Shown here: piece after piece, positions 1 to 64,000 of the stretch
Layout: each line of letters begins with the position of its first letter
How positions within the stretch are numbered: the first letter of the stretch is position 1
Source: Methanolobus sp. WCC4
GTDB lineage: Archaea > Halobacteriota > Methanosarcinia > Methanosarcinales > Methanosarcinaceae
Assembly (NCBI RefSeq): GCF_038022665.1
Contig: NZ_CP150629.1
Coordinates: 1,284,480 to 1,348,479 of the forward strand
Direction: 5' to 3'
DNA length: 64,000 nt
Translations under genes and position numbers: made by a program
Notes under the pieces: generated by a model
The model's input: the letters and a program-made list of their open reading frames with translations, nothing else
What the model was told of the DNA's origin: nothing
Databases searched by the model: none

Positions 1-987
1 GAGCCATGTTACATCGACCTCATCAGGTCTGAAATTAGGGTTAACGTGTGAGTTCTCTACATCGATCACATTACCTGAGTCATACATGAGAAGTCCCAGG
101 TATGCTATCATGGCACCGTTATCTCCCATGAATCTCTTCTCAGGTACGTAGAATGAGGCGCCACGTTCAGTACACATTATATCAAGCATTTCCCTGAGTC
201 TCATATTAGCTCCGACACCACCTGCAAGAAGGACCTCATTCTTTCCTGTGTGGGCAAGGGCGCGTTCTGTGACCTCTACCACCATTGCAAAGGCAGTCTC
301 CTGGAAAGAATAGCAGACATCTTCCATTGAATGCTTCTTTAAAGCCTCGGTGGCAGCTGTGGATAGTCCTGAAAAGGAGAGGTCCATTCCTTTGACAACA
401 TAAGGGAGTGGGATATATTTCGATGCATTCCTGGCAAATTGCTCTATCTGTGGTCCACCGGGATGTCCGAGACCGGCACTCCTTGCGAACTTATCAAATG
501 CATTACCAAGTCCGATATCCAGTGTCTCTCCGAACACTCTGTATCTTCCCATGCGATAGGCCAGTACCTGTGAATTCGCACCGCTGACGTAGAGGGTCAC
601 AGGGTCAGTTGCAGGGGTTTTCCAGCGTCCTACCTCGACATGCGCAAGACAGTGGTTCACACCTACAAGAGGAACATCAAGACTAATGGCAAGCATCCTG
701 GCAGCGGTTGCCACAGTACGAAGGCATGCCCCAAGTCCGGGTCCCTGTGAGAAGGAGATCGCATCTATCTGAGAGGCATCAACACCTTTCTTCTTAGCTT
801 CCTCAAGGACACCTTTTACAACATAGGAAGCATATTTTGCGTGATGCTGGGCTGCTTCCCTTGGATGTATCCCGCCTGTGGGAGGCCGGTACATATCAGA
901 TACCTCAGCGATCACGTCATTCTCATTAACGATAGCAGCACTGAGGTTCCATGCGGTCCCCTCAATGCCAAGTACTGTTCCTTTCAA
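1..987 (-). CDS. kae1: tRNA threonylcarbamoyladenosine synthase Kae1, partial at window edge
   Basis: Kae1/TsaD transfers the threonylcarbamoyl group to A37 of ANN-decoding tRNAs as part of the KEOPS complex. The visible 329 codons cover the whole ASKHA-fold domain, with the metal-binding HCLAH motif and the GANSQV and GGVGANMRL nucleotide-binding segments. I place the start at a TTG (position 987) preceded by GGAGAT seven bases upstream; no in-frame ATG fits. The frame is still open at position 1, just after the usual end of a Kae1 domain (DEVDVTW), so a C-terminal Bud32 kinase fusion, common in euryarchaea, is likely but not visible. It lies 38 bp downstream of the protease gene on the same strand. 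Confidence 0.93.
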   Translation of the reverse strand, partial: MKGTVLGIEGTAWNLSAAIVNENDVIAEVSDMYRPPTGGIHPREAAQHHAKYASYVVKGVLEEAKKKGVDASQIDAISFSQGPGLGACLRTVATAARMLAISLDVPLVGVNHCLAHVEVGRWKTPATDPVTLYVSGANSQVLAYRMGRYRVFGETLDIGLGNAFDKFARSAGLGHPGGPQIEQFARNASKYIPLPYVVKGMDLSFSGLSTAATEALKKHSMEDVCYSFQETAFAMVVEVTERALAHTGKNEVLLAGGVGANMRLREMLDIMCTERGASFYVPEKRFMGDNGAMIAYLGLLMYDSGNVIDVENSHVNPNFRPDEVDVTWL

Positions 988-1025
988 CTTGATATCTCCG
1001 ACGCTAAAAGGGGTGCAGTTGAATA

Positions 1026-4000
1026 TTAATTTTGCTGTTTCCTGATGAGTGCACAACTGATCGCTAGTATGGCCATAGTCAGAACTACGGATATTGCCGG
1101 AAGTTTTGCATTATCTTCTTTATCTTCCTCATCCGTGGTCTCAGCATTGTTATCCATGGCTGTTATGGATACATCGGCCCTTTCCGCCCCCATACCAGCT
1201 TTTTCGGCTTGAACGACCAGCGGCTCTTCTGCTGTAATGGCAAAAGGAGAGAACCCTGGTGTACTTGCTTCAAAGTAGAGGTATTCCTCGTCAGAACCAC
1301 TCTGTTCGGTAGAGAGTTTTTCCCATACATCCTCACTGTACCTGTTCAGGGTGATGGTATCAGTGTCTATATCATTATCCTGTACCCAATCTTTGCTGAC
1401 CTTGAAACCAATGACAGGGTTCTGGATGTTGCCTTCTATGGCATAGCCTGTCTTACCGACCCAGATGTTCAGATTCCTGTAGACAAGTCCGGGAGCAGGT
1501 TCATCTGCAAGTGCGGAAGTATCCTTCAATATCTCAATAGTGGTGCTTATCTTTCCTGCGTTCTTGAGGGATGTGTAGCGAATGTAGTCGATATCGTTCT
1601 TCTCATCATCGAAATCGAAGTCCACTATGTCATCCTTGCCGGCATAAACAGTAAGTACATCCTTAAAGCCGATGTTCTCATACTCTTCACCTGATGTGCC
1701 TCCGCCACCACCGCCTCCTCCTCCGCCACCGGAAGAGCTGGTTGTGGATGTTGTTGCTACATTGGTTCTTGTGATATTAATGGAAGTTGTGTTTGTATTC
1801 CCTGCTGAATCAGTGACGTTCGCATAGATTATGTTAGTACCTACAGAAAGGTCCACTGTTTCTACGAAGGTTCCATTTATTTCTTCAACAGATGTTTCAA
1901 TTCCGTTTACCGTAACAGATGCCGGGGAGCCAGTTCCATTAGCTATGCCTGAAATGCTAACTGATCCTGACGCTGTTGAACTTCCATCTGAGGGTGAGGT
2001 AATAGCGATAGTTGGTGTTGAATTGTCTATAATAAATGACCAACTGTGACTCATGAAGTTGCTGTTATTATCGGTGGCATTGACCATGACATCTATAGTC
2101 TGATTGTGGACAAACTCCATGTCTGTAACATTTGATATGTTATAGCCCATCGATATCGATGTGTTTGTAAAATCAACCTGACTTCCATTAATGATCATTG
2201 AAATGCTGCTCTTGTTCACACCGGATGCGTTGTCTGCGATATTTATGTAGATAAGGGGCAGTGTATCATTGATATACGAACCATTTGCAGGCATTTCTCC
2301 AAATGAATAAGGTGATGAGGTGTCATTTATATTGATCATGACTGTGTCAGGCTCTCCAGAGTTGCCTGCAGTATCATTGTATTGTATGGTATAATTGAAA
2401 TTACCCAATCCAATGCTTGTATTTACCGGAATGCTAAGGTTTGTGTCATTTGTCCACTGTTGTGGTGAAATTATCTCAGTTCCATTGAGCAGAACCCAGT
2501 AATATGCCGGATGAAGATCGAACAGTTTCCAGTATGTGAAGTTTGCAGTGCTGTTTGCTGAAAACTCGATGTTTGCCGGTTTTGTTGATGTTGGCTTTGT
2601 TGTATCCACAATAAAGGACCATAAGTGGGTGGTACTGACACTTAAATTGTTTTCCACAGTTACTGATACATTTATTGTACCGTCGGGATATGCCTGGGAG
2701 GTTATATTCTCTATTCTGTATCCGTCATCGATCGTTGTATTTGTAAAGACCACAGGTGAACCGTTGATGGTCATATTGAAGCTAGTTAGATTAAGGCCAT
2801 TTCCTCCATCGGTAATATTGACAGCTACATTGGTGATATTGTTGCTTGTGTAAGAGCCATTGACCGGAAACTCATCTGAGAACAAAGAGGCATTTATTGT
2901 TATATTGTACGCATTTAATGCATCGGCTCGACCGTAACCAAACTCATAATCAAAACCTGCAGCCCCTAGATCAATTGCAGAGGAGAGCAGAATATCTCGA
3001 ATCTCATCTGCCGACATTTCAGGCGTGACAGACCAGATCTGGGCTGCAATGGCTGCCACATGGGGTGCTGATGCACTGGTTCCGTAGAAAGGATCTGAAA
3101 AACCTCCTGCACCTGTTATACTCACGCCATCTATCCCGACGATATCAGGTTTTGGCCGCAAGACCTGTGATGGATATGAAATTGTCACCGGACCCTGGGA
3201 TGAGAAGTATTCTATATCTTCAGGGGTTGATGCTCTCACGGCTCCCACAGCGATAACATCTGGAACTGCAGGGTGTCCAAATATGGAATCGGCAGTAGTG
3301 AGATTATTAGTTGAAATTGAGGCTCCATTTCCCGGATATATGTAGAGTTCAAGCGTTTTTGGAGCTGAATTATTGTAGTTCTTTATCTTTATTGTAGTAT
3401 TGAATGTTGAACTATATGGATTTGAGAGCCCAAAGGCTTCTATTGAATCATCATCTCCATTCTGAGAGCTGCTGCTAGTTGCTAAAATATCTCCATTATC
3501 CTTATTGAATAAATAGAGATCATAATCATTCCCGGATGAACCAAAATTGTCATCCCATTGTAATACAACCGTTGCTGTGCCACTGGAGGGGAGTGTCAGA
3601 TCAAAGGATCTGTTGTGAAAATCATCCCCGTCGTTAGAATAATCTCCCTGATAATGTCTGGAACCCGAATTCCCTGCAGAGGATACATAAATAACATCGT
3701 TGTTAGCAATCACATCAGCAATATGTGATGCAACAACACCATCTTCAAAAAAAGGCTCCAATAACCAGCCAATATCATCGACTATTACATCACAGCCTGC
3801 ATCTACAAGTGCATCAATACCAGAGTTAAAGGCAACTTGATTATTACCCATATCATAGAAATAAAGCTCAGCCCCAGGTACCATATCATGTATGATCTCA
3901 AGCATTGCAGTACCCTCATCACCTCCTTGTGTGTTACTAAGTACTGTTATGTTTGGCAGATCACCAGAGGCTCTGGCACTTTCCCAGCTATCCACTCCAT

Positions 4001-4637
4001 CGGATATCACTCCTATTTTCATTCCAGTCCCATTGTATGAATAATTTGTACGTACTAGATCGGTTCTATGAATTGTATCCCCCTCTGTGATAACCGAACC
4101 AATCCTTACTTCTGGTGGCATTACTGTTCTAATATTCCTCACACTTTCAATTCCTGCCAGCTTTTCCAGGTTTCCGACCTCTACCCACGCAACAGCGATC
4201 TTGTTCTTTTCATCTCTATCTGTTATGTCCCACACATATGGTTCGATGTTTTCAATGTTTGATGATGGAGTGAGATAGATGTATGTGTAGACCAGATCAT
4301 CTGGAATTTGGGTATCAACATTTTTGGAAATGAAGTTTGTAGTGCTTAATTGAGTAGGAGCATCCATCTGAATTTCGGCAATTTCTGATTCTTCATCAAG
4401 CTCGTTCTCGTCAATTAGTTTAAGGAGGTCGGTGCTCAACTTTTGTTTTGCATCCGTCATATTGGATTTGGAGTATTCTATTTGAGATATGCTTTCAAAA
4501 GCAGCTGTAGAATTTGTAGTCAAATATGTATCATTTGAATTATTAGGGATATCTGTACTTATTGCATAGCTTACCCCAACTGAGAGTAGTATTAAAGAAA
4601 TGATTCCAAAATTGAATATCAGTTTTTTAGTTTTCAT
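1026..4637 (-). CDS. Secreted subtilisin-like (S8) protease with Glu at the catalytic His position and PGF-pre-PGF domain
   Basis: A 1203-residue exported protein. It has a signal peptide (about 1-26), a propeptide-like region to about 195, then an S8-type domain: Asp in SDGVDS (D213), the oxyanion-hole AGN (N323) and the nucleophile in GTSASAPHVAA (S521). Where classical subtilases have HGTHV this protein has EGTAM (E241), so the triad would be Asp-Glu-Ser. Three Ig-like segments (about 630-950) follow, then a run of 11 glycines, the PGF-pre-PGF domain ending in TPGFSPFAI, and a C-terminal membrane anchor with basic tail. It probably acts on the cell surface. The start ATG has a strong AGGAGG site, and it follows a 57-residue peptide gene by 2 bp. 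Confidence 0.88.
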   Translation of the reverse strand: MKTKKLIFNFGIISLILLSVGVSYAISTDIPNNSNDTYLTTNSTAAFESISQIEYSKSNMTDAKQKLSTDLLKLIDENELDEESEIAEIQMDAPTQLSTTNFISKNVDTQIPDDLVYTYIYLTPSSNIENIEPYVWDITDRDEKNKIAVAWVEVGNLEKLAGIESVRNIRTVMPPEVRIGSVITEGDTIHRTDLVRTNYSYNGTGMKIGVISDGVDSWESARASGDLPNITVLSNTQGGDEGTAMLEIIHDMVPGAELYFYDMGNNQVAFNSGIDALVDAGCDVIVDDIGWLLEPFFEDGVVASHIADVIANNDVIYVSSAGNSGSRHYQGDYSNDGDDFHNRSFDLTLPSSGTATVVLQWDDNFGSSGNDYDLYLFNKDNGDILATSSSSQNGDDDSIEAFGLSNPYSSTFNTTIKIKNYNNSAPKTLELYIYPGNGASISTNNLTTADSIFGHPAVPDVIAVGAVRASTPEDIEYFSSQGPVTISYPSQVLRPKPDIVGIDGVSITGAGGFSDPFYGTSASAPHVAAIAAQIWSVTPEMSADEIRDILLSSAIDLGAAGFDYEFGYGRADALNAYNITINASLFSDEFPVNGSYTSNNITNVAVNITDGGNGLNLTSFNMTINGSPVVFTNTTIDDGYRIENITSQAYPDGTINVSVTVENNLSVSTTHLWSFIVDTTKPTSTKPANIEFSANSTANFTYWKLFDLHPAYYWVLLNGTEIISPQQWTNDTNLSIPVNTSIGLGNFNYTIQYNDTAGNSGEPDTVMININDTSSPYSFGEMPANGSYINDTLPLIYINIADNASGVNKSSISMIINGSQVDFTNTSISMGYNISNVTDMEFVHNQTIDVMVNATDNNSNFMSHSWSFIIDNSTPTIAITSPSDGSSTASGSVSISGIANGTGSPASVTVNGIETSVEEINGTFVETVDLSVGTNIIYANVTDSAGNTNTTSINITRTNVATTSTTSSSGGGGGGGGGGGTSGEEYENIGFKDVLTVYAGKDDIVDFDFDDEKNDIDYIRYTSLKNAGKISTTIEILKDTSALADEPAPGLVYRNLNIWVGKTGYAIEGNIQNPVIGFKVSKDWVQDNDIDTDTITLNRYSEDVWEKLSTEQSGSDEEYLYFEASTPGFSPFAITAEEPLVVQAEKAGMGAERADVSITAMDNNAETTDEEDKEDNAKLPAISVVLTMAILAISCALIRKQQN

Positions 4638-4639
4638 TT

Positions 4640-4813
4640 CTAATCCTCCTTTTCAATAAGCACAGCAATTTCAGAAATAGCGTTATCAGTGTTTATATGT
4701 CCTGTTTTTAGAACTAGAAAGCTACCGGTATTTGTATTTTCGGTGCTTGCACTCGCTGTGGCGATTGCAATGATGAGTACGAACAAGATCAGAGGTATGT
4801 TTTTATTACGCAT
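4640..4813 (-). CDS. Small secreted peptide, related to the N-terminus of the neighbouring protease
   Basis: A 57-codon ORF starting ATG at 4813 and ending TAG two bases before the protease ATG. The product has a clear signal peptide (MRNKNIPLILFVLIIAIA, then TASAS) and a short mature part with the motif SFLVLKTGHINTD. The same pattern, signal peptide followed by VIFLKAGNIDTD, occurs at the N-terminus of the large subtilase at 4940-10072. It may be a free-standing propeptide piece, a remnant of a duplicated protease, or a translational coupler, because its last codons overlap the ribosome binding site of the protease. It is too short for most gene finders. The function is unknown. Confidence 0.6.
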   Translation of the reverse strand: MRNKNIPLILFVLIIAIATASASTENTNTGSFLVLKTGHINTDNAISEIAVLIEKED

Positions 4814-4860
4814 GGACTGTCATCCGTAGGTTATATTGCAAATGACACTATATTATCACA

Positions 4861-4874
4861 AATATATTTATATC
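4861..4874 (-). promoter_or_regulatory. TATA-box promoter for the peptide-protease pair
   Basis: On the minus strand this reads GATATAAATATATT, a good archaeal TATA box. Transcription would start near 4841, about 28 bases before the ATG at 4813, so the small peptide and the protease would share one mRNA. Confidence 0.5.
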
Positions 4875-4939
4875 TTCTGTGGCATAAAAATATGGATGTC
4901 TCTATTGCACCCGTATTGTATCTTCTGGTAAAAAAGAAT

Positions 4940-7900
4940 CTAATGCTTCCTCATGAGGAAGCAGACAAAAGATATTATCAAACCGCTTATCAGGGCAGAG
5001 AGTGCTCCTATGCTCTTTTCTTCCTGATTCTCAGCTTCAGTTGAACTACTGATGTTAAGATCAGGTGTATCATCAGATTCTTCTTCATCCGGAACCGAGG
5101 CAAGTCTCACATTGGCTTCACCGGTGATTACAAAAGGTGAGAATCCCGGTGTGCTTGATTCGAAGTACAGGTACTCATCATCCGAACCTGTCTGTGTGGT
5201 CGGAAGTCGTCCCCATCCGCCATCATATCTGTAAAGCACAATGCTATCTTCCTCAATATCATTGTCCTCGATCCAGCTTCGAGAGACTCTGAATCCAATG
5301 ACAGGGTCATCGATATTGTCTTCAGTTGCATATCCAACCTTTCCGACCCAGATATTTATGTTCTTGTAGATATCTCCCACAGGCAGTGAGTTGACGAATG
5401 CTGACCTATCTTTCAATACTTCAATGGTTACGGAGATAGTTCCTGAATTCTTAAGTGATTCGTAACTTACATACTGGATATCATTGCCATTCCTGTAGAA
5501 CTCGAACTTCACATTACCTGTTCCTACAAAGACCGAGCTGACATCCTTTACTTCGATGTTCTCGAACTCTTCACCTGAGGTGCCACCGCCACCTCCTCCT
5601 CCACCGCCACCTCCGCCGGAAGAGGGGGATGTAGTGGCTGGTGTGCTGGTGTCTTCAGCAATGTTAACTGTTACTACATATTCCTGATTTGACCCGTCTC
5701 CTGCAGTTACATTATATACCACAGGTTCTGTGAAATTCTGCACTATTCCTGTATCAGGGGACAGTTTATGTCCTGTACATTCAATTATTGGCACCAATGC
5801 TGTAACATTAGTTCCATATGGTACTGTCAGCTCAATTGTCCTTGCTGTTTTGTTGATAGTTCCTTCAACGGCAGGTTCCTCAAACTTGAAGCTTGTTATT
5901 TCCTTAGCAGTACTCGATGCAATGTAAACTGTTACTGTGTATGGTTGTGCCGTCCCATCCTCGGCAGTTACCGTATATATGACCGGACTCGTAAAGTCCT
6001 CCACTGTTTCATTTTCTGGTGATATTGATTGTCCTGTATGGACTATCGTTGGAATAAGTGCCGTAACGACCGTTCCATTTGGTACCGTAATTTCAATGTT
6101 CTTCTCGGATTCGTTTATCTGTCCGGTAGCAACAGGGTTTGTGAACTTGAAGCTTGTAATCTCCTTTTCCGTGTTCGGAGCTTCATTCACCGTTACTGTG
6201 TATTGCTTTTTCGATCCATCCTCTGCTGTCACTTCATATTCAACAGGGTTTGTGAAGTCCTTTTCAGTTCCACTTTCAGGTGATATTGATTGTCCTGTAT
6301 GGACTATTGTTGGAGTAAGAGCTGTCCTATCCGTTCCATATGGTACTGTCAGCTCAATGGTCCTTGCTGTCTGATCAATTGTTCCAATAGCATCAGGACT
6401 TGTGAACTTGAAGCTTGTAATCTCCTTTTCCGTGTTCGGAGCTTCTATCACTGTTACTGTGTACTTCTTTGTTGACCCATCCTCTGCTGTCACTTCATAT
6501 CCTACAGGGTCCGTGAAATCCTTTTCCACTCCGCTGGATGGTGTTATTGATTGTCCCGTATGAACTATTGTTGGAGTAAGTGCTGTCCTATCCGTTCCAT
6601 ATGGTACTGTCAGCTCAATGGTCCTTGCTGTCTGATCTATCGTTCCCGTTGCATCAGGACTTGTGAACTTGAAGCTTGTAATCTCTTTTTCCGTGTTCGG
6701 AGCAATATTGACCGTCACAGTGTACTGTTTTGTAGTTCCATCTTCTGCTGTCACTTCATATTCTACAGGGTTCGTGAAATTCTTTTCCACTCCGCCAGAT
6801 GGTGTTATTGATTGTCCCGTATGAACAATTGTTGGAGTAAGTGCTGTCCTATCAGTTCCATGTGGTACTGTCAGCTCAATGGTCCTTGCTGTCTGGTCAA
6901 TTGTTCCAGTAGCATCAGGACTTGTGAACTTGAAGCTTGTAATCTCCTTTTCCGTGTTCGGAGCTTCTGTCACTGTTACTGTGTACTTCTTTGTTGACCC
7001 ATCCTCTGCTGTCACTTCATATTCTACAGGGTCCGTGAAATCCTTTTCCACTCCGTTGGATGGTGTTATTGATTGTCCCGTATGAACTATTGTTGGAGTA
7101 AGTGCTGTCCTATCAGTTCCATGTGGTACTGTCAGCTCAATGGTCCTTGCTGTCTGATCAATTGTTCCAGTAGCATCAGGACTTGTGAACTTGAAGCTTG
7201 TAATCTCCTTTTCCGTGTTCGGAGCTTCTGTCACTGTTACTGTGTACTTCTTTGTTGACCCATCCTCTGCTGTCACTTCATATTCTACAGGGTCCGTGAA
7301 ATCCTTTTCCACTCCGTTGGATGGTGTTATTGATTGTCCCGTATGAACTATTGTTGGAGTAAGTGCTGTCCTATCAGTTCCATGTGGTACTGTTATTGTT
7401 ATGGTCCTTGCTGTCTGATCAATCATTCCCGTTGCATCAGGACTTGTGAACTTGAAGCTTGTTATATCCTTTTCTGTGTTTGGAGCTTCATTCACCGTTA
7501 CAGTGTATTGCTTACTTGATCCATCCTCTGCTGTCACAGTATAGGTTACAGGGTTTGTGAAGTCCTTTGCAACTCCGCTTGCTGGTGATATTGATTGTGC
7601 ATTGTGGGTAATAGTTGGCTCAAGGTATGAGACACCAGTTCCATATGGCACAGTCAGTTCTATTGTTCCTGCAGAATTATCTATTATACCATTTGTCACA
7701 GGGCTAGTTAGTCCAAAGCTTGTGATCTCAGGACCAACATTGAATTCCCATTCATAAGAGAACTGCTGTCCACTGTTCGTTGTAGCAGTGATTGACACGG
7801 TATGTTCTTCTGCCTGATATGCAACAGATGTATCGTGCTTGATTCTGTATCCATCAGTTATGACAGCAGAGGTAAATGTAACAGGATTTCCATCGATTGT

Positions 7901-10072
7901 CATTTCTATAGAACTTTGATCAACTCCTCCGGGATGGACAACATCGGTTGATATTCCAGTTGTGCTGTTAGATGCATATGAACCATTTGCAGGGAACTCA
8001 TTGTTGTCACAGGTGAATGAGAATACAAGTGCAAAAGGCTGTTTTTCGTTAGGTACGTTATATCCATCTACAGTAATGGTATAGTTACCTTCTACTGTCG
8101 CGTCAAGGTCTATCCCTTCAACATTGTTTATATGATCAGGACCATCGTTTCCATAATATATACCCGATTCATCTTCAAGTGTCAGATCAAGGTCGTTGAC
8201 AAGTGATTTACTTGAAAAAGTCGGACCCGGATAATCAGTCCACACGAGAGTGGCCCTTGCTGGATTTCCACTTTCAACATAATCGTATGTATAATTCCAG
8301 GAATCATCTGTGTCCAGGGAGATATCATCATAGTAGGCTATTACTTCTGGATACGTAGCAAGGATGGAGTTCTCAACATCAAGACGCCCCCAACCCTGTG
8401 AATAATCAGGTCTGCCCACAATCTCCTGTGTACTGCCAGTTCCGAACTGGCCAGGTGTCATATCAAAAGCGCCATTCAGAAGAGTTGCTTTAAGTAATGC
8501 AGCACTCGGGTTTGCAACATTTTCAATATCGGTGTAGTATTCTCTGACTATGGCTGCGGAACCAGCAACAATGGGCGTTGCCATACTCGTACCGCTCATG
8601 TAGGTATAGTCTTCGTATCCTGTTAAACTGGATTGTGTAGAGTATATATAGGTGCCAGGTGCAACAATATCCGGTTTGATCCTACCGTCCTCTGTAGGCC
8701 CTCGACTGCTGGTAGCGGCAATCCCGCTTGTATTATCTGCTTTATAGTCGCCTTTGAGTGGAAGTTCCTGGAAGTACAGTCCTCCATAAGTTACTGCTGT
8801 GAATTCCGGTCTATAATTCTCAGAAGAACCAACTGCTATACAGTTCTTTGCTGTTGCTGGTGAGGTAATTGAGTCTTCATCGACAACTCCGTCCTTATCA
8901 AGATCTCTTCCTTCATTGCCAGCTGCAAACAGGATCAACATATCAGGGTGATTCCATGTGAACCAATCTAAGGAATATGTATAGGCATCATACGTACCAT
9001 AGTATTCGTAATATTCATCATCGTATTCCCATCCCCAACTGTTTGTATGTATCCTGGCATCTTCTTCGTACGCTTGCTGGAAAAGTAAGGATATGTCACC
9101 AGGTATCCCTACAAGCGAGCCACTATCATTTCCTGCAGCCTGAAACACTAATGATGCTTCGGGTGCTATTCCAGAATACTGCCCACCTGACATTACACCA
9201 TTTCCAAGTACCGACCCTGTGACATGTGTTCCATGCCCATTCTGGTCCTCTGATCCATCTTCTACAAGATCAATAAGGCTATTGACCCGCCCTCTTATAT
9301 CCAGATGTAATGTATCCTTATTCCCCGTATCCAGTCCAGTATCACAAACAGCAATGATCTGCCCGCTACCATTCAGTCCCAACGTATTGTGCACTGTGTT
9401 GACATTGACAATCTCCGATGCAACATCATTGGAGATGGTTGGTTGTTTGTAGTGTTCTATCCAGCAGACACCGTTGATCGCAGTAATTGGATCAATTGTT
9501 GTGGTTGGGGTCTGTGCTCTGAGCATCCTGCCGGACCTTACACTTATTGTTCCGCCAATGTCAATGATCTCTGAAGCAATATTCTCAGATTCTTTTTCAT
9601 CGAATATCAGTACGATAATGTCCGAGATGTCTTCGGATTCGGATGAGATCTCCAGAGCTGAGGTTGTTACCACGTCATCAGTGTACTTATATTCAGGAAG
9701 GAACTCACCTGTCCAGCGCACGAACTCGAGTGTTTCTACCAGTGTCTTCTCAGTTCCGTTCATCCTGAGCACAAAAGCATTATCAGGGACATAGTCAAAG
9801 GTATCTGCTCCGGCATCTTCAACTGCAGATATCCATTCCTGTGTAACCGGTCCATTGAATTGCACGATGTAATATTTCTTCGAACTATCCTGAATTTCAG
9901 ATGTTGAGGATGTTTGCATCGTATTCTGCTCAGATGCACTTTGTTCGATGATATCATCTGTATCAATGTTACCTGCTTTCAGGAATATCACATTATTATC
10001 ACTTGCAGAAGATGCCATAGGAGAAAGCAATATAGTAATGATCGATATGACTACAATTGTTTTTAGATTCAT
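4940..10072 (-). CDS. Secreted subtilisin-like (S8) protease with eight 87-residue repeats and PGF-pre-PGF domain
   Basis: A 1710-residue exported protease (an upstream start at 10132 would add 20 residues). The ATG at 10072 is preferred because it begins the signal peptide directly (MNLKTIVVISIITILL) and the likely promoter at 10141 would place transcription start downstream of 10132. The catalytic triad is canonical: D244 (CDTGLD), H280 (NGHGTHV) and S496 (SGTSMATP). After the protease domain and an Ig-like segment come eight tandem 87-residue repeats resembling DUF5018-type beta domains, a poly-Gly linker, a PGF-pre-PGF domain (TPGFSPF) and a C-terminal membrane segment ending MRKH. The repeats probably form a stalk holding the enzyme away from the envelope. 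Confidence 0.92.
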   Translation of the reverse strand: MNLKTIVVISIITILLSPMASSASDNNVIFLKAGNIDTDDIIEQSASEQNTMQTSSTSEIQDSSKKYYIVQFNGPVTQEWISAVEDAGADTFDYVPDNAFVLRMNGTEKTLVETLEFVRWTGEFLPEYKYTDDVVTTSALEISSESEDISDIIVLIFDEKESENIASEIIDIGGTISVRSGRMLRAQTPTTTIDPITAINGVCWIEHYKQPTISNDVASEIVNVNTVHNTLGLNGSGQIIAVCDTGLDTGNKDTLHLDIRGRVNSLIDLVEDGSEDQNGHGTHVTGSVLGNGVMSGGQYSGIAPEASLVFQAAGNDSGSLVGIPGDISLLFQQAYEEDARIHTNSWGWEYDDEYYEYYGTYDAYTYSLDWFTWNHPDMLILFAAGNEGRDLDKDGVVDEDSITSPATAKNCIAVGSSENYRPEFTAVTYGGLYFQELPLKGDYKADNTSGIAATSSRGPTEDGRIKPDIVAPGTYIYSTQSSLTGYEDYTYMSGTSMATPIVAGSAAIVREYYTDIENVANPSAALLKATLLNGAFDMTPGQFGTGSTQEIVGRPDYSQGWGRLDVENSILATYPEVIAYYDDISLDTDDSWNYTYDYVESGNPARATLVWTDYPGPTFSSKSLVNDLDLTLEDESGIYYGNDGPDHINNVEGIDLDATVEGNYTITVDGYNVPNEKQPFALVFSFTCDNNEFPANGSYASNSTTGISTDVVHPGGVDQSSIEMTIDGNPVTFTSAVITDGYRIKHDTSVAYQAEEHTVSITATTNSGQQFSYEWEFNVGPEITSFGLTSPVTNGIIDNSAGTIELTVPYGTGVSYLEPTITHNAQSISPASGVAKDFTNPVTYTVTAEDGSSKQYTVTVNEAPNTEKDITSFKFTSPDATGMIDQTARTITITVPHGTDRTALTPTIVHTGQSITPSNGVEKDFTDPVEYEVTAEDGSTKKYTVTVTEAPNTEKEITSFKFTSPDATGTIDQTARTIELTVPHGTDRTALTPTIVHTGQSITPSNGVEKDFTDPVEYEVTAEDGSTKKYTVTVTEAPNTEKEITSFKFTSPDATGTIDQTARTIELTVPHGTDRTALTPTIVHTGQSITPSGGVEKNFTNPVEYEVTAEDGTTKQYTVTVNIAPNTEKEITSFKFTSPDATGTIDQTARTIELTVPYGTDRTALTPTIVHTGQSITPSSGVEKDFTDPVGYEVTAEDGSTKKYTVTVIEAPNTEKEITSFKFTSPDAIGTIDQTARTIELTVPYGTDRTALTPTIVHTGQSISPESGTEKDFTNPVEYEVTAEDGSKKQYTVTVNEAPNTEKEITSFKFTNPVATGQINESEKNIEITVPNGTVVTALIPTIVHTGQSISPENETVEDFTSPVIYTVTAEDGTAQPYTVTVYIASSTAKEITSFKFEEPAVEGTINKTARTIELTVPYGTNVTALVPIIECTGHKLSPDTGIVQNFTEPVVYNVTAGDGSNQEYVVTVNIAEDTSTPATTSPSSGGGGGGGGGGGGTSGEEFENIEVKDVSSVFVGTGNVKFEFYRNGNDIQYVSYESLKNSGTISVTIEVLKDRSAFVNSLPVGDIYKNINIWVGKVGYATEDNIDDPVIGFRVSRSWIEDNDIEEDSIVLYRYDGGWGRLPTTQTGSDDEYLYFESSTPGFSPFVITGEANVRLASVPDEEESDDTPDLNISSSTEAENQEEKSIGALSALISGLIISFVCFLMRKH
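5639..7726 (-). repeat. Eight tandem 261-bp repeats within the subtilase gene
   Basis: Eight consecutive copies of an 87-codon unit, each beginning ITSF and ending near APNTEKE. Copies 2 to 6 (about 6161-7465) are almost identical in DNA and protein, while copies 1, 7 and 8 at the edges have diverged. This is the pattern expected when the centre of an array keeps being homogenised by unequal crossing-over or gene conversion. Confidence 0.9.
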
Positions 10073-10140
10073 GTCCCAACCTTTTTCGTACCACTTTTTG
10101 AATAGAAATACCTGTGCGCTAAATATATTCATTCAAACTG

Positions 10141-10153
10141 GTATATAAAAACA
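10141..10153 (-). promoter_or_regulatory. TATA-box promoter for the large subtilase
   Basis: The minus strand reads TGTTTTTATATAC. Start of transcription is expected near 10120, leaving a leader of about 48 bases before the ATG at 10072. A second AT-rich element (10121-10130) could serve instead. Confidence 0.4.
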
Positions 10154-10213
10154 AACGACTATCTAAAAAATAATATAAATCAGTCTGAAATATAAAAGGC
10201 AGTCACAGTTACT

Positions 10214-10250
10214 TAAATAAAAAAGAAATGGCACTTTCAGAAGTGCCATT
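10214..10250 (-). terminator. Intrinsic-type terminator after the cobN-like operon
   Basis: On the minus strand a perfect stem of 10 bp (AATGGCACTT with AAGTGCCATT, four-base loop; 10227-10250) is followed by a long T-rich run (TTCTTTTTTATTT). It lies six bases past the stop codon of the last cobN-like gene. Confidence 0.85.
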
Positions 10251-10255
10251 ATAGT

Positions 10256-13200
10256 TCAGAACATCCTTTTTCTGAATCCTGCGGCAATGATTCCAAGTAA
10301 ACCAAGCACCAACACAGAAGCTAGTATGTCAGAACCTGTTACTGAGTAACTGCTGCTTTTAGATTCTTCAGGTATTGAATCCTTTGTCATCTCATAGCCT
10401 TCGACATAATTGCTTTCAGTAGGTGATCTCATGGAAGCTTCCATTTCCATGTTCTCTCCGGCACCAGCATCAGTGTATGTTTGGTTCCCTCCACTGTTTT
10501 CCACAACATTTAGTTCAGTACCGGTACTGCTTGAACTCTGGCTTTTGGTTGGACTTGCTGTGCTCTGTGTGGATGTAGACTTTGAAGACAAGGGAGATGG
10601 ATTTCTGAGGTCATCCATGATTTTCTTGTAAGCATCCATCTTTTCTTGTGAGACATCAATTCTTCCGGAATCAATCGCACTCTGGATAAACTCATCCATT
10701 AGTGGATTGCCACATACATGGTGACAGCACGATGGTCCATTTTCGATAACACTATCTAATAGTTCATTTACAAGATTTTCTAGGATTGCATCAGGTGCAT
10801 CCCAATATTCCATTCTAATGGCTTCTATCATCCTGCCCAGTACTGATTGATACGCATCTGGATACTGATTCCAATAATCTTTCATTTTCGGATTATTCAC
10901 ATATGTCTGGTAGAACTCTTCCCAGAGATTGTCACTAACCACGTCTGTAGTAACATCCCAACCCCATAGGTATTCAAATGCACTGCTGAACATTCCAGCT
11001 CCGGCGTATCCTTCTCTCATCATTCCATCGATCCAGGTAGGATTCAGGTAACGTGAACGTATATTCTCCATGAAGTATTCCTTGAAAGGTACCACTTCAA
11101 AGTTGGTCGGGTCCTTTCCGGAAGATACGAAGAGTTCAGGAGCTTTTCCACTGATATGCTCTATGGCAAGGCTGAGTCCTCCGAAGTACTGGTAGAAATC
11201 ATCGTTATCCAGTGTGTCATAGAGGTTGGAATTATCAGAGTGAATAGCCGCATCGACATCTCTCAGGTTCTCTCTGAGCAGTTCTGAGGCGTCATATCCC
11301 CAGAGGTCCGTGCCGTATGCATATCCCATCTTGTCAATGTAGAGTTCAGCGATCTCGGATTCGTTTTCCCATGTACCACTGGCACTTACTGCATTACCTA
11401 CAGCGATCTCATAGGTTCCATCCATTACTGCAAAGCAGCGCATAGTGGATAATGTTGTGGCAAGTTCATGGGCTTCAGTCTCATTCATGCTCTCAAGTAA
11501 ATTCTCGTATAGTGCCTGATAGATAGCCTGAGTGCTCTCATTGACATAGTTTGGATACTCTCCCTGTTCTGCAGTGTTAGCAAGTCTTACGGCTTCATCA
11601 AGCATCTTGAGCTTGTTCGGGAAAGCGTCACGCATACCTGCAGTAGCATACACGATATCGATACGTGGTCTTCCTGGCATATCCGAATTATAGTTTGGAA
11701 GGAGTTCGTCCTCGGGTATCAGTTCAACACCTGTGACCTTACCGTTCCTGTCCCAGACAGGCTGTACACCAAGCAGGTACAATGCCTCGGCTTCAAGAGT
11801 ACCGTGGTCCCTTATGAACTCGACACCGAACCTTGAGAATGCAACCTTGCTTGGATATTCACCATATTTGATGTAGTACTGGTCTATCATGTCCTGTGCC
11901 AGTGTCTTGCCTATTTCCCAGGTTGCTGCAGATGGATACAGTTCAGGATTGACACCATAGAAGTTCCTTCCAGTAGGCACTGCATTGGGGTTCATTATCG
12001 GATCGGTTCCCGGTCCGGCAGGAATGAAACCTGCACTCAATGCATAGATGATACGGTCCATCTCAATGGATGAATCAAGAAGGTTCTGCCTGCATGACAG
12101 GCCAAACTCAAGATCGAGTGCTACGGATGCATTCGTCTCATTATAGACCGCCATCTGGGCATCTGCTATCGAGGTTCCATTGGTGATGACTTCCCAGACC
12201 AGAAGTTGAACCTTTGTATCGTTCAGAGGTATACCCAGTGGATACTCATCTTCAGGATAGTATGCACCAGTGACATTATCATCGAAGTAACTTCCCATCA
12301 TGGACCGGACCATCATTGACAGTTCATCACTGTCAGGGTCGGTCATGTTGGTTGAAGGTACCTCACCCAGGGTGTGCAGGCCGAATGGTATGTTCTCACT
12401 GGAGATATCCTCTATGTACTCGTGCAACACGTTCTTTACGAACAGGCTGAAGTTCGTCTCATCCATGGCATAGAGGGTTTCTGTATCGACATCAAGGTCG
12501 CTATCAAGATGGGCTTCTGTCATTGATCTTATGATCTGGTCCTGGTATGCTTTCTTTGTCCTTTCATCAAGTTCCGGTCCGTAATACTGCTGTATGTACC
12601 TTGACACATTTCCAAGTTCACCGTAGATGCCACCTTTGCCCAGTGTTGGTGTCAGATGGTCGATGATCAGTGCATTTCCACGATATTCAGCGGTTAGTCC
12701 TTCTCCTACATTAGCTACGATGTAAGGATAGATGTTAGGCAGGTCCTGTAGAAGTACCGGTGCCCATTCTTCTGAACGGTTAAGTCCGTAAGCCTGTCCT
12801 GGTAGCCATTCATGGGTGCCATGTGTACCAAGGTGGATGATGGCATCTGCATCCCATTCATCGTTGAGCCATAGATAGAAGGCTATGTACTGGTGTGGTG
12901 GTGGTACAAGGCTGCTATGATAAAGAGCGTCATCGTTCTGCAGGAATCCCCTTGCAGGCTGTGGCATTATCCATACATCCCCGAACTGCACTGTAGGAAT
13001 GACAATGAATTTTTCCCCGGTATCGTTCTCCCATATCATGAGGCTCTTGTTCTGTGGAAGTTCCTCTGCCCATGGCTCTCCCCATTCTGTGATGACCTGT
13101 TCTTTGAGGTTTTCAGGTATCTCTGTCTCGAACCATTCATGGTATGTCTCCATTGGTATGAGCTGGAGTCCCCATTCGGTCCTGTTCTCTACCATTTCGT

Positions 13201-15082
13201 TCATGACACCAGGGGCCCATGAACCTGCATTGATACCCTGTTCCTGTATCATTTCCAGAAGAAGGCTATCATTCTCAGGAACACCGGTGACATTGAAGTC
13301 GCTGTTGTTCATCTTCTCAAGCAGAAGCCTTGTGCTCTCGATCACATTGAGATAGCTGGCTCCGATATTATCCTTGCCTGACGGATAGTTGTAGTAGATG
13401 ATAGCAACTTTCTTGTCCTTGTTCTCGTTGAGTTTCAGCTCAGCCCAGTTTATGGACCTGTTAGCTATCCAGTCCACCTGTGTGTCCATTGCCTGGTATA
13501 CCGTAGCATCTGTTTCTGGATCAGTGACACTCTTTCCAATCACAATGAATTCGAAGATACCATCGACATTAGGACCAATTGTCTTACGGACAACCTGTGA
13601 ATTTGGAATGCCACGGTTTGCATCGGCCGGGTCAACGGTGCCAGTCTCTTCTACGACTATTCCTCTAAGTACTGGTACATCCAGAGCTTCGAGCTCTTCC
13701 AGGCCTTTTTCATTATCCCAGTAGTTGAGTCTGAAGCTTTTAAGTGAGATGACACATTGGACAAGTGGCTGTCCTTCTTCATCAGAATAATACTTCATGA
13801 TGTCATCGAACGTATCGAATCCGGCAATCACATTGCAGTCCTTGGATTCAAGGTCCTTTATCAATGCATCTATTACCTGGGTCTGACCGGACTGGATATC
13901 CTCTCTATGGAACCACATACCGATAGTAGGGCGGGAAGGGTTGTAGACACGATGTTCTCCATAGTTATATTGTTGATACCAGTTGAGATATTGCTCCGTA
14001 GATTCGAAATAACCGTCCTCATAGTCCGGATGGTAAAGTCCCACATCCGGTAATGTCTGAGTGATATCTACATAGTTCCAGTTATCAGTTGCCTCTGACC
14101 TGTTAGTGTATTCCTTTGCAATACATATAAGGAAATTCTCTGCATTCCTTGGGTCTGTGGCGAACTCTGATTCTATGTTCTTATATGAATTAATCAGGGT
14201 TATATTCTCAGAACCACTGAATTTATGGTCAAAATATTCCGGAACCACTGACTCTTTGGAATATATGTCGATCAGTGTTGTGTTATTATTGTGGGCTTCA
14301 AGGAGCCATTGGTCTGTATCGTTGTAAATATCCCCGTTCATCATTTCACAGAAGATGGCATCCTGTTGTCTAAGAGTACCGTTCTCTCCTGCATCTATGA
14401 TCTCATCACAGTATGCGGAATAAGTGCTGTAATTGTATGCCGGGATAAAAGCGAATTCCATGTTCTGGCTGTATGGGTTTGTCCAGCTTGCCCTTTCAAG
14501 GGTGGTGGAATATATTCCCCAGCCTGTATATGTTATTTTGATAACAGGCCACTGGTCTGTGATCTCAGGACGGTCGCTGTATTGTCTTGAAAGATACATC
14601 AGCAGGTTCTCACCATATCTTTTGCTGATATCCGTATCAACTCCCATATTACTGTAGTAATAACAGATCGGATCATCCTGTTTTCCATTGGATGAATAAT
14701 CAAAGAATTCAGGAACTCCTGCAGATGTAAGGTCTATTAAAGATACGTTATTGTTATGTGCACTGTAAAGATATTCTGATATGGGATCATAGACCCCTGA
14801 ATATAGCATATAACAGAATATGATATCCTGTGTTTCAAGGAAACCGTTCTCTGCTGCTTCCATCAATTCGTCACTTGGACCTGATGGACCGTAGCCCTGT
14901 ATGAATGTGAATGATATATCATCTGCAATAGAACCGTTAGTACTGGCCTCTTCCAGAGACGCATGTGATGCAAATGAAATGTACGTGATATTTATCTTCT
15001 GTTCATCCGCTGCTGCAACACCAGTTAGTGATACCAACAACAATATACTTAATACTAATACTGATCTTATTTTCAATTGCAT
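10256..15082 (-). CDS. Secreted, membrane-anchored CobN/HmuS-like chelatase family protein (paralogue 1)
   Basis: A 1608-residue member of the CobN/ChlH/HmuS superfamily, whose members insert or remove metals in tetrapyrroles. Unlike true CobN it has a signal peptide (MQLKIRSVLVLSILLLVSL, starting at 15082) and a C-terminal membrane segment ending FRKRMF, so it works outside the membrane. Two related units of about 180 residues precede the CobN domain (from about 395). The conserved HLGTHGTHEWLPG motif is at about residue 750, and a Cys/His cluster CCHHVCGNP, shared with the neighbouring paralogue, at about 1450. A Ser/Thr-rich stretch leads into the anchor. A start at 15151 would lack a signal peptide at the N-terminus and would cross the conserved leader. 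The substrate (haem, cobalamin or another metal tetrapyrrole) is inferred only. Confidence 0.85.
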   Translation of the reverse strand: MQLKIRSVLVLSILLLVSLTGVAAADEQKINITYISFASHASLEEASTNGSIADDISFTFIQGYGPSGPSDELMEAAENGFLETQDIIFCYMLYSGVYDPISEYLYSAHNNNVSLIDLTSAGVPEFFDYSSNGKQDDPICYYYSNMGVDTDISKRYGENLLMYLSRQYSDRPEITDQWPVIKITYTGWGIYSTTLERASWTNPYSQNMEFAFIPAYNYSTYSAYCDEIIDAGENGTLRQQDAIFCEMMNGDIYNDTDQWLLEAHNNNTTLIDIYSKESVVPEYFDHKFSGSENITLINSYKNIESEFATDPRNAENFLICIAKEYTNRSEATDNWNYVDITQTLPDVGLYHPDYEDGYFESTEQYLNWYQQYNYGEHRVYNPSRPTIGMWFHREDIQSGQTQVIDALIKDLESKDCNVIAGFDTFDDIMKYYSDEEGQPLVQCVISLKSFRLNYWDNEKGLEELEALDVPVLRGIVVEETGTVDPADANRGIPNSQVVRKTIGPNVDGIFEFIVIGKSVTDPETDATVYQAMDTQVDWIANRSINWAELKLNENKDKKVAIIYYNYPSGKDNIGASYLNVIESTRLLLEKMNNSDFNVTGVPENDSLLLEMIQEQGINAGSWAPGVMNEMVENRTEWGLQLIPMETYHEWFETEIPENLKEQVITEWGEPWAEELPQNKSLMIWENDTGEKFIVIPTVQFGDVWIMPQPARGFLQNDDALYHSSLVPPPHQYIAFYLWLNDEWDADAIIHLGTHGTHEWLPGQAYGLNRSEEWAPVLLQDLPNIYPYIVANVGEGLTAEYRGNALIIDHLTPTLGKGGIYGELGNVSRYIQQYYGPELDERTKKAYQDQIIRSMTEAHLDSDLDVDTETLYAMDETNFSLFVKNVLHEYIEDISSENIPFGLHTLGEVPSTNMTDPDSDELSMMVRSMMGSYFDDNVTGAYYPEDEYPLGIPLNDTKVQLLVWEVITNGTSIADAQMAVYNETNASVALDLEFGLSCRQNLLDSSIEMDRIIYALSAGFIPAGPGTDPIMNPNAVPTGRNFYGVNPELYPSAATWEIGKTLAQDMIDQYYIKYGEYPSKVAFSRFGVEFIRDHGTLEAEALYLLGVQPVWDRNGKVTGVELIPEDELLPNYNSDMPGRPRIDIVYATAGMRDAFPNKLKMLDEAVRLANTAEQGEYPNYVNESTQAIYQALYENLLESMNETEAHELATTLSTMRCFAVMDGTYEIAVGNAVSASGTWENESEIAELYIDKMGYAYGTDLWGYDASELLRENLRDVDAAIHSDNSNLYDTLDNDDFYQYFGGLSLAIEHISGKAPELFVSSGKDPTNFEVVPFKEYFMENIRSRYLNPTWIDGMMREGYAGAGMFSSAFEYLWGWDVTTDVVSDNLWEEFYQTYVNNPKMKDYWNQYPDAYQSVLGRMIEAIRMEYWDAPDAILENLVNELLDSVIENGPSCCHHVCGNPLMDEFIQSAIDSGRIDVSQEKMDAYKKIMDDLRNPSPLSSKSTSTQSTASPTKSQSSSSTGTELNVVENSGGNQTYTDAGAGENMEMEASMRSPTESNYVEGYEMTKDSIPEESKSSSYSVTGSDILASVLVLGLLGIIAAGFRKRMF

Positions 15083-15166
15083 GTTATCCCCCGATAACGT
15101 GTTGTGACACTCCTCTGCTTGCTTGGCGGCGTTAGGGGAGTGTCCGAACAATCTCTTGTCCTATCC
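15083..15166 (-). promoter_or_regulatory. Structured leader of cobN-like gene 1 (candidate cis-regulatory RNA)
   Basis: Reading 5' to 3' on the minus strand: GGATAGGA (15159-15166); an 8-bp stem GACACTCC/GGAGTGTC (arms 15137-15144 and 15106-15113) closing a 23-base loop with GCCGCCAAGCAAGCAG; then the palindrome GTTATC-GGGG-GATAAC (15083-15098) directly before the ATG, with the purine-rich ribosome binding site in its loop. The same layout precedes the paralogue at 20447-20538 with a different but still paired stem. Confidence 0.6.
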
Positions 15167-15189
15167 TCTTCTTCTTATCTCATAATTTG

Positions 15190-15213
15190 AAAAGGCGCAA
15201 AAAGAAAAGCGCC
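15190..15213 (-). terminator. Hairpin with T-run between the two cobN-like genes
   Basis: On the minus strand GGCGC (15209-15213) pairs with GCGCC (15194-15198) around a T-rich 10-base loop and is followed by TTTTC. It lies just after the stop of paralogue 2 and before the leader of paralogue 1. It may end transcription or act as an attenuator that lowers downstream expression. Confidence 0.5.
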
Positions 15214-15226
15214 CAAATTTGTCTTT

Positions 15227-18200
15227 TCAGAATTGTCTTCTCTTCCAGAATCCTACGTATATTGCCCCCAGTAAAGCCAGTACAAATACGGATGCGAGGA
15301 TATCAGAACCTGATATAGAAGGACTGTTGCTTTCCGTAGTGGCAGAAACAGTTTCCTTTGTCATCTCATATCCTTCAACATAACTATCTTCAACAGATGA
15401 ACGCATTGATGCTTCTTCTTCCAGCATATCTCCGGCTCCTGTGTTGCTATAGGTGGTCTGGTTGCCTCCATTGTTCTCGACAACGTTCAGTTCGGTTCCG
15501 GTTTTACTGGAACTGCTACTGACGCTTGTAGTTTTCACATCCTGTGTGGAGGTATCATCATCAGTGGATCCGGTACCTCTTACTTCAGCCATGATCACAT
15601 TATAATCGTCCATTTTATCCTTTGAGACATCTATCCTTTCAGAGTCAATAAGACTCTGAATGAACTCATCAAGAAGAGGATTACCACATGTGTGATGGCA
15701 GCAGGTAACACCGTGTTCTATCACAGTATCCAGGTATTCGTTCACAAGGATCTCAAGAACTTCATCTGATGGGGTCCAGTGACCTGTACGGACGACATCG
15801 ATTAGTCTTCCGGTTATTGATCCATATGCATGAGGATTGACCTCTTTCATCCATTCGGATACTTCGCTATCCGCTACAAATTTGTCATAGACCTTGTCCC
15901 ACATGTCATCTGTAACAAGATCAGGTGTTAAAACCTCTATTCCCCAGAGATTCTCAACGAATTCCATCATCATCCTGGAGCCTTCATACCCATGTTCCAT
16001 CCAGCCTTCGATGTTCACATCACTGAATACTGTGTACAGTTCATTTTCAAGATATGTCTTGAGGTCCTCCATCGTAAGGTCATCCGGATTCTCAAGGTTC
16101 GCAATGAGGATCTCGGGCATCTCTCCAGTTAGCTCTTTTATGGCATTGGCCAATCCCGATACGTATTGGTAGAAGTCATCGGTATTTGTAGCACCATATG
16201 TACTGGAACTTCTGCTGTGGACGATCACATCTGTTCCATTCAATGCATTCTCAAAGATGACAGTATTCTCTATCTCGATATCCTCTCCTGTCTGGAGCCT
16301 GATGTATTCCCCGATGGTCTGTCCCCAGATATTCTCTCCGTAGATGTAACACATCCTGTTTATGTAAAGTTCCGCAAGTTCGGTGCTATTCTCGTTGGTT
16401 GAAGCTGCATTTGCCATTCCGGTTCCATAGGCACCAGGTGCTGGCCCGAATATGCTGAACTGTGCAACATCAAGCGACAGAGTCTCATTTTCTATTGATC
16501 CATCGTAAATGGATTTAAGGTCATCAGTATTCTGTTTGACATAGTTAGGACAATCTGCGGTCTCTTCCTGTTCGTAGGCAAGTCTTACAGCTTGATCGAG
16601 AAGTTTGATCTTTCCGGGGAAAGTATCCCTGTAAAGACCTGATATCTGTATGAGCACATCAACACGTGGTCTTCCAAGCTCGGAGGAATTCAATGCAACC
16701 AGTCCTGCAACTTCTCCATCATCCCATACTGGCTTTATGCCCATCAGGTAGAGTATCTGTGATTCCATGACACCTTCGTGGCGTGTTGTTTCACCAGCCC
16801 AGAGAATGTATCCCACCTTTGTTGGATATTCTCCGTTCTCAGCATAGTATTCTGCAAGCCACACATCAATGAGTTCAACGGCATTGTCCCATGCTGCTTT
16901 TGAGGGTATCAGGTCTTCATCAAAGGAGTAGAAGTTCCTTCCTGAAGGTAATGTTTCCGGCTTCTGTACAGGGTCACCGCCAAGGTTACCTTCGATGTAT
17001 TCACCGTCCATTGCATTGAGGACCTGTTGTACTTCATTGTCAGCCTCTCCAAGTAATTCTGCGTAGCTTATGGACGTGTTAAGTTCTTCGCCAATTTCTG
17101 CAGTTGAAGTTCCAAGTATCTGTATCTGGGCTTCTGTGGTGGACATGTTCTCAAGCAATACAAGAGTTAACAGGTCGTTTGACGCATTATCGGATGCATT
17201 GTACGTTTCAATAAGTTCTGAGAAGTCATCTCCCATCATGGAGTTGACCATTCCTACAAGCTCTTCTCCTTCTGGAGCTTCTCCAAGTACGTGCAGCCCG
17301 TATGGCATGGAAAGACTCTTAAGATCTGTAAGTACGTCATCCACTTCCTCAAGGAAACTATCAATTGTCTCGTTACTCTCTGCCAGGCTCATGTTCACCT
17401 TGTCATCAAGTCCAAGTTCAATCGTAAGGTTGACGATCTCATAGAAATGTACCTGCTTGTACTCATCTTCTGCAACTGATGTCCTGTATGAGGTGATCTC
17501 GCTGCTAAGTGTCGCATAATCACCATATAGGCCAGCAGATACGACCGGAGGTATCAGGTGGTCGATCATTACTGCGTTACCTCTGCGTTTTGCCTGTAGT
17601 CCTTCTCCCAATCCATCCATTACGTAAGGATAGATCACAGGTATGTCCCCTGTCATAATTGCAGGCCACTCCTCTGCCAGAAGGCCGAATTCCTTTCCAG
17701 GAAGCCATTCTACAGTTCCGTGTCTTCCCATGTTCACCATGACATCAGCATCGAATTCATGCTGTAACCAGAGGTAGAATGCAATGTACTGGTGGTGTGG
17801 TGGAAGTTCTGTGTCGTGATAAAGCACCTCCTTATCCTGCAACCATCCTCTTGTTGGCTGTGGTGCAAGGATCACATTGTCACTGATGCTTATCTTCGGG
17901 ATGACGATGAACCTGTCTTCATTCTCATCCGTATAGACCATGATCTCGCCAGGTGCCTCGCCCCACATCTCTGTGACCTCGTCCCTTCTCTCCTCAGGGA
18001 GCTCGTAGAACCATGAAAGGTAGATACTTTCAGGAATGAGTTCCACCTCTCCCGTTTCCACCATTGTCTCAAGTTCTCCGGGAGCCCACGTTCCTATATT
18101 TCTCCCCTGATGGACGATAAGGTCTACAAGTTCTGTTTTGTTTGGAATGAGGTTGCTGTTGATGTCATATCCTTCAGTTTCCATCCCTTCAAGAAGGTTC

Positions 18201-20446
18201 ACGATACTGGGCATGGCCTCAAGATATGATGCACCGATGTTGTCCTTTCCACCACCATGGTTGTAGTAGATGATGACAACCTTCTTGTCAGATTCATTTT
18301 CCAGACCAAGATTCGCCTGTGCAATTGCACGATCTGTAAGCCAGTCAACCTGTTCATCCACGGCAATATATGCTTCTGTAGTAGTATTGGCAACCTGAAT
18401 GGTTTCTAAGGCTCCGATCATGATAAGATCAATGACAGCTTCACCTTCAGGTCGGTAGAGTCTGTTCATGTTGGCAGCTGGTAGCGGGACATTTGAGCTC
18501 TCCCATTCCGAAATATTCATGGCCGTATTCAGAACAGCACTCATTACAGGTACATCAAGTTCTTCCATGTCAAAATAATTACCAAGGAAGTTGAAAGAAA
18601 CTACAACATCTACCTTTGTCTCTTCACTGTAGTTCAAGAAACTATCAATATCAGTATTTTTATCCCCATAGCAGGCAATTACATTGGTTCCTTTATCTTC
18701 AAAGCTATCTATGAGTTTATCAATTGAATCAATATCGTCCAGATAGTATGAACGATAGAATGTAATGGCTACAGTTGGAGCATTTTCATCAAATGCATGT
18801 CCATCTGTCCTGTTAGCATACCACTCAAAGTACTCTCCAGCATCAAGCATCATGTACTCAGGAACTCTATCTGTTATTGCAGGGTGGTATATAGCAGCAG
18901 GTACATATACAGCACTTTCAACTGTAAGGTCATCACGTCCGTAGTATTCTTTTGCCAGATAGAAGATGAGATTGTCAAGGTTTGTATCATCTATGGCAGT
19001 TCCCGACCAGTACTCATAAAGATCAGCTTTGAAATCTTCTTTATCATCACAATCTGATGGAATTGTATAATTACTTTCAGGCAGTTCCGTATTATCCCCA
19101 ATAACCAATGCTCCATTATCGATAGCATTCTGAACCTGTTCTTCAAATTTTGATGCAGATTCTGAGGCGACCATTATGGAATATATAATATCTGTGTTGT
19201 TGAGGTCAAGATCTTCCGGTATATTATCTGTAATATAATAACTGACTGTAATGTTATAATCCGGGTTTGAGTTAATTCTCTGTGTAAAATTAGCGAGTTC
19301 TTCCTTGTAGGATGAATATCCTGTTATGATAGAAACGTTCAGATGTGGAGCATTACTTACCTCTACAGTTCCTTTTTGTTTCAATAAGACCAGATCACTT
19401 ACTTTGTAGTAATATGTGCTCATTGCATAGAGATAAGTTGTTCCTGAAATTGATGATTGGTCAAGGTATGCCAGTACTTCGTTCTGGTCGATATCAGAGC
19501 TGCTGGACACCTGGAGTTCAATATCATTGATATCTGCACTGTCCACAGTTATCTCGATCATTCCATTGTACCATCTCCATTCATCATACTTTTTCGAGTA
19601 TGACTGATTGACAGAGTACAGTAGATACTCTCCATTCGGAATATCTTCAAAAGTAAAATTACCATTAATATCGGATGTAGTGTTAGCTACAAGTTCATCT
19701 GTTTGTTTATCTACTAGTACCAGATCACTTATTTTGTAGTAATATGTGCTCATTGCATAGAGATAAGTTGTTCCTGAAATTGATGATTGGTCAAGGTATG
19801 CCAGTACTTCGTTCTGGTCGATATCAGAGCTGCTGGACACCTGGATTTCAATATCATTGATATCTGCACTGTCCACATTTATCTCGATCATTCCATTGTA
19901 CCATCTCCATTCATCATACTTTTTCGAGTATGACTGATTGACAGAGTACAGTAGATACTCTCCATTCGGAATTTCTTCAAAAGTAAAATTACCATTAATA
20001 TCGGATGTAGTGTTAGCTACAAGTTCATCTGTTTGTTTGTCTACCAGTACCAGATCACTTACTTTGTAGTAATATGTGCTCATTGCATAGAGGTAAGTTG
20101 TTCCTGAAATTGATGATTGGTCAAGGTATGCCAGTACTTTGTTCTGGTCAATATCAGAGCTGCTGAACACTTGGAGTTCAATATCATTGATATCTGCACT
20201 GTCCACATTTATCTCGATCATTCCATTGTACCATCTCCACTCATCATACTTTTTTGAGTATGATTGGTTGACAGAGTACAGTAGGTATTCTCCATTCGGA
20301 ATATCCTCAAATACAAAATTCCCGTCTGCATCACTGGTCGTATTTGCTACCAGATAATAATCATTTTCTTCTGCCGTTGCTACTGTTGTTAGTGACAGTA
20401 ACAACAATACACTTATGAACAATGTCATTATTCTCTTATTTTGCAT
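15227..20446 (-). CDS. Secreted, membrane-anchored CobN/HmuS-like chelatase family protein (paralogue 2)
   Basis: A 1739-residue paralogue of the next gene. The order is signal peptide (about 1-25), three nearly identical 110-residue units of the carboxypeptidase-regulatory/Cna-B beta-sandwich kind (about 29-355, with GNFTFEDIPNGEYLLYS), one N-terminal unit like those of paralogue 1, the CobN domain, CCHHTCGNP at about 1579, a Ser/Thr-rich linker and a C-terminal membrane anchor (FWKRRQF). The motif that reads HLGTHGTHEWLPG in paralogue 1 is NMGRHGTVEWLPG here (about 903), so the first His and a later His are lost. The two proteins therefore probably differ in metal chemistry or form a catalytic/accessory pair. 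Confidence 0.85.
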   Translation of the reverse strand: MQNKRIMTLFISVLLLLSLTTVATAEENDYYLVANTTSDADGNFVFEDIPNGEYLLYSVNQSYSKKYDEWRWYNGMIEINVDSADINDIELQVFSSSDIDQNKVLAYLDQSSISGTTYLYAMSTYYYKVSDLVLVDKQTDELVANTTSDINGNFTFEEIPNGEYLLYSVNQSYSKKYDEWRWYNGMIEINVDSADINDIEIQVSSSSDIDQNEVLAYLDQSSISGTTYLYAMSTYYYKISDLVLVDKQTDELVANTTSDINGNFTFEDIPNGEYLLYSVNQSYSKKYDEWRWYNGMIEITVDSADINDIELQVSSSSDIDQNEVLAYLDQSSISGTTYLYAMSTYYYKVSDLVLLKQKGTVEVSNAPHLNVSIITGYSSYKEELANFTQRINSNPDYNITVSYYITDNIPEDLDLNNTDIIYSIMVASESASKFEEQVQNAIDNGALVIGDNTELPESNYTIPSDCDDKEDFKADLYEYWSGTAIDDTNLDNLIFYLAKEYYGRDDLTVESAVYVPAAIYHPAITDRVPEYMMLDAGEYFEWYANRTDGHAFDENAPTVAITFYRSYYLDDIDSIDKLIDSFEDKGTNVIACYGDKNTDIDSFLNYSEETKVDVVVSFNFLGNYFDMEELDVPVMSAVLNTAMNISEWESSNVPLPAANMNRLYRPEGEAVIDLIMIGALETIQVANTTTEAYIAVDEQVDWLTDRAIAQANLGLENESDKKVVIIYYNHGGGKDNIGASYLEAMPSIVNLLEGMETEGYDINSNLIPNKTELVDLIVHQGRNIGTWAPGELETMVETGEVELIPESIYLSWFYELPEERRDEVTEMWGEAPGEIMVYTDENEDRFIVIPKISISDNVILAPQPTRGWLQDKEVLYHDTELPPHHQYIAFYLWLQHEFDADVMVNMGRHGTVEWLPGKEFGLLAEEWPAIMTGDIPVIYPYVMDGLGEGLQAKRRGNAVMIDHLIPPVVSAGLYGDYATLSSEITSYRTSVAEDEYKQVHFYEIVNLTIELGLDDKVNMSLAESNETIDSFLEEVDDVLTDLKSLSMPYGLHVLGEAPEGEELVGMVNSMMGDDFSELIETYNASDNASNDLLTLVLLENMSTTEAQIQILGTSTAEIGEELNTSISYAELLGEADNEVQQVLNAMDGEYIEGNLGGDPVQKPETLPSGRNFYSFDEDLIPSKAAWDNAVELIDVWLAEYYAENGEYPTKVGYILWAGETTRHEGVMESQILYLMGIKPVWDDGEVAGLVALNSSELGRPRVDVLIQISGLYRDTFPGKIKLLDQAVRLAYEQEETADCPNYVKQNTDDLKSIYDGSIENETLSLDVAQFSIFGPAPGAYGTGMANAASTNENSTELAELYINRMCYIYGENIWGQTIGEYIRLQTGEDIEIENTVIFENALNGTDVIVHSRSSSTYGATNTDDFYQYVSGLANAIKELTGEMPEILIANLENPDDLTMEDLKTYLENELYTVFSDVNIEGWMEHGYEGSRMMMEFVENLWGIEVLTPDLVTDDMWDKVYDKFVADSEVSEWMKEVNPHAYGSITGRLIDVVRTGHWTPSDEVLEILVNEYLDTVIEHGVTCCHHTCGNPLLDEFIQSLIDSERIDVSKDKMDDYNVIMAEVRGTGSTDDDTSTQDVKTTSVSSSSSKTGTELNVVENNGGNQTTYSNTGAGDMLEEEASMRSSVEDSYVEGYEMTKETVSATTESNSPSISGSDILASVFVLALLGAIYVGFWKRRQF
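19385..20362 (-). repeat. Three tandem 330-bp repeats in cobN-like gene 2
   Basis: The same 110-codon unit occurs three times with a period of exactly 330 bp (for example CAGATCACTT at 19391, 19721 and 20051). The copies differ at only a few positions, which points to recent amplification or gene conversion. Each encodes one surface beta-sandwich domain. Confidence 0.9.
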
Positions 20447-20538
20447 GTTATCCCTCGATAACGTGCAGCATTTCGGTTACTTTGCTTGCAGGCTGTACCG
20501 AAATGCTCCACCATCTTATTTTATCAGATTTCCTATCC
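20447..20538 (-). promoter_or_regulatory. Structured leader of cobN-like gene 2 (candidate cis-regulatory RNA)
   Basis: Minus strand, 5' to 3': GGATAGGA (20531-20538); a perfect 11-bp stem AGCATTTCGGT/ACCGAAATGCT (20497-20507 with 20467-20477) closing a 19-base loop with GCCTGCAAGCAAAG; then GTTATC-GAGG-GATAAC (20447-20462) touching the ATG, with the ribosome binding site inside the hairpin. The stem differs in sequence from the one at 15106-15144, yet the pairing and the loop core are kept. Confidence 0.6.
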
Positions 20539-20603
20539 ACCAACCACAATGTTAAGTCAAGTTGTTTTAACACAAGCAAACTTGAATCGAAAACGCAAAA
20601 AAA

Positions 20604-20975
20604 TTAACCGGAAGTTGTATTACCTCCATCTTCTTCTTCAGGAACGTAAACCACCCTTCCGTCAGCAAGTTTGTAAGCAGTACCAAGTGCCTCTCCAGAC
20701 CCACCACCGATCTGGTCTGTCATGTTCAGGACCTCAATGGGTTTACCCTGTTCCTTGATGATTATCTGCATATCCTTCTGCCCCGGGTTCTTGACCAGGG
20801 TTATATCCTCTGTAGGACTGAGAAGTTCCGGCATCTGGTACGACATCACCAGAGCTACAAGGAGTGCCACGGAGAAGACCATTGCAATGTCAAAAAGGTT
20901 GGCAACCCCGGTCAGGGGGTTCTGCTCGTCCTCATTATTGATGAGTCCTGTTCGTCTGAACCTTCTCCTTTTCAC
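20604..20975 (-). CDS. DUF2149 membrane protein (HmuV-like partner of ExbB channel)
   Basis: A 123-residue protein matching DUF2149. It has a basic N-terminus (KRRRFRRTG), one membrane segment (ANLFDIAMVFSVALLVALVM) and a mainly extracytoplasmic C-terminal part. The layout resembles ExbD/TolR, which pairs with ExbB-type channels. I choose the GTG at 20975, which overlaps the TGA of the ExbB gene (GTGA) and has GGAGGT upstream; the longer ATG reading would overlap that gene by 64 bases. The stop is followed at once by a T-run (TTTTTTT). Confidence 0.85.
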   Translation of the reverse strand: MKRRRFRRTGLINNEDEQNPLTGVANLFDIAMVFSVALLVALVMSYQMPELLSPTEDITLVKNPGQKDMQIIIKEQGKPIEVLNMTDQIGGGSGEALGTAYKLADGRVVYVPEEEDGGNTTSG

Positions 20976-21595
20976 TCCCCTACCTCCAGGGTGTCGAGGA
21001 TATAGTCTATATCGGCCATATCCTGCCAGTACCATCTTTTCCTTATCTGTGTAAGCACGTAACCGATACTTCCTGCGAACAGTCCGATGACCGTTGTAGC
21101 AAAGGCTATCATCAGGTTATTTGCAAGTTGCTCGATATTACCCTGTGAAAGGCCGATAAGTGCAGGTCCGAGTGGGATAAGAGTTCCCATAAGTCCGAGC
21201 ATAGGTGAGATGGTAGCTACGATCCTGGTCTGCTCAAGTCTCTTGGCCATCCTTATCTCGTATTCCTGTGACAGCCATTCAATGGCAGGGATCATATTCT
21301 TCTCAAGATGGTCTGCAGCTGCTGTTGCAAAATTTGTTACCATGAAGTTCTGCTTTATGTTACGCAGTGAGCCTGCAGCCCTTCCGTATTCCTGTGAACC
21401 TGTATATTCTCTGACCTCGCTGCAACAGAGTTCAAGGTTCCTGACATCACGATGTCTTTTTGCATATTCAGAAAGGAACTCTCCGATAAGCATCAGAGAG
21501 AATACCACTATCAATATCAGACATATCACTACCGGATACAGTAGTGATGAAGAGAATGTATACAATATACCAAACAACGAAGATGTTGCATCCAT
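20972..21595 (-). CDS. MotA/TolQ/ExbB-type proton channel
   Basis: A 207-residue protein with three membrane segments (about 12-36, 118-141 and 160-185) and the family signature around ISPMLGLMGTLIPLG and AFATTVIGLFAGSIGYV. Such proteins carry protons and transmit the energy to a partner that reaches out of the membrane. The start lies 2 bp after the DUF2162 stop, and the end overlaps DUF2149 by 4 bp. The pair is therefore a likely energy module for the two exported CobN-like proteins. Confidence 0.9.
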   Translation of the reverse strand: MDATSSLFGILYTFSSSLLYPVVICLILIVVFSLMLIGEFLSEYAKRHRDVRNLELCCSEVREYTGSQEYGRAAGSLRNIKQNFMVTNFATAAADHLEKNMIPAIEWLSQEYEIRMAKRLEQTRIVATISPMLGLMGTLIPLGPALIGLSQGNIEQLANNLMIAFATTVIGLFAGSIGYVLTQIRKRWYWQDMADIDYILDTLEVGE

Positions 21596-21597
21596 TT

Positions 21598-22272
21598 TTA
21601 TTGACCTCTTATGTTATTGAGGGCGTATCCCCCGATTATAAATGCAGTGAATATCAACAGTGGGATCAGCTCGAGCTCTCCTCCGCTGTTCAGTGCAAGG
21701 TTGAGCTTCTTTGCTTTGATGTATGCAGGGACTATCATTGCTCCGAGAAGGTAGAATATCCCCAGGAACATCATCGCTGTTCCAAGGTCCTCAGGTGTTC
21801 TTTTCATTTTTCTGAAGACCCATGTGGATGATATCACTGATATGAAGAAAACAAGTCCTACCAGAATACCTACCTTCCAGCCACTTACTTCAAGTGTTGA
21901 GGCCAGTATCATACAGGACACAAAAAGAGCTGTAAGACATACGGGACAGGGGACCGATATCACAAGGAAGGTCCTTTTTGAGACATCATGTCCACAGTTC
22001 CATTTCTTTTGGGTGTATATCCCTGCTCCAATCAGAACAAGTGCTATGAATACGTGCAGTGTCATTCCAAGGTTCGCTATGCCTTCCAGATATGACTGGT
22101 CCACCATTTCCACCAGACTTCCAAGTATTATGGATATGAGGAAATAACCGCTTGCAAGTATCAGAACATCTTTTTTCCTGACTGTAGAGAATCCACATCC
22201 TACTCCGGTCTTTAACCCAAATATGAAGATACCTGTCAGTATGCCTATGACGGCTGCATAAACGTAACTCAT
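21598..22272 (-). CDS. DUF2162 integral membrane protein (putative transporter)
   Basis: A 224-residue protein with about six membrane segments and a CPVC motif (VPCPVCLTALFVSC) inside one of them, matching DUF2162, which has a remote likeness to cytochrome c biogenesis/CcdA-type membrane proteins. It is the first gene of the operon and has the upstream control region. A transport or redox role for a metal or tetrapyrrole is plausible from context, but nothing in the sequence proves it. Confidence 0.8.
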   Translation of the reverse strand: MSYVYAAVIGILTGIFIFGLKTGVGCGFSTVRKKDVLILASGYFLISIILGSLVEMVDQSYLEGIANLGMTLHVFIALVLIGAGIYTQKKWNCGHDVSKRTFLVISVPCPVCLTALFVSCMILASTLEVSGWKVGILVGLVFFISVISSTWVFRKMKRTPEDLGTAMMFLGIFYLLGAMIVPAYIKAKKLNLALNSGGELELIPLLIFTAFIIGGYALNNIRGQ

Positions 22273-22645
22273 TTGACCACCCTTTTACTGATTCGATTTG
22301 TTGTTTAATTGCTAATTTGTGTATTGAATTATAATTAGTTTATTTGCTTTTAATTAATGCTAATTATCAAATACAATCATTAATGTTTGTAAATTAGCTA
22401 ATATATGCAAACAAAGTCTCCACTAATAAACCTTTCGGATTATTTTGGCCCAAAATAAGTATCAGTAGATGCAAATATTTTCAATGTGCCGGAGTAATCT
22501 GTATAATAAAAATATTATATTTTATGAGAAATTACTACCTTTTCGTTGAAGGATACTTCTTCAGCTATGAAGTTACATGTGAACTGAATAAGGATGTCAC
22601 TACTCAGTAACAACGAACATAAAATCAGTAAAAATAGAAAAGAAG
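22273..22645. other. AT-rich intergenic control region upstream of the DUF2162 operon
   Basis: No gene seen. The left half is very AT-rich and carries three copies of a GCTAAT-type word (GCTAATT at 22311 and 22359, and ATTAGCTAAT at 22393-22402), with further ATTAG/CTAAT elements between them. This looks like a repeated operator over the promoter of the operon read to the left. The right half holds nothing I recognise up to the terminator of the ribosomal operon. Confidence 0.4.
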
Positions 22646-22663
22646 ACAACCCATACGGGTTGT
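22615..22663 (-). terminator. Terminator of the aIF2gamma-ribosomal protein operon
   Basis: On the minus strand ACAACCC-GTAT-GGGTTGT (22646-22663, 7-bp stem) is followed by CTTCTTTTCTATTTTTACTG. It lies 11 bases past the eS31 stop codon. Confidence 0.75.
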
Positions 22664-22673
22664 AGAAAAATGA

Positions 22674-22823
22674 TTATTTCTTGAACTCTGTGTAGCCGCA
22701 CTTGCCGCATGCACGCCTGTCCTTGTGCTCTGCGAGGAAAACGCCCTCTCCACAGCGTGGGCAGGACTGGTGTGTGCGCTCGATGGAATCGCCGCTTACC
22801 TTGTAGTAATCTTTAGCTGCCAT
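22674..22823 (-). CDS. rps27ae: 30S ribosomal protein eS31 (S27ae)
   Basis: A 49-residue zinc-ribbon ribosomal protein of the small subunit: CPRCG at 21-25 and CGKCG at 39-43 give the four zinc-binding cysteines, and the family sequence [17 protein letters not shown] is clear. It lacks the ubiquitin part found in eukaryotes, as usual in archaea. It starts 2 bp after the eS24 stop and is the last gene of the operon. Confidence 0.95.
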
Positions 22824-22825
22824 GA

Positions 22826-23170
22826 TCATTCCTCTGTTGTCTCTTCAGCTGCTTCCTCTGCAGGTGCCTCTTCTTCCTCGACGACCTCTGGCTCAGGGAG
22901 CTTGTTCCTTTCAAGGACGTATGCTTCTTCAACCTGTTTCATGCGTGCTTCGTCCTCATAGATCTTGACGTAGACCTTGAGTTCCTGCTTACCGAACTCG
23001 TTCTCCATGTTCTGAACGATCACAAGTCCCAGTGGTACTGTGAGCATAGCTGCAAGTTTGTCTTTCACATCATTCCTTGATGGTGTAGCACCCTCAAAGT
23101 TGACGGTGAGGTTCAATTCGCGCCTGTTGAGGAGCGCATTATTCTTATCTTTAGTGATTATGATATCCAT
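22826..23170 (-). CDS. rps24e: 30S ribosomal protein eS24
   Basis: A 114-residue small-subunit protein. The S24e fold is evident ([26 protein letters not shown]... as a family pattern, then a [13 protein letters not shown] segment). A long Glu/Ala-rich acidic tail ([13 protein letters not shown]) closes the protein, which is common in archaeal and halotolerant lineages. The start overlaps the preceding dephospho-CoA kinase gene by 20 bp, implying coupled translation. Confidence 0.95.
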
Positions 23171-23744
23171 CCAGTTTCCTCCGAATAGCTTCTATTTGTT
23201 CTGTAGCATGGTCCTGTCCATTGAGTATCTCAGTCAACAGGTCCTTCATTTGTTCCTTTTTATCTAATGTTATCTTAACAAGTACAACACCTTCGTCCGG
23301 CTGTCCATAGAGAACAGCTGACCCTTCCGGTGCCATAAGTATCGCAGGCACAGCTGCAAGGTCCTCCTCGCCGCGCACAAATATCCTGACATTTTCATCT
23401 GCTTTTAACGCATTTCCTACTGCGTCTATCAGATCCTCGGTTATGACCCCTGCTGGATTGTCAACGGATATTTCGGTGAATCCTTCATATCTGGTGCCCA
23501 CTACGACCCGGTCTGATGCCGGTCCGCGTTTAGTACGGTCATCCACTATAAGGATGTCCGGTATTATTCCAAGATTGAGCAAGTGGAAGGTAGTAACATC
23601 ACCCACGGATATAAGTTTTGTGGGGGTACCCAGGTCTTCTGAAAGTTTTACTATGGTATCGTCGCCCTTACCTTTGTAAAGACGTCCGAATATCTCACGA
23701 AAACGTGGGCGCAGTGTATCTGGTAATGTTAAGTGAAGGCCCAA
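23151..23744 (-). CDS. GTP-dependent dephospho-CoA kinase (DUF359)
   Basis: A 197-residue member of DUF359, shown in archaea to phosphorylate dephospho-CoA with GTP in the last step of coenzyme A synthesis. Visible family segments are [20 protein letters not shown] and NPAGVI with a following [17 protein letters not shown]. It starts at a TTG placed directly after the RpoE2 stop codon (TAATTG), with AGGTG upstream. Its place between RpoE2 and eS24 is conserved across many euryarchaea. Confidence 0.9.
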
Positions 23745-23930
23745 TTAGCGCACCTTCAATGCATATTTATCTGCAACCTTTACGTCCATCTTCTTTGCTA
23801 TCTCTGAACGCTCAGGGTCTATGATTATTACCATGCCGCTCCAGTCAGCACTGAGATTGCTTGAACCACAGATCGGGCATGTCTGTCCATTGATTATTCT
23901 GTGGCATTCCCGGCAAACCTGTTCACTCAT
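23745..23930 (-). CDS. spt4: RNA polymerase-associated factor Spt4 (RpoE'')
   Basis: A 61-residue zinc-ribbon protein with CRECH and CPICGSSNLS motifs followed by DWSGMVIIIDPERSEIAKKM, the Spt4/RpoE2 signature. It forms the processivity factor with Spt5, which binds the RNA polymerase clamp. It follows Rpo7 by 21 bp. Confidence 0.95.
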   Translation of the reverse strand: MSEQVCRECHRIINGQTCPICGSSNLSADWSGMVIIIDPERSEIAKKMDVKVADKYALKVR

Positions 23931-23951
23931 CTGATCTCTCCGATATTATCT

Positions 23952-24521
23952 TTATTCTGCATCTTTTTCTGCAGTTGGCCTTCTGGCTTCATCGAGCCAT
24001 TCGATCTTGCCCAGGGAATGCTGACGCATTGTAAGTCCGATCTTACTTTCCCTTGGTTCCCTCTCATTGATACTTACCGCAACGATACGGGCTCTGACCT
24101 TGTCGCCTTCGGAAAGTGACCTGCCACCACCTTTGCTCACAAGTCTTCCGTTCTTTCCGTCATATGACATGAAATCATCAGTTACCTGGCTCACGTGAAG
24201 AAGTCCGTCCATAGCTCCAATGCTTACGAAAGCACCGAAATCCACAGTCTCCACAACCTCACCTTCAATTACTTCCTGAATGGTTGGCACAAATACGATA
24301 GCCTGGAATTTCGCATCGTAATATACAGCACCATCACCGACCAGAATATGGCCCTCTCCGATCTCATCTATCTGTGTGATAGCAACGATAGCCCCGATCT
24401 CCTTGTCGATCCTGCCTTCAAGTTTCCTTTTCAGGGCATTCTTGACATTCTGGTTAACATCCTCACCTAAAAGATCAGGTGCAACTCTGATTGTATCGGC
24501 AAGCTTCATCTTCTTATACAT
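23952..24521 (-). CDS. rpo7: DNA-directed RNA polymerase subunit Rpo7 (RpoE')
   Basis: A 189-residue stalk subunit that pairs with Rpo4 and binds the nascent transcript. The N-terminal RNP-like half (about 1-80) is followed by an S1 domain (about 82-165; VVETVDFGAFVSIGAMDGLLHVSQV). The 79-bp gap from the PIN-domain gene is AT-rich and may hold an internal promoter. Confidence 0.96.
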   Translation of the reverse strand: MYKKMKLADTIRVAPDLLGEDVNQNVKNALKRKLEGRIDKEIGAIVAITQIDEIGEGHILVGDGAVYYDAKFQAIVFVPTIQEVIEGEVVETVDFGAFVSIGAMDGLLHVSQVTDDFMSYDGKNGRLVSKGGGRSLSEGDKVRARIVAVSINEREPRESKIGLTMRQHSLGKIEWLDEARRPTAEKDAE

Positions 24522-24600
24522 ATGAATGACTCCAATGATCCTTTGAAATTATATTATAGTTATTTAATTAGTTTTACAACTTATATGGTTTTAAACTGAT

Positions 24601-24969
24601 CTATGATACTATCTCGAGCCTGTTCTTCTGCCTCAGACATATGACCGGAACTTCCTTTTCCTCAAGTCTCCTGCGAAGTCCTGTATCATTTGTGAGCACA
24701 GATGCTGCAAGGTTCGTTGCAAGGTCAAGGATCACATCATCGGCATGTCCCTGTGCTTCGATGACCTCACATCTTTCTGCCATTGCCCGTGCAACCTTTG
24801 CAGCTGTCCTGTCAGCTCCTTTGAGAGTTCTTATCAGTCTGTCCAGTTCATTTATCACGGCTGTAGGGACAAGATGTTCATCATAGCCCAGCCTTTTCAA
24901 TTCCTCGAAGATATCGACATTGAACTGAACAGGTATCATCAGTGCGTTGGTATCAATAATTACCTTCAA
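24601..24969 (-). CDS. PIN-domain protein of the aIF2gamma operon (probable RNase)
   Basis: A 122-residue PIN nuclease fold with the acidic residues expected for metal binding: D5 (IIDTN), E in INELDRL, D in [10 protein letters not shown] and D in TNDTGLR. The start is a TTG at 24969 that overlaps the aIF2gamma TGA (TTGA); a longer reading would cover 28 residues of unrelated sequence. This Fcf1/Utp24-like PIN protein sits next to aIF2gamma in many archaea, so a role in rRNA processing is likely, though its substrate is unproven. Confidence 0.85.
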
Positions 24970-26192
24970 TCCTCGATAACTCCTACACCAATAAGTCTCC
25001 AGCGTGAGCCTACGCGTCTGCTTATAGCGACCGTAGATCCGCTCTCTGCACATACAGGTCTCTTCAACTTGACCTCTGCTATATCCTTACGTGCACTGGT
25101 CACTACACCAACAGTTGTCGCTGTACCTACGTTCAGCATCAGTGGTTCACTGGTCTTTATAGGGTCGATCTCTTCTTCGTCAGAGACACCGACAACCCTC
25201 TTGAGCAGGTGAAGCTCCAGTTTGAGGTCATCGCGTGTAGGTGGTAAAGTATCAGGGATACCTGCAACCTGTCCTGTAAGTGTATCACTCTTTGTAAGTG
25301 TAGGATCAAGGGTGGTACCAACGGCAAGCAATCCTCCTGGTGTTGCTTCCTCAACCTGGTCCTTACCGGCAACGATCAGTGAGACCCTTGTCTTTATTGG
25401 AACCCATCTGGTGGCTCCGTCGCTCTCTACCTTTCTTCCGGGTCTGACCTCAAGTTCATCACCAGGGTGCAGAACGCCTTCTGTGAGTGTTCCTCCAATG
25501 ACACCACCGGTTATCTTCTCGATAGGTGTTCCTGGTTTGTTGATATCGAAGGACCTTGCAATAAGCATGTGCGGTGGTTTGTCGATCTTGTGTGCAGGTG
25601 ACTTGATCATCTCTTCTATTGTCATGATCAGAGCATCGATGTTGATGTTCTGCTGAGCTGAGATCGGTACGATAGGTGCATCCTCAGCAACAGTTCCCTT
25701 CACGAATTCCTTGATCTGATGGTAGTGCTCGATGACCTGCTCCCTGGAAACAAGGTCGATCTTGTTCTGGACGATAACGAGGTTCTTAATGCCGATAATA
25801 TTCAATGCCATCAGGTGTTCCTTTGTCTGTGGCTGCGGGCATGTCTCGTTCGCTGCGATCACAAGGACGGCGCCGTCCATAATAGCTGCACCGGACAGCA
25901 TGGTTGCCATCAAGGTCTCGTGGCCAGGCGCATCTACAAAGGATACGGTCCTTAGTTCTTCAGATGGTTTGCCACATCCTTCGCATTTATCTGAAACGGT
26001 GTAGCACTGGGGTTCTGGGCAGTCAGGGCATTTCCTGAAAGTGGTGTCGGCGTATCCCAGCCTGATAGATATACCACGCTTCATCTCTTCGCTATGTGTA
26101 TCTGTCCATACTCCTGACAGTGCGCTGACAAGTGTGGTTTTTCCGTGGTCGACATGACCTACCATGCCGATATTAACACTAGGTTGACTCAA
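24966..26192 (-). CDS. eif2g: Translation initiation factor aIF2 gamma subunit
   Basis: A 408-residue GTPase that brings initiator tRNA to the ribosome. Motifs: G1 GHVDHGKT, G3 DAPGHE, G4 NKID, and a zinc ribbon CPDC...CEGC between switch regions. The start is taken as the TTG at 26192 ([18 protein letters not shown]), because GGGAGGG lies 10 bases upstream; the TTG 27 bases further out has no such site and would place the ribosome binding site inside the coding region. It is the first gene of the seven-gene operon. A TATA-like GATAATATATTAG lies near 26248-26260. Confidence 0.95.
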
Positions 26193-26341
26193 TTTTTGAT
26201 TTCCCTCCCGGTTGGGCAATGTTTTAGAAGTGTAATAAGTTCAGTATAAGTTCTAATATATTATCTGTTTAGGTTTTGGTCTATCATTCGATTAATCATA
26301 TTTAAATGATTTCGAACGACCAGAAAATGCAAATACCTGTT

Positions 26342-26359
26342 GGTATGGCAAACCATGCC
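26342..26359 (-). terminator. Possible hairpin terminator after the KaiC-like gene
   Basis: GGCATGG and CCATACC (minus strand) can form a 7-bp stem with one G-U pair and a 4-base loop, 72 bases after the stop codon. The following T-run is weak, so this is only a suggestion. Confidence 0.25.
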
Positions 26360-26430
26360 TAATTCCTTTAATAATGTATATAGCTTACTATGATGGGCAA
26401 TAACACTAGTGATCGTGTGTACTTGCAGGA

Positions 26431-27186
26431 TCACAATATAGCATCAAGTGCATCGTTGATAATGTCATCCCGCAGGAATAGCTTCTCGATTATGATGCCG
26501 CTTTTTGTTATCTTGAAGTTAAGAGGTTCCAGTGTTAGGGAAGTACATCTCATTTTAGGGATGTACATCTGACGGATGCCTCTCTTGGATATGGGGTCAC
26601 GTTCCATGTCAAGTTCTATGGTCCCAAATGCAGTATGCTCTGCGATGCTGTTCTTTGCATCTGCGTCTTCATGTCCCATTATAAAAAGTGTGGTGCATTT
26701 CTTAGCATAGAGGATGTCGTTTATTGTAAAGAACTTATCAGCGAATTCTTCTGTAGAGTGGTAAAGTGAGAGCATGTCAAGATTGTCCAGTACCACGATA
26801 TCTACATCATCCGGTATTTCCTGTACGTTCTCTACACAATCCTTTTCCATAAATCCGATTCCGCTTCCATGCCTTGCAGCATTGTGTATCCTGTTAGTTC
26901 TGGTCTCAAAGGACTTTGTGATAAGTAGTGTTCCTTTGTCTATGCAGGCCTGAAAATCGATGCCGATACTAAGTGACTGTTCGAGAAAACTTTCCACATT
27001 GACATGTGTTAACATGAGCATGCACTTTTTCCCGTCTTTGCAAGACTGGTAGAGAAAATGAGTTGCAAGCAAGGACTTACCTGAACCTGGCGGTCCTGTG
27101 ATGAGGATGCCCTGCTGAGAAGGATAACCGCCCTGCAGTATGTCATCCAGCTCTTTTATACCGGTAGATGTCCTGCCTATATGCAT
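26431..27186 (-). CDS. KaiC/RadA-like single-domain ATPase
   Basis: A 251-residue RecA-fold ATPase. Walker A is GPPGSGKS (about 27-34), Walker B is DIVVLDNLD, and the start GRTSTGIKELDDILQGGYP is typical of archaeal KaiC-like proteins. Only one ATPase domain is present and the C-terminus lacks the C-rich hook of circadian KaiC. I start at the ATG at 27186, because the TATA box at 27209-27220 predicts an almost leaderless transcript beginning near 27188. The function is unknown; many such proteins act in signalling. Confidence 0.8.
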   Translation of the reverse strand: MHIGRTSTGIKELDDILQGGYPSQQGILITGPPGSGKSLLATHFLYQSCKDGKKCMLMLTHVNVESFLEQSLSIGIDFQACIDKGTLLITKSFETRTNRIHNAARHGSGIGFMEKDCVENVQEIPDDVDIVVLDNLDMLSLYHSTEEFADKFFTINDILYAKKCTTLFIMGHEDADAKNSIAEHTAFGTIELDMERDPISKRGIRQMYIPKMRCTSLTLEPLNFKITKSGIIIEKLFLRDDIINDALDAIL

Positions 27187-27208
27187 GTAGTATGTATTAT
27201 TCACTACA

Positions 27209-27220
27209 TTATATAAAAAG
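27209..27220 (-). promoter_or_regulatory. TATA-box promoter giving a near-leaderless transcript
   Basis: The minus strand reads CTTTTTATATAA. Its distance to the ATG at 27186 (centre about 28 bases) predicts transcription starting within a few bases of the start codon, which decides between the competing start sites. Confidence 0.55.
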
Positions 27221-27310
27221 ACTATTATTCGAGTGCTGTTATTAATTTGCGGTTGTGAATAAAGAGGAATGTTCGGGTCTGACCCGAACATTATGGTAAA
27301 ATAGTTTTCT

Positions 27311-28468
27311 TTATGTAATGATCTTGTCGAGCTGGTCTGTCTCGATTGCCCTTCTTATCTCGAAAGCAACACGGCGACCCGTGCTCATTGGCTTTCTCCA
27401 TATGGTGTTTCCGTATGGGTGACCAACTGACATGTGGACATTTGTTCCTCCACCGACACGTGGTGCTACATCATATATGTAGAAGTTCAGGTCCTTGTCG
27501 ACACATGTCTGGAGGCAGAACGGACCGATGACACCAGGGTCATAGTGTTTCTCTGCAGCCTTGATGTATTTCTCGGAAAGCTCGAATACCTTCTCAAGGA
27601 GTGATTCCCTGAGTGTTGCGGAGTTATGACCACATACGGTGTATTCAGGTGTGAGCTGGTGTTCTGCAAGTGTCATCTGCTGTGGTGCAGGCAGACGTAC
27701 ATGTCCGTCCAGACTTGTCTCAAAGCGCCAGTCGATACCAAGTATCTCAAGCTTGTTCATCTCTGTCTCGACAGGTGAGTAGAACATGTCGAAGTTGAAC
27801 ACCGGACCGATCACATAGCGCTCTATCCTTGCGTTATCAAGTGCATCCTGTGTGATAACACCCTGTTTAAGCAGGGACTGGGCCTTCTGCTGGTACTCCT
27901 CATAGGTTCCTGCTGTGAAGAAACCCCTTTCCAGTTTCTTTACTGCGTGAGGGAGCTTTACCATCACAAGTTCCTCGATGTCCTGTGGGTCAGCGATCCT
28001 TTCAGGGAATGGCAGTCCTGCCTTCTCAAGGAGCCAGTAGTAATCCTGGTCTATACCTCTCTCCTCGCTACGGAGCATGTTCCTGCTTCCTACAAGAGGC
28101 ACCTTGAAATCGTTCTCCACTTCATCGATACCACAGTATGATGTGAAAGAACGGTTAGGGATGAAAAGTACATTCTCTTCGACCAGCTTCTTCTGGACTT
28201 CCTGTGAGGTTGTCTGACTGAACTTGTCCAGCATTATGTGCTCGTCCACGATACCACGGACGATCTTGCCATTGCTGTCTCTCTGTGCTTTGAAATAATC
28301 CGTATAGGTCTTCTCGCGTCCCTGCTGACATACAGCAAATGTCCTGAAGTCCTCTTCGATCGCGCCGTCAAAGACATCAAGTGCTGAATGTGATGCCACA
28401 GCGCCTATCTTGACCTTATCCATGTCATAATCTTCAATGATCTCTGCGATCTCTTTTCTGTCTATCAT
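27311..28468 (-). CDS. purP: FAICAR synthetase PurP (formate-dependent AICAR formyl ligase)
   Basis: A 385-residue archaeal enzyme that uses formate and ATP to make FAICAR from AICAR in purine synthesis, replacing the folate-dependent step of bacteria. It is an ATP-grasp protein with the family segments GAVASHSALDVFDGA, VPLVGSRNMLRSEERG and YDVAPRVGGGTNVHM. I use the ATG at 28468 (MIDRKEIAEI), which has GAGGGC six bases before it, rather than the start 9 codons upstream. Confidence 0.95.
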   Translation of the reverse strand: MIDRKEIAEIIEDYDMDKVKIGAVASHSALDVFDGAIEEDFRTFAVCQQGREKTYTDYFKAQRDSNGKIVRGIVDEHIMLDKFSQTTSQEVQKKLVEENVLFIPNRSFTSYCGIDEVENDFKVPLVGSRNMLRSEERGIDQDYYWLLEKAGLPFPERIADPQDIEELVMVKLPHAVKKLERGFFTAGTYEEYQQKAQSLLKQGVITQDALDNARIERYVIGPVFNFDMFYSPVETEMNKLEILGIDWRFETSLDGHVRLPAPQQMTLAEHQLTPEYTVCGHNSATLRESLLEKVFELSEKYIKAAEKHYDPGVIGPFCLQTCVDKDLNFYIYDVAPRVGGGTNVHMSVGHPYGNTIWRKPMSTGRRVAFEIRRAIETDQLDKIIT

Positions 28469-28542
28469 TATTTGCCCTCGATTTTGCCCAGACATTGTAT
28501 TTACTGTTTATAAACCTGTTTACGCTGAAAGTAAGCGGTGAT

Positions 28543-29148
28543 CTAAATACCTGTTACCAGATAGATTATTAGCGGTGTTATGAAAGTCTCTATTATTGCT
28601 GCAAGTAATATTAGTGGGAAAAGCCAGTGCAGGTAGAACTTGATCCCTTTTATTATCTCTTCCTTAAGGTCAACAGGTTCCGAACGGAGTGCCTGCAAGG
28701 CAGTGTATCCTATCTTCATTCCCACAGCAGATGATATGATAAGCATTGGGATCTCAATAATTCCATGGGGTGTCAGACCTGCTATTACGAACAATGCCCC
28801 GTTCTCGACGGTCATGTAATGTGCAAAGATACCAAGGACAAACCCGTTCAGGATAAGGAATCCGAATGGGACTATGCCAAGGATGAAGCCCAGTAGTATT
28901 GAGAAGAACATCTTGATGGCATTGTTCGCAAAGATGAACAGCATTATCTCTATGGCTGAAAGTCCTTCAAGCATCTCTGCAAGTTCTTCCAGCCCTCCGA
29001 GTGATTCCAGTGAAAGCGAAGGGTCCATAGCATAATAGACGTAACCTGCAATACTTGATATTAAAAATAGTATGAAGCTGACCAGAACAAAGGGTTTCAA
29101 CTCATTGATATAGGTCCGGAATCTCTCTTTTGTGTTCTCATCGTGCAT
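28543..29148 (-). CDS. SpoIIM/DUF95 family membrane protein
   Basis: A 201-residue membrane protein with about five segments and the SpoIIM-family core (LLGFILGIVPFGFLILNGFVLGIF and GLTPHGIIEIPMLIIS). Archaea have no sporulation, and the role here is unknown. Known relatives are often next to membrane remodelling or peptidase genes. It follows the DUF63 gene by 3 bp and is surely cotranscribed. Confidence 0.85.
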   Translation of the reverse strand: MHDENTKERFRTYINELKPFVLVSFILFLISSIAGYVYYAMDPSLSLESLGGLEELAEMLEGLSAIEIMLFIFANNAIKMFFSILLGFILGIVPFGFLILNGFVLGIFAHYMTVENGALFVIAGLTPHGIIEIPMLIISSAVGMKIGYTALQALRSEPVDLKEEIIKGIKFYLHWLFPLILLAAIIETFITPLIIYLVTGI

Positions 29149-29151
29149 GGC

Positions 29152-30003
29152 TCATACTCCGAGTGCCATCCTGATCGTGTTCCTGCATGCAGGTGATAAT
29201 CCAAGGACTATGATTACCAGTTTCAGGAAGGTCTTCAGTGTCTCTGATTCCCCGTCCTCGTCAAAATGATTATCCATTATATATAATACCGGAATGAATA
29301 TAGATAGTTTTAACGGATACATGACAAGTGCAGTACCTGTGAGTTCGATAAGATATGCCGGAACCACATGTTTCTCATAATATCCAAGGAGATCGATCCC
29401 TGCGATGGTCGATGATGCGTCCATCAGGTGCACCCAGAGGATTGCCATGTTGATCTTACTTTTTAGCAGGTCCAGACCGATGTGGTCAAAGAGGTACTTC
29501 ATAAGCAGAAGTATAACGCTTGCTGCACCAATTACAAAGACCGGCAACCATGGAAGGACCAGATCCTCAAGGTAGAACAATACCATGAGGTTCACGACGA
29601 ACCATGCAAGTCCGAAATATGCAAAGGTCTTAAGGTAATCTCCGCTTCCCTTTAACCTCACTATCCATTTTGATAGCACCAGGAAGAACATCGTTATTGC
29701 GAACACGAAAAAATAGATGTTTGGGGTAATGAAAATGTAACTTGCCGGAGCAGTTATTATTCCCGTATCCTCTATGACCCTCAGGGATGAACCTGCAAGG
29801 ACAAAGGGAACTATTGCTGCAGTAAGCCTGTCATCGATATTGATGTCCAGTTTTCTCAGTAGCTTGACAACGCCGAATATACAGATTCCGAGCAATATGG
29901 CCCATGTTACGGTATTTACGATATTGTAGCCACTATCGTGAAGTATGGGGTCTATGTAATAATTGTTTATGAATTCGGTGAGTTTATCTATCAATGGCAT
30001 CAT
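29152..30003 (-). CDS. DUF63 family membrane protein
   Basis: A 283-residue protein with about eight hydrophobic segments that matches the archaeal DUF63 family (VLAGSSLRVIEDTG, a membrane-embedded WVHLMDASSTIAGIDLLGYYE, and a C-terminal GLSPACRNTIRMALGV). The ATG codons at 30003 and 30000 are the best starts; the codon at 30009 is GTG. The function is unknown. The pairing with the SpoIIM-like gene suggests a joint role in the membrane. Confidence 0.85.
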   Translation of the reverse strand: MMPLIDKLTEFINNYYIDPILHDSGYNIVNTVTWAILLGICIFGVVKLLRKLDINIDDRLTAAIVPFVLAGSSLRVIEDTGIITAPASYIFITPNIYFFVFAITMFFLVLSKWIVRLKGSGDYLKTFAYFGLAWFVVNLMVLFYLEDLVLPWLPVFVIGAASVILLLMKYLFDHIGLDLLKSKINMAILWVHLMDASSTIAGIDLLGYYEKHVVPAYLIELTGTALVMYPLKLSIFIPVLYIMDNHFDEDGESETLKTFLKLVIIVLGLSPACRNTIRMALGV

Positions 30004-30258
30004 GATCACAGCAGTAATATAATATAGGAATATCCTAATACAACTAACACTTAATAGGTTTATTGGAAAAGCGGAACTCGACGAGAGAGTTCCGAATCAG
30101 TATACTCCTATCAGCAGCCTTCTCTTCAAAAAGGCTCGTCATCAGCATGGTGTTCGATAGGGTATGGACCATGGCCTTTTCATCATTTGATATGGTCTGG
30201 TATGATCATCCCCTATCATTCAATATCAATTAATATTCAGTTTTTGGCAGGTATATAA

Positions 30259-31323
30259 GTGATCCCGGCAAAAGGCAAAAAGAAATGGATGCAGTTACCA
30301 AGAGATGTTGTTGTGGGTCCTGATGTCATCTATGACGTGAAGGATGTCTGCGATGACCTGAAACTCAAAGAGGGTGCTTTCATAGTCACCGGTCAGAACA
30401 CCCGAAGGATAGCAGGAGATGTTGTGTTCGACCTCCTTGAAGATAGTGGTTGTGAACCGGGTATCATAGTATCTAACGAGGCATCCATGGAGGATGTCCG
30501 TAGAGTGGTCGCTGAGGCCAGGGCTGCAAACTCCGAATACCTCCTGGGTGTCGGGAGTGGAAAATCCATAGACGTGGCAAAACTTGCAGCCACACAGCTC
30601 AGTCTTCCATTCATAAGTATGCCAACGGCTGCTTCACATGATGGTATAGTTTCCTCAAGGGCATCGATACATGATAAAGGCAGGAAATCCTCTGTAGAGG
30701 TGAATGCCCCAATGGCAGTGATAGCAGATACACAGATCATTTCCAGTGCACCTTATCGCCTGCTTGCTGCCGGATGCGGTGATATTATATCCAATTATAC
30801 TGCGGTACTGGACTGGGAACTGGCCCACAGGTTAAGGAACGAGCCTTTCAGTGAATACGCCGCAGCTCTTTCCAGAATGACGGCACAGATACTGATGGAC
30901 TCCCCGGAAGACATCAAACCCGAACTTGAAAGTTCGGTGAGGATAGTTGTCAAGGCCCTTGTTTCCAGTGGTGTTGCCATGAGCATCGCAGGTTCCTCAA
31001 GACCTGCATCAGGTTCCGAACACATGTTCAGTCATGCTCTTGATATGCTTTCTCCCGGCTCGGCCCTGCATGGTGAGCAGTGTGGCGTGGGGACTATCAT
31101 GATGATGTACCTGCATGGTGGCGACTGGAAGAAGATAAAGGAGTGCCTGGAGATCATCGGTGCACCCACCACAGCTGAAGAACTGGGGATCGAAGATAAG
31201 TATATATTAGAGGCGCTTCTTGTTGCACATGAGATACGTCCGGAGAGATATACGGTACTCGGGGCGGGCCTGACCCCGGAAGCAGCAGAGAAGGTCGCAC
31301 GACTGACAAAAGTTATTTCATGA
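30259..31323 (+). CDS. egsA: Glycerol-1-phosphate dehydrogenase (archaeal lipid synthesis)
   Basis: A 354-residue NAD(P)-dependent enzyme that makes sn-glycerol-1-phosphate, the backbone of archaeal ether lipids. Family features: [10 protein letters not shown] for the nucleotide, [13 protein letters not shown], and zinc ligands in [11 protein letters not shown]-like and [11 protein letters not shown] segments with a later HGEQCGVG. It starts at a GTG (30259) next to a weak AT-rich promoter (GGCAGGTATATAAG). Confidence 0.95.
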
Positions 31324-31381
31324 CCATTCCCTTACTTATCATAATATCATATCTGTAATTTCAAATATCAAGGTGATCCAT

Positions 31382-31831
31382 ATGACAGAAACCAACACTA
31401 CAATTACACTTATCGGCTCAAGACTTGCAAAGGAAGGCGAAGATTTCATATTCATGGGAGAAGCCCGCGAATGTGGCAAATGCAAGCTGAAGCGGACATG
31501 CCTGAACCTTGACCCGGGCCGCAGGTACCGTGTTGCGAAGATCAGGGGAGATACGGTCCACAATTGTTTCATCCATGAGGGCGGGGTATTGACCGTAGAG
31601 GTCGAGAGTTCACCTATCCTTGCAGCGATCGAATCACGCAAGGCTGTAGAAGGTTCAAAGATAAGCTATCAACTTCCGGAATGTGAGGAGTTCGATGACA
31701 GTGTCTATGACATCCTGTACCCTGAAGGCCTTAAAGAAGGGGACAAGTGCACAGTTGTAAAGGTGATCGGTCCAATGGATGAGGAACTGGTTCACGGATG
31801 TTCATTGAAGAAGGTTGAACTTAAACTATAG
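31382..31831 (+). CDS. UPF0179 protein
   Basis: A 149-residue archaeal conserved protein of the UPF0179 family. It carries four cysteines in two pairs near the N-terminus (ARECGKCKLKRTCLNL) and further ones at NCFIHEGG and HGCSLKK, so it may bind a metal. The ATG at 31382 has AGGTGAT just upstream. No function is known. Confidence 0.85.
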   Translation: MTETNTTITLIGSRLAKEGEDFIFMGEARECGKCKLKRTCLNLDPGRRYRVAKIRGDTVHNCFIHEGGVLTVEVESSPILAAIESRKAVEGSKISYQLPECEEFDDSVYDILYPEGLKEGDKCTVVKVIGPMDEELVHGCSLKKVELKL

Positions 31832-31846
31832 TTCCCTTGCGAACAA

Positions 31847-31859
31847 CTTTTATATAAAA
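31847..31859 (+). promoter_or_regulatory. TATA-box promoter for the DUF2150 gene
   Basis: CTTTTATATAAAA is a near-consensus archaeal TATA box. Transcription should begin near 31880, with a leader of about 54 bases before the ATG at 31934. Confidence 0.55.
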
Positions 31860-31933
31860 AAGCAATTCGTAAAGATAAGAAAACTATCGCATAGATATCA
31901 AACTTATGATCATATATCAATAGAGGTAATTGA

Positions 31934-32557
31934 ATGGCAGGGAAGGCAGGTGAATCATTTCATTATGATTTTTATACAGCAGAACGCTGGAACAACTGGA
32001 TCAAACAGATAACAGAAAGTGATTTCAAGTTAGAGGAATCCGATGAACCACAGGGAAAGGAAGGTGCTATCTTCGTAAACATGGAAGATGACATAATCCT
32101 TGCATGCCTGAAGATCATCGCCAAGTACGAGAGGGAACAGATCCCACAGGAATCCGCTCTGGAATACATCGGAGATATAAGGGATATCGCACTTGCTGAG
32201 ATCGACAGCATCTCTGAGGATGCGGACCTTATGATAGTCTCTCTTCAGACATCGCTTATGGGAAGCTTTGCAGCATGTGAAGCATACATATCCGGGGATT
32301 ATGACGAGAAAGATGAGATCGGTGATCTCGTAAAGGTTGCCCTTGAAGCAGAATCCTCAGAAGACATTGAGATCGCACTTGGCACGATCGCTGAGATCGG
32401 TGCTCTTGTCCTCAGTGGAAAGGAACTCTCAGAGAAGGTCATGGAAGAGGTTCCTTATGGCCTTGTTGCAGAATGGCTTGATGGTATCGAATCCATCTAC
32501 GCTGCAATGCAGGGCTCTGACAGTTACAAGGATGATGAAGAAGACGATGGAAAGTAA
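31934..32557 (+). CDS. DUF2150 family protein
   Basis: A 207-residue soluble, acidic, mostly helical protein that matches DUF2150, found mainly in methanogens and relatives. No catalytic motif is visible. The start ATG at 31934 follows a clear promoter, and a hairpin terminator follows the gene, so it appears to be a single-gene unit next to the F430 genes. The function is unknown. Confidence 0.75.
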   Translation: MAGKAGESFHYDFYTAERWNNWIKQITESDFKLEESDEPQGKEGAIFVNMEDDIILACLKIIAKYEREQIPQESALEYIGDIRDIALAEIDSISEDADLMIVSLQTSLMGSFAACEAYISGDYDEKDEIGDLVKVALEAESSEDIEIALGTIAEIGALVLSGKELSEKVMEEVPYGLVAEWLDGIESIYAAMQGSDSYKDDEEDDGK

Positions 32558-32564
32558 GTAGATC

Positions 32565-32620
32565 AGGGAAATCGTTCCCTATTCTCTTCATTCTTTCTTT
32601 TAGCCTTTAACCTGCTTTTT
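32565..32620 (+). terminator. Terminator after the DUF2150 gene
   Basis: AGGGAA-ATCG-TTCCCT (32565-32580, 6-bp stem) followed by a long T/C-rich stretch with several T-runs up to about 32629. Confidence 0.65.
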
Positions 32621-32640
32621 CTCTTTTTGTTCTAATTCAT

Positions 32641-34026
32641 ATGGATAACATGTTCGATCATAGCAATATTGCAGTCCTTGACCTTACACATGCAGGTATC
32701 ATTATCGCTGAGAAGTTCTCAGGTCTTGGTTTTAACGTAACTGCGGTCGATGTCTACAGGACGGTGGACGAGGATGTTCTATCTCGACTTTGTTCAGAGA
32801 ATGACATACGGACTTCAAAGGAAGCAATAGGCGTTGATGACTTTGACCTTATAGTAAGTCCTGCCCATCTGGGTCCTGAATATCCCATGCTTGCAGATGC
32901 AAGGGAAAAAGGCATCGAGATAATCACTCATCATATGGCGGTGGGTCACATATTAGCAATGACCGACTCTCTCAGGGGTGCTAAGGTCATTGAGATCACG
33001 GGTTCCAAGGCAAAGACAAGTTCAGCATCCCTCCTTGCCGGTATGCTCTCCATGAAGGAGAGGGTCGTACTTCACACATCCAGAGGCCTGGAATTGTGGG
33101 AGAATGGAAGTTCAAGGGTCCTGCATCTTGGTTTTAGCATAGCACCGGGAAGTGTACTGCTTGGAATTGACAAACTGGAGGAACTTGGTGTAGTTGCAGC
33201 CTGTTACATCTTCGAGATATCGATAGGCTTGACAGGCTTTGCAGATGTTGGCGTGATCACTACACTGGAGCCGGACTATCTGATAGCGGCATCGACCTCC
33301 AATGCGAGTGATTCAAAGATGAGTGTGCTCTCCTATGGTAAGCCGAAAGAGGTATTTTTCCTGAATGCCAGGGATGAGAAGGCACTGGATAAGGCAGATG
33401 GGAATAACAGGGATTATCTCACATTCAGTGATTCCGGGGAGATAAGTGCTGACCTTCAGGCTTATTTTGAGGATAATATGGTTGTTTTCAAGGATAAGGA
33501 TGGGCTTTTCAGTTCGGTACTTTCACCAAATTACAATTATGGTTCATACGCAACAGCCTTCGCCGTTTCAGCTTCAGTGGCATTGAGGATGGGAGTATCT
33601 AAAGATGATGTATCTGCGGTTGTCAGTTCCTTTGAAGGCTTGCAGGGAAGGATGCAGGAAAAGCAACTTTCCGGCAGGGTACTTATCGACAATTCCAATT
33701 CCGGCATGGACATACGCTCTGTTGAAAAGGCACTGGATTATGCTTTGAGTAAAAGTGCTGATAATGTCAATTCTGGCAGGATGTTCATGGTAATTGGAGA
33801 GGAGGCTGCACAGGTATGTGAGGGTCTGCCACCAGAGGATGTTTCTGGGTTCATTGGCAGACGTGGTACTGATCTGGAAATGATCATACTTGTGGGTGAG
33901 AGGATGCAGGGAATATCTGAGGAAAATGTCATTTATGCATCAGGACTTGAAGAGGGACTGGAAATGGCATTTAAGCTTTCATCTGAGGATGATACTATCC
34001 TTTCATGCGTGAAATGTTTCAGATGA
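32641..34026 (+). CDS. cfbE: Coenzyme F430 synthase CfbE (Mur ligase family)
   Basis: A 461-residue Mur-ligase-like enzyme that carries out the last step of F430 synthesis, closing the carbocyclic F ring in an ATP-dependent reaction. The P-loop is ITGSKAKTSSASLLAG (about 118-133), and the central and C-terminal Mur-type domains follow. The ATG at 32641 is the first in frame; a second ATG lies 9 bases on, and neither has a strong ribosome binding site. It leads the cfbE-D-C-B group, separated from cfbD by 167 bp. Confidence 0.92.
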   Translation: MDNMFDHSNIAVLDLTHAGIIIAEKFSGLGFNVTAVDVYRTVDEDVLSRLCSENDIRTSKEAIGVDDFDLIVSPAHLGPEYPMLADAREKGIEIITHHMAVGHILAMTDSLRGAKVIEITGSKAKTSSASLLAGMLSMKERVVLHTSRGLELWENGSSRVLHLGFSIAPGSVLLGIDKLEELGVVAACYIFEISIGLTGFADVGVITTLEPDYLIAASTSNASDSKMSVLSYGKPKEVFFLNARDEKALDKADGNNRDYLTFSDSGEISADLQAYFEDNMVVFKDKDGLFSSVLSPNYNYGSYATAFAVSASVALRMGVSKDDVSAVVSSFEGLQGRMQEKQLSGRVLIDNSNSGMDIRSVEKALDYALSKSADNVNSGRMFMVIGEEAAQVCEGLPPEDVSGFIGRRGTDLEMIILVGERMQGISEENVIYASGLEEGLEMAFKLSSEDDTILSCVKCFR

Positions 34027-34193
34027 TGATGCTTATTTTATCTTTATTCTTTTATTATGATCAGTCCTTTTATATGATAAAGGAATAGATAGTGCAGAAA
34101 AATGGACTTACTTTAAGTATACTATTTATTACGAAATTAAACAATTATAATAATCTAACTAATCTACAATCAAAGAAGTATATCGGGATACAT

Positions 34194-35324
34194 ATGGCAG
34201 AAAACGATATTTCTATAATACACCCGCGGCCAAGTTCCATCGTGGCTGCGTTATATACATTGCGTGACCTGAATGTTGATGTTGCGATACTCCACGGTCC
34301 GCCTGGTTGCTCATTCAAACACGCAAGGCTGCTTGAGGAAGATGGGATACACGTTGTGACAACAGCCCTTGATGAGAATGGTTTCGTCTTCGGAGGGCGT
34401 GATGAACTTTCTTCCCTGCTGGAGAAGGCCAATGAGATGTTCAACCCGAAACTTATCGGTGTCGTTGGAACCTGTGCCAGTATGATCATCGGTGAGGAGC
34501 TCCGTGAGCCTATTCAGGATGCTAACCTTGATGTTCCTGTCATAGAGGTGGAAGTGCACGCAGGATATCCTAACAACACAAAAGGTGTGCTGATTGCACT
34601 TGAATCTGCATGTGAGGCAGGTGTCATCGATGAGGAGGAACTCGAAAGACAGAAGGTCCTGCTTGAGGAAGCGACAAATGTCGAGAAACGTCACGGTGCA
34701 GCAAGCAAGGAATATCTTGTTCCTTCACGTGGTGACCTGAAGTACAAGGTCGCTGAGAAAGTTATCAATTACCTGAAAGAAGGCAAGAAATGCCTCACCA
34801 TCATGAACGCCAAGAAGGAGACCGGCTACATGTTCGCCGACATCACCGTTGCTATCAATGAAGTGGCTGCACAACTTGGTGTTGCAGACAATGTCATCAA
34901 CATGGCAAATGTGGATGATACACTTGGTCTTCCCCGTGTACGTCACCATGCAACCAGTATCATGAACGACTTCAATGAGAAGGGAGTACCGATCCATGAG
35001 GTGATTGGTGGTATGGACGAGTACCCGATCGCAGGTGACAGGGTAAGTGAACTCATCGCTGAGAAATACAGTGACTTCGACTTTGCTGTTATCACAGGAG
35101 TACCACATGCGATACCAATGGACAATCTCAAGGACATGGATGTGATTTCAGTGACCAACGGTCCGAGACAGGTCTTCCCTCTCAAGGATATGGGACATTC
35201 CAATGTCATTGTTGAGATCGATCTGCATCCAAAGACACTCGGTGTGAGCAATATAGTCGAGTCAGAGTTCGGTGCAACAATGCGTGAAGTGGCAAAGGAC
35301 ATGCTGAATGAGGAGGCAGCCTGA
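34194..35324 (+). CDS. cfbD: Ni-sirohydrochlorin a,c-diamide reductive cyclase, catalytic subunit CfbD
   Basis: A 376-residue nitrogenase NifD-like protein. With CfbC it carries out a six-electron reduction of the nickel tetrapyrrole and closes a ring to give 15,17(3)-seco-F430. Cysteines that can hold a 4Fe-4S cluster appear in GPPGCSFKH and [15 protein letters not shown] start at the ATG at 34194 ([15 protein letters not shown]); an upstream frame adds 34 unrelated residues. The TGA overlaps the cfbC ATG by one base (TGATG). Confidence 0.95.
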
Positions 35325-36115
35325 TGGAACAGAAAAGGATAGCCATCTATGGTAAAGGCGGCATCGGAAAATCCAGTACAGCTTCCAATGTTGCAGCAGC
35401 CTGTGCCGACGAAGGTTACAAGGTTATGATCATCGGATGTGATCCGAAGAGCGATTCATCCATCACACTACTTGGTGGCAAGAGGATACCCACCATCCTT
35501 GACCTGCTCAGGCAGAAAATCGAGGTAAAGGAAGAGGATATCGTCCATGAAGGCTACAAGGGCGTGAAATGCGTAGAGGTAGGCGGTCCTGAGCCAGGTA
35601 TCGGCTGTGCAGGGCGCGGTATCATCGTTGCTATCCAGAAGTTGAAGAAGGTATGCAAGTCCATTGATGATATGGACCTGATCATCTACGATGTTCCGGG
35701 GGATATCGTATGTGGTGGTTTTGTGGCACCTATACGCAAGGGACTTGTGAATGAGGCTTACATCCTTACATCCGGCGAGTACATGCCTCTCTATGCTGCT
35801 AACAATATCTGCAAGGGACTTGCCAAGATCGATACACCTCTCTCCGGCATTATCTGTAACTCAAGAAGTGTTACAAGGGAAGAGGAGATCGTGAGGAAGT
35901 TCTCCGAGGAGATCGGCAGCAAGCTTATGGCTTTCATACCAAAGGAACAGATCGTCCAGGATTGTGAGAGGGATGGCTTCTCCGTGCTTGAGAAGGCTCC
36001 AGATTCCTCAGTTGCCGGTGTCTATCGCGAGCTTGCACACTCTATTATGTCCAACGACAGTTCCGTACTGCCATCATCACTTGAAGATGAGAGACTGCGT
36101 GAACTCACACGTTAA
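35324..36115 (+). CDS. cfbC: Ni-sirohydrochlorin a,c-diamide reductive cyclase, reductase subunit CfbC
   Basis: A 263-residue NifH-like ATPase that passes electrons to CfbD. The P-loop is [14 protein letters not shown] (about 9-22), and the two cysteines that bridge the 4Fe-4S cluster across the dimer are in GCAGRGII and PGDIVCGGF. Translation is coupled to cfbD through the TGATG junction. The following cfbB begins 11 bp after the stop. Confidence 0.96.
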
Positions 36116-36126
36116 GGTCTGATATC

Positions 36127-37626
36127 ATGTCTGAAAACTCCTCGGTTCCGGAAAAGAAGGAGATTAAGGAAACTATGGAAACTATGGGCACTAAGGAAAT
36201 ACCAAGGATCCTCCTGTCAGCTGGAAGTTCATCCTCCGGTAAGACCACGATCACCATAGGTCTGCTTGCGGCTCTTACTGAAGCAGGTTACAAGGTCCAG
36301 CCATACAAGGTGGGTCTGGATTATATCGATCCCAGTTACTACACTGAGATAACCGGTCGCAGGGCTCGTAATATAGATGGTTTCCTTATGGATGAGGAGG
36401 GTGTCAGGGATGTTTTCATCCACGGTGCAGAGGTCGGTGAGGATGCTGATATCGCTGTCATCGAGGGTGTCCGTGGCCTGTACGAGGGCTTTGACAGCTT
36501 CACGGATACCGGCAGCACCGCACAGATAGCCAAGATCCTGAAATGCTCTGTTATCCTTATCGTGAATGCAAGGAGCATCACCCGTTCAGCTGCTGCTCTT
36601 GTCAATGGTTTCAAGGACTTCGACAAGGATGTGAATATAGTCGGTGTGATCCTCAACAACATTGGTGGTCCAAGACACACAAAGAAGGCAACCGAGGCTA
36701 TCGAACACTATACAGGTATCCCTGTTATTGGTGTTATCCGCCGCAACAATTCAATGAAGATATCCATGAGGCATCTCGGTCTTGTTCCTGCAATAGAGGA
36801 ACGCCGCCGTGCCGATAATTATGATGAACGTATCGAGTTCATCAAGAACACTGTCAAGGAAGGGATACAGGTCGACCGCCTTCTTGAGATGGCAAATGCG
36901 GCTCCGGGACTTGAACGACCTTCAAAGACCGTTTTTACCCCACGTGAGCTTGAAGGTGAGCCTCCGGTCATTGGTGTTGCACTTGATGAGGCCTTCAATT
37001 TCTATTATCATGACAATCTCGAACTGCTGGAGATGGCAGGAGCCGAGATAAAATACTTCAGTCCGATACACGACAGCAAACTACCCGATGTGGACGGACT
37101 CTACCTTGGCGGCGGCTATCCCGAGCTTTTCGCCGCAGAACTTGAGAACAATGTCTCCATGCGTGAGGATGTACTTGATGCCTCGCGTTCAGGTATGCCC
37201 ATCTATGCAGAGTGCGGCGGTCTGATGTACCTGACCGAGAAACTGAGCACAGGAGTGAAAGGACAGGGAGCTCACCACATGGCAGAGATGCCTGAATCAA
37301 CCCACGATATGGTCGGCGCGCTACCCGGACATACCCTCATGGGTCACAAACGTGTGGTCAGCTACAATATCGGTTCATTAGCAATGGATTCCGTTATTGG
37401 CAAAACAGGCAATTCCTTCCGGGGCCATGAGTTCCACCACTCAGAGGTAACCAACATACCAAAGGATGCGAAGTTCGCTATCAAACTTTCCAGAGGAACC
37501 GGAATAATCGATGGCTGGGACGGGCTAACGGTTGATAATACGCTGGGGTGCTATGCTCATCTGGTTGCGAGTTCCTACAGGGAGTTTGCGGGAAGCTTTG
37601 TGGACTTTGTGATGAAGAACAGATGA
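36127..37626 (+). CDS. cfbB: Ni-sirohydrochlorin a,c-diamide synthase CfbB
   Basis: A 499-residue CbiA/CobB-type amidotransferase that adds the a and c amides to Ni-sirohydrochlorin using glutamine and ATP. The N-terminal P-loop region is SAGSSSSGKTTITIGLL (about 31-47), after a polar lead of about 27 residues (EKKEIKETMETMGTKE) not typical of the family. The C-terminal glutaminase domain has the catalytic Cys in IYAECGGLMYL and a His in GHEFHHSE. The chelatase CfbA, which inserts nickel, is not in the window. Confidence 0.95.
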   Translation: MSENSSVPEKKEIKETMETMGTKEIPRILLSAGSSSSGKTTITIGLLAALTEAGYKVQPYKVGLDYIDPSYYTEITGRRARNIDGFLMDEEGVRDVFIHGAEVGEDADIAVIEGVRGLYEGFDSFTDTGSTAQIAKILKCSVILIVNARSITRSAAALVNGFKDFDKDVNIVGVILNNIGGPRHTKKATEAIEHYTGIPVIGVIRRNNSMKISMRHLGLVPAIEERRRADNYDERIEFIKNTVKEGIQVDRLLEMANAAPGLERPSKTVFTPRELEGEPPVIGVALDEAFNFYYHDNLELLEMAGAEIKYFSPIHDSKLPDVDGLYLGGGYPELFAAELENNVSMREDVLDASRSGMPIYAECGGLMYLTEKLSTGVKGQGAHHMAEMPESTHDMVGALPGHTLMGHKRVVSYNIGSLAMDSVIGKTGNSFRGHEFHHSEVTNIPKDAKFAIKLSRGTGIIDGWDGLTVDNTLGCYAHLVASSYREFAGSFVDFVMKNR

Positions 37627-38197
37627 TTTTATTGTTGTTTTTATTCATTTTTCCCATCTAATATAATTTCCAGGTTTTTCGGCTTTGTAGAGATCCTGTT
37701 AATTGCAACTTTGAACTCAGCAACTTTAAACAACTGCATTAGTTCAATGGTCTTCAGGATTGTGGTGAAGGAATATGTCGCCTGCTTCGGGTGGTAACAT
37801 TGATCATTGTCTGTCACTGATATTTACAGATCAATTAGAAATACAAGGCTGCAGTGAACTATTATTTTGACTGATCGGAAGTCATGAATTTCTTAAACCA
37901 TCCCGGAGGGTACGGCGAAGCCGGCACGATCAGAAAAGAAGAATGAGATAATCAGTTGCTTTCACTCGTATTCTGCATGCCGATAATTAAGAACCGGAAT
38001 GTTCCTCATAAGATTGGGGTCTTGAAGTGTTTCTTCTTGCAGAGGTCTACAGGAATAGTTAAGGTACGGAGCCATAAAGGATCTGGAACTTCTGGAATGA
38101 CCGGAAATACCGTTTGATCAATATCAAAAGGTCTTTTTATTTTCAAAAGAATTCTCTATATATCAAATGATATTCATGGGCACAGGTGCAGGCAAAC
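37627..38197. other. 570-bp intergenic region between cfbB and the glucan phosphorylase
   Basis: No full-size gene. It begins with T-rich stretches that can end cfbB transcription, holds a structured element or 20-codon ORF at 37871-37946, an unremarkable 46-codon open frame at 37977-38117 with no ribosome binding site, and a TATA box (CTCTATATATC, about 38152-38162) for the phosphorylase. Confidence 0.5.
37871..37946 (+). ncRNA. Candidate structured RNA or 20-codon small ORF
   Basis: CTGATCG (37871-37877) and CGATCAG (37927-37933) form a perfect 7-bp closing stem. Inside, GAAGT/ATTTC, CCC-GGA-GGG and CGGC-GAA-GCCG can each form a hairpin, giving a compact multibranch fold that is richer in GC than its surroundings. 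The same bases also encode a possible micropeptide from ATG 37884 to TGA 37946 (MNFLNHPGGYGEAGTIRKEE). I cannot tell which reading, if either, is real. Confidence 0.3.
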
Positions 38198-39880
38198 ATG
38201 GAAAATATGCATAAGGTAATTGGTCACAAGGGATGGAAGATCGCTTATTTCTCTATGGAGATCGGGTTAAAGAACGAGATGCCAACTTATAGTGGTGGCC
38301 TTGGTATCCTTGCCGGGGACACGATCAGGGCAAGTGCAGACCTTGGTCTTCCCCTTATCGGTGTGACCCTGCTTAACAGAAAGGGATATTTTCTACAGAA
38401 GGTCGATGAGGCCGGCCGGCAGACAGAACATCATCAGGAGTGGTCCCCTTCGGATTATATGGATCTCCTGCCTTACGAAATTACGGTAAGGATGCAGAAA
38501 AGGGATGTCAGGATAAGGGCATGGCTCTATGAACACCAGAGCCTTACAGGTTCGAAGATACCTGTGATCTTCCTTGATACTGATGTTGAAGGCAATTCCT
38601 TAGAGGACAGGATGATCACGGATAGTCTTTACGGAGGGGACAGGTCTTATCGTCTGAAACAGGAAATGGTGCTCGGTATAGGTGGTGTGAGGATGCTCAA
38701 CAGCCTTGGATGTTCCATTACCAAATATCATATGAACGAAGGTCATTCAAGTCTCCTTGCCATTGAACTGCTGCGTCAGAACAACATGCAGCCTGAAAGG
38801 GTAAGGGAGGAATGTGTCTTCACTACCCATACTCCTATAGAGAGCGGCCATGACAGATTCTCACATGACCTCGTACTTGATGTAATGGATGAGGATGTGG
38901 ATCTGGATGCTCTAAAGCAGTATGGGGGAGAATATGAACTTAATATGACCCTGCTTGCTTTGAATCTCTCCAACTACATCAACGGTGTGGCAAAAAGACA
39001 CAGGGATGTTTCCAGGAAGATGTTCCCGGGATACGAGATATCATCTATAACAAACGGTGTACATTCATATACCTGGGTCTGTCCATATTTCAGGAAATTG
39101 TATGACAGGTATATTCCGGGGTGGGCTAATGAGCCGGAACTTCTGGTCAGGGTTCAGAGCATACCTGATAATGAGGTATGGGATGCTCATATGCTTGCAA
39201 AGAAGGAGCTTATCGACCATGTGAACAGCAGGTCCAATGCAGGTCTGGACTATGATACTCTGACGATAGGTTTTGCAAGACGCTTCACCGAGTACAAGAG
39301 ACCTACCTTCATTTTCTCAGAACTGGATAGATTGAGAAAGGTCAACGAGGCCGGGAAGATCCAGTTGATATTCGCAGGAAAAGCGCATCCACGCGATACT
39401 ATGGGAAAGGCATTCATTGAAAAGATATTCCAGTATATGGAAGAGCTCAAAGGTGAGATAAAGATAGCTTATCTTGAGAACTATGACATCGACCTTGCCA
39501 TGAAGATGGTTTCAGGTGTGGATATCTGGCTGAACAATCCCCGAAAACCGCTGGAAGCATCAGGGACAAGTGGTATGAAGGCAGCTCATAATGGTGTTGT
39601 GAACTTCAGTGTGCTCGATGGCTGGTGGATCGAGGGATGCGTGGAAGGTATGACCGGCTTTGCAATAGGCCCTAAACCAGAGGTTGATAAGACCCTGGAA
39701 CAGATTGAGAAGATGGAGCTTGATGACCTGTACAATAAACTCGAATACATAATGATCCCTAAGTACTATTGCAGGAGAGACGAATGGGTCAGCCTGATGA
39801 ACAATTCCATCGAGATGATCGCTTATTATTTCAACAGCCACAGGATGATGCGTCACTATGTGACCGAAGCTTACCTGTGA
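38198..39880 (+). CDS. Alpha-glucan (glycogen) phosphorylase, GT35 family
   Basis: A 560-residue GT35 phosphorylase of the short AlgP/MalP type; it releases glucose-1-phosphate from glycogen or maltodextrin. Key segments are YSGGLGILAGD at the N-terminus, the active-site region YHMNEGHSSLLAIE and the pyridoxal-phosphate lysine in ASGTSGMKAAHNG (about 455). Methanosarcinales store glycogen, which fits. The ATG at 38198 is used; a GTG four codons earlier has no ribosome binding site. It stands alone with its own TATA box and a T-run terminator. Confidence 0.92.
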   Translation: MENMHKVIGHKGWKIAYFSMEIGLKNEMPTYSGGLGILAGDTIRASADLGLPLIGVTLLNRKGYFLQKVDEAGRQTEHHQEWSPSDYMDLLPYEITVRMQKRDVRIRAWLYEHQSLTGSKIPVIFLDTDVEGNSLEDRMITDSLYGGDRSYRLKQEMVLGIGGVRMLNSLGCSITKYHMNEGHSSLLAIELLRQNNMQPERVREECVFTTHTPIESGHDRFSHDLVLDVMDEDVDLDALKQYGGEYELNMTLLALNLSNYINGVAKRHRDVSRKMFPGYEISSITNGVHSYTWVCPYFRKLYDRYIPGWANEPELLVRVQSIPDNEVWDAHMLAKKELIDHVNSRSNAGLDYDTLTIGFARRFTEYKRPTFIFSELDRLRKVNEAGKIQLIFAGKAHPRDTMGKAFIEKIFQYMEELKGEIKIAYLENYDIDLAMKMVSGVDIWLNNPRKPLEASGTSGMKAAHNGVVNFSVLDGWWIEGCVEGMTGFAIGPKPEVDKTLEQIEKMELDDLYNKLEYIMIPKYYCRRDEWVSLMNNSIEMIAYYFNSHRMMRHYVTEAYL

Positions 39881-39907
39881 GCTTTGTTCCTTCTTTTTTT
39901 TTCTATT
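39881..39907 (+). terminator. T-run terminator after the glucan phosphorylase
   Basis: A run TTCTTTTTTTTTCTATTTT begins within 15 bases of the stop codon and has no hairpin, as is usual for archaeal termination signals. Confidence 0.5.
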
Positions 39908-40007
39908 TTAAGTCTGTTCTTAAAGTGATAGATCTGATTATTATACATCAGTATAAATTAATTATGTTTAAATATCAAAAAAACATACTTCGAGTGGGTG
40001 GACTTTC

Positions 40008-43000
40008 TTGAAATCTTATTGTCAAAAAACGATATTTTTAATGTTAGTGACTTTCTTGTTAGTACTCTTTGCAGGAAATGCAATGGCTGAAACCATGAAA
40101 GTTGACTGGAACGGTACTGGTGATCATATGTCTATTCAGGCTGCAATCGACAATGCGTCATCTGGAGATTCAATTGTTGTCATGCCGGGAAACTATACTG
40201 AGAATCTGCTGGTGGATAGGTCGGTTTCTATCTTTTCGGAGTCAGGGAATCCTGCAGATACGGTGATTCAGCCTTTTGATCTCACTGAGAAACTGATAAC
40301 CATAAATTCAGATAATGTAGTAGTTAATGGCTTTACTGTAACTGGTGCCAATGCGTCAAAGGCTATATTCCTCTATGAGTCCTCTGGATGTTTGATAGAG
40401 AACAATATAGTTAGCTCAAACAAATATGGAATATACCTGAACAACTCTGATAATAATGAGGTTGTTAACAATACCCTGCTTTCAAACAACTTTATAGGTC
40501 TCTGTCTTTTTGAAAGTGATGACAATTCTGTTCGTTCGACTTATTCATCAGGCAATTTCATTGGTTTTGATCTGGTAAGTTCATGTAATAATGTTCTCTC
40601 GGATAATACACTCGAAAGTGATGGGGCATATGGGATATACTTCCATCAGTATTCACATGACAATTCCATAATGAACAATAATATTAGCAATACTTATTAT
40701 TTTGAACCTCTTGGATCAAGTACTTTAATTTCAGCAAGTATGGAACCTATCTCATCAAATGAGAACAAAGAATTCGATGTATATCTTTTTGCAGATAGCA
40801 GCCAAAAAATGCTGAATGAATTCTCAATTTCTGAGTATGATCAGTCATCAACAAGCACTGCTCCTGGTGTATATGGTGGGCTTGGTCTATTTCTTAATAG
40901 GGATAACACAGGAAACATAATAGTAAGCAATGTTGTTGAAAACAGTTACATTCGTGGAATGCACTTTGGATATAGTTCATCAGGAAACACTATTTATGAC
41001 AATTACTTCAATAACACAGATAATTTCTACCAGTACTACAACAATACCAACATCTGGAATATAACACTAACACCGGGTGAAAATATTGCAGGTGGCCCAT
41101 ATCTTGGTGGAAATTGCTGGACCAATCCTTCAGGTACGGATTTCAGTCAGACACATGTGGATCTAAATGATGACGGGATATGTGATGAATCGTATTCTAT
41201 CGATCAATACAATGTAGATGAATTACCTCTTTATTCGTATCAAAATCTGCTTCCAGAAGCTTCAATATTCTCAATTTCACCGGGTTATGTAAAGACTGGT
41301 GAGTTAGTTCACTTTGCAGGAATTGGTATCGATTATGATGGATACATTCAGGAATATGGCTGGAGATCCAGTATAGATGGAGAACTGAGCGATGATGCTT
41401 ACTTCAGCACAAATACATTGTCACCGGGAAATCACACTATCTATTACAAAGTAAAAGACAATGAAGATGAGTGGTCAGCAGAAGTCATAAGTCACTTGAC
41501 GGTTGAAAATGATGATGAGGCATATATCAGAAGTCAGGTTTATAATGGCAGTGATCTCAACTCTATTTTTAACGAGAATGCCATACATATTGGAAGCGGA
41601 CATTATGCAATTGAAATAAACTCATCCAATTTTAAAGCCTTTAATTACGATCTGGATACAAATACAGGCAGTGAATCATTTAGGATATGTAATTCAACTA
41701 ATTTCAGCCATTCAGCAGATGGCAGGACAATTGAAGAAGGAATTATCAACTACAAAACTGAAATTCTTCAGGTAAATTACGAAGCAGACTTTGGTAATGA
41801 AGAGGCGTATGGATCAACACATCCTACCACATATCCATCAATAGGATTCTTTGGTGACAGATATGTTTCTCTCTCAGATGAAAATCCAGATGAAATTGTA
41901 AAATTACTTTTGGATAGCGATGATAAACATCTGATTAGAAAAAGTTCTTCCTTAGAACTCCATGAAGGCTACGAGCTTACAGCAAAACAAATTGATGTTG
42001 AAGGAGATAAAGTATGGATGGAACTATCCCAAAATGGAGAGTTCATAGAAGATGAAGTTATTGATCTTTCCGGCGATCCTGTAACATGGGAGTATGATCT
42101 GGACATTGGGGATGAAGGGGATGTCATTGTTTTTAGATTACTTGTTACGGATCTATTCGTGGAACAGGTCGACGAATTTGTTGTTGTAGAAGGAATATGG
42201 TTAATTGATTTTGAAAATCCCATAGATGTAGAAGCTGGATCTACTTTCAATGAAATGGAAGTTCAACTGGTTGATAATAATTCAATCAGAATGAACAATT
42301 TGAATAACATAATTCTTGAAAAAGATAGTACTATAAATGTTGCCAATGACCTTAACTTTAAAGTTGCTGATTCAGATGCACTGCGTTTCTGTCTGATTAA
42401 AACATACGACCAATCAACTCAACATGACATCCCAGGTGCCGTTGCAACAGGCCCAGAATCATGGGATTATTTGGATTTTGCTGGTCTATTCTATGATATT
42501 GACAATGCCATATCTTCTGAAACACTTGAAGTAACACAACCTTTGACGAGTACTGAGCGAATAATCCACCCAGGAAACCTCACATATACAACAACTATTC
42601 AGAAAAGTAATTTCTCATGTGATGAATTAAATTCTGACGGAGAGCAATATGAAGTTGTAGGTATACTAGGAGAAAAATACATACCTTTAGAACAGGGAAA
42701 TCCGGCAAAACTTGGAAAACTGCTTCTTGACACAAATAAAGAATATGTTGTGACTGGAAGTGGTGATATTGATTTTAAGGATGGTTATGGTGTTCATTAT
42801 TCCTACGATGAAGAAAAAGATGATTTTTATGTTTATTTTATAAAAGGCAACTGCATATATGGCAGAACCTCCATTAATAACACTGTTACTTTTGACCCGG
42901 TATCCCAGGATGCTATATGGAAATGGGAAGATGACATTGCTGGTGTAGACGATGTCAGAGTTATGGAATTGCATATTAAAAAGAGAGAGGGGCCGTTTTC

Positions 43001-46000
43001 GAAACAATTTATAATTGATGGGATCTGGATTTTAGACTTTGATGATATATTGGATTTTGAGATTTCAGATGAAGATGATATGATGGAAGTAACTGATATT
43101 TCTGACAATTCTATCACTTTCTCAAATTGGAATTCTATCAATCTATTATCAGGAAAGAGATTTGATATTTACAATAGTTTGAAATTGGAAGTTGCAGATA
43201 ATAGTACACTTCATTACTATCCAATAGTTGAAAAGACAATACTCGAAAATACAGCAGCAAATATTGATTCTTATGAAACCAGAATAAGAAGTTACCAAAA
43301 TGAGAATCCTACAATTAATATAAGCCTGGATTATCCTTCTGATGTGGTATGGTATTTAGATGGGGATTATCAACAGATCAATTACTCAGTAACAGATGCA
43401 TCCTATTATCCGAATGCTTATGCATCAGGTGATTATGACATTACTGCTTTTGTATCAAATGAAAATGGAACAGATGTTATAAACTGGGACTGGGGAATTA
43501 TAAAACCAACAACTTCAGTTGATATTACCCATACAGGAAATATCGAAATTAGAAGCCCTGTATATGACAAAAATGATATAGTAGCACTTAATGACAACAA
43601 TACTTTCATAGAAATCAATGCTTCCAACTTTGCAGGTTTTTATTGTGATATGGACAGAAACCTGTCAACTGAAATGATTTTTATAGAGAATATGACATCT
43701 GCAGAAAACGGAGACTTAAAGATTGGAAAATATGGACTAAAGTATTCCACTTCTGTCCAACAGGTCATGTACAAAGCAGATTATGGAAATAGCAAATATG
43801 GATTAAATGACACATATCAAGTAATAGGAATCCTGGGTGATCCTTATGTCCCAATTACTGAAATAGAAAATAGTAAAACATGCAAGTTTGCAAAATTACT
43901 GGTTGACACTGATAATAAATATACATTAAGAACAAATTCATCTCTTGAACTTGCAAATGGCTATGCGCTTACAGCAAAGCAAATTAAAGTTGAAGAAGAT
44001 AAGGTCTGGTTGGAACTATCCCGAAACGGAGAGTTCGTTGAAGATGAAGTAATAGATGTAAGTGATGGATTAGCAATATGGGAATATTATTCTGACCTTG
44101 GAAACGAGTCTCATGTACTTATCTACAGACTACTTGTAAGTGACGTATTCCAGGGACAAGTCGATGCTCTTGCAGTTACACAAGGAATGTGGTTGATTGA
44201 CAGTAATGAAGATAACCTGCTTGAAATTGATCAGGGAGACCGGTTCAGCGAACTGGATGTCGATCTCTTGGACAATAATATAATAACTATGTCCAATAAC
44301 CATGATGACATCATTCTGAAAAAAGGAGAAGACACAACCATAGCACTGGATTTATCAATAAAACTTTCAAATTCAAGTGATTACAATTTCTATCTTAAAA
44401 AGGATATTTACCCTACTGAGGAATATGAACTTAGGGGTACGGTGGCTACCGGACCAATTATATGGAATGATGAATTGTCTTGGAATTTCAAGGACTTTGC
44501 CGGCTTTGTATATGACTTTGAAGAAAACGTCGGAACAGAGCAACTCAATATAAACTATATTTCAAATAGCTCTATCGAAGAAGAAGGAATCACTTATTAC
44601 TCCACACTTGTTCAAAAAGGATATACTGCAAATTTCACTCCTGAAAACAACATCCATTATAATGAAACATATCCTATGATAGGCATTTTCGGGGAAGAAT
44701 ATGTGTCCCTTACAGACAGTAGACCGGATGAATTAGCAAAACTGATAATCGATTCTGATTCACAATATACTTTGAAAATAGGCTCACCGCTTGAACTTCC
44801 AGAAGGCTTTGAATTAATCGTAAATGATATTGAAGGCAATGATACTGCGGTTATTAGCATATTCAAGAACGGAGAACTACAGTATAGTGAAAAGATAGAT
44901 GCTTTTGCTGGAGAGTTTACTCTTGAATATCAGGAAGATATAGTTTCTCAGAAAAATATCATTGTTTTCCGCACAAATATTAAAGAAATAATTTCCGAAA
45001 AAACGGACAGCTATATAATCCTGAATGGACTCTGGATGGTAGATTCTGAAAGTTATCTTGCAATAAATACAGGAGACCGATTTGGAGAATTTGTAGTCGA
45101 TTTTATCGCAGAAGATAATATCCATATGTTTAATTTTAGAAGTATTTCTATAGGAAAAGGGTACGAGATAGAACTTGCTGAAGGTATCAAACTAAGAATT
45201 GCTGACAGTGATTCATTGCGCTTCTACCCTTATAGAGAATACCAGCCAACTGGAACCCTAAGCAATTATGTACCATCTGTCTCTTCATTGCTTCTTTCAA
45301 CAAACAAAACAATGTTTGGCTCAGAAGTAAGCTTCTATGGAAACGGAACCGATCAAGATGGCTCCATAGTTGCCTACAACTGGCGCTCGAATATCGATGG
45401 CCAGTTAAGCACAGAGTTAAGTTTCACATCTTCTGATCTTTCAGTAGGCAATCACACAATTTACTTCAAGGTCAAGGATGACAATGGTGACTGGTCCGAT
45501 GAGAACTCAGAAAATATCCTGGTAAATCCCGTTTCACCTACTACTTCAACATCCACAAGCTCTGGTGGTGGCGGAGGAGGCGGTGGTGGAGGTGCCACAG
45601 GCGAACTCTACGAGAACATCGCATTCAAGGACGTAAGGTCCGAGTTCGTTACAAAAGACTCTGTCACATCCTATGACTTTACGGATGAGGACAACGAATT
45701 GGAATACATCCGGTTCACAGCTTCCCGAAACTGGGGTAAGATCTCTACAACTGTGGAGTGTCTGCATGATACCTCTGCTCTTGTGGATAAGGAACCAGAG
45801 GGAACCGTATATCGCAATCTCAACATATGGGTCGGAAAATCAGGTTTCTCTGAGAACATAGAGGATTGTGTCATAGGTTTCAAGGTCAGTAAGGAATGGC
45901 TTGCAGAGAATGAGATTGATGAAGGTAGCGTAAGGCTTCTGCATTATTCTGATGGAGAATGGGAAGAGCTTGACACGGAACTGGTAGATGAGGATGATGG

Positions 46001-46244
46001 ATATCTTCACTTTGAAGCAAGGACGCCGGGATTCTCTCCGTTTGCAATAGTGGGGGATTCTAAGAGGAAAGCTCTGGATTCGGGCGATGACTCGGTATCA
46101 ACAGGTTCTGTCAATGAAGAGGCAGTGTCAGATGATTATCAAGAGGAGACAGCTTCAAAGAGCACTCCTGCATTCGAAGGTGTTGTCTCGATGCTTGCAT
46201 TCCTGCTTGCAGGCTACTGTATGGTCCACAGGAAGAAGAGTTGA
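40008..46244 (+). CDS. Giant surface protein with beta-helix, four S-layer-type domains, PKD-like domains and PGF-pre-PGF domain
   Basis: A 2078-residue exported protein that starts at a TTG with GGGTGGA upstream. The order is signal peptide (about 1-27), a NosD/CASH-type right-handed beta-helix (about 35-400, with repeated NNxxxNN turns), a PKD-like domain (about 415-500), four copies of the Methanosarcina S-layer domain (S_layer_rel_Mac/DUF1608 type; roughly 505-790, 800-1075, 1175-1455 and 1470-1740), a second PKD-like domain (about 1755-1840), a Gly linker, a PGF-pre-PGF domain (TPGFSPFAIV) and a C-terminal anchor (TPAFEGVVSML, then MVHRKKS). It is probably part of, or locked into, the S-layer and may bind polysaccharide. 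It is a single-gene unit. Confidence 0.85.
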   Translation: MKSYCQKTIFLMLVTFLLVLFAGNAMAETMKVDWNGTGDHMSIQAAIDNASSGDSIVVMPGNYTENLLVDRSVSIFSESGNPADTVIQPFDLTEKLITINSDNVVVNGFTVTGANASKAIFLYESSGCLIENNIVSSNKYGIYLNNSDNNEVVNNTLLSNNFIGLCLFESDDNSVRSTYSSGNFIGFDLVSSCNNVLSDNTLESDGAYGIYFHQYSHDNSIMNNNISNTYYFEPLGSSTLISASMEPISSNENKEFDVYLFADSSQKMLNEFSISEYDQSSTSTAPGVYGGLGLFLNRDNTGNIIVSNVVENSYIRGMHFGYSSSGNTIYDNYFNNTDNFYQYYNNTNIWNITLTPGENIAGGPYLGGNCWTNPSGTDFSQTHVDLNDDGICDESYSIDQYNVDELPLYSYQNLLPEASIFSISPGYVKTGELVHFAGIGIDYDGYIQEYGWRSSIDGELSDDAYFSTNTLSPGNHTIYYKVKDNEDEWSAEVISHLTVENDDEAYIRSQVYNGSDLNSIFNENAIHIGSGHYAIEINSSNFKAFNYDLDTNTGSESFRICNSTNFSHSADGRTIEEGIINYKTEILQVNYEADFGNEEAYGSTHPTTYPSIGFFGDRYVSLSDENPDEIVKLLLDSDDKHLIRKSSSLELHEGYELTAKQIDVEGDKVWMELSQNGEFIEDEVIDLSGDPVTWEYDLDIGDEGDVIVFRLLVTDLFVEQVDEFVVVEGIWLIDFENPIDVEAGSTFNEMEVQLVDNNSIRMNNLNNIILEKDSTINVANDLNFKVADSDALRFCLIKTYDQSTQHDIPGAVATGPESWDYLDFAGLFYDIDNAISSETLEVTQPLTSTERIIHPGNLTYTTTIQKSNFSCDELNSDGEQYEVVGILGEKYIPLEQGNPAKLGKLLLDTNKEYVVTGSGDIDFKDGYGVHYSYDEEKDDFYVYFIKGNCIYGRTSINNTVTFDPVSQDAIWKWEDDIAGVDDVRVMELHIKKREGPFSKQFIIDGIWILDFDDILDFEISDEDDMMEVTDISDNSITFSNWNSINLLSGKRFDIYNSLKLEVADNSTLHYYPIVEKTILENTAANIDSYETRIRSYQNENPTINISLDYPSDVVWYLDGDYQQINYSVTDASYYPNAYASGDYDITAFVSNENGTDVINWDWGIIKPTTSVDITHTGNIEIRSPVYDKNDIVALNDNNTFIEINASNFAGFYCDMDRNLSTEMIFIENMTSAENGDLKIGKYGLKYSTSVQQVMYKADYGNSKYGLNDTYQVIGILGDPYVPITEIENSKTCKFAKLLVDTDNKYTLRTNSSLELANGYALTAKQIKVEEDKVWLELSRNGEFVEDEVIDVSDGLAIWEYYSDLGNESHVLIYRLLVSDVFQGQVDALAVTQGMWLIDSNEDNLLEIDQGDRFSELDVDLLDNNIITMSNNHDDIILKKGEDTTIALDLSIKLSNSSDYNFYLKKDIYPTEEYELRGTVATGPIIWNDELSWNFKDFAGFVYDFEENVGTEQLNINYISNSSIEEEGITYYSTLVQKGYTANFTPENNIHYNETYPMIGIFGEEYVSLTDSRPDELAKLIIDSDSQYTLKIGSPLELPEGFELIVNDIEGNDTAVISIFKNGELQYSEKIDAFAGEFTLEYQEDIVSQKNIIVFRTNIKEIISEKTDSYIILNGLWMVDSESYLAINTGDRFGEFVVDFIAEDNIHMFNFRSISIGKGYEIELAEGIKLRIADSDSLRFYPYREYQPTGTLSNYVPSVSSLLLSTNKTMFGSEVSFYGNGTDQDGSIVAYNWRSNIDGQLSTELSFTSSDLSVGNHTIYFKVKDDNGDWSDENSENILVNPVSPTTSTSTSSGGGGGGGGGGATGELYENIAFKDVRSEFVTKDSVTSYDFTDEDNELEYIRFTASRNWGKISTTVECLHDTSALVDKEPEGTVYRNLNIWVGKSGFSENIEDCVIGFKVSKEWLAENEIDEGSVRLLHYSDGEWEELDTELVDEDDGYLHFEARTPGFSPFAIVGDSKRKALDSGDDSVSTGSVNEEAVSDDYQEETASKSTPAFEGVVSMLAFLLAGYCMVHRKKS

Positions 46245-46401
46245 TACTCATCTTCCTTTTATTTTCTAACTGGAACATTTATTCTGTTGTCTTTTTCCTT
46301 TACTGTTCCCTATCTTTCACTCCATCATGGTTAAATAGGTAGTCCCATATTTGAATCCATACACATTTGTATTACATTCTTATTCAATTCAGGTGAATTT
46401 T

Positions 46402-47460
46402 TTGATCGGAAAACTTGTCAAAGATAGGGTTAAGTCGGGTAAACAGGCTATCAATGAGCTGTACAATACCGGCTACTATGGTCGTCCAAAAGGCGATGTT
46501 CTTGAACTCACGCTTGTTGAGGCTGCATATCTGCTTTACAAGAACAGGCTTGAGATCACGCTGGATGACAGGACCCTGGGTTTTGAGGAGTTCTTCACAG
46601 AAGCATCCAGAAGACAGCAGTTCTTCGAGCTGAAATATATCGTTTACAAGGACCTTCGTGAAAGAGGTTACTACGTCCAGCCTAGTGTGACGGATTTCCG
46701 GGTGTATCCGAGGGGAGGTCATCCTGGTAAGAGTCAGGCAAAGATGTTCGTTTACGTGAGGTCCGAGCGTGTACCCATGCTCCTTAAGGACCTTATATCA
46801 CAGTACAATGCTGCGCTGAACGTTCGCAAGCAGATGGTGCTGGCAATCGTTGACGAGGAAAGCGACCTCACATATTATGAGGTCAAAAAGGCTGATATAA
46901 AGGGTAAGATGGATACATCTCTTCCCGATGGTGGTACAATTCCTGCCACCATGCTTGAGGACCGTGTGCTTATCTGGGACGAGAAAACATCACATCTGCT
47001 CCATGAGAATGGTTTCTACGGTAAACCTCTTGATAATGAAAGACTGCAGTTGTCCCTTGTGGAATCAGCCTACCTGCTGGAGCAGGGGGTTATAGAGATA
47101 AAGGAAGGTTCAGAGAACGCAATTGTCGACCTGGCACAGTTCTCTGAGATGGCTTCATCCATCGAACCGGATTTCATGCTCAAGTACAGTGCATATGTGG
47201 ACCTTCGCAGCAGGGGCTTCGTTCCAAAGACCGGTTTCAAGTTCGGTACTCATTTCAGGGTATACGATGAGGTCCGCTCCATCAAAAAACTTCCCCACTC
47301 TGCATATCTTATCCATGCAATACCACAGGATCATGAGTTCTTCCTTCCTGTGATGTCAAGGGCCGTGAGGCTTGCCAACAGCGTCAGGAAACAGATGCTC
47401 TATGCAGTGGGATATTCCAGCGGCGTCGAGTATGTCGATATTGGCAGGATAAAGATGTAG
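46402..47460 (+). CDS. endA: tRNA-splicing endonuclease EndA (double-length, homodimer type)
   Basis: A 352-residue enzyme that cuts introns at bulge-helix-bulge sites in precursor tRNA. The protein is two tandem EndA-like halves. Only the C-terminal half keeps the catalytic set: Tyr in KYSAYVDLRSRG, His in GTHFRVYDE and Lys in SVRKQMLYAVG. The N-terminal half has TDFRVYPRG and lacks the His. This is the (alpha-prime)2 architecture. The TTG at 46402 has AGGTGA six bases upstream and is preferred to the longer frame. Confidence 0.94.
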   Translation: MIGKLVKDRVKSGKQAINELYNTGYYGRPKGDVLELTLVEAAYLLYKNRLEITLDDRTLGFEEFFTEASRRQQFFELKYIVYKDLRERGYYVQPSVTDFRVYPRGGHPGKSQAKMFVYVRSERVPMLLKDLISQYNAALNVRKQMVLAIVDEESDLTYYEVKKADIKGKMDTSLPDGGTIPATMLEDRVLIWDEKTSHLLHENGFYGKPLDNERLQLSLVESAYLLEQGVIEIKEGSENAIVDLAQFSEMASSIEPDFMLKYSAYVDLRSRGFVPKTGFKFGTHFRVYDEVRSIKKLPHSAYLIHAIPQDHEFFLPVMSRAVRLANSVRKQMLYAVGYSSGVEYVDIGRIKM

Positions 47461-47524
47461 TTGCTATGTCATCAGGGAACGAACTGCTCAAACTTATATA
47501 ATATCCATGTCTTTGCTTTAGCAG

Positions 47525-47917
47525 ATGTTCGATATCATAGCAGTTGATATTTCTGGCCGGCACAGGGTAAATGATGAATACCTGATGGTATGCGCTGCTG
47601 TGGCTGCTTCTGTCACTGCGGACCATGTGGAGAAGGTCAACCAGATAGCTATAAGGTCATTCAAAAGCAGATCGGCTCCGGATGTCCAGGATGTTGTCAG
47701 GATGGTGGAGGATACTGTTTCCGAGCTGAAGTTCGATGGTACCATTGTCACGGAGGCAGGTGATTTCTACAATAAGCCCCAATGGTTAATTGATAGTATG
47801 TTCTCCCATGAACTCAAATATCAGGAATCACTGAGTGAGAGAAGATGTATCGAGATAGCTCATCATGTGTCGCTTAGCTCAAGGAAGCTACTTCTCAAAG
47901 AGCTGGGTATCCAGTGA
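47525..47917 (+). CDS. DUF2209 family protein
   Basis: A 130-residue archaeal conserved protein (DUF2209). It begins IIAVDISGRHRVNDEYLMVCAAV, a pattern reminiscent of RNase H-fold proteins with a leading Asp, though no full active site is evident. It lies between endA and hflX, and its TGA is close to the hflX ribosome binding site. The function is unknown. Confidence 0.75.
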   Translation: MFDIIAVDISGRHRVNDEYLMVCAAVAASVTADHVEKVNQIAIRSFKSRSAPDVQDVVRMVEDTVSELKFDGTIVTEAGDFYNKPQWLIDSMFSHELKYQESLSERRCIEIAHHVSLSSRKLLLKELGIQ

Positions 47918-47964
47918 GATCAGGGATAAAAGTAAAACCACATAATGATCAGGGGATATCTATA

Positions 47965-49212
47965 ATGCGTGCGATTCTGGTAAAGAGGAATGACCCGAGG
48001 TCTGAGGACGCTAAGAACGAACTTCAGATGAAAGAGCTCAGAGAACTTGCCGGAGCTGCAGGTTATGGGATCATCGCCGAGCTGACACAGACCAGACATC
48101 CTGACAGGAAATACCATCTTGGCAGGGGTAAGGTTGAGGAACTGGCACAGATGGTGGCAGAACTCAGACCGGATAAGGTCATATTCCATAATCCTCTCAC
48201 AACCATGCAGATCTATAACATCTCGGAGATCTGCCGTTGCGAGACCATAGACAAGTTCCAGTTGATCCTTGAGATATTCGCCACAAGGGCAACCACACAC
48301 CGTTCAAAACTGCAGGTGGAACTTGCAAGGCTCGAGTATGAGCTTCCACGTGCAAGGGCTGTCATATCCCTGCTAAAGAAGGACGAAAGACCGGGTTTTA
48401 TGGGACTTGGTGGATATGAGGACTCCTATGCGCAGGATGTCAAGAACCGGATGATCCGTATCAGGAAAGAACTTGAGACTATACAGAAGGACAATGAGTC
48501 CCTAAGGGCTCACAGGCATTCCCGGGGTTTCTCCCTTGTTGCACTTGCAGGATATACAAATGCGGGAAAAAGTACCCTTTTCAATTCACTTGTGGAAGAG
48601 ACCGTGGAATCAAAGGATATGCTTTTCACGACATTGCTCCCGACCACCCGTTCACTGAATGTACAGGGACGTGATGTCCTCCTCACGGATACCGTAGGTT
48701 TCATAGAGGACCTTCCTCACTGGATGGTGGATGCTTTCAGGTCTACCCTTGATGAGATCTTCCTCGCAGATGTAGTCCTCCTTGTTGTGGATTCATCAGA
48801 GCCACTTGATCTGATACGCAAGAAACTTCTCGTATGTCATGAGACAATGTGGGACCAGTTGCAGGATGTCGGTATTGTGACCGTTTTCAATAAAAAGGAT
48901 ATGATATCCGAAGAGGAACTTCAGGAACGTATGTCAGGTCTTGGTTATCTGGCACCGAACCCTGTAGCCGTATCAGCGAGGTCACATCTGGGTTTCGATG
49001 AACTAAAGGCCGGTATTCATGACCTGCTTCCTGAGTGGGAACGCATCACCCTCTCATTCCCTATGTCAGAAGAGGGTATGTCCCTCGTGGCGTGGATATT
49101 TGATGAAGGTATCGTCCACAGTGTCAATTATGAAGAAGGCATATCAATAGACTTTGAAGCCAGGGATGAGATTATAAACAAAGCCCGGTCAGCTGTGAAA
49201 ACATTATTCTGA
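47965..49212 (+). CDS. hflX: Ribosome-associated GTPase HflX
   Basis: A 415-residue GTPase that binds the large ribosomal subunit and, in bacteria, splits stalled ribosomes. Motifs: the HflX domain HPDRKYHLGRGKVEEL and RATTHRSKLQVELARL, G1 GYTNAGKST, G3 DTVGF and G4 NKKD, with a C-terminal HflX tail. The ATG at 47965 has AGGGGAT seven bases upstream, better than the GTG at 47914 that overlaps the previous stop. Confidence 0.94.
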   Translation: MRAILVKRNDPRSEDAKNELQMKELRELAGAAGYGIIAELTQTRHPDRKYHLGRGKVEELAQMVAELRPDKVIFHNPLTTMQIYNISEICRCETIDKFQLILEIFATRATTHRSKLQVELARLEYELPRARAVISLLKKDERPGFMGLGGYEDSYAQDVKNRMIRIRKELETIQKDNESLRAHRHSRGFSLVALAGYTNAGKSTLFNSLVEETVESKDMLFTTLLPTTRSLNVQGRDVLLTDTVGFIEDLPHWMVDAFRSTLDEIFLADVVLLVVDSSEPLDLIRKKLLVCHETMWDQLQDVGIVTVFNKKDMISEEELQERMSGLGYLAPNPVAVSARSHLGFDELKAGIHDLLPEWERITLSFPMSEEGMSLVAWIFDEGIVHSVNYEEGISIDFEARDEIINKARSAVKTLF

Positions 49213-49252
49213 GCCTACTTTTCCGGAGTGGCTAAATAATTTTATATCGCCC

Positions 49253-49267
49253 GATATATATATATGC
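49253..49267 (+). promoter_or_regulatory. Strong TATA box upstream of the candidate small RNA
   Basis: GATATATATATATGC. Transcription from it should begin near 49285, at the foot of the 10-bp stem described next. A second AT-rich box (AATTTTATATC, 49237-49247) lies just before. Confidence 0.5.
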
Positions 49268-49280
49268 TATAAAGTCGTTA

Positions 49281-49370
49281 GTATGTTTGCGAACGGGACT
49301 AACTTCTCTAATGTACCACCAATCCTATCCAACCACCCAACCACCAAAATTCTATTGCCCGTTCGCATAC
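49281..49370 (+). ncRNA. Candidate small RNA with long closing stem and C-rich open loop
   Basis: TGCGAACGGG (49288-49297) and CCCGTTCGCA (49358-49367) are perfect complements, extended by GTA/TAC. The 60 bases between them contain almost no G (CCACC occurs three times, plus ATCCTATCC), so they cannot fold on themselves. A strong TATA box lies at the right distance. No ORF is present. It could be a trans-acting RNA whose CCACC segments face GGTGG-type ribosome binding sites, or a leader of the PHP gene 58 bp on. Confidence 0.5.
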
Positions 49371-49427
49371 CACCTATTAAAGCTGTTCTAAAATATCTTT
49401 ATTAACTCTCAGGACTATGGTATTTGC

Positions 49428-50099
49428 ATGAAGTTCGATCTTCACGTCCACTCCTGTTATTCAAAGGATAGCAATGCCAGTCTTGATGACATCCTCGAAC
49501 ATGCTGCAAGGAACGGCCTGGACGGCTTTGCCATATGCGATCACGACAGGATAGAAGGCGGTTTCGCCTGCTCTGAAAGGGCTAAGGAGTTGAATTCAGA
49601 TCTTATCGTCATTCCCGGTGTAGAGGTAAGTTCGTCAAAAGGTCATATCCTGGTCCTTGGTGTACGTGACGCAATAGAACCGGGCCTGAGCCCAGAGGAG
49701 ACTATCAAAAGAGCACGCCAGCAGGGTGCTTTGGTGATCATCCCCCATCCTTTCAAGATCACATCACATGGGATAGGCTACATAGAAGGTCTGGATGCCG
49801 ATGCAATAGAGGTTCTCAACTCCCGCTGCGTGACCAATGGTCCTAACAACAGGGCCAGAGAGGCAGCCGGAGAACTTGGTTTTCCCATGGTCGGTGGCAG
49901 CGATTCCCATGAGGCAGAAATGGTGGGCCGTTCATATACGGAGATAGATGCCGATGAAAGGACGGTTGAAGCAGTCCTTGATGCTATCAGAAAAGGAAAG
50001 ACAGCTCCAGGGGGAGGAAAGACCCCTGTCTCATTTGTTGTCAAACAGATGTTCATAGGACACCTGAACAAACTTGGCAGACGTCTTGGAATGAGATAA
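49428..50099 (+). CDS. PHP-domain phosphoesterase
   Basis: A 223-residue PHP protein. The metal-binding residues are seen in order: HVHSCYSKDS near the N-terminus, ICDHDRIEG, PGVEVSS, IIPHPFK, and GGSDSHEAEM. Related archaeal and bacterial proteins are nucleoside 3',5'-bisphosphate phosphatases or histidinol-phosphatase-like enzymes. The family makes a phosphoester hydrolase role likely, but the substrate cannot be told. Confidence 0.85.
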   Translation: MKFDLHVHSCYSKDSNASLDDILEHAARNGLDGFAICDHDRIEGGFACSERAKELNSDLIVIPGVEVSSSKGHILVLGVRDAIEPGLSPEETIKRARQQGALVIIPHPFKITSHGIGYIEGLDADAIEVLNSRCVTNGPNNRAREAAGELGFPMVGGSDSHEAEMVGRSYTEIDADERTVEAVLDAIRKGKTAPGGGKTPVSFVVKQMFIGHLNKLGRRLGMR

Positions 50100-50130
50100 A
50101 AAGATAAGATAAAAGAATAGGATTGTGAAG

Positions 50131-50838
50131 TTACAGGATGTCCTTCAGGATATCCGATATATCCTCAGGCTTTTCAAGTACTGTTATTCCTTCAAGCTCC
50201 TTGATGATATCAACATTCCTTGCATCGATATCCCTTACTTTCAGTTCCACAGGTCCGCCCTTGATGGCATTGAAATCGCAAAGTTCCTTGCATATCCCGC
50301 ATCCGTTACATTTGAGCAGATCGATCTGGTCTGTGATCGCATCGTTGGGGCAATTGTCCCTCGGAGGACACGGGTCACATTTCTGACAGAGTTCCCTTGC
50401 GATACCAAATGGAAGTTCAGATATAACGACACCTGCTATGTCAACAGGTACGACATAGACCGGTACTCCTCCTTTCACTGCCTGTGCAACTGCATTGCTG
50501 ACAAGTGAATCCGCAGTACCATGTGCGATCTTCGATACGGTGTTGGAAGTGGCAGGGGTCACGATAAGTGCGTCATATTTGTCAAGCAGGAAACGCCCTG
50601 TCTTTGGCCAGCTCTTTCCCTGTTGTGTCTCAAGGAAGACCTCTTCCAGATATTCACCACATGATATCTTTTCCAGTTCATCCTCCAGACCGTACATCCT
50701 GACAACCTCTTCGGCTGCACTGGAGAGGAAAGTGTTCACTCTGACATCATATTCATCTTTTATCTGTTTGAATATTCCAAAACTGGAAGTAAGGAAATGT
50801 CCTGCTCCGGTAATTCCCCATGCTATCGTTTTTGTCAT
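50131..50838 (-). CDS. dmrB: Dihydromethanopterin reductase (acceptor) DmrB-type flavoprotein
   Basis: A 235-residue protein with an N-terminal flavoprotein (HFCD) fold (WGITGAGHFLTSSFGIF, ALIVTPATSNTVSKIAHG) followed by two ferredoxin-like Cys clusters (CQKCDPCPPRDNCP and CNGCGICKELC). This matches the archaeal DmrB of Methanosarcina, which reduces dihydromethanopterin to tetrahydromethanopterin with FMN and iron-sulfur clusters. It is the last gene of a four-gene cluster that also points to pterin cofactor synthesis. Confidence 0.88.
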   Translation of the reverse strand: MTKTIAWGITGAGHFLTSSFGIFKQIKDEYDVRVNTFLSSAAEEVVRMYGLEDELEKISCGEYLEEVFLETQQGKSWPKTGRFLLDKYDALIVTPATSNTVSKIAHGTADSLVSNAVAQAVKGGVPVYVVPVDIAGVVISELPFGIARELCQKCDPCPPRDNCPNDAITDQIDLLKCNGCGICKELCDFNAIKGGPVELKVRDIDARNVDIIKELEGITVLEKPEDISDILKDIL

Positions 50839-50885
50839 AGGGAGAGAATAGTTCTTTTCTTATTAATATCCTTTTCATCAGGGTA

Positions 50886-51473
50886 TCAGAGATAGTTGTA
50901 AAGCAGTTCCATAGCTTCTTTCTCTTCATCTCCGCCACACTTCTCCACGATATCCCCATATGCCTTTATCAGCCTGAGGTACTTCTCATCGCCTGTGAGT
51001 TTGTATCTGGTGGCATGTATGCATGCTTCGATGACCCCGAAAAGACCACGGTTGGGAGCCCTGAGTATGCATCCGTTCACACGGCTCATTACAGGTACCA
51101 GTTCTGCTATCAGTGCCTCTGAGGTGAGTTTCGTGTTGGTGCATTCAAAAGCCACCCAGCATTGTGCTTCTTTGAGTGCGGCAAAACTCATTCCGTTACA
51201 ATGGACAGTCTCGAAGTCGGAGTCATCAAGGTCCCCAAAAGTAGAATCGACAAATATAATGGGGTCCCATGTGATATTTGCAACCACTCTCTTCTCGGAT
51301 AGTACGTTGTTATAAGTGGTGGAATCCTTGAACAGGCGCAGGAAGAGCTTGTCCTTTTTCCTGATGATTCCCATGGGAGCGGCATTAGCTGTCCATCCAT
51401 GGGTGGTTGTCACGATGGTCTCAGAGATGCCTTCATAGATACCAAGATCATCAAGGTCGATTTTATTGAGCAT
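50886..51473 (-). CDS. DUF447 family protein (methanopterin synthesis-linked)
   Basis: A 195-residue protein of DUF447, with a split-barrel flavin-binding look at the N-terminus (GISETIVTTTHGWTANAAPMGI). Homologues in methylotrophic bacteria belong to the methanopterin gene clusters and are needed for cofactor formation, but the reaction is not assigned. The ATG overlaps the stop of the preceding CitG-like gene (TAATG), showing coupled translation. Confidence 0.85.
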   Translation of the reverse strand: MLNKIDLDDLGIYEGISETIVTTTHGWTANAAPMGIIRKKDKLFLRLFKDSTTYNNVLSEKRVVANITWDPIIFVDSTFGDLDDSDFETVHCNGMSFAALKEAQCWVAFECTNTKLTSEALIAELVPVMSRVNGCILRAPNRGLFGVIEACIHATRYKLTGDEKYLRLIKAYGDIVEKCGGDEEKEAMELLYNYL

Positions 51474-52429
51474 TAGAATCGTACTCCTGCAAGCAATGAG
51501 ATGAACAGGCCGGCGATGACTATATCAGCCGTGGATCCCGGATTGATCCTCTTCTCAAGAAGCTCTTTGTCCAGTTCATCTATCATAGGTAATATAGTAT
51601 TAAAGTTATCATTGCTACTATATATCTTTTCTACTATTGCCTTTGCCTTCCCGGATACATACAATGCGGTATCGTTATCGGTCTTTGTGCTGATGAACGT
51701 ATCCTCATTCTCTGAAAGTATCTTGAGGAAAGCATAGACCGTGACTTTATTGATATCTGCTTCTACCTTCGGGGCAAGCACCCCGTTCATACCATCGATT
51801 ATGATCTCCGCGCATTCTGCACATCTCTTGAAACCGGTGACCCACTCGTTGGCTATGATGTCGTATCCTCTGGCGATATCCATGAGTCTGTAAAGGGTCA
51901 TATTCTTCTCGTTGAGCTCATTGATCGCTTCATTGTCCTGAAGGTCGAACTCGTCAACGGGATTGACCTTCACACCCGCTGCATCGAAGCAACTGTAAAA
52001 GTTCACTGAATCCTTTGTGTCAGTATCCCTGACCATCCTGTGTGCAGCCTCTATCAACTGCTGGATGGTGAAGCTCTCATCTTCCTCGAATATCTCTCCG
52101 CAGGCCATTGCAAGCGGGACTAGCAGGATGAATGCACCGAAATGTGTATTCCCACCCCTTTGCCAGCTCACACTTTCAGTGACAGCATTCCTGATGAGCC
52201 TGCCAACACCTTTTGTGCTGGATGATGCTTCCTCTATAACCGGATAGACTGCGGTGGCCGAGCTGAGAAAATGCTCGTAACGTGTGTCCTCGTAGTCATC
52301 ATGCCTGTCGATATTCCCCGGTTTGGGATAGGCCGATACTTCCAGGCACATGGCAAGCTGGGCACAGCGTGCTACATAGGATGAAAGAGGATAGTGCCCT
52401 CTTTCTATTGTATAAAGTGCATCCTTCAT
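51473..52429 (-). CDS. CitG-like (triphosphoribosyl-dephospho-CoA synthase family) protein
   Basis: A 318-residue member of the CitG/MdcB superfamily: SAYPKPGNIDRHDDYEDTRYEHFL, then the NTHFGAFILLVPLA and RINPGSTADIV segments that mark the ATP site. Methanogens lack citrate lyase, so this is not a true CitG. The homologue in methylotrophic bacteria is one of the methanopterin genes, and here too it is joined to DUF447 and DmrB. A nucleotide-linked step in the cofactor side chain is likely but unproven. Confidence 0.85.
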   Translation of the reverse strand: MKDALYTIERGHYPLSSYVARCAQLAMCLEVSAYPKPGNIDRHDDYEDTRYEHFLSSATAVYPVIEEASSSTKGVGRLIRNAVTESVSWQRGGNTHFGAFILLVPLAMACGEIFEEDESFTIQQLIEAAHRMVRDTDTKDSVNFYSCFDAAGVKVNPVDEFDLQDNEAINELNEKNMTLYRLMDIARGYDIIANEWVTGFKRCAECAEIIIDGMNGVLAPKVEADINKVTVYAFLKILSENEDTFISTKTDNDTALYVSGKAKAIVEKIYSSNDNFNTILPMIDELDKELLEKRINPGSTADIVIAGLFISLLAGVRF

Positions 52430-52461
52430 CTTTGTCAGTCTTATTTGTGGTCAGTTACCGG

Positions 52462-53604
52462 CTATTTTTTAGCGTTGACCGGCTTTTTAGCATGGTCCAG
52501 AATGTAGTCTGCAAGTTCCTTCTTGAGGTTCATATACTCGGCATCTGATACTCCGAGTGTCTCCAGTACCCCGTCCCTGAGATAACATGGCTTTGATATC
52601 TTGCAGCACCATGCAAGGCTTCCGAAACATGTGCTATCGCCGTATTCAAGCATGGTTCCCTTTACAAATTCCATCTTGATGTCAGCAAATTCCTGAGCGC
52701 TGTATCCAAGCTTATCGATCACATTATGTACAGGACATGGTTTTACAGGCAGGCAGCAGAAAGCAAGTCCCCTGAGGTCACCTTCTCCTCTGCACACATG
52801 CTTTGGAGCATTATACCATCCAACATCCCTTTGCTGTGTTGATATCATATTCACAAGACTGGTGATAAGTCCTTCATTTTCAAGAACTCCTCTTGCAACG
52901 GAGACCATTTCAGCACCCCTTGAGAACATGTCCTTTGCAGTCTCAAAGTCAGTCACGGAGTTGTTGCAGATGAGGAACATCCTTGTGGAGTCACGAACAT
53001 CCTTTATGAGCTTAAGGTCTGCACCTGCACCTTCCTTCATGGCGTCAAGGTGAAGTATGTCCGCACCAGCACTTTCAATTTGCTGCACCATCTCGATATC
53101 ATCGACGACATTGGCACGTACTTTCACAGAGAGCGTGACTCCTGTTTCCTTTATCTGTTTTATCCAGTCACAGAGCTTTGTAAGGTCGGTTAGCAATGCC
53201 TGTCCTGTACCGATATCTGTCATTTCCTTCTGTCTGCAATGTGCATCTATCTCAAGGATAGCACCTGCTTCCCTGACGACCTTTGCAGCTTCGATGAGCG
53301 GTTCCACCGTTGTGCTCCTGACATTGACAGCTACGACAGGTCCGTCGTTGACAGCCTTTATCTCGCTTTCGATAAGTTTCAATGGTTCATCGGACTCGAA
53401 CTCTTCCCTGCCCCTTGCAACTATCTCAGATGCGGCTTTCTGTGTTGCTTCGTCGAGGTTATATCCTCCGAGTATCACAAGTCCTGCATCCTTTGCTTTC
53501 TCGTTAGCAAAGCTACTATCGGTCACTCCGCCCATTGGAGCAAGTGCAATGGGATTCCTGAAAGAGACATCTCCTACCTTGATATTAAAAAGATCATCTG
53601 ACAC
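52462..53604 (-). CDS. TIM-barrel flavoenzyme-like protein with methanogenesis marker 9 domain
   Basis: A 380-residue protein: a dihydrouridine synthase/dihydroorotate dehydrogenase-type barrel (FRNPIALAPMGGVTDSSF, LSVKVRANVVDD, ILHLDAM) up to about 255, then a Cys-rich C-terminal part (FCCLPVKPCPVHN, CFGSLAWCCKISKPC) that is the methanogenesis marker 9 region and may hold an iron-sulfur cluster. It starts at a GTG with AGAGGT upstream and leads the cofactor cluster. It probably belongs to cofactor synthesis; the reaction is unknown. Confidence 0.8.
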   Translation of the reverse strand: MSDDLFNIKVGDVSFRNPIALAPMGGVTDSSFANEKAKDAGLVILGGYNLDEATQKAASEIVARGREEFESDEPLKLIESEIKAVNDGPVVAVNVRSTTVEPLIEAAKVVREAGAILEIDAHCRQKEMTDIGTGQALLTDLTKLCDWIKQIKETGVTLSVKVRANVVDDIEMVQQIESAGADILHLDAMKEGAGADLKLIKDVRDSTRMFLICNNSVTDFETAKDMFSRGAEMVSVARGVLENEGLITSLVNMISTQQRDVGWYNAPKHVCRGEGDLRGLAFCCLPVKPCPVHNVIDKLGYSAQEFADIKMEFVKGTMLEYGDSTCFGSLAWCCKISKPCYLRDGVLETLGVSDAEYMNLKKELADYILDHAKKPVNAKK

Positions 53605-53797
53605 GTTTTTACCTCTGGTAAATGTGAATTGTGTTAACTATCATGTATGCCGCGAATAATGGTTGATTGTATTATTAACATTTCGTCTTGAACGTTGTTC
53701 AGGTACTATGTTATCTAATTAGCTCCATATCAATAAATATAGGACTCCACCAAAAATATAATAGATCCTATGCTATATTGTAATTGGGAGGTTTTTC

Positions 53798-54478
53798 ATG
53801 GTCGGATCAACATCTGTCATTCCAGTACCGCTGAAAATGACTACTGCTTTCCTCGTGAAAGGGGAAGGGATCATTTTGGTAGATTCAGGTTTTCCGGAAA
53901 GCGAGGATACAATTATTGGAAAACTTGATGAGTTGGACATTGCGCCTGAAGAAGTTAGTCTCATTGTTCTGACACATGCTCATCCCGACCATGCAGGAAG
54001 TGCTTCTGCCTTGCGTGAAAGAACAGGTGCAAAGGTTCTGATACACCGTCTTGATGCAGATAAACTACGTAATGGAACACAGGGAGAATTGAATTCGATA
54101 AGGTTTGTTGGAAGAATAATGAAACCGTTCTTTGAACGAGAGAAAATGAATAAATTCCCCCCAGTTGAACCCGATATCATCATTGGCAGTACTTTTGATC
54201 TTAGTGATTATGGAATAAAAGGGGAAGTTATCCACACACCTGGCCATACACCCGGTTCGGTTTCCGTCATTCTCGAGAATGGTGATGCTATCGTAGGTGA
54301 TCTGATAGTTCCGTCGTTACTTTCGAATAAACCGAATTTCCCATTCTGGGCCGATGACCGAAGTGCGCTAAAGAAGAGCATCCAGAAAGTTGTGAGCTAT
54401 AGACCTGAAAGGGTCTATATTGCACATTTCGGGGGACCTTATAGTTCATCAGAACTAAAAGCAAAGTTCCGTGTATAG
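53798..54478 (+). CDS. Metallo-beta-lactamase fold hydrolase
   Basis: A 226-residue metallo-beta-lactamase-fold protein with the metal site THAHPDHAG, then HTPGHTPGS, the bridging Asp in VGDLIV and the last His in IAHFGG. Such proteins include glyoxalase II-like thioesterases and many uncharacterised hydrolases, so the substrate is open. GGGAGG precedes the ATG and an AT-rich promoter (AAAAATATAATAG) lies near 53753. Confidence 0.85.
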   Translation: MVGSTSVIPVPLKMTTAFLVKGEGIILVDSGFPESEDTIIGKLDELDIAPEEVSLIVLTHAHPDHAGSASALRERTGAKVLIHRLDADKLRNGTQGELNSIRFVGRIMKPFFEREKMNKFPPVEPDIIIGSTFDLSDYGIKGEVIHTPGHTPGSVSVILENGDAIVGDLIVPSLLSNKPNFPFWADDRSALKKSIQKVVSYRPERVYIAHFGGPYSSSELKAKFRV

Positions 54479-54500
54479 ATCTTAATCGACATTCTATAAC

Positions 54501-55781
54501 TTACAGATTCCCTCTCAACCTCTCAGCATGTAGTATGCTCCTGATGGCGAATTGCAGAGCAGCCTTTCTCATGCTGCATTTCTCATCCGTACAGATCCTA
54601 TGGGTATTTGCAAAGGCAGTGGTCATTGTATATTTGAGCCTTTCCAGCACCTTTTCCTCTTTCCAGTAATCCTGGTTAAGGTTCTGGATCCATTCGAAAT
54701 AACTCACCACAACTCCACCTGCATTTGCCAGGATGTCAGGTATGACCAGGACATCCATATCTGTCAGGAATCTGCTTGCCTCAAGGGTGGTAGGTGCGTT
54801 TGCAAGTTCCAATACTATCTTTGCCTTAATATCTGCTGAATTATCTTTATCTATCTGTTTTGAGAGTGCGGCAGGTATAAGGATGTCACAATCAGAGACC
54901 AGGAGTTCCTCGTTGGTTATTTGCGTCGTATCGGGGAAGTCAAGTACAGAACCGGTACGTCTTTTGTGCTCGATGAGCTTTGGAATGTCAATGCCGTTCA
55001 CATTACTGATACCGCCACTGGAATCACTGATGGCGCATATGCGGTATCCTTTTTCATGAAGGATCTTTGCAGCATTCTTTCCAACATTTCCGAATCCCTG
55101 AATGGCCACACAGGGTGAATCTATATCATGTTCAATGGTCTGCAGGGCTTCTTCAAGCACATAGACCCCCCCAAGTGCCGTGGAGATGTTCCTTACCTGA
55201 CTGCCACCCAGTTCGATCGGTTTACCGGTGACTATTGCGGGAACATGCCTGCCTTTTATCCTTTCGAACTCATCCAGTATCCAGACCATGACATTCTCAT
55301 CGGTGTAGGCATCCGGCGCAGGTATATCCTTAAAAGGTCCCATGATGTCCGATATCTCACGGATATAGGCTCTTGTTATGCGTTCAAGTTCTCCCCTGCT
55401 TATCTTTTTCGTATCAACGATGATACCGCCCTTTGCTCCTCCAAAGGGTATGTTCACAAGGGCACATTTGATAGCCATCAGAAAAGCCAGGTTCTTAAGA
55501 CCTTCCAGTTCAATTCTGGGATGATATCTGATCCCTCCTTTTGTAGGTCCACGGGCATCATTGTACTGGACCCGGTGACCAATGAACATCTTTGTTTCTC
55601 CCGAATCCATACGAACCGGGAAATGAACTGTGAATGAACGCTTCGGCATGTCGAGCAGATCGATCTCTTCCTGTGAAAGGACAAGTGTCTCGTAGACATT
55701 CTCCAATTCCATCATGCACAGGTTGCATGTATTCATGCTGTCAAAATGAATTCTCTCGATATTGTTCGTTATCACCATCAT
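54501..55781 (-). CDS. gdhA: Glutamate dehydrogenase
   Basis: A 426-residue Glu/Leu/Phe/Val dehydrogenase family enzyme. The catalytic lysine is in GGAKGGIIVD, the ammonia/substrate region is KGGIRYHP, and the NAD(P)-binding motif is GFGNVGKNAAKILHE. It links 2-oxoglutarate and ammonium to glutamate. There are two adjacent ATG codons at the start, the second at a better distance from AGGGG. An N-terminal CNLCMM pair is unusual for the family. Confidence 0.9.
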   Translation of the reverse strand: MMVITNNIERIHFDSMNTCNLCMMELENVYETLVLSQEEIDLLDMPKRSFTVHFPVRMDSGETKMFIGHRVQYNDARGPTKGGIRYHPRIELEGLKNLAFLMAIKCALVNIPFGGAKGGIIVDTKKISRGELERITRAYIREISDIMGPFKDIPAPDAYTDENVMVWILDEFERIKGRHVPAIVTGKPIELGGSQVRNISTALGGVYVLEEALQTIEHDIDSPCVAIQGFGNVGKNAAKILHEKGYRICAISDSSGGISNVNGIDIPKLIEHKRRTGSVLDFPDTTQITNEELLVSDCDILIPAALSKQIDKDNSADIKAKIVLELANAPTTLEASRFLTDMDVLVIPDILANAGGVVVSYFEWIQNLNQDYWKEEKVLERLKYTMTTAFANTHRICTDEKCSMRKAALQFAIRSILHAERLRGNL

Positions 55782-55973
55782 TACCCCTTTGGATTACCTA
55801 TTTGATGTTCTCATGCTAATGTACTAAAAGATATCGTAAAGATGTCTTCTATTGGCAGGCTTTTGTGATACATGCCTGTGTCTTTCAAAACTCAAAGACT
55901 ATATACTATCAACACAAACAGTTTAAATAACCATAGATTCAACCCTGTGGAAAACAAATGTGGAGGTAAATTC

Positions 55974-56180
55974 ATGAACTGTCTTGTTTGTGGTATTGAA
56001 AGTGAAACGAAGTATTGTAATGAGTGCGGAAAAGTAATGGATGAGGTCATCAGGACCGTCGGGGAGAAACGCTGGAATTCAATGGATGATTGTTCTTTCA
56101 TTTATCCTATGGTACTCAGGGTTGCCAGAGGTGAGCTTACCGTTCATGACATAATCCAGGCACTGGATGTTGAGGACTGA
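55974..56180 (+). CDS. Small zinc-ribbon protein
   Basis: A 68-residue protein starting at the ATG 55974 with TGGAGGT upstream; a longer frame from 55872 would cover noncoding AT-rich sequence. The N-terminus is a zinc ribbon (CLVCG, then YCNECGK), and the rest is short, soluble and likely helical. No named family is evident. Small ribbons of this kind often act as adaptors in nucleic-acid or protein complexes. Confidence 0.65.
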   Translation: MNCLVCGIESETKYCNECGKVMDEVIRTVGEKRWNSMDDCSFIYPMVLRVARGELTVHDIIQALDVED

Positions 56181-56248
56181 CCAAAGTCCTCTTAAATTTG
56201 TTTTTTGTATTATCCCAATACTGTTCTCTATTAATGTTCTACATGATA

Positions 56249-56590
56249 CTATGGGAAAATACCTGCAAGGATACCAGATTGTATAAGATACATGTAGGTG
56301 ATCGTCCCGGTGAAAATGCTTAGCAGGGCGTTCCCTTTCCAGATATGTAGTATTGCGACTATCAGGATACAAAGGATCTCAGGCAGCCCGTAAGGTGCTA
56401 TCTCCCATGTAATATCTTTCAGGCAATATATCACAAGCAACACCATTATCATAGGTGGGAAATCCCTTTCTATCACTTTCAGGAATTGAGGTTGCTTTCT
56501 TTCCCTGAAGAACAGAAAAGGCAATGCTCTTGTAAAGGCAGTGATGGTTGCAGCGATCAGGATAACCGGAAGTAGATTCTCAGATGTCAT
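56249..56590 (-). CDS. azlD: AzlD-type branched-chain amino acid exporter subunit
   Basis: A 113-residue protein with about four membrane segments, matching AzlD, the small partner of AzlC in branched-chain amino acid export. The ATG at 56590 has GAGGTG eight bases upstream and overlaps the azlC end by 11 bp. The proximity to azlC and the shared direction make a two-gene operon certain. Confidence 0.88.
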   Translation of the reverse strand: MTSENLLPVILIAATITAFTRALPFLFFRERKQPQFLKVIERDFPPMIMVLLVIYCLKDITWEIAPYGLPEILCILIVAILHIWKGNALLSIFTGTITYMYLIQSGILAGIFP

Positions 56591-57275
56591 TCTTCTGCAC
56601 CTCATCATATATCAATAAAAGGAAGGTTCCTGTAATTATCGAGATCAGCAGCATGTTCTGGCTTCCTGCAAATACCATGGAGAGCAGGCCGGCGGTCAGG
56701 GCCGCAATAAATGGGAACCTGGTCCCTGAATTGCGATACTGCTCAATGCTCAGTACGACAAAAAGGGCAGTAAGTGCAAACTCCAGCCCGGTCAGGTTCA
56801 TCTCAATGAACTGGCCAAGCAAAGCGCCGATCACTGAACCTATGAGCCAGTATGCATGGTTAAGACCTGCTATGCAGGCATAGAATCTCGATGCAGATGT
56901 ACCAGTGGGGACCTTTGCCCCGGTTATAAGTGCGTATGTTTCATCCGTAAGGGCAAATATCAGGTATGATCTTATCTTTCCTGCATTTGCAAACCTGTTG
57001 AGAAGCGACAGTCCGAAAAATGAGTGTCTCAGGTTCAGGAATAACAGTGTAAGCACGATCTCGGTCACACCTGATCCTGCAACTACCAGCGCGATCGTAA
57101 TGAACTGCGTAGCAGCGGAGTATATGAGCAGTCCCATCATAAAGGAATAGGCCCAGTGAAAACCATACTGACCGGCAAACAGTCCAAAGGCTATACCTAT
57201 CGGTATGTATCCGAACATAACCGGGATGGTCATCCTGAATCCTTCCATAGGTATGCTTTTCTGCAGGCCTTTCAT
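56580..57275 (-). CDS. azlC: AzlC-type branched-chain amino acid exporter
   Basis: A 231-residue membrane protein of the AzlC/LIV-E family: an early GYIPIGIAFGLFAGQYGF segment, a conserved LNLRHSFFGLSL stretch and about six further hydrophobic segments. With AzlD it exports branched-chain amino acids (or toxic analogues). The ATG at 57275 is used; the codon just before is GTG. Confidence 0.9.
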   Translation of the reverse strand: MKGLQKSIPMEGFRMTIPVMFGYIPIGIAFGLFAGQYGFHWAYSFMMGLLIYSAATQFITIALVVAGSGVTEIVLTLLFLNLRHSFFGLSLLNRFANAGKIRSYLIFALTDETYALITGAKVPTGTSASRFYACIAGLNHAYWLIGSVIGALLGQFIEMNLTGLEFALTALFVVLSIEQYRNSGTRFPFIAALTAGLLSMVFAGSQNMLLISIITGTFLLLIYDEVQKNDI

Positions 57276-57368
57276 CACAATACGAAGATCATTTCTCTAC
57301 TTTAGTTCTATTATACAGGCAAGATCGGCGCAATATAGTTTAAATAGAAAGCAGGTGATCTATGTCCA

Positions 57369-57920
57369 ATGATATCTGACATCCTTATTCCTTTCCTGCT
57401 TGTAGGACTGGCCGAGCTGGGTGATAAGACCCAGCTTGCGGTACTCGTCCTTTCCACGAAGACAAGAAAATATTCAGCACTTCTTGCCGGTGTGATGCTG
57501 GCATTCATAATTACCGATGGTCTTGCGATACTTCTGGGCAATCTTATAGCCAACAGGATCCCTATGGACTATGTCCGCATTGGAGCAGGCATATTGTTCA
57601 TTATTTTCGGTCTGACAACTCTGCTGAACAGGGAAGAGGATGACGATGACGGTTCATATGAACTTAAAAGTCCGTTCATTTCAGGTTTTGGCCTTATTCT
57701 TGTGTCTGAGATGGGTGACAAGACCCAGCTTGCATCAGCGCTCTTTGCCACGCAGTATGAACCGATATTCGTATTCATAGGTGTGATATTGGCATTGTTC
57801 CTTCTCTCCTCCATGGCTGTATATGTTGGAAAGGCTCTCATGGAAAGGATGAACAAAAGGACCATCTCAACTGCTGCAGGTATACTGTTCATCGTTATCG
57901 GTGCTTCGTTCTTCATTTGA
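57369..57920 (+). CDS. GDT1/TMEM165 (UPF0016) family cation transporter
   Basis: A 183-residue membrane protein with two copies of the signature ExGDKTQ (ELGDKTQ at about 16-22 and EMGDKTQ at about 117-123), one in each half. Members move calcium, manganese or protons across membranes. It is divergent from azlC with only 93 bp between them. Confidence 0.93.
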   Translation: MISDILIPFLLVGLAELGDKTQLAVLVLSTKTRKYSALLAGVMLAFIITDGLAILLGNLIANRIPMDYVRIGAGILFIIFGLTTLLNREEDDDDGSYELKSPFISGFGLILVSEMGDKTQLASALFATQYEPIFVFIGVILALFLLSSMAVYVGKALMERMNKRTISTAAGILFIVIGASFFI

Positions 57921-58006
57921 GGTACCGCTATAATACCCTTATTTTCAGCAGTTAAAACAAATATTAATAAATCAGTAGTTTCTACTTTAATCAGGGAGGT
58001 TTTATC

Positions 58007-58225
58007 ATAGTACATATACTAAGATGCAGGGATCTTGGATTTAACGATGACTTCATTGTCATTGATGCTGATCCTAAAAAAGCAAAAGAAAGAATGATAG
58101 AACATGTGAAGACCGAACACAAGGATGAGTTCGATGAACTATCCGAGTTCCATCAGGATGAGATCATCTCAAAAGTAGACTACCTTCTCAACCGTGGCTG
58201 CGGCTGTGGAGTACTTAAACTTTAG
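58007..58225 (+). CDS. DUF1059 small protein, apparently with an AUA start codon
   Basis: A 72-codon gene whose product starts (M)VHILRCRDLGFNDDF and matches the DUF1059 family. GGGAGG (57994-57999) lies seven bases before an ATA codon. The frame upstream to the TAA at 57968 contains no ATG, GTG or TTG, and family members usually begin M[VI]xxLRC, so the ATA at 58007 is at exactly the expected place. The C-terminus ends in CGCGVLKL. The function is unknown. Confidence 0.7.
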   Translation: MVHILRCRDLGFNDDFIVIDADPKKAKERMIEHVKTEHKDEFDELSEFHQDEIISKVDYLLNRGCGCGVLKL

Positions 58226-58235
58226 GCCAACGATC

Positions 58236-58481
58236 TTATTTTTCATTCTTCATTGGTTCGCCTTTCCTGTTCCTGGCAAAGATGTATATCATTGTCAGTA
58301 TGAGGGGCAAACCAATACCCAACAATATCGCGCCGTATCCACGTTCTGATGCATCTATGCCGTTAGCCCTGAGCATCTCACTTTCGGTTTCAGATACTAC
58401 TCCGGCGAACAGGAACAAAAGCAATATTGTAAGTAAAGAGATACCAGTGATAAGGTATCGATTATATTTCATACCTGCCAT
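58236..58481 (-). CDS. Small two-membrane-segment protein
   Basis: An 81-residue protein with two membrane segments (about 9-29 and 48-68) and a basic C-terminal tail (RNRKGEPMKNEK). The loop between them (SETESEMLRANGIDASERG) is polar. It converges on the DUF1059 gene with 10 bp between stops. The start could also be at 58472. No family is recognised. Confidence 0.6.
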   Translation of the reverse strand: MAGMKYNRYLITGISLLTILLLFLFAGVVSETESEMLRANGIDASERGYGAILLGIGLPLILTMIYIFARNRKGEPMKNEK

Positions 58482-58627
58482 TATAATGCTTTTATTCTAT
58501 CATTGATAAATGTTATTATGTGCATCCAAGTATTTCTAACTGATATCTTCTCTTTAAGGGTTATGTAAATTCAACTGTCTTGCTGTTCGATCATCACAAG
58601 ATATATATCAGTTGAATATCCTGTCAG

Positions 58628-59019
58628 TGGTTGAGAGAGGAAGGACGGCCGCCGGGTCTTTGACCTGAGGAAAGTCTCCCCACCTTCTAAACACACGAAT
58701 ACCTGTGAAGGGTATCGGGCGAGAGCCCGGGCAGTTGCTTTGCAACTCATGCAGTTCGCTGCATGCTGGCACAGAAACGATACCGTACCATGTTAATGCA
58801 ATGATGCTGAAAGGCTGAGGTCGCATGGATCGCGGATGGAACGGCGAATCCTCGTGGGTGCAAGTCAGTAGTAGGGGTCGATGGTTGTTTAGACCATTCC
58901 TGAAGTTTATGTACGCGTAGCCGAATGCCGTCAATGCAGCTCTTCGGAGCGCATCATCCTGCCAGGCGGGATGAATGTATTGCATCAACAGAAGGGAGCT
59001 TACTCTCCTCACTCAACAC
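58628..59019 (+). ncRNA. rnpB: RNase P RNA (archaeal type A)
   Basis: The catalytic RNA that removes tRNA 5' leaders. The 5' and 3' ends pair as helix P1 (GTTGAG-A-GAGGA at 58630-58641 with TCCTC-A-CTCAAC at 59006-59017). The conserved cores GAGGAAAGTCTCCCC, GGTGCAAGTC and ACAGAAGGGAGCTTAC are present in the right order. The ends are approximate by a few bases. Confidence 0.95.
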
Positions 59020-59030
59020 ACTCTTATTTT

Positions 59031-59657
59031 TTACTTACTGGAAAGCATGTCCAGTGTTTCAATTACCTTCTCATACTCGACTTCTGTATTGAAACATCCG
59101 TCATTGAGCATTGGAATCCCATATGTGATCAGGTTCTTACCCTTTAGTCCCATCATGACCTTGTTCAGTTCATAGTCACAGGCGATCAAAAGAGCTGCAT
59201 CATAGTCCTTTTCCTTTATGACATGTTTTACGAATGAGGATCCTGTCACAATGTAAAGGTCGTATCCGTATTTTGGTGCATCCCTTTTAAGTTCGGTGAA
59301 GATGCATTTTCCACAGGCTACACACTGTATCCCTGTCTTTTTGGAAGATGCCGGACAATCCATGGAACGCATACAATGAGGAGCTATTATCATGCGTTTT
59401 GTGGTCTTTCTGAAGTCGTTCCTATTGGAGATGTTCTTCAGGGACACCATCCATTTATCGAGAATGCGTGGGTCTGAGAACTTATAGAAGAAGTACTTCA
59501 GGGGCATGTAGAAAAAGTCAAGAATGGCTGCAAAGAACCCTGCAAGCCATACATGCCTGCTAAGGCTGATGCGACTGACAGTGAGTGCAATGAGTGCCAG
59601 AAGTATGGAGAAAAGGATCACTAAAGTAACGATAATTCCAATGGTCCTATACATCAC
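59031..59657 (-). CDS. DUF116 family membrane-anchored Cys-rich protein (copy 1)
   Basis: A 208-residue protein with two N-terminal membrane segments and a Cys-rich cytoplasmic part: HCMRSMDCPASSKKTGIQCVACGKC, then CDYELNKVMMG and NDGCFNTEV. This matches DUF116. The cysteines could hold an iron-sulfur cluster. It overlaps the related gene upstream by 11 bp. The function is unknown. Confidence 0.85.
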   Translation of the reverse strand: MMYRTIGIIVTLVILFSILLALIALTVSRISLSRHVWLAGFFAAILDFFYMPLKYFFYKFSDPRILDKWMVSLKNISNRNDFRKTTKRMIIAPHCMRSMDCPASSKKTGIQCVACGKCIFTELKRDAPKYGYDLYIVTGSSFVKHVIKEKDYDAALLIACDYELNKVMMGLKGKNLITYGIPMLNDGCFNTEVEYEKVIETLDMLSSK

Positions 59658-60285
59658 ATTCCTCCATCTTCCTTATGACCTCGTCGACATCTACCCTTGT
59701 ATTGTAACATCCATCCTGCAAAAGGGATACTCCCTGTACTATCATGAAAGGTGATGCGCCCTGCATGGATTCTGCTAGCTCCGGGTAACATGCCACTCCT
59801 ATACAGCTCTCCGGGCGGTGAGCTTTGATTATCTTCTTGACGAAACTTCCTCCGGGTATTACATATACCTGGAAATCCCTTTTGCTGGCAGCTTCACATA
59901 TCTTTCCGATGTCACAGAGTCCGCAGAGTTTGCATTCGTACCCAATGACCGGGTCACAGCGTGCTTTGCAATTTGGATGCCTGAGACACTGTGGGAGAAA
60001 TATCACTCTTCCGTTCTTTATCTTCTTGAATCCCTCAAGCATCACCGCATTACGCACCTCTACAAGTATCTCATCAACAAGTGTGTCCTTGATGCCAAAC
60101 ACCCTGCATATCCATTTAGCGGGGCCGTAGAACAGATAGAGTATGAAAAGGACGAAATTAGGGAACAATATCCTGTGCTTTCTGAAACTGTATGCACCAA
60201 GTAACAATGCTGCTCCAAGTACTATCAGTGCAGCCAGTGCAAGCACTATGAAGACCTTGCCAAATAATTCGTAAGGAATTTGCAT
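59647..60285 (-). CDS. DUF116 family membrane-anchored Cys-rich protein (copy 2)
   Basis: A 212-residue paralogue of the next gene, with one or two N-terminal membrane segments followed by CLRHPNCKARCDPVIGYECKLCGLCDIG and CYPELAE/QDGCYNTR motifs. The ATG at 60285 fits a TATA-like AATTTAATATAC near 60308-60322. A TTG at 60306 would lie upstream of the expected transcript start. The pair is downstream of hdrED and may be a separate operon. Confidence 0.85.
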   Translation of the reverse strand: MQIPYELFGKVFIVLALAALIVLGAALLLGAYSFRKHRILFPNFVLFILYLFYGPAKWICRVFGIKDTLVDEILVEVRNAVMLEGFKKIKNGRVIFLPQCLRHPNCKARCDPVIGYECKLCGLCDIGKICEAASKRDFQVYVIPGGSFVKKIIKAHRPESCIGVACYPELAESMQGASPFMIVQGVSLLQDGCYNTRVDVDEVIRKMEECDV

Positions 60286-60324
60286 GGGAGAAGTAGATTG
60301 TATCAATTAGTATATTAAATTGCT

Positions 60325-60345
60325 CTAAAAAAGGAAAAAAGAAGA
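60325..60345 (-). terminator. T-rich terminator after hdrD
   Basis: On the minus strand TCTTCTTTTTTCCTTTTTTTAG follows the hdrD stop within about 12 bases, without a hairpin. Confidence 0.45.
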
Positions 60346-60355
60346 GTGATATGGA

Positions 60356-61600
60356 TCACTCTGGTGCGTCGCTGAGGTCAATTCCCATTGCTTCAGCGGT
60401 AAGGACAACGACGTCCTCAACTTCAAGTTCCTTTGCGCCAATGGCGTCCCTTCCGTCACTGAGGTTCCTCTTACAGAATGGGCAGGCACTTGAAAGGAGT
60501 TCTGCGTTGGTTGCAAGTGCATCTTCAACACGGGTTGAAGCAACACCGAGAGCAAGGTCAGGGATACCTGCCTTCACACCACCGCCAGCTCCACAGCAAC
60601 GCTGGTTCTCTTCGATCCTTTCCATCTCAACGAACTCGATTCCTGGAATTGCTTCAAGAACGGCTCTTGGTGGCTCAAAGTAACCTACGTGACGTCCAAG
60701 GTGGCATGGGTCGTGGTATGTGACCTTCTTGTCAATGGATTTCTCCCATTTGATCTCGTCTTTCTCGATGAGACCCTGAAGGAACTCTGTGATGTGCATT
60801 ACCTTGAATGGAAGTTCCTTTCCTGTGAGTCTTGGCCAGTCAACAAGTGATGCTCTGAAACATCCTGCACAAGCGTAAAGTACCAGCTTTGCACCCTTTG
60901 CCTTGATGTTATCGATGTTTGCCTGAGCGTTGATCTTTGCAGTGTCGTTGATGAAATACTGACCTGTCCTGATAAGTGCTGATCCACAGCATATCTCATC
61001 TTCGCCGAGCATTGTGAACTTGATGCCGAGCTTGTTAAGTACACGTGTGGTAGCAAGTGCGAGTTTCCTCTGCTTGAGTTCTGCGGTACATCCTCCGAAG
61101 TAAAGGATCTCTGCCTTGTCCTCGACCTTGATGTCCTCAGGGAACCAGTTGACCCTGTTAGCATTGTCTTCCATGTATGGGTTCTTGTACTCGCCGATGA
61201 GCTTGAGGAAAGCACCCTGCTTACCGAAAGGACCGTTTCCACGCTTTACAAGGTTTGCACGCATGGATTCCCAGAGTTCGACGGTGTTGATAGCTGATTC
61301 ACAGACTGTTGCACACATACCACAGGTGGTACATCCGTATACGTCATCCTTGAACTGCTCGATCTCTTCTTCTGGGATCTCCTTTGGACCGAAGAGCTTT
61401 GCACGAAGTCCGTAGGACTTGTTCATGTATTCTCTCCATCTGAGGATCTTATCCCTTGGTGCAAGTCCCGGGTCACGGCCGGATGCATCATAGGTTGGGC
61501 ACCATTCCACACATTCGCCACAGCGACTGCATGAGTCAAGCTCCATAAGCTGAACTGCTGTAAAGTTCTCTGTATTAATAGAAGGTTCACGTTTTGCCAT
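60356..61600 (-). CDS. hdrD: CoB-CoM heterodisulfide reductase subunit HdrD
   Basis: A 414-residue catalytic subunit that reduces the CoM-S-S-CoB heterodisulfide, the final electron sink of methanogenesis. It has two 4Fe-4S motifs ([12 protein letters not shown] and [11 protein letters not shown]) and two CCG-domain cysteine sets (CGGCTAELK..., EICCGSAL and HDPCHLGR..., RCCGAGGG) for the noncubane cluster. The ATG at 61600 has GGAGGAG at the correct distance, unlike the start 8 codons upstream, and lies 2 bp from the hdrE stop. Confidence 0.96.
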
Positions 61601-61601
61601 T

Positions 61602-62396
61602 TTATTCTCCTCCCTTGTTTGCAAGGAGTGCGAGTGGTATTGCGATCATGTGGATATATTTACTGAATGGGATGTATGCGATACAGAACAGCAGTGAGAT
61701 CACAACGTGGAAAAGTGCTGCTGGTGGTGCATATTCGTAATGCATTCCAAGTCCCCAGAAGTTACCGTTCCTGATACCGTCTGCAACGAATCCTGAGATG
61801 GTGATAATGGTAAGTCCGATGAGAAGTATTGAGTCATAAGCAATGGTTGCTTCTCTTGCTTTGACAACGAACAATCTCCTGTATATTGCAATGATGATAC
61901 CAACAAGAAGGACGTAACTGAATATGTCGTTTGGTAGTGAGAGCATCTCTCTGAATATAACAGGTGTCAAGAAGGCCGGGAACTCGTGAATGCCCATAGC
62001 TTCTCCTGTCATGTGTATCATCTCTACTGCGAACATTGCGATCGACATTATACAAAGGGATGACCAGCCAACGAAAATAGTGAAGTGCATGAACCATCTG
62101 ACCGGGCTCCTTCTAAGGATCCTTCTCTGGAGCACTATGTCCATAACGAAGGTTTCCAGAACTGATTGGTTGTGAACATGGGCATGTTCGCTCATCTGGT
62201 ACATAAGCATTTTAGGGAAGGCAAGGATGCTTTTTGAAGGTGCATCTCCATACCCAGTGGAGCCCATACCCCACTTCTTTAAGTTTATATACATTCCTAT
62301 AATGAAAATACCAATTGACAGGTTAGCCATTATCATAACCTGCACAAATGTAAGTCTTAAGGCGTCAGACACACCTGCAAAATACTCCATAGCCAT
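61602..62396 (-). CDS. hdrE: CoB-CoM heterodisulfide reductase subunit HdrE (cytochrome b)
   Basis: A 264-residue membrane cytochrome b with five hydrophobic segments and several His residues in them (for example [12 protein letters not shown] and LFHVVISLL), which takes electrons from methanophenazine and passes them to HdrD. The presence of hdrED shows a cytochrome-containing methanogen. The ATG at 62396 has AGGAG about nine bases upstream. Confidence 0.95.
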
Positions 62397-62420
62397 TTAC
62401 TTTTCTCCTGATGTTAATAT

Positions 62421-62467
62421 GAATATATAAATATTACAAGGGCTTAAATTATTTTACTTATAAGTAA
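62421..62467 (-). promoter_or_regulatory. hdrED promoter with perfect 14-bp palindrome
   Basis: TTACTTATAAGTAA (62454-62467) is a perfect palindrome. On the minus strand it lies upstream of a run AATATTTATATATTC (62421-62435) that contains a TATA box. The element could be an operator for hdrED, or it could bind a regulator shared with trmJ. Confidence 0.4.
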
Positions 62468-62548
62468 CCGGTTTGGTTTGCATGATTGTGGTCTCGATAT
62501 TATTTAAACATTTTCATTAATAAAATCTATATCAGGAGGCTTATTGTT

Positions 62549-62643
62549 ATGCCAAAATCCCACTGATACCATCATGAGGTCTGATTAAACTTATATTCCG
62601 TCACATACTTTAGGAGACAAAAAACAAAATGAGCGATCGGTAG
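62549..62643 (+). other. Two micro-ORFs with ribosome binding sites in the trmJ leader
   Basis: AGGAGG then ATGCCAAAATCCCACTGA (62549-62566, MPKSH) and AGGAGA then ATGAGCGATCGGTAG (62629-62643, MSDR). The trmJ ATG follows the second stop by 9 bases and has no ribosome binding site of its own, so ribosomes may reach it by re-initiation. Confidence 0.35.
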
Positions 62644-62652
62644 TATCATCAA

Positions 62653-63369
62653 ATGGACATCAGAATAGTACTCGTTGAACCTCTTTATCAGGGGAATGTA
62701 GGCTCTGTTACAAGAGCTATGAAGAATTTCGGTTTTCAGGACCTTGTACTTGTGAATCCCTGTAAGCTTGAGGGCGAGGCAAGGGCCATGTCCTCTCATG
62801 CAAGGGACCTGCTGGAAAGTGCCAGGAAGGTCTCATCCCTTGAGGAAGCCATAGATGATTGCAGTATTATCATAGGTACTACCGGAATAGCAGGATCAAG
62901 GTTCGATCTTCACCTGAGGGTTCCGGGTTATTCTCCTTCTGAGATGAAGGAACGCCTGCAGGGAATGGATGGCAGGGTTGCTATCCTCTTCGGAAGGGAG
63001 GATAATGGTTTCACAAAGGAAGAGCTCAAGAGATGTGATATGATCATGACGATACCAACATCAGAGGTATATCCGGTCATGAACCTGTCCCATGCGGTCG
63101 CTGTTGTCCTGTATGAACTGAGCGATATCCAGAGTGGTGATACTCCGCTGGCAGATCCGTTCGACATGAGGTTGTTGTACGAGCATCTGTCTGAACTTCT
63201 TGTTGATATCGATTATCCTGAGCACAAAAGGGAAAAGACCGATCTCATGCTCAGGAGGATATTCGGAAGGGCATGCCTTCTTCCCCGTGAGGTCCAGACG
63301 CTTCGCGGTATCATCCGTAAGGTGCAAAGGATCAATAAAAACGAAGATGAGCAGGCCGATGATAGTTAA
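62653..63369 (+). CDS. trmJ: tRNA (cytidine/uridine-2'-O-)-methyltransferase TrmJ (SPOUT)
   Basis: A 238-residue SPOUT-class enzyme that methylates the 2'-OH of nucleotide 32 in tRNA. The knot motifs are present: VLVEPLYQGNVGSVTRAMKNFG at the start (motif 1), LFGREDNGF (motif 2) and TSEVYPVMNLSHAVAVVLYE (motif 3). A helical C-terminal extension of about 70 residues follows, as in TrmJ. The frame is unambiguous, though translation start seems to depend on an upstream micro-ORF. Confidence 0.9.
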   Translation: MDIRIVLVEPLYQGNVGSVTRAMKNFGFQDLVLVNPCKLEGEARAMSSHARDLLESARKVSSLEEAIDDCSIIIGTTGIAGSRFDLHLRVPGYSPSEMKERLQGMDGRVAILFGREDNGFTKEELKRCDMIMTIPTSEVYPVMNLSHAVAVVLYELSDIQSGDTPLADPFDMRLLYEHLSELLVDIDYPEHKREKTDLMLRRIFGRACLLPREVQTLRGIIRKVQRINKNEDEQADDS

Positions 63370-63434
63370 TAGGTGCGTTTCGAAATGTTCATATCATTTG
63401 AAATCCATGTTGCATTCCCTTAACGTTACTTAAT

Positions 63435-63458
63435 AATTCTAAACTAAATTCTAAACTA
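63435..63458 (+). promoter_or_regulatory. Tandem 12-bp direct repeat upstream of mcm
   Basis: AATTCTAAACTA occurs twice without a gap (63435-63446 and 63447-63458), 14 bases before the mcm ATG. It overlaps the region where the promoter must be, so it is a possible operator or a simple duplication. Confidence 0.35.
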
Positions 63459-63472
63459 ATTATTGTGTGAAT

Positions 63473-64000
63473 ATGACTGAAGGTAAGTGGGACGAAAAGT
63501 TCGTAGTGTTCCTTAAAAAATATTACTGGGATAGTATCCTGCAGCTTGCTAATAATTATCCTGACCAGCGCAGTCTGGAAGTCGATTTCTATGACCTTGA
63601 GGTATTCGACAGGGAGATCGCCAATGAATTGCTTTTCAATCCTGATGAGGTACTGCCCAGTGCGGACAATGCACTCCAGCAGATCGACCTTCCTGTTGAG
63701 AAGACCCTTATCGATGCAAAGGTACGTTTCATAAAGATCCCTAACAAGATTCCTAACAGGGACCTTCGAAGTAAGCATCTTCTTCAGTTCATTGGCATCG
63801 AAGGTATGATCCGTAAGGCAACAGAGGTCCGTCCCAAGGTCATCAATGCCGCATTCCAGTGTATGCGTTGTGAGCATGTGACGATGATCCCTCAGAACGA
63901 GATCAAGTTCGTTGAGCCGGTGGAATGTGAGAATGAGACCTGTGGCAGGAAAGGTCCTTTCAAGATAGTTGTCAACCAGTCTGTTTTCGTTGATGCTCAG
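63473..64000 (+). CDS. mcm: Replicative helicase MCM, partial (N-terminal part)
   Basis: The first 176 codons of the archaeal MCM helicase, running off the right edge. The N-terminal A domain (helical bundle) begins MTEGKWDEKFVVFLKKYYWDS and is followed by an OB fold with the zinc-binding cysteines (CMRCEH and CENETCGRKG at about 140-162). The AAA+ motor and the beta-hairpins lie beyond the window. The gene begins 103 bp after trmJ and is probably transcribed on its own. Confidence 0.95.
   Translation, partial: MTEGKWDEKFVVFLKKYYWDSILQLANNYPDQRSLEVDFYDLEVFDREIANELLFNPDEVLPSADNALQQIDLPVEKTLIDAKVRFIKIPNKIPNRDLRSKHLLQFIGIEGMIRKATEVRPKVINAAFQCMRCEHVTMIPQNEIKFVEPVECENETCGRKGPFKIVVNQSVFVDAQ

Follow-up and report, generated by a model that had tools for sequence, protein, structure and literature searches.

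An exported pair of CobN-like proteins encoded with an ExbB/DUF2149/DUF2162 membrane module in Methanolobus: a candidate system for cobalt or nickel tetrapyrroles outside the cell

The window analysed in this study is a 64,000-nt stretch of the genome of Methanolobus sp. WCC4 (GCF_038022665.1, contig NZ_CP150629.1, positions 1,284,480 to 1,348,479), and all coordinates given here are window positions. On its minus strand, between 10256 and 22272, five genes are arranged in the order DUF2162 > ExbB > DUF2149 > CobN-B > CobN-A. The genes and their associated signals are as follows:

22384..22413, minus strand: operator-like palindrome TGTTTG-N18-CAAACA, 141 nt before the DUF2162 ATG
21598..22272, minus strand: DUF2162 membrane protein, putative Co/Ni (divalent metal) permease (PF09930, E 1e-68)
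20972..21595, minus strand: MotA/TolQ/ExbB proton channel (PF01618, E 7e-12)
20604..~20975, minus strand: DUF2149, candidate ExbD-like partner with one TM helix and an extracytoplasmic domain (PF09919, E 5e-35)
20447..20462, minus strand: RBS hairpin GTTATC-GAGG-GATAAC, directly 5' of the cobN-B ATG
15227..20446, minus strand: CobN-B, 1739 aa, with signal peptide, class I chelatase body (residues 478-1563) and C-terminal TM helix (PF02514, E 6e-298)
15083..15098, minus strand: RBS hairpin GTTATC-GGGG-GATAAC, directly 5' of the cobN-A ATG
10256..15082, minus strand: CobN-A, 1608 aa, with signal peptide, class I chelatase body and C-terminal TM helix (PF02514, E 2e-295)

The membrane trio is tightly packed, with 2 bp between DUF2162 and exbB and a 4-bp overlap between the exbB stop and the DUF2149 start, which is likely a GTG. 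Gaps of 157 bp (DUF2149 to cobN-B) and 144 bp (cobN-B to cobN-A) separate the remaining genes. The first-pass annotation of this DNA had described the three membrane genes with junctions of 2-4 bp, followed by the two CobN-like genes; the Pfam matches bear out the genes, and the spacing holds inside the trio only. The TTG start listed for cobN-A was found to be wrong: the ATG at 15082 was assigned instead because it is preceded by the same type of RBS hairpin as cobN-B. In the 2.85 Mb genome this hairpin was found exclusively 5' of the two cobN genes, and its loop carries a Shine-Dalgarno-like GAGG in the case of cobN-B. The palindrome follows closely on a conserved BRE/TATA-like block and is kept with 0-1 mismatch at -141/-143 in six Methanolobus loci. 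The copy before DUF2162 is the sole perfect one in the genome; a genome-wide search for a metal regulon sharing this motif gave no second perfect site, and one-mismatch sites occurred at control level. A search of the operon against Rfam revealed no riboswitch, the only match being a sub-threshold enterobacterial sRNA that was taken as chance.

Judged from the hydropathy of their termini, CobN-A and CobN-B each begin with a hydrophobic signal and end with a membrane anchor. This topology is typical of the group: a hydrophobic segment at the N-terminus together with a C-terminal TM helix was present in 75 of 88 full-length CobNs linked to DUF2149, whereas 37 of 40 non-linked CobNs had neither. 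Of the three non-linked exceptions, two are genes of this window that entered the set from short loci. At its N-terminus, CobN-B additionally carries three beta-sandwich repeats (CarboxypepD_reg-like). By an uncapped count, the two proteins are the only PF02514 members in the whole genome, and a cytoplasmic CobN was not found with this profile; CobN counts for other genomes, capped at two scored candidates, were left out of any claim of absence.

The gene order recurs across Halobacteriota far beyond chance. Complete DUF2162-ExbB-DUF2149 trios had a same-strand CobN gene no more than 8 kb away in 50/60 cases, compared to 0/12 for ExbB-DUF2149 pairs lacking DUF2162. A survey aimed at named bacteria retained 80 loci, all of them archaeal, and the bacterial evidence used here comes from plasmid records only. 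The co-occurrence of the membrane genes with exported CobNs, which the first-pass annotation had proposed to survey, is thus found. It extends over Methanosarcinaceae, Methanotrichaceae, Methanoculleus, Methanocalculus, and ANME-1, the last three showing that the system is not confined to cytochrome-bearing methanogens.

ExbB of the operon is the single PF01618 match in the genome, and a genome-wide search for TonB_C gave no match; with one ExbB and no TonB, a role of the channel at an outer-membrane receptor is hardly plausible. Conserved positions of the ExbB family are GT (T138) and ATT (T167/T168), and DUF2149 displays the invariant residues N26-L-F-D29 with the Asp D29 at the start of its TM helix. 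The predicted structure of DUF2149 (AF2) was poor (pTM 0.27) and was set aside. HmuV of the hmu haem system has been reported to be similar to ExbD (PMC10100974). ExbB and DUF2149 are genuine counterparts of HmuU and HmuV, as the suspected kinship of the module with that system implied.

This does not extend to DUF2162, which had also been seen as an hmu-type component: its identity with HmuT, a protein that belongs to no Pfam family, was rejected for want of a detectable match (hhalign probability 3%). UreH, which fills the slot of DUF2162 in Runella, likewise showed no detectable similarity. DUF2162 has about eight helices and the invariant residues C26, H73, D96, and C109-P-x-C112. Its HMM matched the NicO-type permease encoded in this genome's CbiMQO-CbiD operon with E 1e-5, below the curated cut-off, and the hhalign comparison with NicO was borderline (probability 53%, E 1.4e-4). 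Searches with its AlphaFold model by Foldseek and VIA-align retrieved generic helical transporters only, with no significant fold match. Based on the profile comparisons, DUF2162 is probably a distant NicO-type permease.

The exported CobNs, HmuS among them, group in one clade with full support (SH-aLRT 100 in the trees of two models), and neither cytoplasmic CobN nor BchH belongs to it. Both window proteins therefore fall outside cytoplasmic CobN, and topology and tree together confirm the distinction from CobNST drawn initially, along with the export signals and anchors on which it was based. The view of the locus as an archaeal relative of hmuSTUV stands as far as this common clade is concerned. 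It does not stand in the sense of the proteins being HmuS: HmuS (SH-aLRT 100) is the sister of the archaeal and other bacterial exported CobNs (SH-aLRT 99/95), and residues that define it are missing. The equivalent of the catalytic His538 (HFG[TA]HG in HmuS) is kept, as GTHG in CobN-A and GRHG in CobN-B, and so is that of Glu577. The active-site His is retained in 23/26 archaeal exported tree rows. Paralogs without it, found in Methanoculleus and Methanocalculus, are still exported and operon-linked, which suggests that some copies may bind rather than chelate. His1209/Glu1212 of HmuS (LSLDHxxEFMGG) are replaced by Asp/Gln in NDDFYQYFGG of CobN-A and TDDFYQYVSG of CobN-B. At haem site 1, the position of His254 is occupied by Ser in CobN-A and Asn in CobN-B; that of Met79, in a weakly aligned region, by Met in CobN-A and by Val in CobN-B, with a Met one column earlier. 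The Met-rich insertion of HmuS domain IV is absent from both proteins, in which 276 and 252 residues with ≤4% Met separate the chelatase motif from PTGRN, as in cytoplasmic CobN. A CCxHxC motif (CCHHTCGNP in CobN-B, CCHHVCGNP in CobN-A) is missing in every cytoplasmic row; its first and last Cys are conserved in 26/26 and its second Cys in 25/26 archaeal exported rows.

The metal context is provided by relatives. In Trichlorobacter, tandem cobalamin riboswitches precede a TBDR gene followed by DUF2162, ExbB, DUF2149, and an exported CobN inside a B12 cluster, and a separate ExbB-ExbD-TonB set lies beside the ExbB-DUF2149-CobN set. A cobalamin riboswitch also precedes ExbB-DUF2149-CobN in a comamonad. 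The Runella copy is embedded in hyp (hydrogenase-maturation) genes, and that of Azospirillum is accompanied by NikR. CbiM/CbiQ/CbiO genes adjoin ANME-1-type copies, although CbiMQO is found beside a minority of archaeal copies overall. DUF71 neighbours of the ANME-1 copies are of the B12 type, carrying E[HNS]GE[FY]H in 6/6 cases examined, with the exact ENGE form in one locus (L192) only; the B12-type DUF71 subgroup has ENGEF/YH instead of the Dph6 motif EGGE/DxE (PMC3541065). In M. marburgensis, CobN1 and NikR1 rise under Ni limitation only (PMC12350162), a CobN protein that is compared here by name alone.

Our hypothesis, to which we assign an even chance, is that the operon encodes a pmf-driven machine that (de)chelates Co/Ni tetrapyrroles outside the cytoplasm, DUF2162 being its metal permease. 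After export, CobN-A and CobN-B would sit on the outside of the cell membrane, anchored there by the C-terminal helix. Since ATP-driven CobST/ChlID cannot reach an extracellular protein, ExbB and DUF2149 may form a dedicated proton channel that replaces the AAA+ motor and drives a conformational cycle of the CobN head and body. The most likely task would be to take Co2+ or Ni2+ out of corrinoids from the environment or out of tetrapyrroles of the F430 type, insertion being the less likely direction. Once released, the ion might move past the CCxHxC site close to the membrane and be imported via DUF2162.

The first-pass annotation had named haem among the possible substrates, and an archaeal HmuS that removes iron from extracellular haem would agree with the clade shared with HmuS, the retained His538 and Glu577 equivalents, and the presence of ExbB and DUF2149 in hmu operons. 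Iron release from haem by CobN-like proteins was already proposed for Methanosarcina barkeri 'BtuS' (MSBRM_0518, MSBRM_1640), whose abundance shifts with the Fe/S source (PMC10846266). Nevertheless, this function appears unlikely: the second axial ligand pair (His1209/Glu1212) and His254 are replaced, the Met-rich insertion is absent, and neither an HmuT match nor TonB was found. Cobalt or nickel is the most likely metal by analogy, because the non-hmu relatives adjoin B12 riboswitches, B12 genes, Co/Ni transporters, and Ni-enzyme genes. Against the cobalt/nickel hypothesis it must be noted that this context comes from relatives, the window operon's own neighbours being housekeeping genes with no metal-specific gene among them, and that the BtuS proteins respond to the Fe/S source. 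A cytoplasmic ChlI/ChlD-like pair with matches below the family cut-off, ~1.08 Mb from the operon and with no assigned partner, also speaks against it, as do the paralogs without the active-site His, the borderline similarity of DUF2162 to NicO, the small share of archaeal copies with CbiMQO, and the poor DUF2149 model.

CobN-A and CobN-B might alternatively act as receptors that pass intact corrinoids or tetrapyrroles to an ExbB/DUF2149-powered transporter with no metal chemistry. The exported paralogs without catalytic His, the surface repeats of CobN-B, and the riboswitch control in Trichlorobacter, which fits cobamide uptake, are in line with such an importer. We regard it as improbable, given the active-site His in most archaeal rows and both window proteins; DUF2162 also seems too small to carry corrinoids and resembles a metal permease more closely. 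An ordinary late cobaltochelatase of B12 synthesis is suggested by NCBIfam (NF004645, 'cobaltochelatase subunit CobN', above cut-off for CobN-B) and by the cytoplasmic ChlI/ChlD proteins. This reading is already contradicted by topology and phylogeny, and a biosynthetic CobN is unnecessary because the genome has its own early-pathway CbiX genes; we consider it extremely improbable.

Methanogens need cobalt for corrinoids and nickel for F430 and hydrogenases, and both metals often limit methane formation. A so far unrecognised acquisition route would therefore carry physiological and environmental weight. To our knowledge, archaea have no TonB receptors, and the archaeal operon therefore also challenges the reading that HmuU/HmuV only power HmuR. 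In a broader and more tentative proposal, ExbB/DUF2149 would be a proton motor dedicated to exported chelatases of class I, so that this superfamily could be energised in another way than by AAA+ ATPases. Together with DUF2162, it would serve methanogens, ANME, and diverse bacteria in mining Co/Ni from extracellular corrinoids and F430, in Bacteroidota it would drive HmuS, either in place of the TonB receptor or in addition to it, and expression would be set by the cobN-specific RBS hairpin. In 2025, the archaeal use of many CobN/HmuS homologs was called unclear, complete hmu operons being lacking (PMC12583661). A large group of these homologs is now seen to be exported and encoded in a constant gene arrangement alongside a proton channel and a candidate permease, which results in the specific hypothesis of pmf-driven Co/Ni mining from tetrapyrroles.

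Among known systems, the haem dechelatase HmuS of the Bacteroidota hmuYRSTUV operon (PDB 9d26; PMC12583661), whose removal of Fe depends on a reductant, likewise is an exported, anchored CobN-like protein encoded with ExbB (HmuU) and DUF2149 (HmuV). The archaeal operon lacks HmuY, the TonB receptor HmuR, and HmuT, with DUF2162 in place of the latter, and has two CobN paralogs that share the clade and the His538 equivalent with HmuS, carry the extra CCxHxC, and are devoid of His1209/Glu1212, His254, and the Met-rich insertion. M. barkeri BtuS, likened here by description, is a methanogen CobN-like protein with a proposed role in metalloporphyrin salvage; there, the membrane module went unnoticed ('lack of the entire operon') and haem iron was assumed (PMC10846266). 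CobNST and ChlHID share the class I chelatase large-subunit fold and the GxHG motif with the window proteins, but are cytoplasmic, driven with ATP by AAA+ partners, and located in another clade. Similarly, the ExbB-ExbD, MotAB, and TolQR motors combine an ExbB family channel with a single-TM partner bearing an invariant Asp at the TM start, whereas the window genome has no TonB and the genetic partner of its channel is a chelatase instead of an outer-membrane receptor. The same order of DUF2162, ExbB, DUF2149, and exported CobN is found in Trichlorobacter (Geobacter) lovleyi pSZ77/pGLOV01, in a cobN transport cluster to which no role was assigned in 2012 (PMC3403914). That cluster differs in its TonB-dependent receptors, tandem cobalamin riboswitches, B12 genes, and Gram-negative host; its exported CobN shares the CCxHxC motif and 31% identity with CobN-B over about 1277 aa.

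All five genes named in the first-pass annotation were found; within the window they lie on the minus strand. They are listed here with the elements around them and a chelatase-like locus elsewhere in the genome.

Features of the exported CobN operon and its genome
21598-22272, minus: DUF2162
20972-21595, minus: MotA/TolQ/ExbB
20604-~20975, minus: DUF2149
15227-20446, minus: CobN-B (1739 aa)
10256-15082, minus: CobN-A (1608 aa)
4940-10132, minus: large, repeat-rich S8 subtilase directly downstream of the operon, ~8 tandem repeats of roughly 75-80 aa plus a C-terminal anchor
22384-22413: palindrome TGTTTG-N18-CAAACA, operator-like, which overlaps the predicted start of transcription
20447-20462, minus: RBS hairpin GTTATC-GRGG-GATAAC directly before the cobN-B ATG
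15083-15098, minus: RBS hairpin GTTATC-GRGG-GATAAC directly before the cobN-A ATG
L241:892-3684 (own genome, G000:C1 about 217.4-220.2 kb): two genes adjoining cofD, one ChlI-like (373 aa), the other ChlD/vWA-like (552 aa)

The tight junctions described earlier hold within the DUF2162-ExbB-DUF2149 trio (2 bp and a 4-bp overlap), but not for the cobN genes, which are preceded by gaps of 157 and 144 bp; CobN-A starts at the ATG at 15082. Ribosomal, transcription and eIF2-gamma genes lie upstream of the operon in this single-contig genome of 2.85 Mb. The closest DUF2149 among the named relatives is that of M. profundi (97% identity), which assigns the genome to Methanolobus.

Trees were computed from 63 rows and, under a mixture model with long rows removed, from 39 rows. 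In both, the exported CobNs (archaeal, including the window proteins, bacterial, and HmuS) formed one clade (SH-aLRT 100) separate from cytoplasmic CobN and BchH, which answers the phylogenetic check proposed with the annotation. HmuS (support 100) was sister to all other exported forms (99 and 95), and CobN-A and CobN-B fell into different archaeal sub-clades. Among full-length CobN homologs linked to DUF2149, 75/88 combined an N-terminal hydrophobic segment with a C-terminal TM; among those without DUF2149 in the locus, 37/40 had neither, an association within a sample chosen by DUF2149 or best PF02514 score. The three exceptions among the 40 were the window's own two genes, in short loci, and a Cupriavidus protein.

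At curated cut-offs, DUF2149 occurs in 89/296 and DUF2162 in 80/296 genomes of the phylum. Regions of ≤20 kb around 40 DUF2149 genes and 80 named loci were compared. The order DUF2162 > ExbB > DUF2149 > CobN, or with CobN just upstream, recurs in Methanosarcinaceae, Methanotrichaceae, Methanoculleus, Methanocalculus, and ANME-1. Counting only loci with enough flank on both sides, in two partially overlapping sets in which Methanosarcinaceae are over-represented, a same-strand CobN lay within 8 kb of 23/27 and 27/33 complete trios, bearing out the linkage that the annotation had proposed to survey, but of 0/4 and 0/8 ExbB-DUF2149 pairs without DUF2162. DUF2162 is therefore a component specific to CobN. 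Several DUF2162-less pairs adjoin S-layer, CARDB or beta-helix proteins, and the CobN-less pairs beside surface proteins suggest other surface machines with the same motor. Such CobN-less pairs, by S-layer, CARDB, PKD, and beta-helix surface proteins, were seen at L104, L119, L122, L125, L128, and L132, some also without DUF2162.

Invariant positions in DUF2162 include Cys, His, and Asp. Below the curated cut-off, its HMM matched (E 1e-5) a NicO/DsbD_2-family protein encoded in the CbiMQO-CbiD operon of this genome, and hhalign against the NicO-type protein gave 53%. The predicted model (pLDDT 76, pTM 0.63) had no significant match in the PDB. DUF2162 is plausibly a metal permease.

In whole-genome searches, the window ExbB was the sole ExbB-family gene and no TonB_C was found. 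An outer membrane with TonB receptors is not known from this group of archaea, so ExbB-DUF2149 cannot fill the HmuR-type function usually given to HmuU/HmuV. ExbB retains the pathway-type threonines T138, T167, and T168, and DUF2149 an invariant Asp at the TM start. We infer that CobN itself would be the target of the channel, which would take the place of the AAA+ motor used by cytoplasmic CobN/ChlH; an exported chelatase driven by ExbB/DUF2149 is a testable claim. The ChlI/ChlD-like pair is predicted to be cytoplasmic, the genome holds no cytoplasmic CobN to partner it, and it is probably an orphan chelatase motor.

The palindrome lies at -141 relative to DUF2162, just after a BRE/TATA-like block; it is unique in the genome, and six Methanolobus loci retain it with no more than one mismatch. 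The hairpin, with its Shine-Dalgarno-like loop, has two genome copies only, both at cobN genes, even with one mismatch allowed (zero control matches). Variants in which the outer pair changes from G-C to A-T (ATTATC...GATAAT) precede cobN in Methanococcoides and other Methanosarcinaceae. Folding energy against shuffles clearly supported the hairpin context at cobN-B (z -2.9); that at cobN-A was not beyond shuffles (z -0.2). The same rare hairpin at both starts points to a possible translational control common to two diverged paralogs.

The context of relatives bears on the substrate. A plasmid of Trichlorobacter lovleyi carries, after two cobalamin riboswitches scoring 107 and 65 bits, the order TonB receptor > DUF2162 > ExbB > DUF2149 > exported CobN and then a separate ExbB-ExbD-TonB, in a B12 gene cluster having its own sirohydrochlorin cobaltochelatase; the genome paper noted that CobS/CobT are missing and left the role of CobN unexplained (PMC3403914). 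In a comamonad, a cobalamin riboswitch (40 bits) precedes an ExbB-DUF2149-CobN operon. ANME-1-type loci carry same-strand CbiM/CbiQ/CbiO as well as a DUF71 protein bearing the B12-type motif (PMC3541065). An Azospirillum copy adjoins an ABC transporter, a TonB receptor, and NikR. On Runella slithyformis plasmid pRUNSL01 (L216), the set reads TonB receptor - UreH/NicO-like - ExbB - DUF2149 - exported CobN, the UreH/NicO-like protein occupying the DUF2162 slot, and is inserted within the hypABF/hypCDE nickel-hydrogenase maturation cluster. True hmu operons (Bacteroides, Prevotella) gave no riboswitch match. Among CobN-like proteins of other methanogens, which may or may not be exported, M. marburgensis CobN1 is high under nickel limitation only (PMC12350162), and M. 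barkeri BtuS varies with the Fe/S source (PMC10846266). Overall, the family appears to serve metal/tetrapyrrole acquisition, with specialisation for Co, Ni or Fe depending on the lineage; Co/Ni is favoured for archaeal members. Haem is not the leading substrate, given this B12 and Co/Ni context and the replaced HmuS ligands.

A C-terminal CCxHxCxN motif is common to the window proteins, other archaeal exported CobNs, and Trichlorobacter, and was not found in the cytoplasmic CobN or BchH rows compared. Some operon-linked exported paralogs have lost the active-site His, with IFSIFS in place of HFGTHG (Methanoculleus L115:10345-15060, Methanocalculus L126:10235-14965, and L194:13404-17963), and are apparent pseudo-enzymes. 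Separately, a cytoplasmic archaeal CobN clade in Methanosarcina and ANME-1 (L038, L040, L043, L046, L048, L054-L056, L059) has GCCCYFGTHGG at the second active-site motif.

HmuS carries active-site histidines His538 and His1209, a Met79/His254 haem site, and a Met-rich insertion (PMC12583661). Like HmuS, both window proteins retain the His538 and Glu577 equivalents. Unlike HmuS, they have Asp/Gln for His1209/Glu1212 (DDFYQY, as in CobN), Ser/Asn at the His254 position, and no Met-rich insertion; the assignment of the Met79 equivalent is uncertain. The proposed kinship with hmuSTUV thus stands in part: by tree and residues, the exported system is not an HmuS member but a sister of hmuSTUV that occurs in archaea and bacteria.
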